Below are positions 1 to 34,876 of a DNA stretch of 34,876 nucleotides, one piece after another. The notes under the pieces are model-generated. The model saw only the letters and a list, made by a program, of their open reading frames with translations, had not been told where the DNA came from and ran no database searches. The position numbers and the translations under genes were made by a program. This DNA comes from Pseudomonadota bacterium (GTDB lineage Bacteria > Pseudomonadota > Alphaproteobacteria > Rhizobiales > Pleomorphomonadaceae): NCBI GenBank assembly GCA_018262575.1, contig JAGSYU010000020.1:1-34876 (forward strand), in the 5' to 3' direction. The first letter of the stretch is position 1. Each line of letters opens with the position of its first letter.

Positions 1-229
1 CAACATCGGCGGCGGCCAGCCGGTCGGCCTTCTCGATTTCATCGCGGCGATCGAACAGGCGCTTGGCAAGCCGGCTGTCCGCAACCTGCTGCCCATGCAA
101 AAGGGCGACGTCCCCCAGACCTTCGCCGCCCCGGATCTTCTCAGGGAACTCACCGGATACGTACCCGACACCGACGTACCGCACGGGGTGACCAAGTTCG
201 TCGAATGGTACAGGACCTGGAAGGGCTGA
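1..229 (+). CDS. UDP-glucuronate 4-epimerase-like NAD-dependent epimerase, C-terminal part (5' end outside window)
   Basis: The gene runs in from the left edge; the reading frame starts at base 2 and ends in TGA at 227-229, leaving about 75 residues. The visible part matches the C-terminus of the extended short-chain dehydrogenase family of UDP-glucuronate/UDP-glucose 4-epimerases: an '[14 protein letters not shown]' segment, then '[13 protein letters not shown]', then a final '[12 protein letters not shown]'. These are the substrate-side loop and last helix typical of the CapI/LspL type, which make UDP-galacturonate for capsule or LPS. The catalytic YxxxK and the Rossmann glycines lie outside the window and cannot be checked. 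It converges on the manC-like gene, so the two make a sugar-nucleotide neighbourhood. Family call fairly sure; exact substrate not. Confidence 0.8.
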
Positions 230-237
230 AAGACGAT

Positions 238-267
238 GGGCAAGCAACCCGAGAGTGCTGCTTGCCC
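238..267. terminator. Hairpin between convergent epimerase and manC-like genes
   Basis: A perfect 9-bp inverted repeat, GGGCAAGCA at 238-246 and TGCTTGCCC at 259-267, with a 12-nt loop, lies nine bases after the epimerase stop and 55 bases beyond the manC-like stop at 322. There is no clear T-run on either side, so it is a plausible but unproven bidirectional terminator. Confidence 0.45.
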
Positions 268-321
268 GTGAATTGAAAAGCGCCTGTCTGACCGATCACA
301 GGTACCTTGATCAGCCTTACG

Positions 322-1749
322 TCAGACTCGCTGGTAGATGTCCTCGATGCGTTCGATATCGTCGTTGCCGAGATAAGCGCCGGACTGCACCTCGATCAGC
401 TCCAGAGGGATCTTGCCCAGGTTGGAGAGGCGATGGCGGGCGCCGAGCGGCACGTAGGCCGACTGGTTAATGGTGAGCAGGCGCGGCGCCTCGCCCTCGA
501 TCTCGATGGTCGCCGTACCGTTTACCACCACCCAGTGCTCGGCCCGGTGTTGGTGGCGCTGCAGCGACAGCACGCCACCGGGATCGACGACGATATACTT
601 GACAGCAAAACGCGGCCCGGACACCAACGCCTCGATATAGCCCCACGGGCGATAATCGCGGCGGTGCAGCGTCGCCTCGTCGCGCCCGCGCTCCTTCAGC
701 GCGTCGACCAATCCCTTGACGGCCTGCGCCTGTTCGCGCGGCGCGACCATCACCGCATCCGGCGTGGCCACCACCACCAACCCCTCGGCACCGACCACCG
801 TCGTCAGGATACCCTGGCTATGGACGAGGCAGTCGTGCGAAGCGAGGATCACCCCGTCGCCATGGATGGCGTTGCCGTCTCCATCGTGGTCACTCACTTG
901 CCAGATAGCGTCCCAGGCACCGACGTCAGACCAGCGAAAGCGGCCCTTGACCACGGCCATCTCGGCCGTCTTCTCGATCACCGCGTAGTCAATCGACGTC
1001 TTGCGTGCCGCCAGGAAGGAGTCCGGATCGAGCCGGATGAAGCCGAGGTCTTCGGAGGCCTTGTCGACGGCCTCCGAGGCGGCAACGCCGATATCGGGGG
1101 CGTACTTGCCGAATTCGGCCAGCATCTGGCTGGCCTTGAACAGAAAATTCCCCGAATTCCAAAGATAGCCCTGCCGGAGATAATCAAGCGCCGTTGCGGC
1201 GTCGGGCTTCTCGACGAAGGCGTCAACGAGGCAGAGATCATCGTCTCCAAGTGGTGCGCCGGGACGGATGTACCCGTAGGCGGTCTTTGGCTCAGTCGGC
1301 ACCAGCCCGAACACCACGATCTTGCCGGTCTCGGCTGCTTTGAGGCCGAGCCGAACGGCATCGCGGAACACCTCGTCGTCGAGCACCACGTGATCGGCGG
1401 CGAGCGCCAGCACCACGCTGCCCGGCCGCGTCTTCTCGACGAAGGCAGCGGCGGCAGCGACGGCGGCAGCGCTGTCGCGGCGCGACGGCTCCAGCACCAC
1501 CGTCGCCTCCACGCCAACGTCGGCCGCCTGGCGGCGAGCGAAGAAGCGGAAGGCATCGGAGGTGATCACCACGGGATTGTCGAACAACTCCCGGTCAGCG
1601 ACGCGTCGCAACGTCTCCTGGTAGGTGGACAGGTCGCCGGTCAGCGGCTGGAACTGTTTGGGGAAGGCATCGCGCGAGGCCGGCCACAGGCGAGTGCCGG
1701 AGCCGCCGGCCAGGATGACGGGAACGATCTTCGGGGATCCTTGCGGCAT
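322..1749 (-). CDS. manC: Mannose-1-phosphate guanylyltransferase / mannose-6-phosphate isomerase (bifunctional)
   Basis: This 475-residue protein makes GDP-mannose from mannose-1-phosphate and GTP and also interconverts fructose-6- and mannose-6-phosphate, in the cytoplasm. The nucleotidyltransferase domain carries the pyrophosphorylase signature GGSGTRLWPASR at residues 15-26 and FVEKP at 178-182. A C-terminal cupin (about 365-470) holds the type II phosphomannose isomerase signature 'QRHQHRAEHWVVVNG'. Length matches AlgA/XanB/ManC enzymes. I chose the ATG at 1749 because the signature follows directly and AAAGAGG precedes it; an in-frame extension to 1848 would run back into the upstream mutase gene. 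It starts 11 bases after the mutase stop, so the two are cotranscribed and give mannose-6-P, mannose-1-P and GDP-mannose for polysaccharide. Confidence 0.93.
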   Translation of the reverse strand: MPQGSPKIVPVILAGGSGTRLWPASRDAFPKQFQPLTGDLSTYQETLRRVADRELFDNPVVITSDAFRFFARRQAADVGVEATVVLEPSRRDSAAAVAAAAAFVEKTRPGSVVLALAADHVVLDDEVFRDAVRLGLKAAETGKIVVFGLVPTEPKTAYGYIRPGAPLGDDDLCLVDAFVEKPDAATALDYLRQGYLWNSGNFLFKASQMLAEFGKYAPDIGVAASEAVDKASEDLGFIRLDPDSFLAARKTSIDYAVIEKTAEMAVVKGRFRWSDVGAWDAIWQVSDHDGDGNAIHGDGVILASHDCLVHSQGILTTVVGAEGLVVVATPDAVMVAPREQAQAVKGLVDALKERGRDEATLHRRDYRPWGYIEALVSGPRFAVKYIVVDPGGVLSLQRHQHRAEHWVVVNGTATIEIEGEAPRLLTINQSAYVPLGARHRLSNLGKIPLELIEVQSGAYLGNDDIERIEDIYQRV

Positions 1750-1760
1750 CTTGGCCTCTT

Positions 1761-3167
1761 TCAGGCTGCGAAATGACGGTTGAGGGCAGCCAGCATATCG
1801 GCGAGCAACGCGTCGGTCGCCGCGACACTGTCGGTCTCGACGTAGCAACGCAGCTCCGGCGCATTGCCGGACTGGCGGAAGTGGACGATGTCACCGTTCG
1901 ACAGCACCAAGCGAAGGCCGTCGGTATGGTCGATCGCGACCGGCGCGGCGAGACGCGGATCGAGCGCAACCCGCGCCTCGCGCGAGCTGTCGATGGCAGC
2001 GATCAGGTTGGCACCATCGGCGGGTGAGATCTTCTTGAGCCGATCGGCCTTCATGACGCGCGGCGGCAGATCCGCCACCAGCGCCGACAACGGTCTCTTT
2101 GCCTCGGCGGCGGCAACCAAAGCCGCGACCATCGGCAGAATGGCGTCGCGGGTCGGCAGGCGCGCCAGCGAGCCTCCGGAGAGTGCAATGTCGCTTTCCG
2201 TCAGGAAGCCACCATTGGCCTCGAAGCCGACCACCGGCACCGCCGTCGCGGCGGCCATGCCAGCCACCACATAAGGCGAGCCGATGCGGGTGCGAACCAC
2301 CGTCTCGAACCAGCCGGTCATCTCGAGGGCCGATGTCGAGGAAATCGGCGTTACCACCGTCTTGGCGCCGAGGCGGCGGGCGGTGAGGATGCCGAGCACG
2401 TCGCCGTTCACCTGGCGGCCAGCCTCATCGATGACCAAGGGACGATCGCCGTCGCCGTCGGTGGAGACCACGGCATCGAGCCGGTGGGCGGCGATTTCGT
2501 CCTTGGCGCGGGAAAGATCGGCCGGGTCGAGTGCCTCGGTATCGACGGCGATGAAGCGGTCGGACCGGCGGAAGGGGAACACGTCAGCGCCCAACCCTTC
2601 GAGGATACGGGCCGTAAGGTCGCGGCCGACGGCGGAATGAAGGTCAAGGCCGATCTTCATGCCCTTGAGCGGCCGCCCGGTGAAAACATCGATGTAGCGG
2701 ACGACATAGGCTTCGGCGATTGTCGGATCGATCGGCGGCAAATCGCCATCACCACCAGGAGAGCCTTCGGCGAGCAGGGCCTCGGCGCGAGCGCGCACCG
2801 GTGCCTCGTCTTCTTTCAGGAATTCGCCATCGGGGCGGTAGAACTTGATGCCGTTATAGTCTTCGGGAATGTGGCTGCCGGTTACCATGACGGCCGGCGA
2901 CTGGCGAGCCAGCGCGTAGGCGGCCAGCGCCGGTGTCGGCACGTTGCCGGCATAGACCGGCGTCCAGCCGGCAGCGGCGATGGCAGCGGTAGCAGAGCCG
3001 GCGATCTCCGGACTGGACGCCCTGAGGTCGGCACCAAGGTAGACGGTCCGCGACACGGCGCCAGCGCAGATCACCTCCAGGAAGGCCCGCACATAGGCGG
3101 CCGTGGTGGAGCCGGTGAAGTCAACGGCTGGGCCGCGAAGGCCCGACGTTCCGAAACTGACGGACAT
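1761..3167 (-). CDS. Phosphomannomutase / phosphoglucomutase (alpha-D-phosphohexomutase family)
   Basis: The 468-residue protein interconverts hexose-6- and hexose-1-phosphates; next to manC it most likely supplies mannose-1-phosphate. Seen in sequence: N-terminal substrate/phosphate loop 'FGTSGLRG' (5-12), the phosphoserine loop TGSHIPEDYNG with Ser98 (family consensus TASHNP, so a mild variant), the Mg-binding loop DGDGD at 237-241, and the sugar-binding loop EANGG at 316-320. I prefer the ATG at 3167 over an in-frame TTG at 3179, because homologues begin immediately before FGTSG; neither has a strong ribosome site. A short inverted repeat (TTGCAC 3254-3259 / GTGCAA 3268-3273) and an A-run lie in the 130-bp gap upstream and may be regulatory. 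Mannose versus glucose preference cannot be read from the sequence. Confidence 0.88.
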   Translation of the reverse strand: MSVSFGTSGLRGPAVDFTGSTTAAYVRAFLEVICAGAVSRTVYLGADLRASSPEIAGSATAAIAAAGWTPVYAGNVPTPALAAYALARQSPAVMVTGSHIPEDYNGIKFYRPDGEFLKEDEAPVRARAEALLAEGSPGGDGDLPPIDPTIAEAYVVRYIDVFTGRPLKGMKIGLDLHSAVGRDLTARILEGLGADVFPFRRSDRFIAVDTEALDPADLSRAKDEIAAHRLDAVVSTDGDGDRPLVIDEAGRQVNGDVLGILTARRLGAKTVVTPISSTSALEMTGWFETVVRTRIGSPYVVAGMAAATAVPVVGFEANGGFLTESDIALSGGSLARLPTRDAILPMVAALVAAAEAKRPLSALVADLPPRVMKADRLKKISPADGANLIAAIDSSREARVALDPRLAAPVAIDHTDGLRLVLSNGDIVHFRQSGNAPELRCYVETDSVAATDALLADMLAALNRHFAA

Positions 3168-3299
3168 GGCATCTCGCAATCAAGAGGGACGACTGGCGGA
3201 AGTCGTTGGAATGTATCGAAAGAACAAAAAAGCCGTGCCACTCGTATGTAGTCTTGCACATCGACAGGTGCAATCTCCGCCGCTTGCCGACGGCACCGC

Positions 3300-4040
3300 T
3301 TACATTGTGAAGAAACGCAGCAGAAGATAGGCCGGTTCCGTGGCATCGACGCCGACGATAGTAAAGCCCGCTGAAAAAGCGGCCTCAATCTCGTCTCGCA
3401 CCCTGAGGCGCTCGGTACTCGCCACACCGGGATCCGTTTTGAGCAATTTGGCGAAATCGGCCGGCAGGGCGACCCGGTGGGCAGCGGCCGTCTCATCCGG
3501 CGTCAGCATGGGCAGGCCAGCCTGGCAGCGGGCGTAGCGATCGCCGTCGAGCCTCCAATCGACAAGGAGGCGATCGGAGGCGGTACCGGCGTTGATGCCG
3601 CCCATTTCGCCATAGTAATCGCGATGATAGGTAACGGCCGTCGCGCCAAGGCGACCGATGTTGAGGGCGGCATTGGGAAAGCGCAGGGGATCGTAAGTCC
3701 AGCGAACGTGATGGATGCCGCGCTGAAGGCACCAAGCAGCCTGGTAGAGCTTCAGCTTGAGACCGAGCCCCAGGCCACGCGCTTCGGCACGGACCGCGAG
3801 TCGATGCGAATGCTGTACGCCGGCCGACGCCGTTGGGAAGGCGAAAACGTACCCGATCAGCCGATCCCCAAGGAAGGCACCAGCCGCGAGCCCACCCTCG
3901 GCCTGGATCACCATCATCAGGTCGCCGGGATCGGTCTTGTCGTCCGGCCCCCAAACGTCGCGCTGCAGATCCTCGGCGGCGTGGAATTCGGCCATACCCA
4001 GGAGGTCGCGGATGACCGGTCGAGCATCGACGGTGCTCAT
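3300..4040 (-). CDS. GNAT-family N-acyltransferase (COG3375-like) paired with the racemase
   Basis: The protein has 246 residues with a GNAT fold. It contains an acyl-CoA pyrophosphate loop around 'RAEARGLGLGLKLK' and, downstream, 'RWTYDPLRFPNAALNIGRLGA' spread over the conserved core, as in predicted acetyltransferases found beside menC-like genes. Its ATG overlaps the stop of the enolase-superfamily gene by four bases (ATGA at 4037-4040), so the two are translationally coupled. Known of the context: in Geobacillus-type loci a GNAT N-succinyltransferase acts with an N-succinylamino-acid racemase and a hydrolase to convert D- to L-amino acids. The inference here is that this enzyme acylates the amino acid that its partner racemizes. 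The acyl donor (succinyl- or acetyl-CoA) is not determined, and no hydrolase gene is visible nearby. Confidence 0.82.
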   Translation of the reverse strand: MSTVDARPVIRDLLGMAEFHAAEDLQRDVWGPDDKTDPGDLMMVIQAEGGLAAGAFLGDRLIGYVFAFPTASAGVQHSHRLAVRAEARGLGLGLKLKLYQAAWCLQRGIHHVRWTYDPLRFPNAALNIGRLGATAVTYHRDYYGEMGGINAGTASDRLLVDWRLDGDRYARCQAGLPMLTPDETAAAHRVALPADFAKLLKTDPGVASTERLRVRDEIEAAFSAGFTIVGVDATEPAYLLLRFFTM

Positions 4041-5155
4041 GCGGAGAAGCTCCGGACCGACCGGGTGACATCATCGAGAACATCGCGGTCAAGATGGACG
4101 CCGATGCCCGGCCCCTCCGGCACCGGCATGCGTCCATCCGCCGTCTCCAGCTTCTCGACAATGATATCGCGGTGGAAGTAGCGGCTTGCCGATGAGGTAT
4201 CGCCGGGCTTCCTGAAGTTGGGCAGCGTCGACAGATGAATGTTGTGGGCGCGGCCGATACCCGACTCCAGCATGCCGCCGCACCAGACGGGAACGTCGAA
4301 GGCGGCAGCAACGTCATGAACGCGGATCGCCTCGGCGATGCCGCCGACGCGGGCGACCTTGATGTTGATGACGCGCGTCGCATCGGCCTGGAGCGCCCGC
4401 CGGGCGTGGCCGGCGCTGCGGATGCTCTCGTCGAGGCAGATGGGCGTCCAGAGCCGGCTCTGCAGCACGGCGTGGTCGGCAATGTCGTCGTAGGCCAGCG
4501 GTTGCTCGACATACTCGAGGTGGAAGTCATCGAGCCGGCCAAGCACGGCCCAGTCGGACAGGCGGTAGGCGCTGTTGGCGTCGACGGACAGCCGGATGTT
4601 GGGAAAAGCCCGGCGTACCGCCTCCAAAAGCTCGATGTCATGGCCCGGCATGATCTTCAGCTTGATTCGCTTGTAACCCTGCGCCACGTGGCTCTCCACC
4701 CGGGCGAGCGTGCCGTCGATTGGGCCGATGCCGAGTGACACGCCGACATCGACCGCCTCGCCCGCACCGCCGATCAATGTCTTGAGCGGCAAGTCGAGCC
4801 ACTTGGCCCACAGGTCCCAGAAGGCCATCTCGATGGTGGCAAGCGCCATGCGGTTGCCACGCCAGGGGCAAAGCAGTGTCTCGACCGCCGCCGGATTGTC
4901 GAACACTCGCCCCATCATCGCCGGCAGGATCGTCTCGCCGATCAGGTCCATGGCGCCGGCGGTCGTCTCCTCGAGGAAGTCGGGCAGCGGATCCATGACG
5001 CCCTCGGCATACCCCTCCAGCCCACCGGCGGAAAGTGTCACCAGCGGAAAGACGCGCTCGGTCATGGTGCCGGTGGAGATGGTGAACGGAGTGAGCAGCG
5101 GCAACCGGACGAGCCGCAACTCGGCGCGTTCGATGGGCGGAAGGCAATGAGACAT
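4037..5155 (-). CDS. N-acyl(succinyl)amino-acid racemase / o-succinylbenzoate synthase family enzyme (enolase superfamily)
   Basis: The protein has 372 residues, usual for the family. An N-terminal capping domain is followed by a (beta/alpha)7-beta barrel with the full MLE-subgroup set: KLK with catalytic Lys167 (Lys165 nearby), metal ligands Asp192 (VDAN), Glu217 (VEQP) and Asp242 (LDES), and the second base Lys266 in NIKVAR. Arg269, three residues after that lysine, is at a position reported to favour N-succinylamino-acid racemase over OSBS chemistry. No menaquinone genes are nearby, and the partner is a GNAT, so racemase is the better call. The ATG at 5155 is preceded by GGAGGT; the frame is open to 5440 but the extra residues are arginine-rich and antisense to the RpiR gene. 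Probably regulated by the divergent RpiR protein. Confidence 0.85.
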   Translation of the reverse strand: MSHCLPPIERAELRLVRLPLLTPFTISTGTMTERVFPLVTLSAGGLEGYAEGVMDPLPDFLEETTAGAMDLIGETILPAMMGRVFDNPAAVETLLCPWRGNRMALATIEMAFWDLWAKWLDLPLKTLIGGAGEAVDVGVSLGIGPIDGTLARVESHVAQGYKRIKLKIMPGHDIELLEAVRRAFPNIRLSVDANSAYRLSDWAVLGRLDDFHLEYVEQPLAYDDIADHAVLQSRLWTPICLDESIRSAGHARRALQADATRVINIKVARVGGIAEAIRVHDVAAAFDVPVWCGGMLESGIGRAHNIHLSTLPNFRKPGDTSSASRYFHRDIIVEKLETADGRMPVPEGPGIGVHLDRDVLDDVTRSVRSFSA

Positions 5156-5193
5156 CGGTGGACCTCCGAGAAAGCGGACGGACGGTAGACTTC

Positions 5194-5237
5194 TGCAAGT
5201 TTCTTTGCAAGATTGACAGTCAGCAATTTCCCTGTCA
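5194..5237. promoter_or_regulatory. Candidate operator/promoter region between the racemase and RpiR genes
   Basis: The 112-bp divergent gap holds two repeats. One is a direct repeat, TGCAAG at 5194-5199 and 5206-5211, 12 bp apart. The other is an inverted repeat, TGACAG at 5214-5219 and CTGTCA at 5232-5237, with a 12-bp spacer. The latter overlaps a consensus-like -35 hexamer TTGACA (5213-5218) on the plus strand, though no good -10 is seen 17 bp on. The placement fits binding by the RpiR protein, but this is inference. Confidence 0.35.
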
Positions 5238-5267
5238 GCCTTCTTCTCAGATTGATGGAGGCAGGAT

Positions 5268-6233
5268 GTGAAGGAGCGGCGCGGTGGACCGGAATTGGCG
5301 GGAGTGGGCGCCGACCTCCGGCGTCGGATCGAGGGTAGCCTGGCCGCCGCCACGCGGACCGAGGCGGCCATTGCCGGCTTTTTCCTGAGCGACCTTTCCA
5401 GCCTGCCCTTCGAAACCGCCGGTTCGGTTGCACGCCGCATTGGCGTGTCCGAGGCGTCGGTGGGGCGCTATTGCCGGGCCATCGGTTTCCGCCACTTCAA
5501 GGACCTCAAGGCGTCGCTCAAGGACGATCTCGGCGACCGCGCCTTCCTGATTGGCGATCGGTTGCGCGATTTCGCAGAGCGCAGCCGGGCGGGTGAAAGT
5601 CGCGCCCTCGAAAAGGAGATCGCGGCGATCGTCGCCAACCATGAGCTCGCAGCAACGCCGGCCTTTCGCGCCGCGGCCGCGCGCCTTGCCCATGCCAGAG
5701 AGGTGTTCGTCGCTGGTTTTCAGACCGAGCGTGGCCACGCCCAATACCTCGCCCACGGCCTGTCCTATCTTCGGCCGGGCGTGCACCTCATGGACGCTGC
5801 CGACGGCACCTTCGCTGACCTCTTGCTTGACGTGCCGGCAGAGGCAGCCCTGGTGCTCATTGACGGCCGCCGCTATTCGCGCCTCGCCCGCCACCTCGGC
5901 ATAGCCGCCCGCGCTGCCGGCGCCCACGTGACGCTGATCACCGATCCCTACTGTACCTGGGGGCGCGAGGCGGCCGACGAGGTGTTTGCCGTTCTCACCG
6001 ACTTCGACCAGTTCTGGGACGCCACCTCGGCCATGGCGAGCCTGATCGGCTTGCTCGTCAACACCGTGTTCGCCGAGCTGGGACCGGAGGTGGAAGCGCG
6101 CCTCAGCGCAGTCTCCACCCTTTACGGCGACTTTATCGGCCATACCGTCGCCGGTGGGCGCGGCGGGGAGCGCCCGGCGCGACGGCCGGTCGCGAGCCGG
6201 CCCCGCCACCGTGCCGAGCCCGGTCGGAAATAG
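5268..6233 (+). CDS. RpiR/MurR-family transcriptional regulator (HTH + SIS domain)
   Basis: The protein has 321 residues. The N-terminal HTH_6 domain (about 10-85) includes 'VARRIGVSEASVGRYCRAIGF', read as helix-turn-helix with the family's usual SEASVGRY-type recognition helix. A SIS sugar-isomerase-like effector domain follows (about 125-260), with 'VFVAGF' and 'ALVLIDGRRYSR' in place of the common sugar-phosphate loop. The GTG start at 5268 is six bases after GGAGG (5257-5261). The last roughly 25 residues are Arg/Pro-rich and look like an unstructured tail. It is divergent from the racemase-GNAT pair and is the obvious candidate regulator. SIS domains usually bind phosphosugars, but RpiR proteins next to amino-acid genes exist, so the ligand is open. 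Confidence 0.85.
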   Translation: MKERRGGPELAGVGADLRRRIEGSLAAATRTEAAIAGFFLSDLSSLPFETAGSVARRIGVSEASVGRYCRAIGFRHFKDLKASLKDDLGDRAFLIGDRLRDFAERSRAGESRALEKEIAAIVANHELAATPAFRAAAARLAHAREVFVAGFQTERGHAQYLAHGLSYLRPGVHLMDAADGTFADLLLDVPAEAALVLIDGRRYSRLARHLGIAARAAGAHVTLITDPYCTWGREAADEVFAVLTDFDQFWDATSAMASLIGLLVNTVFAELGPEVEARLSAVSTLYGDFIGHTVAGGRGGERPARRPVASRPRHRAEPGRK

Positions 6234-6248
6234 GCCGCCTCAATCAAA

Positions 6249-6647
6249 TCAACCGGCCAACAGCAGGTCCGCGTCACGGCAGCCGCTGGCTCGGAACAGC
6301 TGTCGCCGCGTCGAACCGATACCGAGGGCGGCAAGATCGGCATCGAGGCGGATGAGATCGGGCTCAGAGAGCAGCAGCGGATGCACGGTGGTGCGCACCT
6401 CGAAGGCGATACCGCTGTTGGCGAGAGCGATGAGGCTCGCGCGCGCCCGCTCGCCGCTTCCCGGCACGCCGGTGATCGCCGCGTAGTCGGCAAACGGCGC
6501 CTTGACGTCAAAGCCGACCCAGTCGGCGAACGGCAGCAACCGAGCGAGCCGTTCCGGATAGGGGCCGGCGGTGTGTAACCCAACGCGGAAGCCAAGCGCC
6601 CGAACGGCGGCGACCGCTTCCAGCAGGGTTTTCTGCAGGGTCAGCGC
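6249..6647 (-). pseudogene. nrdG: Remnant of anaerobic ribonucleotide reductase activase (nrdG), C-terminal part only
   Basis: In one frame from about 6647 to the TGA at 6249, roughly 130 residues read as the C-terminal two-thirds of a radical-SAM NrdG-type activating protein. It begins 'ALTLQKTLLEAVAAVRALGF' (the stretch that follows GGE in these activases), then 'VGLHTAGPYPERL', 'DWVGFDVKAPF' and 'FEVRTTVHPLLL'. The N-terminal third with the CxxxCxxC cluster motif is absent, and there is no start codon with a ribosome site in the right place. Directly upstream the sequence switches to another frame encoding the ATP-cone of nrdD. I therefore call it the 3' remnant left by a deletion. A 96-residue ORF from 6539 is only part of this remnant. 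No function expected. Confidence 0.75.
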
Positions 6648-6915
6648 GTGCAGTGACGAAGTGGTCGGCCGAGATCAGCACTTGCTTGACCACGTCCTGG
6701 ATCCCCTCGATCGAGGGCGTGCGCCCGGCGAACCGATGGGCGAGGACCTTGACGGCCTGCTGCGCCAGAAATTCGGCCTCGCCGCCTGTGACTTCGCCGG
6801 AGGCAGCGCCGGCCGAACGAATCTTGTCCGCATCGAACGGGACGAGCGCGCCCGAACGCTTGAGAACAGGAAAGGGGGCTTGGCTGGACTGACTTCGGAC
6901 ATCGTTCTTCTGCAC
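6646..6915 (-). pseudogene. nrdD: Remnant of anaerobic ribonucleoside-triphosphate reductase (nrdD), N-terminal ATP-cone only
   Basis: From a GTG at 6915 about 90 residues match the N-terminal ATP-cone of class III ribonucleotide reductase: 'VLKRSGALVPFDADKIRSA', then 'LAHRFAGRTPSIEGIQDVV' and 'VLISADHFVTAR'. The ATP-cone is the allosteric dATP/ATP site; the catalytic barrel and glycyl-radical domain (normally several hundred more residues) are missing. After TAR near 6646 the frame continues only as unrelated residues to 6508, while the nrdG remnant continues in a different frame. The simplest reading is one internal deletion that removed most of nrdD and the start of nrdG and joined the ends out of frame. 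A residual ATP-cone peptide could be made, but no promoter is visible and a terminator lies upstream at 7248-7281. Confidence 0.75.
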
Positions 6916-7247
6916 CTGGATCAGAACAGGGAACGACGGAACGCCGTCGACGACGGCGGAGACGCACTCCGGCCATGCGGCGATGATCCCATTGTCCCTG
7001 GGCTGCCGAACATGGTGGCCTGAGTTCGCCGCCCATATCGGCGCGCCCAGCTGGCCAACAGGCAGCTAAACCACGACCGGGGAACACGATCAGATTGCCG
7101 ACGTTGGCGCGATCCGAGAGAGGCATCTTCCCCGACCAAGCGAGTTTTCGCAGCTTGCCTCGGTATCGGGAAACTGACGTCTCGCTGGATGACCCGGGCC
7201 AACTGCCCGGCGGAATCGACCAGACCGATTGCCGGCCTCCAGATGCG
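6916..7247. other. Stretch without a recognisable gene, upstream of the nrdD remnant
   Basis: About 330 bases hold only short frames. Minus-strand frames give peptides such as 'GLVDSAGQLARVIQRDV' and 'MPLSDRANVGNLIVFPG' in different frames, which may be decayed coding sequence, but I recognise no family. No tRNA, repeat or clear promoter is seen. It probably belongs to the same degraded locus as the nrd remnants. Confidence 0.4.
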
Positions 7248-7281
7248 AAAAAGCACCCGGCCGGTCAGGGACCCGGGTGCT
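7248..7281 (-). terminator. Rho-independent terminator after the small ORF
   Basis: On the minus strand a 9-bp perfect stem (plus-strand arms AGCACCCGG 7252-7260 and CCGGGTGCT 7273-7281, 12-nt loop) is followed by a run of T (A's at 7248-7252). It lies 31 bases after the stop of the 48-residue ORF and faces the nrd remnants. A second small inverted repeat (ATGGCCA/TGGCCAT, about 7287-7304) sits just before it. Confidence 0.8.
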
Positions 7282-7311
7282 CAGCCATGGCCATTACTGG
7301 CCATTCTTTTG

Positions 7312-7458
7312 TCAGAGACCGTCGATCCGGCCGCTGCCGGCGGCGCGGACACAATGACGCTCACGGAAATCCGAACCGAAGCCGCGGACATAGGTCGTAT
7401 CCCGCTCGACGGCGCGGGGGGCGCGGAACGTCCTGGTGAGGGGGGCCTGTGCGAACAT
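7312..7458 (-). CDS. Small hypothetical protein, 48 residues
   Basis: The frame from the ATG at 7458 to 7312 encodes a basic peptide beginning MFAQAPLTRTFRAPRAVERD and ending in RAAGSGRIDGL, with one cysteine and no membrane segment or signal. I do not recognise a family. Reasons to think it real: a purine-rich ribosome site (AAGGAAACC) precedes the ATG, a promoter-like pair lies at 7514-7541, and a strong intrinsic terminator follows 31 bases after the stop, so a short transcription unit is framed exactly around it. An in-frame ATG at 7500 would add 14 residues but lacks a good site. It could instead be a small regulatory RNA containing a fortuitous frame. Moderate confidence that something is expressed here, low on function. 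Confidence 0.5.
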   Translation of the reverse strand: MFAQAPLTRTFRAPRAVERDTTYVRGFGSDFRERHCVRAAGSGRIDGL

Positions 7459-7513
7459 CTTGGTTTCCTTTTCGTGGCGCCGGACGACCTCAATGGCCAC
7501 ATCCGACGCCCCT

Positions 7514-7541
7514 CATATAGGCCCTTGTCCGCATATACCAA
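7514..7541 (-). promoter_or_regulatory. Possible sigma-70 promoter for the small ORF
   Basis: On the minus strand TTGGTA (7541-7536) and TATATG (7519-7514) are 16 bp apart, about 55 bases before the ATG at 7458. Neither box is perfect; the local AT content supports a promoter. Confidence 0.35.
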
Positions 7542-7620
7542 AGTCGCATTAAGTGAAGACTCACCAAAGAAAATCTGCAAAGCGCGTTAGGGTCTTGTTC
7601 ACCTTTTTCGGTGCGCCGCT

Positions 7621-8394
7621 TCACACTGCCTTCAGCGTGAAGCGGATGGGGGCGAAGCCCTCGACATTTGCCACCGCCGTCTCGCCCGGCGCGATGGCGT
7701 GGCCGCCGCCAAAGGCGCCGGTGGTGACCACATCGCCTGCCCTGAGAGGGCGGCCGGTTGCGGCGAGTGCATTGGCAAGCCAAGTCAGCGGATGAGCGGG
7801 ATCGCCGGAGGGATGCCCACCCCTCTGGTCGACGGCAATACGGCCGCCGACTTCCAGCCGCACCGCCACGTCGGCGCGGACGCGGTGGCGCCAGTCAGTG
7901 ACGAGCGGTCCGCGCACCAGGCCCCAATTGCCCATGAAATCGGCGCGTGCCATCAGCGGCGACGGCCGGGGCTCGGCGGCAAGGCGGCTCTCAAGTATCT
8001 CGAAGGCGGCGAAGGCGCCGCTGACCGCCTCAGCGACCTCGTCGGGCGAATAGATCGCGCCGCCCGGCCGGCCGGGCAGGTCGCGACCAAAGACAAAAGC
8101 GATCTCGGCTTCCACCTTGATCGGCGAAACAGAATAAGCGACGGCGGCGGGCGCATCGAAGATACGGGCGGCGAGAATGGCGCCCCAGCCGCCGGGACCA
8201 TCGCCAACCTGCAGCACTTTGTAGCCGCCAATCGGGCCGAGGCGGGCGGCAACGGCCAATTGCGTCGCATCGGCCGCCGCGGCATCGAGTGGAGCGAGAT
8301 CGCTGATCTCCGCCGCCGTAAGCTTCTGCCCCTTGCGGCGCGCCTCGGTCAGGAGGTCGGTGAGAGAGGTGGTGGACCCGATATCCTGTGGCAC
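7621..8394 (-). CDS. Fumarylacetoacetate hydrolase / 2-keto-4-pentenoate hydratase family enzyme
   Basis: The protein has 257 residues, the usual length of MhpD-like 2-oxopent-4-enoate hydratases. The divalent-metal site is visible as 'PIKVEAEIAFVFGRDL' with Glu95 and Glu97, and the C-terminal 'AGDVVTTGAFGGGHAI' matches the strand that closes the FAH fold. It would hydrate or cleave a 2-keto acid in the cytoplasm. I set the start at the GTG at 8394: a perfect AGGAGGT (8401-8407) stands six bases before it, whereas the ATG at 8412 puts that sequence inside the gene and has no site of its own. The octamer AAACTTGT lies about 90 bases upstream, and the GntR gene is the upstream neighbour. Alternatives within the family (decarboxylase, acylpyruvase) cannot be excluded. 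Confidence 0.85.
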   Translation of the reverse strand: MPQDIGSTTSLTDLLTEARRKGQKLTAAEISDLAPLDAAAADATQLAVAARLGPIGGYKVLQVGDGPGGWGAILAARIFDAPAAVAYSVSPIKVEAEIAFVFGRDLPGRPGGAIYSPDEVAEAVSGAFAAFEILESRLAAEPRPSPLMARADFMGNWGLVRGPLVTDWRHRVRADVAVRLEVGGRIAVDQRGGHPSGDPAHPLTWLANALAATGRPLRAGDVVTTGAFGGGHAIAPGETAVANVEGFAPIRFTLKAV

Positions 8395-8484
8395 TTCAAA
8401 ACCTCCTGCCATGGCTGAGCGAACCGACCGGTCGCCAGGGAGACGTGACGGACGCGCCCACCGAGCAGCGCTATAGGGGGCGTA

Positions 8485-8492
8485 AAACTTGT
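8485..8492. promoter_or_regulatory. AAACTTGT motif upstream of the FAH-family gene (candidate GntR half-site)
   Basis: AAACTTGT here is identical to the octamer at 9359-9366 and, inverted, at 9387-9394, both in front of the gntR gene. On the minus strand it overlaps a -35-like TTGACA (about 8494-8489). Shared placement in front of two genes suggests an operator for the neighbouring GntR protein; not proven. Confidence 0.35.
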
Positions 8493-8562
8493 CAACTCGT
8501 CTGGGAAGAGCCACGGAAACGGCCGCCCCGCCGCCAAAGCTTTTTCGTTCGAGCTCTCGCTA

Positions 8563-9300
8563 TCACGTCGGCGCCGCCGGGGAGTGTCGCGACATCCGAA
8601 GGTCGAGCAGGCCGCCGCCGAAAAGGCGATCGCGCGAATGCTCAAGATGTCCCCGCATCAGCCCAGAGGCTCGGACCCGATCACCCGCCGAAATGGCTTC
8701 AAACAGCCCAGCGTGTTCGGCCAGCGTTTCCTCGAGACCGCCGCCTGTCATCAGCGACATGCCGTGCAGGCGCATGCCAATGTTGATGTGCTCGCGCAAT
8801 GCCCGGAAGGTCGCCTCGAAATACTGGTTGTTGGACGCCTGCGCGATCGCCAGGTGGAAAGCAAAGTCGGCATCATCGCGATGCTGGTGGGTGCCCGTCG
8901 CCGCCCGCATCAGGTCGAGCGACTGCGCGATGCCCTCAAGCGCCGTCTCATCGCGACGATCGGCGGCCAGCGCCGCGGCCTGAGTTTCGATCGTCAGGCG
9001 AAATTCGTAGCACCGCTGGATATCCGCCAGCGTCTCGACGGGCGAAAAGCCAACCGGCGTCGAGGTGGCCGCCCGCACGTAACTGCCGGCCCCTTGTCGC
9101 GAATGGATCAGCCCCTCTTCGCGCAACCGTTCCAGCGCCGCCCGCAATACGGGCCGGGACACGCCGAACTCCTGCGACAGGACCGCCTCCGGCGGCAATT
9201 TCTGGTTCACCTGATAATCGCCATTGGAGATCCGGCTGAACAGCGAATGATAGACACTGTCCGACAGCGTCGTCCGGCGCCTGGCGTTCTGGTTCGTCAC
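8563..9300 (-). CDS. GntR-family regulator, FadR/FCD subfamily
   Basis: The protein has 245 residues. The N-terminal winged helix-turn-helix (about 12-77) contains 'LPPEAVLSQEFGVSRPVLRAALERL', read here across its helices, and 'SRQGAGSYV' as the wing. The all-helical FCD effector domain (about 92-225) shows the expected metal-ligand histidines in 'FAFHLAIAQ', 'EHAGLFEAI' and 'GHLEHSR'. FCD domains usually bind carboxylic acids through a metal, which fits a sugar-acid or hydroxyacid catabolic locus. I use the GTG at 9300, which directly precedes the conserved start of the fold; the frame is open to 9390. It lies between the FAH gene and the kinase gene on the same strand. The upstream gap holds an inverted repeat, consistent with autoregulation. 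Confidence 0.88.
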   Translation of the reverse strand: MTNQNARRRTTLSDSVYHSLFSRISNGDYQVNQKLPPEAVLSQEFGVSRPVLRAALERLREEGLIHSRQGAGSYVRAATSTPVGFSPVETLADIQRCYEFRLTIETQAAALAADRRDETALEGIAQSLDLMRAATGTHQHRDDADFAFHLAIAQASNNQYFEATFRALREHINIGMRLHGMSLMTGGGLEETLAEHAGLFEAISAGDRVRASGLMRGHLEHSRDRLFGGGLLDLRMSRHSPAAPT

Positions 9301-9348
9301 GGTCTCTGGCCTCGAAGGGTGGCAGCGGAAGGGCCAGAGGCAGCTAAT

Positions 9349-9394
9349 CTCAATTTGTAAACTTGTGCAAGCGGCGACGCCGGCCGACAAGTTT
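9349..9394. promoter_or_regulatory. Inverted repeat between kinase and gntR genes: candidate operator and/or terminator
   Basis: AAACTTGT (9359-9366) and ACAAGTTT (9387-9394) form a perfect 8-bp inverted repeat with a 20-bp GC-rich spacer; CTTGTGCAAG at 9362-9371 is itself a palindrome. The 16 bases from 9349, CTCAATTTGTAAACTT, match 14 of 16 with the complement of 28488-28503. On the minus strand the same repeat could fold as a weak terminator for the kinase operon. Confidence 0.4.
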
Positions 9395-9397
9395 CCA

Positions 9398-10654
9398 TCA
9401 CGTTTGGACGCAGCGGGCGTCGATCTCGGTCAGCAGACTATCATCGCCAAAGCCGCCAGCCTTGGAAATGAACCACTCGACGCCACCATCAGGCCGGTGG
9501 CAGGCGCCGGCCACGATGCCGGGCAAAATCTCGTCGATGAGGTCAACCGATTCGATACCGAGCGCCTCGGCGACGGCCATTGATGTGCTGCCGCCGGTCG
9601 ACACGATGGTCCGGCACGGCACCATGCTGCAAACACTCGCGGTGGCATAGCCGAGCTTCTCGGCCACGCGTTCACCACCTTCACGGGTGATCTTCTCCGG
9701 CCGCTCGCCATTCACCACGCGCAGGAGAATGTTGGGCTGGGTTCGTCCGGGATCGCGAAGACGTGCCTCGCAGGCATTGCGGATGTCGGCGACAGCAGCG
9801 TCCGCGCGGATATCGATAGTCTGGAACAAACCGCTCTTGTCGGCATGGGCCACTTGGCGGCGCGACACCTCCGTCAGGCTGCCCACGACTGAAACGATGG
9901 GCCGGTGGAGTGCCACCTTGCGCTTCTCGCCGGCCGACTGTCCTTCGGCCGCGCCAAGGCGAGCCAGTGCTTCGGCAAAACCACCGGCGCCGACTGGCAG
10001 AAGATCGCCGGCCGAAAGCTGCCGTGCCAATGCCGTGAGATGACGCTCTTCGACAGCGTCGGCGACGATCAGCCGGACGCCGCGCTCCAGCATGGCAAGA
10101 ATCGTCAGCCTGAGCGCCGCCTCGTCGACCTCGATCTCCTTGAGCGTAAGGAAGCCGATCGGCAGGTCTGTCTGCAGGCGCAAAAGATCGGCCACGCTCG
10201 AGCTTGCGAGAGGATGGAAGGGATCGTTGCCGATTTCGCTCCTGTGCAGCGGCACGCCGTCGAGATAGATCACACCGTCGACGCAGGTTCTGCCTGTCTT
10301 CGGCATCGCCGTGCAGATCAGCGCGGCGGCGAGGCCCGTTCCCTTGAGGACGGCTTCAATCTCGCTACCGGGATTGCCGCGCATGGTGGAATCGATCTTC
10401 TTGAAGATGCGGCCATAGCCGGCGGCTCGACACTGCCGGACCATGTCGAGCACCACTGCTGCCGCCTCCGCTGGCTCCATGAACCGCGTTTCGCTGGTAA
10501 GCGCAATGTCGGTATTGTCGCGCCGCTGCCGACTTAAGGCGTCCATGTGTAGCAAGAGCTCGATCTTCCGACCGAAGCGGGCAAAGTGAATGCCTGCATC
10601 CCCGGCGCCAGTATAGTCGTCGGCAATGATTGCGGTCTTTTCAGTTTGAACCAT
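9398..10654 (-). CDS. Four-carbon acid sugar kinase family protein (DUF1537; D-threonate/erythronate kinase-like)
   Basis: The protein has 418 residues with the two-domain organisation of OtnK/DtnK-type kinases. The N-terminal acid-sugar-binding domain starts with 'IIADDYTGAGDAGIHFA' and contains 'FKKIDSTMRGNPGSEI'. The C-terminal nucleotide-binding domain has 'VVGSLTEVSRRQVAH' and the glycine-rich 'STGGSTSMAVAEALG'. Characterised members phosphorylate the 4-hydroxyl of D-threonate, D-erythronate or related four-carbon acids; the product is then oxidised by a PdxA2 protein. A pdxA2-like gene lies at 26970-28016, so the pair is present but split between two operons. The start ATG at 10654 has GGAGCTCGCC upstream; an ORF extension to 10687 lacks support. 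Probably cotranscribed with the BNR gene 43 bases upstream. Exact substrate not inferable. Confidence 0.86.
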   Translation of the reverse strand: MVQTEKTAIIADDYTGAGDAGIHFARFGRKIELLLHMDALSRQRRDNTDIALTSETRFMEPAEAAAVVLDMVRQCRAAGYGRIFKKIDSTMRGNPGSEIEAVLKGTGLAAALICTAMPKTGRTCVDGVIYLDGVPLHRSEIGNDPFHPLASSSVADLLRLQTDLPIGFLTLKEIEVDEAALRLTILAMLERGVRLIVADAVEERHLTALARQLSAGDLLPVGAGGFAEALARLGAAEGQSAGEKRKVALHRPIVSVVGSLTEVSRRQVAHADKSGLFQTIDIRADAAVADIRNACEARLRDPGRTQPNILLRVVNGERPEKITREGGERVAEKLGYATASVCSMVPCRTIVSTGGSTSMAVAEALGIESVDLIDEILPGIVAGACHRPDGGVEWFISKAGGFGDDSLLTEIDARCVQT

Positions 10655-10697
10655 GGCGAGCTCCTGCTCGGATCGGCCTAAGTTCAAGCGAGGACGC

Positions 10698-11771
10698 CTA
10701 GGTGGCGAGCGTCACATGCTTGATGTAATCGCGAAGGTAGGAGTAGCCGATCTGTACCAGGCCATCGTTTGTCTGGATGATCGACGGATAGGAGTAGTCG
10801 CCGACGAAGGCACCACGCTCGTCATGGGCTGAGCGGAGGGTGGCATCGGCTTCCAGCACCAGTTCCGTGCGCCAGCTCAACCCAAGATCGGTCGAGGTGG
10901 AAAGAACAAGAGGATTGCGCGGCACGCCCCAGATGGCGCCCTTCTCGATTGGTCCGCAGGCAGCGAGGAATGCCTCGCGGTCCTTGATCCAGGGCGGAAC
11001 CGGGCTCTCGCTGGGGCGCCCGGCGGCAGCGATCTCGTTGTAGACGATGGCAAGACGCCCGTCGCGGAGCGCGCGAGCCTGGATTGAGGAGTTGTTGTTG
11101 GGCAGTGTTGTCGGCTCCGGCACCGACCAGGTAAGGCCGCCATCCCCTGACACGCTGCGGAAGATGAAGTCGGATTGACGCCGCCGGAAGAAGGCCACCC
11201 GGCAGTTCTCGAGGATGTCCATATGGACGCAGCCCCGGCTGTCCGGCACTGCCACCATATCCCAGTTGTGGCCCCCGTCGGCCGACACCTGCACGAGGCT
11301 GGAGTCGTCGCCGAAAGCGTTGTGCATGTCGCTGTGCCAGATCGGCAGCAGCAGCAGTCCGGACGGATTGACGACCGGGGCGTGGCGGATGAAGGTGCCC
11401 GGCCGGGTGATGAGGTCGGTCGTCTCGCTCCATGTCCGGCCGTCATCGGCGGATCGGCGAAGGCGCACGACAGCGGTTCCCTGATCGGCCTTGTCCTGGG
11501 CGGTGTAGAGAAGCCACACTTCGCCGGACGGATGCCGGAACAGCGCCGGATTTTGCTCCGAGCGCGTGGCATCGCCCGACATCCTGACCGGATCGAGCCA
11601 GGCGTCACGGTCGCCGTCATAACGCGACATATAGATGCTGATGTCGGACGATCCCTCCATGGAGCCGCCGAACCAGACGCACAGGAGGTCGCCACCACCG
11701 ATCTCCAGGAGGTTGGAGGCGTGATTGCTCACGCATGGTGTCGGAATTTTCCTCTCCTGAAGCACCCTCAT
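10698..11771 (-). CDS. Sialidase-like BNR/Asp-box beta-propeller protein, cytoplasmic
   Basis: The protein has 357 residues. Four Asp-box (SxDxGxTW) repeats are visible at about 107-114, 163-170, 208-215 and 293-300, spaced as in a six-bladed sialidase propeller, and an N-terminal 'RKIPTPCVSNHAS' stands where GH33 enzymes have the RIP arginine motif. It resembles the predicted-neuraminidase group COG4692 rather than classical NanH. There is no signal peptide, so any hydrolysis would occur after import. It lies between the ABC importer genes and the acid-sugar kinase gene, so a role in opening an imported glycoside or sugar-acid conjugate is likely by context. The ATG at 11771 is preceded by GGGAGC. 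No sialic-acid genes (nanE, nanK) are seen; do not read it as proof of sialate use. Confidence 0.8.
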   Translation of the reverse strand: MRVLQERKIPTPCVSNHASNLLEIGGGDLLCVWFGGSMEGSSDISIYMSRYDGDRDAWLDPVRMSGDATRSEQNPALFRHPSGEVWLLYTAQDKADQGTAVVRLRRSADDGRTWSETTDLITRPGTFIRHAPVVNPSGLLLLPIWHSDMHNAFGDDSSLVQVSADGGHNWDMVAVPDSRGCVHMDILENCRVAFFRRRQSDFIFRSVSGDGGLTWSVPEPTTLPNNNSSIQARALRDGRLAIVYNEIAAAGRPSESPVPPWIKDREAFLAACGPIEKGAIWGVPRNPLVLSTSTDLGLSWRTELVLEADATLRSAHDERGAFVGDYSYPSIIQTNDGLVQIGYSYLRDYIKHVTLAT

Positions 11772-11809
11772 GGATCCGCTCCCACTATTCTGTCGTCTCG
11801 TATTTCCGA

Positions 11810-11845
11810 GGTCGGCTGAAAAACCGGCTGGCTTTTCAGCCGACC
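11810..11845. other. Perfect 13-bp hairpin between ABC importer and BNR gene
   Basis: GGTCGGCTGAAAA (11810-11822) pairs with TTTTCAGCCGACC (11833-11845) around a 10-nt loop. It lies 100 bases after the last importer gene and 38 bases before the BNR start. No T-run follows on the minus strand, so it may be an mRNA-stabilising or read-through hairpin, or a GC-rich interspersed repeat, rather than a full terminator. Confidence 0.55.
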
Positions 11846-11944
11846 GTCACGGGGGGCGCCCCTTTTCGGGACAAGCTCACCCCTCCCCGGCCGCCGCTGG
11901 CTCGGCGGTCGGGTCACGCGTTCGATTGGTCTTTCTGTCCTGGA

Positions 11945-12951
11945 CTAGGCGGTCTCTTTTTCAATCTCGGCCAGGCGATGACAGGCGACCCGATGCCCCT
12001 TCCCATGATCTTCGAGCTCAGGGATAGACTGGGAGCAGATCTCCGCCGCGTAAACGCAACGCGGGTGGAACCGGCAGCCAGCAGGAGGATCGATGGCGTT
12101 CGACACGTCGCCCTGCAAGATGATGCGCTTGCGCGTCCGTTCCAGGTCCGGGTCGGCCTCGGGAACAGCCGATAGCAACGCCTTGGTGTAGGGATGCAGC
12201 GGCCGCCCGAACAACTCGTCCTTGGTGGCGATCTCCATGATCTTGCCGAGATACATCACGGCGACCCGGTCGGAGATATGCCGGACCACCGCCAGGTCGT
12301 GAGCGATGAACAGGTAAGTCAGATTGTACTTTTCCTGTATGTCCATCAGCAGGTTGATGATCTGTGCCTGGATCGACACGTCGAGCGCCGAGATCGGCTC
12401 ATCGCAGACGATGAATTCAGGATTGCTGGCCAGCGCCCTGGCGATGCAGATGCGCTGCCTCTGCCCACCCGAGAACTCGTGCGGATAGCGGTTGGCAACG
12501 TTGGGATTGAGCCCGACATCGCGGATGAGTTGCGCGACGCGCTGCTGGGTTTCCTTCTCCGGGCAGATCTTGTGCACGCGCATCGGTTCGGACAGCGCCT
12601 CGCCGATCGTCATGCGCGGATTGAGCGTCGAATAGGGATCCTGGAAGACGATCTGGACCCGCTTGCGCATGGCCCGAAGGTCCTTGGCGGGCAGCTTGGA
12701 CAGATCAACGCCATCGAACTTCACACTACCCGACGTCGCCTTGTGCAGCTGCAGCAGGGCGAAGCCAGTGGTCGACTTGCCGCACCCCGATTCGCCAACC
12801 AGGCCCAGCGTCTCGCCCTGGTAGATCTCGAAGCTGACGCCGTCGATGGCGTGGACCACCGCCGATTCCGTACCAAAGGCTCCGATCTTGATCGGAAAAT
12901 GCTTGACCAGATTCTCCACCACGACGAGTGGCTTCTGCTGTGCGTGCGTGT

Positions 12952-12955
<4 letters not shown>
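11945..12955 (-). CDS. ABC importer ATP-binding subunit, OppF/DppF type
   Basis: The 336-residue ATPase of a peptide/oligosaccharide-type importer acts on the inner face of the membrane with the OppD-type partner. Walker A GESGCGKST is at about 54-62, the signature 'FSGGQRQRICIAR' and Walker B 'FIVCDEPISALD' follow, and the C-terminal oligopeptide-transporter extension ends with the cysteine-containing 'GCRFHPRCVYA'. The ATG at 12955 overlaps the OppD-type stop by four bases (ATGA), showing coupled translation; an in-frame extension to 13099 only reads antisense of the partner's end. Last gene of the sigma-54-driven importer operon. Confidence 0.93.
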
Positions 12956-13953
<998 letters not shown>

Positions 13954-13985
13954 AGCGCCCTCCCTTTCTTCTTGTTGTTGCGGTC

Positions 13986-14939
13986 TCATTTCCACTGCCG
14001 CGGATTGAGGGCATCGTTCAGGCCGTCGCCGAGGAAGCTGAAGGCGATGGTGACGATGGCCAGCACTGCCGCCGGTGCGGCGAGGACGTGCGGGTACATC
14101 TGCCAGATACGCAGGCCGTCGCTGATCATGTTGCCCCAGCTCGGAATGGGCGGGCGCACACCGACACCGAGGAAGCTGAAGGAGGATTCAAGCACCATGG
14201 CCTCGCCCAGCGCGGCGCTGATGTAGACGATGATCGGGCCGATCGCGTTGGGGATGACGTAGCGGCGAACGATCCTGGACGTCGGCACGCCGAGCGCCTC
14301 GGCCGCCACCACATAGTTCTTGTTGCGGATCGACAGGATCTGGCCGCGGATGATGCGGGCCGCCTTGGGCCACTTGATCAGCGCCAGCGAGCCGAACACC
14401 AGCACGAAGTCGACCCAGATGGTGTTGCGATAGATCTGGTTACCGGTGGCCACGTATTGGGCGTCCATCCAGTTGACCAGCGGTGGCTTCAACGACACGT
14501 TGATCACGATGACCAGCAGCAGCGAGGGGATCGACATGGTGATGTCGATCAGCCAGACGATGAAGGCATCGATCTTGCCGCCGAAGTAGCCGCCGAGAGC
14601 GCCGAGAAAAATACCGATCACCAGGCTGAACGACACCGTCGAGAAGCCGACGATGACGGCGGTCCGCGAGCCGTAGATGACGCGGCTCATGATGTCGCGC
14701 CCGAGATCATCGGTGCCGAACCAGTGGAGCCACGACGGCGCCTGGTTGCGCGACATGAGATCCTGACTGAGGAAATCATATGGCGTGAGATACGGGCCAA
14801 ATATGGCGACGAAGAACAGGAAGACGACCAGCACCATGCCGACGATAGCCAGACGGTTGGCAACCAGGCGGATGAAGGCATCCTTGGCCAGGCTGAATTG
14901 CTTTTCTTCCTGCGGCAAAAGGAGGGCTTGGTCAGTCAT
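13986..14939 (-). CDS. ABC importer permease, DppC/OppC type
   Basis: The 317-residue inner-membrane protein begins with a cytoplasmic OppC_N segment and a first membrane span 'LAIVGMVLVVFLFFVAIFG', followed by the periplasmic 'FGTDDLGRDIMSRVIYGSR' typical of DppC proteins. Further spans follow, with the cytoplasmic EAA loop near 'VVAAEALGVPTSRIVRRYVIP'. It starts directly after the stop of the DppB-type gene. A roughly 30-residue insert around 'PPLVNWMDAQYVATGNQIYRN' lies in a periplasmic loop and is longer than in E. coli DppC, which may matter for docking to the binding protein. Confidence 0.93.
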   Translation of the reverse strand: MTDQALLLPQEEKQFSLAKDAFIRLVANRLAIVGMVLVVFLFFVAIFGPYLTPYDFLSQDLMSRNQAPSWLHWFGTDDLGRDIMSRVIYGSRTAVIVGFSTVSFSLVIGIFLGALGGYFGGKIDAFIVWLIDITMSIPSLLLVIVINVSLKPPLVNWMDAQYVATGNQIYRNTIWVDFVLVFGSLALIKWPKAARIIRGQILSIRNKNYVVAAEALGVPTSRIVRRYVIPNAIGPIIVYISAALGEAMVLESSFSFLGVGVRPPIPSWGNMISDGLRIWQMYPHVLAAPAAVLAIVTIAFSFLGDGLNDALNPRQWK

Positions 14940-15896
14940 TCATTCATCCTCCGTCTTTTTCGCGGCGGCGCGGGGGTCGAGCAGCGGGTAGGAGATGTCC
15001 ACGAGAAGGTTCGAAGCCATGACCACGATGGAAAAGATCAGCACGATGGCCATGATGACCGGATAGTCCGACGACTTGATCGCGGTTTCCGTCATCCGGC
15101 CGAGCCCCGGCAGGCCAAACACCTTCTCGATGAGGATCGAGTTGTTGAGCGTGGCGATCACCAGGAGGCCGATCTGGCTGACCACCGGGGTCAACACCGG
15201 CCGCATGATGTGGCGCATCACCACCTGGTAATTGGGAATGCCCTTGGCACGGGCGGTGCGCACGTAATCCTCGCTCAGCACTTCGAGCACACCGGCGCGT
15301 GCCTGGCGGATGATCAACGCCATGGGATTGAGACCGATCACCAGAAGCGGCACGATCACCTTGGTACTGAACAGACCGCCCCAGCCGTAGGGGACGTCGA
15401 AATCGAGGACCAGGACAAGGAAGACAGTGATCAGCGGACCGGCGACAAAGACCGGGATACCCCAGATGACCAGAGCAAAGCCGACGATGAGGTTGTCGAG
15501 CCACTTGTTCTGGTTGAGGGCGGCGATCACGCCGAGGAGGATGCCGACCACCGACACGAGGACGATCGCCGTGAGGCCGATCTTCAGCGTCACCGGCACC
15601 GCCGCGGAGATCATGGCGTTGACCGACCGGCCCGACACCAGCGAATTACCGAAATTTCCCTGGGCCACATTCAGGACATAGTCCCAGAACTGCAGCAGGA
15701 ACGGTCGGTTGAGACCAGCGGCCTCCCGGATGGCGTCAATGCGGGCCGGATCGTAGGCGACGTCGCCCGGCGCTTGCAGGAAGATCAGCTTGATGGGGTC
15801 GCCCGCACCGAAGAACACCAGTGCATAGACGAGCAGGAGAAGGATGAAGACAGATGGTATCCACCTGACAAGTCTATTGAGTATATAGCGCCCCAT
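14940..15896 (-). CDS. ABC importer permease, DppB/OppB type
   Basis: The 318-residue permease has the classic start 'MGRYILNRLVRWIPSVFILLL', the periplasmic proline/aspartate-rich loop with 'GDPIKLIFLQAPGD', and the cytoplasmic EAA loop 'EDYVRTARAKGIP'. The ATG at 15896 has GGGAGGTACTC before it; a longer frame to 15947 runs through the hairpin that separates it from the binding-protein gene and is not coding. It pairs with the adjacent DppC-type permease to form the channel. Confidence 0.93.
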   Translation of the reverse strand: MGRYILNRLVRWIPSVFILLLLVYALVFFGAGDPIKLIFLQAPGDVAYDPARIDAIREAAGLNRPFLLQFWDYVLNVAQGNFGNSLVSGRSVNAMISAAVPVTLKIGLTAIVLVSVVGILLGVIAALNQNKWLDNLIVGFALVIWGIPVFVAGPLITVFLVLVLDFDVPYGWGGLFSTKVIVPLLVIGLNPMALIIRQARAGVLEVLSEDYVRTARAKGIPNYQVVMRHIMRPVLTPVVSQIGLLVIATLNNSILIEKVFGLPGLGRMTETAIKSSDYPVIMAIVLIFSIVVMASNLLVDISYPLLDPRAAAKKTEDE

Positions 15897-15920
15897 GAGT
15901 ACCTCCCACGGATTCGGAGC

Positions 15921-15956
15921 AAAAAAGGGCGGGCAGTGAAACGCCACGGCCCGCCC
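15921..15956 (-). terminator. Intrinsic terminator/attenuator between binding-protein and permease genes
   Basis: On the minus strand an 8-bp GC stem (plus-strand arms GGGCGGGC 15927-15934 and GCCCGCCC 15949-15956, 14-nt loop) is followed by six T (A's at 15921-15926). It begins 13 bases after the binding-protein stop, inside the operon. It probably stops part of the transcripts, giving more binding protein than membrane subunits. Confidence 0.78.
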
Positions 15957-15968
15957 GGAGTCAGTGCC

Positions 15969-17582
15969 TTATGACGGGCGCTTTTCTTCGTCGATGGTCA
16001 CGTTCCAAGGCTCGATGACCTGCCAGTCATCGTTCTTGTCGAAGTTCTGGACCCAGGGCATCGCCCACTTCGACATCACGTCGTAGTAGTAGGGGATGTA
16101 CATCCAGTCTTCGCGGAAGAGCCGCTGCGCCTTCTGGGCGTTACCAATGCGGTCCGGATCCGCGACGCCCTTGACGGAAGCCTCGTCAAGAAGCTTGTCG
16201 ACCTCTGCATTCTTGTAGCCGCCCATCTTGTTGAGGGCGTTACCGGAACCCGAATGGATAGACCCCATCAGGTAGGAGACGGCATCCGGCACGCGTGTGC
16301 CAACGTCGTCGCGGAACACCTGGACGCTCTTCTGGTCCGGACCGGCATAGGTCTCGATGGCCGGCTTCATCTCGGTGCCCTGGATGCCGAGAACCTTCCG
16401 CCACTGCTCGGCGATATACTGGGCGGCAGCCTCGTGGGTCGGCGTCGAGATGCCGACGAACATGATCTTCGGCAGGCGATCGGAGCCCTTGTACTTGGAG
16501 GCGGCGAGCGCCGCCTTGGCCGCTTCCGGATCGTAAGCGAATTTCGGGAAGTCGGGATCGACGCCAGGCACCTTGTTGAGGATCTGGTCGGCGACCGTGA
16601 ACGGGCCATCGGGGAAGGCGGCGAGCGCCAGCTCCTGCGGATTGACCGACATGGTCAGGGCCTTGCGGACGTTGATATCGTCCATTGGCGGCTTGCTGGC
16701 GTCGAACCAGAACTGCTGGCCCTTGGCAAGCGCCGGGCCGCCGAGGAAGTCGGCGCCGAGGTCCTGGATAATGGTCGGCGTGATCAGCTCGGTGGCGGCA
16801 TCCATGTCGCCGCGCTGCAGCATCAGCGTAGCGGTGATCGGATCGGATACGGTGGTGAGGACGATCTTCTCGAGCTTGGGCTTCGGGCCAAAGAAATGCG
16901 GGTTCGGCACCAGGGTGACGATACCCTGGTCGAGGTCCATGCTCTCGGGCATGAACGGACCGGAGACGACGACGCCATTTTCCGGCCGCCACCAGTCAGC
17001 CTTCTGAGCGCCGCTTTCATCGACAGCCTGCGAGATCTTCACCGGCGGGATCAGGGCGGTGGCGATCTTCTGGTCAAAAATCGGATCGGGGCCTGCCAGC
17101 GTCACCGTGACGGTCTGGTCGTCATTGACGACAAGGCCCGTCATGTCCTTGGCCTTGCCGACGACCACATCGTTGAAGCCCTCGACATCGCCGAGGAACA
17201 GGTTGACGCGAGCATGCTTGGTGGCCGGACGGGCGCAGAGGTTCCAGGTACCGACGATGTCCTGAGCGGTGATCTTCGAGCCATCGGAGAAGACGGCCTT
17301 CGGATCGATGCTGAGCGTCCAGGTCTTGAAGCTCTCGTCAGGCTTGGCGCTCGACAGCACATAGGGCGTCAGCTTGCCATCTTTGTCGAAGTACATCGGC
17401 GCCGCCCACTGCAGCGACTGCCAACGCGCGACGTGGCCACCGCCCTGTAGGGGCGACCAGCTCTGCTCGAGAACGGGATGGGCGATATTCAGCACCTGAT
17501 CGGCCCAGGCAGGAAGGCCGGTGGTCGACAGTGCCGTCGCCGCAAGACCGATCATGAGGTATTTTCGGAAGCTCGTTTTCAT
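15969..17582 (-). CDS. ABC importer substrate-binding protein, family 5 (peptide/oligosaccharide type)
   Basis: The protein has 537 residues, periplasmic. A Sec signal peptide covers 1-27 (basic MKTSFRKY, hydrophobic core, cleavage after LPAWA). The mature part has SBP_bac_5 features: an early 'LTPYVLSSAKPDESFKTW', 'GSKITAQDIVGTWN' and a late 'GYKNAEVDKLLDEA'. Family 5 proteins bind peptides, but also nickel chelates, opines and oligosaccharides; the neighbours argue for a carbohydrate- or acid-bearing ligand. The ATG at 17582 has AGAGGAGACATCC before it. It is the first gene of the operon and lies directly downstream of a -24/-12 promoter, with the sigma-54 activator divergent to it. The ligand cannot be read from the sequence. 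Confidence 0.93.
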   Translation of the reverse strand: MKTSFRKYLMIGLAATALSTTGLPAWADQVLNIAHPVLEQSWSPLQGGGHVARWQSLQWAAPMYFDKDGKLTPYVLSSAKPDESFKTWTLSIDPKAVFSDGSKITAQDIVGTWNLCARPATKHARVNLFLGDVEGFNDVVVGKAKDMTGLVVNDDQTVTVTLAGPDPIFDQKIATALIPPVKISQAVDESGAQKADWWRPENGVVVSGPFMPESMDLDQGIVTLVPNPHFFGPKPKLEKIVLTTVSDPITATLMLQRGDMDAATELITPTIIQDLGADFLGGPALAKGQQFWFDASKPPMDDINVRKALTMSVNPQELALAAFPDGPFTVADQILNKVPGVDPDFPKFAYDPEAAKAALAASKYKGSDRLPKIMFVGISTPTHEAAAQYIAEQWRKVLGIQGTEMKPAIETYAGPDQKSVQVFRDDVGTRVPDAVSYLMGSIHSGSGNALNKMGGYKNAEVDKLLDEASVKGVADPDRIGNAQKAQRLFREDWMYIPYYYDVMSKWAMPWVQNFDKNDDWQVIEPWNVTIDEEKRPS

Positions 17583-17647
17583 GGATGTCTCCTCTCCAGG
17601 TTCATCATCCGCTGCTCGGCGTTTCTCCTCGCGCCTAACGAATGAAA

Positions 17648-17664
17648 GGCAAACGACGTGCCAA
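17648..17664 (-). promoter_or_regulatory. Sigma-54 (-24/-12) promoter of the ABC importer operon
   Basis: The minus strand reads TTGGCACGTCGTTTGCC: a perfect -24 box TTGGCACG, then a four-base spacer, then TTGC for -12, with the GG and GC exactly ten bases apart. It is about 65 bases before the binding-protein ATG, so transcription would start near 17638. A sigma-54 activator gene lies divergent and adjacent, which makes the call strong. Confidence 0.9.
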
Positions 17665-17724
17665 TCTGCTTATTACATTGAATCTCCTCGATTTTCCATT
17701 GGAGTAAGGTGGAAGGCGGTTGGC

Positions 17725-17770
17725 GATTGCTGAAAAACGCCTGCGCGGCTGGTGCAATACGCAACAGCAA
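17725..17770. promoter_or_regulatory. Candidate upstream activator site
   Basis: TTGCTG (17727-17732) and CAGCAA (17765-17770) are inverted, and ATTGC/GCAAT (17726-17730, 17754-17758) nest inside. The centre is about 110 bases before the inferred transcription start, a normal distance for a sigma-54 enhancer. The short arms make this tentative. Confidence 0.25.
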
Positions 17771-17822
17771 CATCTTGCTTTCTTGCCGGCTCGCTTTCAT
17801 CCTTACGATCCGGGAGGAAATC

Positions 17823-19712
17823 ATGGTCATCGCATTCATCGCACCGCATGAGCGCATCAGCATTGCCGCCAGGAGTATCGTCGCGGGGGCGGGTTATCCG
17901 GCGAAGGTCTATCTCGGCGACTTGCAGCAAGGCGTGAGAGCGGCACGGCAGGCGATGGCCGAGGGAGCCAAGATCTTCATCAGCCGCGGTGGCACAGCAC
18001 GCCTCATCCGCCAGGAACTCGGCGTGGAGGTCATCGAGGTCGAGGCCTCCGTGCAGCGCACCCTGGCCTATGTCTACAAGGAAACCTCGGAGACGACGAA
18101 GATTGCCGTCGCCGGCTTCGAGCCGCTGATCAACCTCGTGGCACCGGTCTGCGACGTGCTTGGTCGAACCTATCGGTCCTTTGAGCTGAAAGAGAAATCG
18201 TCGTTCCAGGCGCAGATGGATCGGATCGGCAAGTGGGGACCGGACGTCGTCATCGGCGACGCCATCGCCTACCACTGGGCACAAGCAAGGGGCCTCGACG
18301 CCTATCTGATCGAATCCAGCCTGGAGACCCTGCTTGCCGCCTTTGAGCGCGCCATGCTGGTCTACAACAACCTCTGCCGCTACATCCTCGCCGAAGAAAA
18401 GCTTGCCACCGTCCTCAACTGTTCGCGGGAGGGTGCCATCCTGATCAACCGGGAAGGCATTATCGAGGAGATCAATCGGCAGGGCTGCGACATCCTGTCC
18501 CAGTCGCGCGAGGAGCTGATCGGTGCCCTGCTGTCGGACTATTTCGACAGCTCCGAACTCAGCCGGGCCTTCCGCAAGAATCTGACCGCCCGCAACATGC
18601 TCGTCAACTATCGCGACGAGAAACTGGCGCTCGATCACATCACGGTCGCGTCCGACAGCCAGACCGGCGGCTCGTCGGTCATCCTGTTCCAGCCCGTCCA
18701 GAAGATCCAGGACACCGGCAACGTCATCCGCAGAAAGCTCGCTGATAGCGGCTTTTACGCCAAGTACACCTTTGACGACATCTTCTTTGCCAGCGAGAAG
18801 ATGCGTCAGCTGGTGGCGGTGGCCAAGCAGTACAGCCAGTCCGACAGCAACATCATGATCGTCGGTGAAACGGGCACGGGCAAGGAGCTGTTTGCGCAGT
18901 CCATCCATAACGCCGGTCCTCTCGCCAAAGGCCCTTTCGTGGCGGTGAACTGCGCCGCGCTGCCAGGTGAGCTGCTGGAGAGCGAGCTGTTCGGCTATGC
19001 GCCGGGCGCCTTCACCGGCGCCTCCCGCTCGGGCAAGATCGGTCTGTTCGAGCTCGCTCATGAAGGAACGCTATTCCTCGACGAGCTGACGGAGATGGAT
19101 TTTTTCCTGCAGTCCAAGCTGCTCAGAGCGCTGCAGACACAGGAAATCATGCGCGTCGGCGGCAACAAGATCATCCCGATCAAGGCTCGCATCATCGCCA
19201 CGACCAACAGGAAGCCGCTTGAGGAGATCCAGCATGGCCGCCTGCGCGCCGACCTTTTCTACCGCCTCAACACGCTGGACCTGAAAATCCCACCGCTCAG
19301 GGAGCGGGAGAACGATCCGGCACAGCTGTTTGCGCTGTTCCTCGCCAAGAAATGCCAGCGGCGCGGCATCCCCGTGCCGACGGTCCCCGAAAAGATTCTG
19401 GCGCTGCTGCGCCACTATTCCTGGCCGGGCAATGTCAGAGAGCTCGAAAATCTCGCCGAGAAATACACGACGCTGCACACGCTCTCCCCGTTCGACATGC
19501 CGCTGATGACCGAACTCTCCGACATCGGCATGGCAGACGCGGACGACGAGGACGATGGCGACGCGACGCTTGACGACTTCATCGCCGCCAAGGTCGGCAG
19601 GGTGTTTCGGGCCGAGAACGGCAATGTTACGCGGACCGCACAACGGCTCGGCATCGATCGCAACACCGTCAAGCGCTGGCTGGAGAAAACGCCGGATAAG
19701 ATCTCCGTCTAA
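17823..19712 (+). CDS. Sigma-54-dependent activator with PrpR N-terminal sensor domain, PAS, AAA+ and Fis-type HTH
   Basis: The protein has 629 residues. A PrpR_N-like sensor (about 1-175; 'KIFISRGGTARLIRQ' and 'VVIGDAIAYHWAQARG' are typical) is followed by a PAS segment (about 192-295). The AAA+ domain has Walker A GETGTGKE at 348-355, the sigma-54 contact loop GAFTGA at 395-400, Walker B LFLDE at 417-421, and 'RLRADLFYRL' with the arginine finger. A C-terminal Fis-type helix-turn-helix contains 'NVTRTAQRLGIDRNTVKRWL'. The ATG at 17823 has GGGAGGAAATC before it; an in-frame extension to 17709 is not supported. Divergent from the importer operon with a -24/-12 promoter, it is very likely its activator. 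PrpR_N domains bind small acids such as 2-methylcitrate; this ligand is unknown. Confidence 0.92.
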   Translation: MVIAFIAPHERISIAARSIVAGAGYPAKVYLGDLQQGVRAARQAMAEGAKIFISRGGTARLIRQELGVEVIEVEASVQRTLAYVYKETSETTKIAVAGFEPLINLVAPVCDVLGRTYRSFELKEKSSFQAQMDRIGKWGPDVVIGDAIAYHWAQARGLDAYLIESSLETLLAAFERAMLVYNNLCRYILAEEKLATVLNCSREGAILINREGIIEEINRQGCDILSQSREELIGALLSDYFDSSELSRAFRKNLTARNMLVNYRDEKLALDHITVASDSQTGGSSVILFQPVQKIQDTGNVIRRKLADSGFYAKYTFDDIFFASEKMRQLVAVAKQYSQSDSNIMIVGETGTGKELFAQSIHNAGPLAKGPFVAVNCAALPGELLESELFGYAPGAFTGASRSGKIGLFELAHEGTLFLDELTEMDFFLQSKLLRALQTQEIMRVGGNKIIPIKARIIATTNRKPLEEIQHGRLRADLFYRLNTLDLKIPPLRERENDPAQLFALFLAKKCQRRGIPVPTVPEKILALLRHYSWPGNVRELENLAEKYTTLHTLSPFDMPLMTELSDIGMADADDEDDGDATLDDFIAAKVGRVFRAENGNVTRTAQRLGIDRNTVKRWLEKTPDKISV

Positions 19713-19720
19713 CGGATATC

Positions 19721-19744
19721 GGCCCGGATTGCCTCATCCGGGCC
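19721..19744. terminator. Hairpin between convergent activator and larB genes
   Basis: GGCCCGGAT (19721-19729) and ATCCGGGCC (19736-19744) form a perfect 9-bp stem with a six-base loop. One arm overlaps the larB stop codon. No T-run is present on either strand, so it is a candidate bidirectional terminator. Confidence 0.5.
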
Positions 19745-20393
19745 GGACATGCTCCAGTCGCAGAATACGCAGCGCCAGACAGGCCGCCCCGAAGCCGTTG
19801 TCGATATTGACGGTGGCAAGGCCAGGCGCACACGACGCCAGCGCCGACGAAAGGGCGGCGCGCCCGCCCGCGGCAACGCCATAGCCGATGGAGGTCGGCA
19901 CCGCGATCACCGGAGCATCGACGAGGCCGGCAAGCACCGAGAAGAGCGCTCCTTCCATGCCGGCCACCGCAACGACCACCGCATGACGGCGGATCGCCTC
20001 GATCTCCGACATCAGCCGCCACAGGCCGGCAACGCCAACATCGCGGACGAGGTACGCGCCTTCGCCATGAAAGGCGAGTGTGCGCTCGGCTTCTCTGGCC
20101 ACCGGCAGATCGGAGGTACCGGCCGCAACGATACACACCCGGGCCGGCGCCACGGCCACCGGCGACCCGAGCACGGCGGTGTGCGACAGGGGATCGTGAT
20201 CGAGCTGCGCCACGATGTCGGCTGGCAGCGCATCGACAGTCTCGGTGGTGAGCCGGGTGAGCAAGAGACGCCGCCCCTCAGCCGATCGCAGGATGGCGGC
20301 GAGCTGAGCCGGGCTCTTGCCGGCGCAATACACCGCTTCCGCCGTCCCGGTCCGTCGCTCGCGATCCCAGTCGATCCGGAAGTCATCGCTCAT
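19734..20393 (-). CDS. larB: LarB: nickel-pincer cofactor synthesis, NaAD carboxylase/hydrolase
   Basis: The protein has 219 residues. LarB carboxylates the pyridinium ring of nicotinate adenine dinucleotide and releases AMP, the first step towards the nickel-pincer nucleotide used by LarA. The C-terminal part is PurE/AIRC-like: 'VCIVAAGTSDLPVAREA', 'VVVAVAGMEGALFSVLAGLVD', 'PTSIGYG' and the diagnostic 'VNIDNGFGAA'. The N-terminal 'ETVDALPADI' region is also typical. The ATG overlaps the larE stop by four bases (ATGA), so translation is coupled. It is the last gene of the operon. Confidence 0.93.
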   Translation of the reverse strand: MSDDFRIDWDRERRTGTAEAVYCAGKSPAQLAAILRSAEGRRLLLTRLTTETVDALPADIVAQLDHDPLSHTAVLGSPVAVAPARVCIVAAGTSDLPVAREAERTLAFHGEGAYLVRDVGVAGLWRLMSEIEAIRRHAVVVAVAGMEGALFSVLAGLVDAPVIAVPTSIGYGVAAGGRAALSSALASCAPGLATVNIDNGFGAACLALRILRLEHVRPG

Positions 20394-21203
20394 CCCAGCG
20401 ACCTTTCGCCGACGAGATCAGCGGTGGGATGCAAGAAAGCCGAGCCGCGGCGGTAGCGGCGAAGTCCGGCGAAAGAGCGCCCGCCCTCGCGGCAAAGGCG
20501 CGCCGCCAGCGACACGATGCCGTCATCCTCGCCAGCGGTGGGCAACGGGTCGGCTTCGACCACGACACCTGTGGCGGTGACGCGGCAGCGCAAGTGCGTC
20601 GCTCGCGGCAGCAGCGGCGCCAGCGCCGCCTCCACCCGCTCGACGAAGGCAAGCGTCGTGGCATCGACGACAAGGCCGGTCTCGATGCGGCTGGCAAGGC
20701 AGGGCTGCGCCGGCAGCGCCGCCAGGTCGTCGAGCCCGAGGGCCGCCGCCAGTGCGTAGACGTCGCGCTTGGCCAGCCCCGCTTCCACGAAGGGATGGAT
20801 CACCCGATGATCCTCGGCTGCCCTTAGGCCCGGACGATAGTCGCCGAGATCGTCGAGGTTGGTGCCGGAGGCGGTCGGAAAATCGGCGACCGCCCGAATG
20901 CGATCATAGAGCCGGCTCTTGCAGAAGAAGCAGCGATCGACCGGGTTCGCACGATAGGTCGGGTCGTCAAGCTCGCCGGCATCGACCACCCGGAGCTGCC
21001 AGCCGAAGCGCTGCGCGTGGATACGGACGCGTTCCGTTGCACTGGCCGGCACAGCCGGCGAGGCGGCATGGAAGGCTACCAGCCGCGTGCGCGTATGGCC
21101 GTGGACGACGTGCGCCAGCACCATGCTGTCGACGCCGCCGCTGACGGCGACGGCGAGTTCGTCAAAGCGCTCAATCACCCTGATGAGGCGAAGGGGAACC
21201 GGT

Positions 21204-21214
<11 letters not shown>
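20390..21214 (-). CDS. larE: LarE: ATP-dependent sulfur transferase for the nickel-pincer cofactor
   Basis: The protein has 274 residues. A PP-loop ATP pyrophosphatase core is seen with SGGVDS at 25-30, then 'NPVDRCFFCKSRLY' and 'LPAQPCLASRIETG'. LarE adenylates the two carboxylates of the LarB product and turns them into thiocarboxylates. Three cysteines are placed as in cluster-bearing LarE: Cys95 and Cys98 (CFFC) and Cys172 (PCLASR). Enzymes with only the last cysteine give up their own sulfur, whereas the three-cysteine type holds a [4Fe-4S] cluster that carries an extra sulfide, so this one is expected to be catalytic. The start overlaps the end of larC by 11 bases and is preceded by ACGGAGACC. 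Confidence 0.92.
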
Positions 21215-22526
<1,312 letters not shown>

Positions 22527-22537
22527 GTCGGCGATCC

Positions 22538-23854
22538 TCAGTGCGGCCACGCATCGAGAAGCCGGCCATTGCCATCGAAGGCCATGGCATGTGGCTCGCC
22601 GATGATGTCGATGCCCGGCCTCGACGCGAGCTCGGGCAGCAGCGCCTCCGAAGCATAAAGATACTCAAGATGCAGGGTGTTCGGTATCCGCATCATGGTG
22701 ATGGCGTCCGGCCGGTGCGATTCGCAGGTCTTCACGGCCGCCTGGATGGCGGTCTTGTCGTCCGGCATGGCCATCGGCAGCGAGGCGGCAATCAGCACGC
22801 CTGAAGTCAGCGAGTTGGTATAGACCGACTCCCGATCGAAGCGGTTGAACAGGCGCTCTGTGATGACGTCGGCGCGGGCGACGCCGTTGGCGTTGCCGGC
22901 GCTCTTGTCGGTGACATCCAGGACAACGATGCGCGACACCGACGGACCGCCGCTGATCGCCCGGGTCGACGGCCGGCCGTTGATGTTGGGGTCCATGCCG
23001 CTGCCGGAAAACTCCTTGCCGACATAATCGACGATCAGCACGTCGAGCGGGCCCGAGGCCAGCGGTTGGTCGAGCGGACCGAGCGGCAACCGCGGCATGT
23101 TGGCCATGGCGACGGCGAGATGCTCCCGCTCGCGCTCGACCATCCCTTCGGTCGGCAGCACCACGACTTGCGACAGGCGGTCGTAGGCATTCTCGATGGT
23201 GGCGATGCCGAACAGCACCCGGCAGGTGGCAAGTTTCACCCGCGCCATCTCGACGATGAAGCGGCCGACGTAGTCGAACCCCCAGGCGTGGCAGTTGTCG
23301 GCACCCGACTGCTTGCCGAGCCCGATCGACAGCATCTTGACGAGGCCGCTCTCATTGGGGGCGCGAAAGGCGCTGTGCGGCTTGATGCGGTTGAACAGCA
23401 CGATGCCGTCGGCCTCATAGGCCAGCCTGTCGATGCGCACCGACATGCCGTTGTCGAGCCGACCGACCTCGACGGTTTCCATGCTGGAACGGATCGGGCA
23501 GCCGGCGCTTGCCTCCGTCACGCCGAGATGTGCCAGCACCTTGGTCTGCCCCTCGGCGGTGGCGCCGCCGTGGCTGCCCATCGCCGGCACGATGAACGGC
23601 ACGGCGCCGCGTGCCTTCAGTTCGGCGACGACCGCCCGAACCAGTTCGGGCAGCGCGGCCAATCCGCGGCTGCCGACGGTCAGCGCCACCGACATGCCCG
23701 GCCGGATGGTCTCCGTAACGCAGGCGGCACCGGCCATGGCGTCGTGGACAGCCCTGTCCGGCGATGGCGCGTCGATTGCGGCAAAGCTCTGACGCACCAG
23801 CGCCATCTTCGGGATGGCGATGTTCTCGACCAGCCTGACGTAGCTTGGCTTCAT
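22538..23854 (-). CDS. larA: LarA-family nickel-pincer racemase/epimerase of a 2-hydroxyacid
   Basis: The protein has 438 residues. Residues matching the LarA catalytic set are all present: Arg63 (VGSRG), His95 (MGSHGG), His160 (RIKPHSAF), the cofactor-tethering Lys173 in SGLVKMLSIGLG, and His189 (NCHAWG). The C-terminal domain has 'GKEFSGSGMDPNINGR'. LarA inverts the C2 hydroxyl of 2-hydroxyacids by hydride transfer to the nickel-pincer nucleotide. The superfamily includes lactate and malate racemases and sugar-acid 2-epimerases. Here it is cotranscribed with a sugar-acid-type pathway rather than with lactate genes, so lactate is not the likely substrate. ATG at 23854 with CGGAGGAC upstream. 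I keep the symbol for the family, not for lactate specificity. Confidence 0.9.
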   Translation of the reverse strand: MKPSYVRLVENIAIPKMALVRQSFAAIDAPSPDRAVHDAMAGAACVTETIRPGMSVALTVGSRGLAALPELVRAVVAELKARGAVPFIVPAMGSHGGATAEGQTKVLAHLGVTEASAGCPIRSSMETVEVGRLDNGMSVRIDRLAYEADGIVLFNRIKPHSAFRAPNESGLVKMLSIGLGKQSGADNCHAWGFDYVGRFIVEMARVKLATCRVLFGIATIENAYDRLSQVVVLPTEGMVEREREHLAVAMANMPRLPLGPLDQPLASGPLDVLIVDYVGKEFSGSGMDPNINGRPSTRAISGGPSVSRIVVLDVTDKSAGNANGVARADVITERLFNRFDRESVYTNSLTSGVLIAASLPMAMPDDKTAIQAAVKTCESHRPDAITMMRIPNTLHLEYLYASEALLPELASRPGIDIIGEPHAMAFDGNGRLLDAWPH

Positions 23855-23897
23855 GCTTGTCCTCCGCAGTCTGGATCGTCCGGCCGCGCCTGACCTG

Positions 23898-24866
23898 TCA
23901 GGTCGGGTGAACGAGGAACCGAGCGTCGATCTTGCGCCCTTCAAGAAGCGCCACAAGGTTGCGGCAGGTCATCATCGAGAGCTCGCGCCTTGCCTCCTCC
24001 GTGACGCCACCGACGTGTGGGCTGACGATCACGTTGGGAAAGCTCCAGAGCGGATTGGCGGTGGCCGGCGGCTCGGGCGCAAAAACGTCGAGGCCGGCGG
24101 CAGCGATGCCGCCGCTCCGGAGCGCCTCAACCAGCGCCGGCTCATCCACCACCTCACCGCGGGCGGTGTTGATCAGAACGGCGTCCCGTTTCATCAACGA
24201 AAGAGTGCGGGCGCCGATCATGCCGCGCGTCTCATCGGTGAGCGGGCAATGCAGGCTGACCACGTCGGACCGGGAAAGCAGCGTGTCGAGGTCTATCACC
24301 CGTTCGGCATGCGAACCGAAAGCCGCGTCGGCAACATAGGGATCGTAGGCGATGGTCTTCATGCCGAACGGGACGACCAGCCGGGCGACGATGCTGCCGA
24401 TGGCGCCTATGCCGATGATGCCCAGGGTGCGGCCGCGCAGTTCATGGCCGCGATAGGCCTTCTTTTCCCAGCCGCCGCCGCGCACGAAGGCGTCCTGGGT
24501 TCTAAGATCCTTGGCCAGTGCCAGCATCAGCGTCAGCGCGTGCTCGGCCACCGAATGCGCGTTGGCACCAACGGCGGCCAGCACGGGGATGCCAAGCGCC
24601 GCAGCAGCGGCAACGTCAATGTCGTTGGTGCCGGCGCCGTGCTTGGCGATCACCTTCAGCTTGGGCGATGCCATCATGACTTCGGCGTCAACGCGCTCGA
24701 TCAGCCGCACCACCAGCGCATCGGGCTGGATCTCGGCAAGAAGGGGGAGGAGTTCCGCCTTGCCAGGATAGGGACCGGTCGACAACGAAACGATGCCGGC
24801 GGTGCGGAGAATATCCTCGCCTTCGGGCGCGACCGGCCCGCCGAGACTGAGGACGGTGAAAGACAT
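23898..24866 (-). CDS. D-isomer-specific 2-hydroxyacid dehydrogenase (SerA-like, NAD-dependent)
   Basis: The 322-residue single-subunit form lacks an ACT domain. The Rossmann motif GIGAIG is at 152-157. The catalytic trio is Arg236 (NTARGEVVD), Glu265 (DVFAPEP) and His284 (SPHVGG). It oxidises a D-2-hydroxyacid to the 2-keto acid or the reverse, in the cytoplasm. Beside LarA, which would convert an L- to a D-hydroxyacid, it is the natural next step, and the keto acid could then go to the DapA-like enzyme. The ATG at 24866 has GGAG nine bases upstream; a TTG at 24884 is less likely. The substrate could be a sugar acid, since many members act on phosphoglycerate, glycerate or hydroxyisocaproate. 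Confidence 0.9.
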   Translation of the reverse strand: MSFTVLSLGGPVAPEGEDILRTAGIVSLSTGPYPGKAELLPLLAEIQPDALVVRLIERVDAEVMMASPKLKVIAKHGAGTNDIDVAAAAALGIPVLAAVGANAHSVAEHALTLMLALAKDLRTQDAFVRGGGWEKKAYRGHELRGRTLGIIGIGAIGSIVARLVVPFGMKTIAYDPYVADAAFGSHAERVIDLDTLLSRSDVVSLHCPLTDETRGMIGARTLSLMKRDAVLINTARGEVVDEPALVEALRSGGIAAAGLDVFAPEPPATANPLWSFPNVIVSPHVGGVTEEARRELSMMTCRNLVALLEGRKIDARFLVHPT

Positions 24867-24886
24867 GGGCTCAACTCCGGACAACG

Positions 24887-24908
24887 CCCGGCGGACAAGC
24901 CCGCCGGG
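24887..24908. other. Intra-operon hairpin
   Basis: CCCGGCGG (24887-24894) and CCGCCGGG (24901-24908) pair with a six-base loop between the DapA-like stop and the dehydrogenase start. There is no T-run, so it is more likely a processing or stability element than a terminator. Confidence 0.4.
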
Positions 24909-24921
24909 GTGAAGATCGGCC

Positions 24922-25812
24922 TCAGGCTATGGCTTCGGCAAAGGTCTTGGAGACCAGCGCCACCTTGTCGTTGACCTCATCGGTGACGATCGCCGGACCG
25001 CGGCTTTTGCCAACATCGGGCATGGCGAGATAGAGGGCGCGCTTGACCATGGTGGGTGGGAAGCCATGGGCGTAGAGCGCCTTGCGCAATTCGCCGTAAT
25101 GGGCCTGCGCGGCGTCCGCACCAGCGGTGTCACCGGCAGTGTGGGCGGTCCAGATGGCGTTGAGCGTCAGCGGGGCGATGTTGCCGAGGCCGGAGATACA
25201 GCCGGCGGCGCCATTCCTGAGACCATGCAGGATGAGGTGGTCCGGCCCGACCAGCACGTCGAAGTCGTCCCGACCCTTGGCGACGGCGAGGAAGCCATCG
25301 AGGCTCTCGTCGGAGCCGGCACTATCCTTGATACCGACGATGTTGGGGTGGCTGGCGAGCCTTGCGGCGGTCTCCGGCTCGATCTTGTTTCCGGTACGGG
25401 CCGGGATGTTATAGAGATAGACGGGCACCGAAAGCGCGTCAGCGACGCGGGTATAGTGCGTGACGAGTTCATCCTGCGAGCAGGCGATAAACGACGGCGC
25501 CACCACCGAAACGGCCGCGACACCAAGCTTTTCCACCGCCTTGCCGAGGACGATGGTCTGATGCGTCGAGATCTCGCCGACGTGGGCGAGCACTGGCACG
25601 CGCCCGGCGGCCGCCTCGACCGATGTTCTCGCCACCAGCACCTTCTCTTCGAAGGACAGCGTGTAGAACTCGCCGTTGGTGCCGGCGCAGAAGACGCCGT
25701 TGCCCGCCGCTGCCTGGCGCTTGACCTGACGGGTGAGCGCGGCGACGTTAACCTCTTCCTTGGCGTCGAACGGGGTGACGATGGCGACGAAGGGGCCTTT
25801 GGTAGTGCTCAT
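24922..25812 (-). CDS. DapA/NanA-family Schiff-base lyase or aldolase
   Basis: The protein has 296 residues, a (beta/alpha)8 barrel of the class I pyruvate-lyase type. Seen: GTNGEF at 44-49 (keto-acid carboxylate loop; DapA has GTTGE), Tyr134 in YNIPARTG, and the Schiff-base Lys162 in GIKDSAG. Family members include dihydrodipicolinate synthase, N-acetylneuraminate lyase and 2-keto-3-deoxy sugar-acid aldolases and dehydratases. Position in a catabolic operon next to a hydroxyacid dehydrogenase argues for cleavage or dehydration of a 2-keto sugar acid, not lysine synthesis. The ATG at 25812 is chosen over a GTG at 25824 because it has GTGGAAAG before it. The ligand-defining residues cannot be decided by eye. 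Confidence 0.88.
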   Translation of the reverse strand: MSTTKGPFVAIVTPFDAKEEVNVAALTRQVKRQAAAGNGVFCAGTNGEFYTLSFEEKVLVARTSVEAAAGRVPVLAHVGEISTHQTIVLGKAVEKLGVAAVSVVAPSFIACSQDELVTHYTRVADALSVPVYLYNIPARTGNKIEPETAARLASHPNIVGIKDSAGSDESLDGFLAVAKGRDDFDVLVGPDHLILHGLRNGAAGCISGLGNIAPLTLNAIWTAHTAGDTAGADAAQAHYGELRKALYAHGFPPTMVKRALYLAMPDVGKSRGPAIVTDEVNDKVALVSKTFAEAIA

Positions 25813-25842
25813 GAGGCTTTCCACTTCCGTTGGGAGATCGCG

Positions 25843-26973
25843 TCAGAAGGCGGCGCGGTAGATCGAGAGAATATCCGTCTCAGTGAGGTCGCGCGGATTG
25901 TTGTCGAGGAGACGGCGGATGGCGTGCGCCTCGCCGGCCATGGCCGGCAGATCGGCGGCCGGCACACCGAAGGCCGACATCCGCATCTCGCAGCCGAGTC
26001 TTAGGCACCAGTCATGGGCGGCGGCGAATACCGTCTCCGGCTCGGCGGAGACAGGCAGTCCCAGCGCCTCGAGGACCGCCGCCGTCCGCTCCGGCACCGC
26101 CGGCGCATTGAAGGCCAGCACATGCGGGAAGATCAGCGCGTTGGCAGCGCCGTGCGCCACGTGGTAGCGAGCGCCCAGCGGATAGGATACGGCGTGACCA
26201 CCGGCCGTGTTGACCGGTCCGAGGCAGTAACCGCCATAGAGCGAGGCAAGTGCCATACCGGCGCGCGCTTCCGGATCGTGGCCGTCGTTGGCAGCCCTGG
26301 CCAGCCAGTGGCCGACCAGTCGGATGCCCTCGAGGGCATAGATGTCGACGACCGGATGGGCTTTCCGATTGGTGAAGGCCTCGACGCAGTGAGCAAGCGC
26401 GTCGACGCCCGTCGCCACGGTGATTGCCCGGGGCATGCCGAGCGCCAGGTCGGGGTCGACGACGGCGAGATCGGCCAGCATGTGGCGGCTCTGCACCGCG
26501 CTCTTGGCCGCCGCCGCCACGTCGGTGACCAGCGCCCGCGTGCCGACCTCGCTGCCGGTGCCGGCGGTCGTCGGCACCTGGACGAGCGGCAGCACCTTGC
26601 CGGCGACCTTTTCAGGACCCACCACTTCGGAAAAGCTCTGTCCGCTGCGGACGAGGACGGCGACCAGCTTGGCAAGGTCCATGGCGCTGCCGCCACCAAA
26701 CCCCACAACGGCGTCGACACCGGCCGTCTCGGCCGCGACGACGACACGGGCGAGGTCATCGGTAGTCGGTTCGCCAGCGAGTTCACCCCAGACGACCGGT
26801 TCGCCCGGCAGGTCCAGGCAGGCGACACGGGCAGCGTTGAAGGTGTCCGTGACGACCATCGGCCGGCGGCTGCCTTGCCGGGCGAGCCAGCGGCCGGCCT
26901 CGCCGGCCGTGCCGCGGCCGAAAGCCAGACGGCAAGGCTGTACGAGGTCGATGGGAGTTCCAAGAGGCGTCAT
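25843..26973 (-). CDS. Iron-containing (group III) alcohol dehydrogenase
   Basis: The protein has 376 residues. NAD-binding GGGSAMD is at about 93-99; the metal ligands are Asp191 and His195 (GVDALAH), His260 (GGHAVSYPLG) and His274 (HGAANAL). These enzymes interconvert aldehydes or keto acids and alcohols with NAD(P)H. In this operon it may reduce an aldehyde released by the aldolase, or oxidise a hydroxyl of the substrate. The group also includes lactaldehyde and maleylacetate reductases, so the substrate is open. The ATG at 26973 overlaps the PdxA-like stop by four bases. Confidence 0.9.
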   Translation of the reverse strand: MTPLGTPIDLVQPCRLAFGRGTAGEAGRWLARQGSRRPMVVTDTFNAARVACLDLPGEPVVWGELAGEPTTDDLARVVVAAETAGVDAVVGFGGGSAMDLAKLVAVLVRSGQSFSEVVGPEKVAGKVLPLVQVPTTAGTGSEVGTRALVTDVAAAAKSAVQSRHMLADLAVVDPDLALGMPRAITVATGVDALAHCVEAFTNRKAHPVVDIYALEGIRLVGHWLARAANDGHDPEARAGMALASLYGGYCLGPVNTAGGHAVSYPLGARYHVAHGAANALIFPHVLAFNAPAVPERTAAVLEALGLPVSAEPETVFAAAHDWCLRLGCEMRMSAFGVPAADLPAMAGEAHAIRRLLDNNPRDLTETDILSIYRAAF

Positions 26974-28016
26974 GACTTGGCAGCTCCCTGCAACCCGGCG
27001 ATGCGCGTTGCCGCCAGCCGGACGGCGTAGTCGACCGCCTCAAGCAGGCTCAGCTCGTTGGCGATCCCCTTGCCGGCGATGTCGAAGGCGGTCCCGTGAT
27101 CGACCGAGGTACGGACGATCGGCAGACCGAGCGTGATATTGACGCCGGACAGCGAGTTCCAGGTGCCGGTCTTCGGATCGACGTTGAAGCCAAGCAGCTT
27201 GACGGGGATATGGCCCTGGTCGTGGTACATGGCGACCACCGCATCATACTGGCCGGCGTGCAGCTTGACGAATACCGTGTCGCCCGGCACAGGACCGACG
27301 ACGTCGAGCCCCTCGGCAACGCACTGCGCAATCACCGGCTCGCTGACCTCGATGTCCTGCCGACCGAACAGGCCACCCTCGCCGGCATGCGGATTGAGGG
27401 CGGCGACGGCGATGCGGCGGCGCGGCAAGCCGAGCCCCTCGAGCGTTTCGGCCGTCAGGTCGATGACGTAGCGCAACCGTTCCGGCGTCAGCTTCTTCGG
27501 CACATCCTCAAGGGCAATGTGCGTGGTGACGTGGCTCACCCGCATGTTGCCATGAGCGAGCATCATCACCGAGCCCTTTGCCCCCGTGAGATGGGCGAGG
27601 AGATCGGTATGACCGGCAAAATGGAAGCCAGCCTTGTTCAGCGCCTCCTTGTTGAGAGGCGCGGTGACGATGCCGTGGATGCGGCCCGCCTGGGCAAGCC
27701 GGACGGCTTGTTCCACCGCATGATAGGCAAAACGACCACCGTCGGTCGACAGCACGCCGGGCAGAATGGGCGCGCCCTCTGGGCAGGCCTGCAGCGCGGC
27801 AAGCCCCGGCCATTCGCCCGTCGCTTCCACCGCCGGAATATCCAGCTCGGGTGCAAAGGCGCGGCAGGCTCGGTTGAGCGCATCGTTCGAGCCGATGACC
27901 AGCAGGCGCAGCTCATCCGCGTCGAGGCGCGGCTTCAGCACCTTGCAGGCCTTGGCGATGATCTCGGGGCCGACGCCGGCCGGGTCGCCCATGGTGATTG
28001 CCAGATGTGGGATCAA
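26970..28016 (-). CDS. PdxA2-like 4-phospho-threonate/erythronate dehydrogenase (PdxA family)
   Basis: The protein has 348 residues. Family signatures are 'ITMGDPAGVGPEI' at the N-terminus, metal-binding histidines in 'FAGHTDLLA', 'NPHAGEGGLFG' and 'YHDQGHIPVK', and 'VDHGTAFDIAGKG' near the end. PdxA itself serves pyridoxal phosphate synthesis, but PdxA2 paralogues oxidise 4-phospho-D-threonate or -erythronate, giving dihydroxyacetone phosphate and CO2, together with a DUF1537 kinase. Such a kinase is at 9398-10654, which supports the catabolic reading. The start is an unusual TTG at 28016, set by GAGAGGAA seven bases before it; the nearby ATG is out of frame. First gene of the eight-gene lar operon. 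Confidence 0.86.
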   Translation of the reverse strand: MIPHLAITMGDPAGVGPEIIAKACKVLKPRLDADELRLLVIGSNDALNRACRAFAPELDIPAVEATGEWPGLAALQACPEGAPILPGVLSTDGGRFAYHAVEQAVRLAQAGRIHGIVTAPLNKEALNKAGFHFAGHTDLLAHLTGAKGSVMMLAHGNMRVSHVTTHIALEDVPKKLTPERLRYVIDLTAETLEGLGLPRRRIAVAALNPHAGEGGLFGRQDIEVSEPVIAQCVAEGLDVVGPVPGDTVFVKLHAGQYDAVVAMYHDQGHIPVKLLGFNVDPKTGTWNSLSGVNITLGLPIVRTSVDHGTAFDIAGKGIANELSLLEAVDYAVRLAATRIAGLQGAAKS

Positions 28017-28474
28017 CGGTGGTTCCTCTCATGTCCGGAAAGCGGGCGCCGCCGGGATGCAATGACAGGAGAGGTGTCCGTCGCTGGCTGGGCGCCGCGA
28101 AGGGCCGCATCCAGCCGGACTGGACCTTCCCGCGGAGCCGTTCGGAGGCCGATCAGCCCCGTTCGTTCCTCTCTCCCTCCTGCCAGAAAGCGCCTTGGCG
28201 GTTCACATGTCAATATGTTGTAAGGTCATTCGTGTTTGTCCTCGACACCGGCAGCTATGCCAGCCAGAAAATCATAGATATATTTCAATATGTTAGTCTT
28301 ATTTTCCGCATTCACGATACAACTTGCCTCCGACGGAAAGGGCCGTCGTCTATTCGATCAGAACGAAAGACAGGACGGCCCATCAGGGCACATAATGTCG
28401 ATATTTATAAATAAAAACAGCGTGTTGCTCGATGCGACCCGAGCCCTCTTCTGGGAAGATCAATTCTCCGCTCG

Positions 28475-28503
28475 AAATTTGTATACTAAATTTACAAGTT
28501 GAG
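28475..28503. promoter_or_regulatory. GTATAC-centred palindrome and shared GntR-like motif
   Basis: AAATTTGTATACTAAATTT (28475-28493) is a near-perfect palindrome around GTATAC, and TTGTA/TACAA arms nine bases apart overlap it. The complement of 28488-28503 matches 14 of 16 bases with 9349-9364 beside gntR and includes AACTTGT. FCD-type GntR operators are often of this kind. It is a candidate site linking the GntR protein to this region. Confidence 0.4.
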
Positions 28504-28657
28504 AATGACAGGGCGAACGCCCGGTCCGTCACCGAGCAAGGGCGCGATTCGCCTTCCCCTTTCCGGGGTCGCCAATCGAAAAGCGTCAGGCCGCCGTGGC
28601 GAGGCCGGCAGCCGCCGTCCAACAACCGTTATTCGTTGGATTGTCGGACCGACCGTC

Positions 28658-28697
28658 GCATGATGAGATCATGCGCCGAGACCAGACTGGTCTCGGC
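28658..28697 (+). other. Two adjacent perfect hairpins upstream of the channel gene
   Basis: GCATGAT-GAG-ATCATGC (28658-28674) is followed with no gap by a 10-bp stem, GCCGAGACCA (28675-28684) and TGGTCTCGGC (28688-28697), with a three-base loop. They end 52 bases before the GTG of the channel gene. No T-run follows, so a leader RNA structure or protein site is more likely than a terminator. Confidence 0.5.
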
Positions 28698-28749
28698 AAT
28701 CGCTCGCTGCCTCCACGGCGAAACGGTCATGTGAAGGACCTGATCCATC

Positions 28750-29637
28750 GTGACGACCGATCCCCCGACCACGCCTGCCGACGCCTCTCCAACGCCCCCG
28801 ACAAACGGTCCCAGCGTGGGGACACTCCTTGAATTCCGGTACCGTCACAGAAAAGAGCCGGCGGAAGCGCCCCGCGCGCGTTGGCGTCGGCGCCTGCGGC
28901 GGCTCTACGTTGGCACGGATCCGCAGGCGGTGCGCTTCCAGTGGGCATTCGCCACCGTAGATCTCGTCATCATCGGCTTTTTCATCCTGAGTCCGGTGCT
29001 GCAGGAGTGGGGAGCTTTCTTGTGGTTCGACTATGCCGTCGCCTGCCTGCTCGCCGCCGACCTGACGGCGCGGGCGGCGGCGGCCATCAGCCTCCGGAGC
29101 TGGCTGAAGCGACCAGCCGTCTGGGTGGATTTCGTCGTGCTCGGAACACTGCTGGCACCCCTGTGGTTCGCCAACCTTGGCTTCCTGCGCATCCTGCGTC
29201 TCTGGACACTGTCGCAAAAGGGTCTGTTCTGGCATTCCCTCCGCCGACGCGGCTATCAGGAATGGGAGGACGTCGGCCGGGCGGCGGTCAATCTCGTCAC
29301 CTGTCTCTTCGTCATCACCGGCTTCGTCTACACCGCCTTTGCGCGCCCCGGCTCCGGCATGGAGGGCTGGATCGACGCGCTCTATTTCACGGTTGCCACC
29401 GTCACCACCACCGGCTTCGGTGACATCACCCTGCCCGGAACCGCCGGCAAGCTGACCTCCATCGTCACCATGATCGTCGGCATCTCACTGTTCGTACGCC
29501 TGGCGCAGGCGCTGTTCCGCCCCTACAAGGTGACCTTCCGCTGCCCGAAGTGCGCCCTCATGCGCCATGACCCGGATGCCGTCCATTGCAAGGCCTGCGG
29601 ACATTTGCTGGCGATCCCCGACGACGGCGACGAGTGA
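28750..29637 (+). CDS. Six-span potassium-channel-like protein with C-terminal zinc ribbon
   Basis: The protein has 295 residues. A proline-rich, basic N-terminal tail (1-60) precedes about four hydrophobic segments (65-84, 92-113, 123-142 and a short S4-like 'GFLRILRLW'), then S5 (about 178-197), a pore helix with filter TTTGFGD at 219-225, and S6 (about 234-252). This is the Kv-like arrangement with a GFGD rather than GYGD filter. After S6 a treble of charged residues leads to CPKC at 265-268 and CKAC at 280-283, a zinc-ribbon knuckle in place of the common RCK or TrkA_N domain. The GTG at 28750 has GAAGGACC upstream. Ion selectivity is inferred from the filter only. It may belong to the same plus-strand unit as the genes after it, but the 136-bp gap is neutral. 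Confidence 0.8.
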   Translation: MTTDPPTTPADASPTPPTNGPSVGTLLEFRYRHRKEPAEAPRARWRRRLRRLYVGTDPQAVRFQWAFATVDLVIIGFFILSPVLQEWGAFLWFDYAVACLLAADLTARAAAAISLRSWLKRPAVWVDFVVLGTLLAPLWFANLGFLRILRLWTLSQKGLFWHSLRRRGYQEWEDVGRAAVNLVTCLFVITGFVYTAFARPGSGMEGWIDALYFTVATVTTTGFGDITLPGTAGKLTSIVTMIVGISLFVRLAQALFRPYKVTFRCPKCALMRHDPDAVHCKACGHLLAIPDDGDE

Positions 29638-29773
29638 GTCAGGCACCTGGGATCGGTAACCCTCCGGCTGGACAAGGCCCTCTTTATCTCGCTTGATGGC
29701 GCCCGAACCATGGTCGCACCGCCCAACGCGGCGTATCATGGAAACGGGACGCGCCCGATAACGAGGAACCGCC

Positions 29774-31312
29774 ATGACCGAAACCCTGAGCCAGTTGCGC
29801 AGGATCGCCCAGAATCCGACCCTGAGCTTCAAGCAGAAGGCGCACGCGCTGGCGGTCGAGGCCGAGAACATGTTGCCCTACGTGCTGCTCGACGCCGAGA
29901 CGCGGGCGGCGCTCGACACCCGCGTCATCTGCGACATGTACGAGGGACACGCGCCCTACAAGCCGCGCTACGTGCTGCCCGACTATGAGGTGGTCTTGCG
30001 GAATGGCTCCGAGCATCTGGAACTTCCAAAGCCGGAGACGCTCGACGAGGCGATCAGCACGTTGCAGATCGCCTATCATCACGTCCCCTCGGTGACCGGC
30101 ATGCCGGTGTTCATCGGCCATCTCGACGCGCTGCTGTTGCCCTTCTGCAACGGCGTCTCCGACGATGACCTCTATCGCAAGATCAAGCTGTTCTGGCGCT
30201 ACATCGACCGCGTGCTGCCGGACGCCTTCCTGCACGCTGACATCGGCCCCACCGATAACCGGGTCGCCCGCACCATTCTCCGGGTCGATGCCGAACTGAA
30301 ACAGGTGGCGCCCAACCTCACCTTCCTCTACGACCCCGAGGTCAGCGGCGAGGCCATGCTGCGGCTTTGCACCGACAACATCATTGCCTGTTCCAAGCCG
30401 CACATTGCCAATCACCCTGTTCACCGTGAGGTGTTCGACGAGCCAGGCTACGCCATCGTCAGCTGCTACAACGCCCTGCCGCTCCGCGGCGGCGCCGCGA
30501 CGCTCGCCCGCGTCAATCTCAAAAAGGTGGCCGAGGCGAGCACCAGCGAGGCCGATTTCCTCGAGGTCCAGCTGCCGCGCTACGTCAACCTCAACGCCCG
30601 CCTGATGCGCGCCCGCCTCGACTATCTGTTCCGCCAGTCGGGCTTCTTCGACGGCAACTTCCTCGTCGAGGAAGGTTGGATCGACAAGGACCGCTTCACG
30701 GCGATGTTCGGCATCTTCGCCATGGCCGAGGCCGTCAACCATCTGCAGGATCTCGCCGGCCGGCCCGGCCGCTACGGTCACGACGCCGCTGCCAACGCGA
30801 TCGGCCACCGCATCTCGGAGCGGCTCGCCGATCTCGTCGCCCACGAACCCATGGAGCACGTCTGGCGTGGCGTCGCCATGCTGCATGCCCAGGCCGGCCT
30901 TTCCAGCGACGCCGGCACCACCCCCGGCGTACGCATTCCCTATGGCAGCGAACCCGATCCGGTGAGCCATGTGCAGGCGCTGCTGCCGCACCATCAGCAT
31001 TATCTGTCGGGCGTGTCGGAGATCCTGACCCTCGACGAGACGGTGCGAGCCAACCCGGAGGCGGTATTCCAGCTCGCCAAGGGCGCCCTGCAGCTCGGCT
31101 TCCGCGAGTTCACCGCCAACGTCGCCGGCAATGACCTGGTGCGCGTCACCGGCTTCATGATCCGCCTCTCTGATGTCAAACTTTACAACGCGGCGAAGGG
31201 ATCGCGCGTCAACACCACGGCGCTCGGCGCCGAGGCGGCCGACACGGTGCATATTCTCGCCCGCAAGCCGCGTGTCGTCGGGCTGGAGCTGATGGCAGGT
31301 TCGAGTGTCTGA
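29774..31312 (+). CDS. yjjI: YjjI-type glycyl radical enzyme
   Basis: The protein has 512 residues, close to E. coli YjjI. The radical glycine is Gly460 in 'LVRVTGFMIRL', 52 residues before the end as usual for glycyl radical enzymes. The likely thiyl cysteine is Cys231 in 'AIVSCYNALPLRGG'. The fold is the ten-stranded barrel group nearest to class III ribonucleotide reductase. No reaction is established for YjjI as far as I know. The enzyme needs its activase, encoded next and overlapping by eight bases, and is oxygen-sensitive, so it acts under anaerobic conditions. The ATG at 29774 has ACGAGGAACC upstream. A long open frame on the opposite strand is a codon-use shadow. Confidence 0.88.
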   Translation: MTETLSQLRRIAQNPTLSFKQKAHALAVEAENMLPYVLLDAETRAALDTRVICDMYEGHAPYKPRYVLPDYEVVLRNGSEHLELPKPETLDEAISTLQIAYHHVPSVTGMPVFIGHLDALLLPFCNGVSDDDLYRKIKLFWRYIDRVLPDAFLHADIGPTDNRVARTILRVDAELKQVAPNLTFLYDPEVSGEAMLRLCTDNIIACSKPHIANHPVHREVFDEPGYAIVSCYNALPLRGGAATLARVNLKKVAEASTSEADFLEVQLPRYVNLNARLMRARLDYLFRQSGFFDGNFLVEEGWIDKDRFTAMFGIFAMAEAVNHLQDLAGRPGRYGHDAAANAIGHRISERLADLVAHEPMEHVWRGVAMLHAQAGLSSDAGTTPGVRIPYGSEPDPVSHVQALLPHHQHYLSGVSEILTLDETVRANPEAVFQLAKGALQLGFREFTANVAGNDLVRVTGFMIRLSDVKLYNAAKGSRVNTTALGAEAADTVHILARKPRVVGLELMAGSSV

Positions 31313-32174
31313 CGGCGTCGCCGCCGTCAGCAAGTTCCTGACCTGGTCGGTGGTCGACGGGCCGGGAAATCGCTTTGTGCTGTTCCTGCAGGGTTGCAAC
31401 TATCGTTGCGTCACCTGCCACAACCCGCACACTATCGGCGTCTGCAGCGACTGCGGCACCTGTGTCGCCGTCTGCCCGTCGGGCGCGCTGAGCCGAACCA
31501 GCCGCAAGGTGGTCCACGACCCCGGGGTCTGCATCGCCTGCGACAGCTGCCTTGCCGCCTGCCCGACCCGCGCCAACCCGATGGTGCGGCGTATGACGGT
31601 GGAGGACGTCCTCGTCCTCCTCCGCCGCAACGCGCCATTCCTCAACGGCCTCACCGTGTCGGGCGGTGAGGCGACGCTTCAGCTCGACTTCCTGATCGAT
31701 CTGTTCACGGCCATCAGGGCGGCGCCCGAACTCGCCCATCTCACGCTGTTCATAGACAGCAACGGCCACCTGCCGGTCGACGGCTGGCGGCGTGTACTGG
31801 CGCTGACCGACGGCGTGATGCTCGACATCAAGGCCTTCGATGCCGACCGCCACCGCCGCCTCACCGGCGTCGACAACGACCTGTCGCTCGCCTCGGCAAG
31901 GCTGCTCGCCACCGTCGGCAAGCTTCACGAACTGCGCTTCCTGCTGATTCCCGGCGAGACCGACCGTCCCGAGGAGATCGCCGCGCTCGCCGCCCTGGCG
32001 CGCGAACTCGGCCCGCAAACACGCCTCCGCCTCAATGCCTTCCAGCAGCACGGCGTGCGTGGTCCAGCCGCCGGCTGGCCCAAGATGCCGCGTGACGGCC
32101 TTGAAGCAGCCGCCGTCGCCCTCCGGGCCGCCGGCATCGCCGAGGTGGCAGTACCGTCGGTCTGGCTCCCCTGA
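31305..32174 (+). CDS. yjjW: YjjW-type radical SAM activase of the glycyl radical enzyme
   Basis: The protein has 289 residues. Radical-SAM cysteines Cys31, Cys35 and Cys38 are in GCNYRCVTCHNP. An inserted double [4Fe-4S] ferredoxin-like region follows, with cysteines 47, 50, 53, 57 and 76, 79, 82, 86. The SAM-binding GGE is in 'TVSGGEATLQLDF'. It makes the 5'-deoxyadenosyl radical that abstracts hydrogen from Gly460 of the partner. The start is a GTG at 31305 inside the end of yjjI, so translation is coupled. It gives an intact reference for what the degraded nrdG at 6249-6647 has lost. Confidence 0.9.
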   Translation: MSDGVAAVSKFLTWSVVDGPGNRFVLFLQGCNYRCVTCHNPHTIGVCSDCGTCVAVCPSGALSRTSRKVVHDPGVCIACDSCLAACPTRANPMVRRMTVEDVLVLLRRNAPFLNGLTVSGGEATLQLDFLIDLFTAIRAAPELAHLTLFIDSNGHLPVDGWRRVLALTDGVMLDIKAFDADRHRRLTGVDNDLSLASARLLATVGKLHELRFLLIPGETDRPEEIAALAALARELGPQTRLRLNAFQQHGVRGPAAGWPKMPRDGLEAAAVALRAAGIAEVAVPSVWLP

Positions 32175-32323
32175 TCGGCGGCAGGCGATGTCGCCGCCTC
32201 GTTCGGCGGGCGTCCATTGGCACGGCGCAATGAACTCTATGTCGGCCGCCGAATTCCCTTCGCCCATCGGCTTGCCCATGGTCGGCAGACCTGAAGCCGT
32301 CCGTCGAGGGAACTGCCGAGCCC

Positions 32324-33853
32324 ATGCTGATGCATCATCTCATCTATCGCGCCGCCGAGCGCGTACCGGACGCCCCTGCCCTCAACTGGGTCGACCGAAA
32401 CATGGCGCTGACTGCCGAACAGGCGGTGGACGGCCTGGAGCGGATGGCCGGCGCGCTGGCCCATCTTGGCATCGCGCCCGGCGACCGGGTGCTGATCTTC
32501 GCGCATAACGGCATGGACTATCTCCTTGCCATGCTCGGAACCTGGCGACTGGGCGCCATCTCAGCGTTGGTCAACGTCAAATATGCCGACGATCTCGCCT
32601 ATTACGTCAACGACCACCGTCCCAAGGCGATCATCTACACCCACGACATGGAAGGGCCGGTGAAGGCCGCCGCCGCGACGGTGGGGGGCGTCGCCCATCT
32701 CGTCTGCATGGACGGGCCGCAGGAAGGTGCCCATGCGCTGCCGGAACTGCTGGCAGCCCGCTTCGCCCCGCCGGTCGATCCCGGGGATGCCACGGCGATC
32801 GCCCATCTGTCCTATACCTCCGGCACGACGGGAAAGCCCAAGGGCGCCTGCCTCGCCCACGAGCCGACCGTCACCGCCGCCCGCTGCATCGGCGAGCGAC
32901 TGCGCATCCGCGCCAGCGACCGTTCCTTCGGCCCGACGGCGCTGTCGAGTTCCTACCAATTGGTGGCCAACCTGCTGCCGCCGATGGCGGCCGGTGCCAC
33001 CGTCAACGTCATGGGCCGGTGGACGCAAGCGACCGGCTGGGACGCCCTCGAGCGGGCCGGAGCCACCGTGTTCGTCGGCAATCCCGTGGTGCTCGCCGAA
33101 CTCTTGGAAGAATCGCAGGTGCGTGGCCGGCTGCCGTCGCCGCTACGATTCGGTCTCTCCGGCGGTGGGCCGGTGCCGCCAACACTGCGCAAGGCGTTCC
33201 GCGATACGCTGAAGCTGCCGCTGGTCGAGAGTTTCGGCCAGAGCGAGATCGGCGGCTTCTTCGCCCTCGGCTTTCCCGAACTCGAGCCCGACGACGGCAA
33301 GCTGGTCCGCGTCGGTCCAGGCACGCCGGACAAGGAGGTGGCGATCCTCACCACTTCGGGCACGCGCGCGCCGATCGGCACGGTGGGCGAGATCTGCCTG
33401 AGGGGCGGCTTCATGGCAGGCTACTGGGGCCGGCCGGACAAGACCGCCGAGGCGACGCGCGGCGGTTGGCTGCATTCCGGCGACCTCGGTAGCATTGACG
33501 CCGATGGTTATGTCACCATGCGCGGCCGTCTCGCCGAGCTGGTCACGGTGAACGGCGTCGACTGGTTCCCCCGCGACGTTGAGGAAGCGCTGGCCGCCCA
33601 GCCGGGGGTATTGCTGGCCGCGCTGATCGGTCTTGCCAATCCCGCGGGCGGAGCCACGCCGATAGCCTTCGTCACCGAACGGCCGGGCGCCAGCCTCGAT
33701 CCCACCGTCCTCAAGGCGGCCATTGCACCACTCGTTCCCTACAACATCGCGCCGCTGGTCATCCGCAAGGTGACAAGCCTGCCGATGACGCCGACCGGCA
33801 AGATCGCCAAGGCGACGCTCGCCGCCGAAGCCACCGCGGGAGAAGCGTCATGA
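32324..33853 (+). CDS. AMP-forming acyl-CoA synthetase / ligase (ANL superfamily)
   Basis: The protein has 509 residues. The ATP-binding P-loop YTSGTTGKPKG is at 164-174, the A5 motif appears as 'ESFGQSEIGG', 'GGWLHSGDLGSIDADGYV' holds the ribose-binding aspartate, and the C-terminal domain ends with the catalytic lysine in 'PTGKIAKATL'. It activates a carboxylate as adenylate and then usually as CoA thioester. The first ATG at 32324 is chosen, with GAGGGA some 12 bases upstream; an ATG two codons on is nearly equivalent. Its stop overlaps the creatininase-family ATG by four bases, so those two form an operon, probably with yjjI-yjjW 149 bases upstream. Substrate unknown: this clade includes fatty-acid and aromatic-acid ligases. 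Confidence 0.88.
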   Translation: MLMHHLIYRAAERVPDAPALNWVDRNMALTAEQAVDGLERMAGALAHLGIAPGDRVLIFAHNGMDYLLAMLGTWRLGAISALVNVKYADDLAYYVNDHRPKAIIYTHDMEGPVKAAAATVGGVAHLVCMDGPQEGAHALPELLAARFAPPVDPGDATAIAHLSYTSGTTGKPKGACLAHEPTVTAARCIGERLRIRASDRSFGPTALSSSYQLVANLLPPMAAGATVNVMGRWTQATGWDALERAGATVFVGNPVVLAELLEESQVRGRLPSPLRFGLSGGGPVPPTLRKAFRDTLKLPLVESFGQSEIGGFFALGFPELEPDDGKLVRVGPGTPDKEVAILTTSGTRAPIGTVGEICLRGGFMAGYWGRPDKTAEATRGGWLHSGDLGSIDADGYVTMRGRLAELVTVNGVDWFPRDVEEALAAQPGVLLAALIGLANPAGGATPIAFVTERPGASLDPTVLKAAIAPLVPYNIAPLVIRKVTSLPMTPTGKIAKATLAAEATAGEAS

Positions 33854-34659
33854 CCTCCTTTTCCTGGTGGAATCTCTCAACCGCCGATTTTGCCGGCCGC
33901 GATTTCTCGAACACCGTGGCGGTACTGCCGGTCGGCGCCGTCGAGCAGCACGGACCGCACCTGCCGGTCAGCGTCGACGCGGCGATCAACGCCGGTGTGC
34001 TGGCCGACGCACTCGCCAAGCTCGCCGCCGACGCCGACGTGCTGGTTCTGCCGCCGCTGCCTTACGGCAAATCCGACGAGCACATGGCCTTTCCCGGAAC
34101 GATCGCCATACCGGGCGACACGCTGGCGCGCCTGTGGTTTGAGATTGCCGCCAGCGTTCACCGGGCCGGCGTCCGCAAGCTGGTGTTCTTCAACGCCCAT
34201 GGCGGCCAGATCGCCCTGATCGACATCGTCTGCCGCGACATCCGGGTGAAGCTCGGCATGCTGGCGGTTGCCTGCTCGTGGTTCCGCATCACGGCGGTCG
34301 ACGACATCATTCCGGCCGCCGAATCGGCGCACGGCATCCATGGCGGCGACCTCGAGACCAGCGTCATGCTGCACCTGCACGGCGATCTCGTCGCCATGGA
34401 CAAGGCGGAGGATTTCGTGCCGCTGACGGTGGAGATCGAGGCGTCCGGCAGCTTGCTCACCGCCGAGGGCGCCGTCGGCTTCGGCTGGCAGGCGCAGGAC
34501 CTTCACCCCAAAGGCGTTGCCGGCAACGCGAAAGCCGCCACCGCCGAAAAGGGGCGGATCATCGTCGATCGTGCCAGTTCGGCCTTCGTCTCGCTGCTCG
34601 ACGATGTCGCCGCCTTCGATCTTGATCGCCTGACGGCGACAACCGCTTTCTCGCGTTGA
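33850..34659 (+). CDS. Creatininase-family metal-dependent amidohydrolase
   Basis: The protein has 269 residues, the usual length. Zinc/manganese ligands are seen as Glu32 and His34 in VEQHGPHLP, Asp43 (SVDAAINAG), His118 in NAHGGQ and Glu169 in GIHGGDLETS. The family hydrolyses cyclic or linear amides, for example creatinine, formamidopyrimidine and mycofactocin precursor peptides. ATGA overlap with the acyl-CoA synthetase gene implies coupled expression, so it may open a lactam or amide whose acid product is then activated. This is inference. It ends four bases before the convergent permease gene. Confidence 0.88.
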   Translation: MTSFSWWNLSTADFAGRDFSNTVAVLPVGAVEQHGPHLPVSVDAAINAGVLADALAKLAADADVLVLPPLPYGKSDEHMAFPGTIAIPGDTLARLWFEIAASVHRAGVRKLVFFNAHGGQIALIDIVCRDIRVKLGMLAVACSWFRITAVDDIIPAAESAHGIHGGDLETSVMLHLHGDLVAMDKAEDFVPLTVEIEASGSLLTAEGAVGFGWQAQDLHPKGVAGNAKAATAEKGRIIVDRASSAFVSLLDDVAAFDLDRLTATTAFSR

Positions 34660-34663
34660 GCGG

Positions 34664-34876
34664 TCAGGCACTCGCCGCAAGCTTCCGCAGCCGCCGACGG
34701 CGATAGGCCTCGCTAACGCCGACCAGCACCGCCGTCAGCACCAGAACCACCACCTGCATGGCGTTGAGGTCGGGCCTGAGTTCGCGGCGGAACTCCGAGG
34801 CCACCATCAGCGACAACGGCTGCGTCCGGCCGGCCAGGAACATGGCGATGGTCAGATCGGCCAGCGACAGGATGAC
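34664..34876 (-). CDS. ABC transporter permease, PotC/ModB-like, C-terminal part (5' end outside window)
   Basis: 70 residues before the stop TGA. 'LADLTIAMFLAGRTQPLSLMVASEF' resembles the C-terminal spans of spermidine/putrescine- and iron-type permeases, followed by a final membrane segment 'AMQVVVLVLTAVLVGVSEAY' and a basic tail RRRRLRKLAASA on the cytoplasmic side. The EAA loop is outside the window. The rest of the importer should continue to the right on the minus strand. Confidence 0.75.
   Translation of the reverse strand, partial: VILSLADLTIAMFLAGRTQPLSLMVASEFRRELRPDLNAMQVVVLVLTAVLVGVSEAYRRRRLRKLAASA

What the first reader, a model, noticed from the sequence alone, without database searches (positions are those of the whole stretch)
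19734..28016. Nickel-pincer (Lar) racemase operon fused to a sugar-acid-like catabolic pathway
LarA with its full cofactor pathway (LarB, LarC, LarE) sits in one overlapping operon with a D-2-hydroxyacid dehydrogenase, a DapA-like lyase, an iron alcohol dehydrogenase and a PdxA2-like dehydrogenase. The LarA catalytic residues (Arg63, His95, His160, Lys173, His189) are intact. Known LarA-family activities include lactate and malate racemization and sugar-acid 2-epimerization. A plausible order is epimerization at C2, oxidation to a 2-keto acid, then aldol cleavage or dehydration. I know of no described pathway with this gene set, so it may be a new route for an unusual hydroxyacid.
Basis: partly seen in the sequence, partly recalled or inferred. 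Interest (0 to 1): 0.8.

Follow-up and report, generated by a model that had tools for sequence, protein, structure and literature searches.

The report
Nickel-cofactor sugar-acid epimerase catabolic cluster
A Pleomorphomonas-type bacterium carries a conserved gene cluster in which an uncharacterised relative of the nickel enzyme lactate racemase sits with genes that break down small sugar acids, so it probably flips one carbon of a four-carbon sugar acid to make it usable as food.

Summary
The gene set is real. LarA matches NCBIfam group 22 of the nickel-pincer enzymes (489 bits, cut-off 400), which has no assigned function. Its fold is LarA-like, and Arg63, His95, His160, Lys173 and His189 are invariant in all 60 aligned group-22 sequences. 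The cluster is larger than reported, about 20 kb (7621-28016): it also holds a DUF1537 acid-sugar kinase, an ABC transporter behind a conserved sigma-54-type promoter sequence, a PrpR-type activator, a GntR regulator and an FAH protein. Of the 15 closest LarA loci 12 carry PdxA and a DUF1537 kinase; of 65 more distant loci two do. Some other group-22 genes sit with aldonate, aldarate or glucuronate genes, but 39 of 65 show no such neighbour. Best reading: C2-epimerase of a four-carbon sugar acid, most likely D-erythronate to D-threonate, feeding kinase and PdxA2 to dihydroxyacetone phosphate. The DapA-like, D-2-hydroxyacid and iron alcohol dehydrogenases remain unexplained. No activity was measured. 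Against: outside Pleomorphomonas the kinases are at most 30% identical to the window's, and LarA's Asp72 and Gln295/Lys298 are not recognisable in group 22.

The parts
26970..28016 (-). PdxA2-type dehydrogenase; best solved matches 2hi1 (4-hydroxythreonine-4-phosphate dehydrogenase 2) and 6e85 (D-threonate 4-phosphate dehydrogenase)
   Evidence: a second PdxA lies on another contig of the genome
25843..26973 (-). iron-containing alcohol dehydrogenase, perhaps an aldehyde reductase; best solved matches NAD(P)-dependent methanol dehydrogenases
24922..25824 (-). DapA-like class I aldolase/dehydratase; below the dapA cut-off (196.8 vs 206.15 bits)
23898..24884 (-). D-2-hydroxyacid dehydrogenase of the phosphoglycerate dehydrogenase/glyoxylate reductase type
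22538..23854 (-). LarA homolog, nickel-pincer isomerase group 22, 438 aa from the ATG (the ORF extends to a TTG at 23956)
21204..22550 (-). LarC, one frame with both LarC1 and LarC2 parts and a His-rich insert
20390..21214 (-). LarE, SGGVDS and CXXC-C motifs
19734..20393 (-). LarB
17823..19712 (+). PrpR_N / sigma-54 activator (longest frame starts 17709; the ATG at 17823 follows a ribosome-binding-site-like GGAGGA)
17648..17664 (-). sigma-54-type promoter sequence TTGGCAC-N5-TTGC before the transporter operon
   Evidence: same place in the two other Pleomorphomonas genomes with the cluster
15969..17582 (-). SBP_bac_5 solute-binding protein
11945..15947 (-). four ABC transporter genes: two permeases (14940-15947, 13986-14939) and two ATPases (12952-13995, 11945-13099)
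10698..11771 (-). BNR_2 (sialidase-like propeller) protein, role unknown
9398..10687 (-). DUF1537 acid-sugar kinase, the only match to Pfam PF17042 in the genome (86% complete); best NCBIfam model D-threonate kinase but below its cut-off (226.7 vs 450)
8563..9390 (-). GntR/FCD regulator, 52-58% identical to a GntR in eight of the 15 close loci (L006-L011, L014, L018)
7621..8514 (-). FAH-fold hydratase/hydrolase

Best explanation
The cluster is a probably inducible catabolic island for a four-carbon sugar acid. LarBCE make the nickel-pincer cofactor and LarA of group 22 uses it to invert C2 of the acid by proton-coupled hydride transfer between two histidines (His95, His160). The most likely reaction is D-erythronate to D-threonate. 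The DUF1537 kinase then makes D-threonate 4-phosphate and PdxA2 oxidises and decarboxylates it to dihydroxyacetone phosphate and CO2. Shown: gene content, conserved catalytic residues, fold match of the model, conserved neighbourhoods, a conserved sigma-54-type promoter sequence. Inferred: substrate, direction, reaction and regulation. The dehydrogenase, DapA-like enzyme and alcohol dehydrogenase may form a side branch for a 2-keto acid; their substrate is not known.
For: LarA group 22: 489 bits; His/Arg/Lys set in 60 of 60; hhalign to 14 canonical LarAs, probability 95, aligns it with the L. plantarum set; model pLDDT 92.7, and all 18 PDB matches at E<=0.001 are LarA-family. PdxA and a DUF1537 kinase in 12 of 15 close loci and 2 of 65 distant ones (the kinases of L004 and L005 lie beyond their stored flanks). 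Closest named functions are D-threonate kinase and D-threonate 4-phosphate dehydrogenase. Those two activities convert D-threonate to DHAP and, with a permease, gave growth of E. coli on it (passages of PMC10079672). LarA-type enzymes epimerise 4-deoxy-threonate/erythronate (PMC11770544). Sister and some distant group-22 genes sit with sugar-acid enzymes.
Against: No activity measured. Outside Pleomorphomonas the window's kinase matches those of the close loci at 26-30% only (six loci) or not at E<=1e-8 (L008, L009, L017, L018), although PdxA2 is 78-81% identical in six of them; it also misses the D-threonate kinase cut-off. In the window kinase and PdxA2 are 16 kb apart, in two operons. LarA's Asp72 and Gln295/Lys298 are not recognisable in group 22. 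HADH, DapA-like and FeADH are conserved but not needed by this route. L012 and L016, inside the clade, lack PdxA and kinase by LarA. 39 of 65 distant loci match none of seven sugar-acid-type queries, and 0 of 10 loci of a second sample had PdxA or kinase.
Confidence: 0.42

Rival explanations
1. One reading: LarA epimerises a longer sugar acid or other hydroxyacid, the D-2-hydroxyacid dehydrogenase oxidises it to a 2-keto acid, the DapA-like enzyme cleaves or dehydrates it, and the alcohol dehydrogenase reduces the aldehyde; kinase and PdxA2 only clean up a four-carbon fragment.
For: HADH in 13 (one of them, in L016, a 39% match some 8 kb away), DapA-like in 12 and FeADH in 9 of 15 close loci; three of the six loci without FeADH have a 3-hydroxyisobutyrate-dehydrogenase-type reductase. 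In Clostridia, group-22 LarA sits with a DapA-like gene and a reductase of which the one scanned passes the tartronate-semialdehyde-reductase cut-off.
Against: Kinase and PdxA are as well conserved as these genes (12 of 15) and occur without them in L027 and L072. The two sugar-acid dehydratase queries (GDAH, IlvD) match 0 of 15 close loci. DapA-like genes of the three Halomonas-type clusters are only 36-38% identical to the window's.
Confidence: 0.25
2. LarA acts on a five- or six-carbon aldonate or on an aldarate, as its relatives may do, and the kinase/PdxA2 pair serves a separate four-carbon acid that happens to be co-regulated.
For: Sister LarAs on Sulfitobacter and Pseudosulfitobacter plasmids (63.9 and 62.5% identical) lie by an altronate/galactarate-dehydratase-like gene and an annotated L-arabinonate dehydratase; a Paenibacillus LarA lies between glucuronate isomerase and an SDR. 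The Paenibacillus order resembles the D-mannonate to D-gluconate logic described for T. maritima GntE2 (passages of PMC7583248).
Against: Those dehydratase queries match none of the 15 close loci nor the window, and 13 of the 15 rows of the window's clade have PdxA plus kinase.
Confidence: 0.2
3. Group 22 lacks the carboxylate-binding Gln295/Lys298 and the Asp72 of other LarAs, so it does another hydride-mediated isomerisation, not a C2 inversion of a 2-hydroxyacid.
For: hhalign stops at residue 277 of 438; invariant Lys280, Ser283, Gly284, Gly286 and Asp288 lie where the canonical motif would be expected. Desguin et al. raise this idea for groups that miss residues (passages).
Against: Both catalytic histidines and the three cofactor ligands are invariant; the model aligns with LarA structures over 372-468 alignment columns, though at rmsd 7-10.
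Confidence: 0.08

Closest known systems
Lactate racemase LarA of L. plantarum and its LarBCE cofactor pathway (PDB 5huq, 6c1w)
   Same: Fold; Arg75, His108, His174, Lys184 and His200 equivalents; LarB, LarC and LarE in the same row
   Different: 13-15% identity to these two entries by Foldseek; lactate racemase model not matched; Asp72, Gln295 and Lys298 not recognisable; sugar-acid neighbours
D-gluconate 2-epimerase GntE2 of Thermotoga maritima
   Same: Nickel-pincer C2 inversion of an aldonate, first guessed from gene context; small residues after the second histidine
   Different: GntE2 has measured activity; the T. maritima control genome matches Lar_N but not the group-22 model
D-threonate pathway: DUF1537 kinase and PdxA2 to dihydroxyacetone phosphate
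   Same: Both enzyme families present, nearest named relatives are those of D-threonate
   Different: A nickel epimerase is not part of the known pathway as seen; the window's kinase and PdxA2 miss the narrow D-threonate models (226.7 vs 450 and 289.4 vs 583 bits)
D-erythronate/L-threonate pathway by LtnD/DenD, OtnI, OtnK, OtnC
   Same: Overlapping substrates and the same end product (passages)
   Different: Uses a dehydrogenase, an isomerase, a kinase and an aldolase-type decarboxylase; here one NPN enzyme would replace the first steps

Membership tests
LarA superfamily (nickel-pincer 2-hydroxyacid racemases/epimerases) | LarA fold | tested here: met
   All 18 PDB matches at E<=0.001 are LarA-family structures, TM 0.41-0.56
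LarA superfamily (nickel-pincer 2-hydroxyacid racemases/epimerases) | Cofactor ligands Arg75, Lys184, His200 | tested here: met
   R63, K173, H189 invariant in 60 of 60, aligned by hhalign, H189 by equal spacing
LarA superfamily (nickel-pincer 2-hydroxyacid racemases/epimerases) | Catalytic His108 and His174 | tested here: met
   H95 and H160 invariant in 60 of 60
LarA superfamily (nickel-pincer 2-hydroxyacid racemases/epimerases) | Asp72 and Gln295/Lys298 | tested here: inconclusive
   Asp72 aligns with a gap; the alignment ends before 295-298; Lys280 is invariant instead
LarA superfamily (nickel-pincer 2-hydroxyacid racemases/epimerases) | Binds NPN and inverts C2 | not testable with these tools
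   Needs purified holo-enzyme
Lactate racemase (NF033504) | Match to the curated lactate racemase model | tested here: not met
   No match at E<=0.001; the canonical sequence L094 scores 677.7 bits against a cut-off of 460
Group 22 NPN isomerase (NF052515) | Score over cut-off 400 | tested here: met
   489.2 bits
D-threonate catabolism (DUF1537 kinase plus PdxA2) | Kinase over the D-threonate kinase cut-off | tested here: not met
   226.7 bits, cut-off 450; still its best NCBIfam model
D-threonate catabolism (DUF1537 kinase plus PdxA2) | PdxA2 over the D-threonate-4-P dehydrogenase cut-off | tested here: not met
   289.4 bits, cut-off 583; nearest solved chains are of PdxA2 type
D-threonate catabolism (DUF1537 kinase plus PdxA2) | Kinase and PdxA2 encoded together | tested here: inconclusive
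   Adjacent in sister clusters such as L007, L013, L014; in the window in one conserved island but 16 kb apart; the genome's other PdxA is on another contig
D-threonate catabolism (DUF1537 kinase plus PdxA2) | Activity on D-threonate | not testable with these tools
   Needs assay

The most novel reading that the evidence does not exclude
Group 22 is a family of nickel-pincer sugar-acid C2-epimerases whose members are tuned to different chain lengths, and this clade opens a nickel-dependent entry of D-erythronate into glycolysis by way of D-threonate, which would be the first nickel-pincer enzyme for tetronates known to me and a new four-carbon acid pathway.
Probability: 0.35. Interest if true: 0.72.

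Novelty: new variant of a known kind. Interest (0 to 1): 0.6.

Why it matters
Many groups of the LarA superfamily have no known reaction. Here a group without an assigned function gets a narrow, testable prediction: four-carbon sugar acids for this clade and perhaps longer sugar acids for some relatives. If true it adds a nickel-dependent step to sugar-acid catabolism in proteobacteria and a route for D-erythronate that needs no redox steps before the kinase.

Tried and rejected
Lactate racemase: rejected by the family models. A LarA of the one-histidine type (PMC12611868, outline and sections 5, 9, 10): rejected, both histidines are invariant. phmmer of LarA against solved sequences found nothing at E<=1, and a profile search gave one weak Mar2 hit (E 0.12) among six chance hits; profile-profile and fold comparison were needed. 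The enolase-type gene (4037-5140) was considered as a sugar-acid dehydratase but scores over cut-off as MenC and was left out. L012 and L016 were checked for a distant kinase: both genomes have DUF1537 genes; the best one of each is read in one long frame with a 3-hydroxyisobutyrate-dehydrogenase-type part, not a PdxA pair. The larger regions fetched around them were not analysed. A second sample (8 of 289 and 3 of 398 genomes with a match, the window's own counted in both; 9 other genomes, 10 loci, LarA 36-51% identical) had PdxA or kinase in 0 of 10, so the link is to the clade, not to group 22 as a whole; three of the 10 stretches are short (4.8-10.5 kb). The group table compares only the two labelled groups, leaves 45 rows out and counts L027 and L072 as labelled, so its 'one change' is not used. 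A cleavage of 2-oxotetronate to hydroxypyruvate and formaldehyde was considered as chemistry only, with no test. Active-site motifs of DapA, HADH, PdxA and FeADH were compared with recalled motifs only and are not counted as evidence. The stereochemistry of the tetronates is recalled. On re-checking, the odds that LarA is a sugar-acid C2-epimerase at all were lowered from 0.8 to 0.75, because 39 of 65 distant loci show no sugar-acid-type neighbour.
Full report
OBSERVATION. Junctions are -4, +18, +37, +43, -13, -11 and -4 bp; none of the 9 terminator-like patterns found in 17500-28300 lies in a gap. The model that fits is NCBIfam NF052515, nickel pincer isomerase group 22 (489.2 bits, cut-off 400); the lactate racemase model does not match at E<=0.001.

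IT IS A LARA. Sequence searches against solved structures hardly see the family. A profile of 60 group-22 proteins against 14 canonical LarAs aligns at probability 95 over 255 columns. One of the 14, L094, aligns without gaps to the lactate racemase chain 6c1w with an offset of 3, which fixes the numbering: R63=R75, H95=H108, H160=H174, K173=K184, and H189=H200 by equal spacing of 16 residues. All five are invariant in 60 of 60. The AlphaFold model (pLDDT 92.7) matches 18 PDB chains at E<=0.001, all of the LarA family, at 13-16% identity and rmsd 7-10. Asp72 aligns with a gap and Gln295/Lys298 lie outside the aligned part; Lys280, Ser283, Gly284, Gly286 and Asp288 are invariant. The residue after the second histidine, known to touch the substrate side chain (passages), is Ser in 13 of 13 aligned members of the window's clade with PdxA and kinase and Asn in 8 of 8 members whose loci have a tartronate-semialdehyde-reductase-type and a DapA-like gene; over all 60 it is Thr 30, Ser 15, Asn 13, Val 2.

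THE CLUSTER IS LARGER. Downstream lie a PrpR_N/sigma-54 activator on the plus strand, then a minus-strand row of solute-binding protein, two permeases, two ATPases, a BNR_2 protein, a DUF1537 kinase, a GntR regulator and an FAH protein. A sigma-54-type site, TTGGCACGTCGTTTGC, lies upstream of the solute-binding protein. The loose pattern scan over the window is at chance level (13 matches, 14.6 expected; two with one mismatch, the other inside the alcohol dehydrogenase gene), but a strict pattern found this site alone in the window, one site in the same place in each of the two other Pleomorphomonas genomes, and none in the ten other close loci scanned. The whole row is syntenic in those two genomes. 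Of 13 other same-genus genomes searched, two have the LarA gene, so the island is accessory. The kinase is the only match to Pfam PF17042 in the genome, which is 86% complete; a second PdxA lies elsewhere.

NEIGHBOURHOODS. One scan of GTDB contigs returned 80 loci. In the 15 closest (LarA at least 74% identical, L004-L018), PdxA is present in 12, HADH 13, DapA-like 12, FeADH 9, TctC 13, TctA 11, LarC, LarE and LarB 10 each; a DUF1537 kinase is in 10 of the stored loci and also in the genomes of L004 and L005 beyond the stored flank. The three without PdxA are L011, a 5.4-kb contig, and L012 and L016. In the 65 other loci PdxA and kinase occur together in two, L027 (Acidaminobacter) and L072 (Dehalococcoidales). 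In the tree the window lies in a 15-row clade (98/98) of which 13 rows have PdxA and kinase; L027 and L072 lie far away, though L072 has a long branch and weak placement. This suggests, but does not prove, that the link arose more than once. The sister rows are Sulfitobacter-type plasmid genes beside an altronate/galactarate-dehydratase-like gene, an annotated L-arabinonate dehydratase and a DapA-family gene. Seven of nine distant loci with a tartronate-semialdehyde-reductase-type gene and a DapA-like gene also hold a galactarate/altronate-dehydratase-type gene; the one such Clostridia reductase scanned passes its cut-off (418.5 vs 397). A galactarate/altronate- or IlvD-type dehydratase is in 18 of 65 distant loci; 39 of 65 match none of seven sugar-acid-type queries, many of them planctomycete loci. 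A Paenibacillus plasmid has glucuronate isomerase, LarA, SDR, LarE, LarB, LarC in a row. Of five haloarchaeal plasmid regions three have an FAH gene, two a DUF4147 gene and two LUD genes near LarA; a Rubrobacter plasmid has a mandelate-racemase-type gene next to it. None of the nine plasmid regions opened lists PdxA or a DUF1537 kinase, in an annotation that is incomplete. A second, evenly drawn sample gave 10 loci in 9 further genomes, LarA 36-51% identical, none with PdxA or kinase; two of the 10 show sugar-acid dehydratase genes.

MECHANISM. The kinase's best NCBIfam model is D-threonate kinase (226.7 bits, cut-off 450), and PdxA's best solved relatives are of PdxA2 type, one of them named D-threonate 4-phosphate dehydrogenase; both miss the narrow curated cut-offs. 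[quoted passage not shown] coli on it (passages of PMC10079672); that PdxA2 serves organic-acid catabolism is stated in PMC9997740 (passages), and that DUF1537 kinases serve four-carbon acid sugars in PMC7954711 (passages). The original 2016 paper is not held. D-erythronate is the C2 epimer of D-threonate (recalled). LarA-type enzymes epimerise the 4-deoxy analogues weakly (PMC11770544). The simplest chain is therefore D-erythronate, LarA, D-threonate, kinase, PdxA2, DHAP. It leaves HADH, the DapA-like enzyme and FeADH without a role. They may serve another stereoisomer: in evolved E. coli strains SerA, a phosphoglycerate dehydrogenase like this HADH's family, is reported to oxidise erythronate to 3,4-dihydroxy-2-oxobutyrate (PMC7954711, passages). 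This branch is speculation.

WHAT SPEAKS AGAINST. Outside Pleomorphomonas the window's kinase matches those of six close loci at 26-30% and four not at E<=1e-8, although PdxA2, FeADH, DapA and HADH are 65-81% identical in six of these ten loci; so the kinase was replaced or differs in function. In L006 PdxA, FeADH, DapA and HADH are 41, 54, 51 and 38% identical, and in the three Halomonas-type loci PdxA, DapA and HADH are 45, 36-38 and 43%. In the window kinase and PdxA2 are 16 kb apart. The transporter is of SBP_bac_5 ABC type in Pleomorphomonas and Tct type in most other close loci.

LITERATURE. Group 22 (taken as the group number of the 2020 survey, from the NCBIfam name) is not among the 13 homologs tested there (Table 1 passage). 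The nine homologs of the 2024 study are assigned there to lactate, hydrophobic-acid, malate, gluconate and hydroxyglutarate groups (parts 1-3 of 6). Group-by-group supplements could not be opened, so a context note on group 22 may exist there. A search for papers with at least two of LarA, lactate racemase, nickel-pincer, DUF1537, PdxA2, threonate kinase gave 54, of which 40 were listed; none of the 40 held a term of both kinds. Only openly licensed papers are held.

VERDICT. A real, conserved cluster around an uncharacterised nickel-pincer enzyme; sugar-acid C2-epimerase is likely (about 0.75), the tetronate assignment is the best single guess (0.42).

Noticed in passing
window 3300-5140 (-): A MenC/N-succinylamino-acid-racemase-type enolase gene (over the menC cut-off) next to a GNAT acetyltransferase, perhaps an amino-acid racemisation pair unrelated to this cluster.
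   Followed up: partly
window 29774-32174 (+): YjjI-type glycyl radical enzyme with an overlapping radical SAM gene, followed by an AMP-binding enzyme and a creatininase-family gene.
   Followed up: no
window 322-3179 (-): Mannose-1-phosphate guanylyltransferase/isomerase-type and phosphomannomutase-type genes.
   Followed up: no
window 10698-11771 (-): Sialidase-like BNR_2 protein kept in three Pleomorphomonas clusters; only weak matches to solved sialidases.
   Followed up: partly
L133, L134: DUF1537 kinase in one long frame (736-747 aa) with a 3-hydroxyisobutyrate-dehydrogenase-type part, in the genomes of L012 and L016, the two clade members without PdxA by LarA.
   Followed up: partly
L049, L050, L116, L122: Some genomes carry several group-22-type LarA genes: two on one contig in L049 and in L050; L116 and L122 are further genes in the genomes of L020 and L038 and pass the group-22 cut-off.
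   Followed up: no
L126-L128, L131, L132: Haloarchaeal group-22-type LarAs, some annotated as DUF362 proteins, lie near FAH, DUF4147 or LUD genes.
   Followed up: partly
control genome Haloferax volcanii: It matches all three family searches: group-22 LarA, DUF1537 and PdxA. Whether the genes are neighbours was not seen.
   Followed up: no
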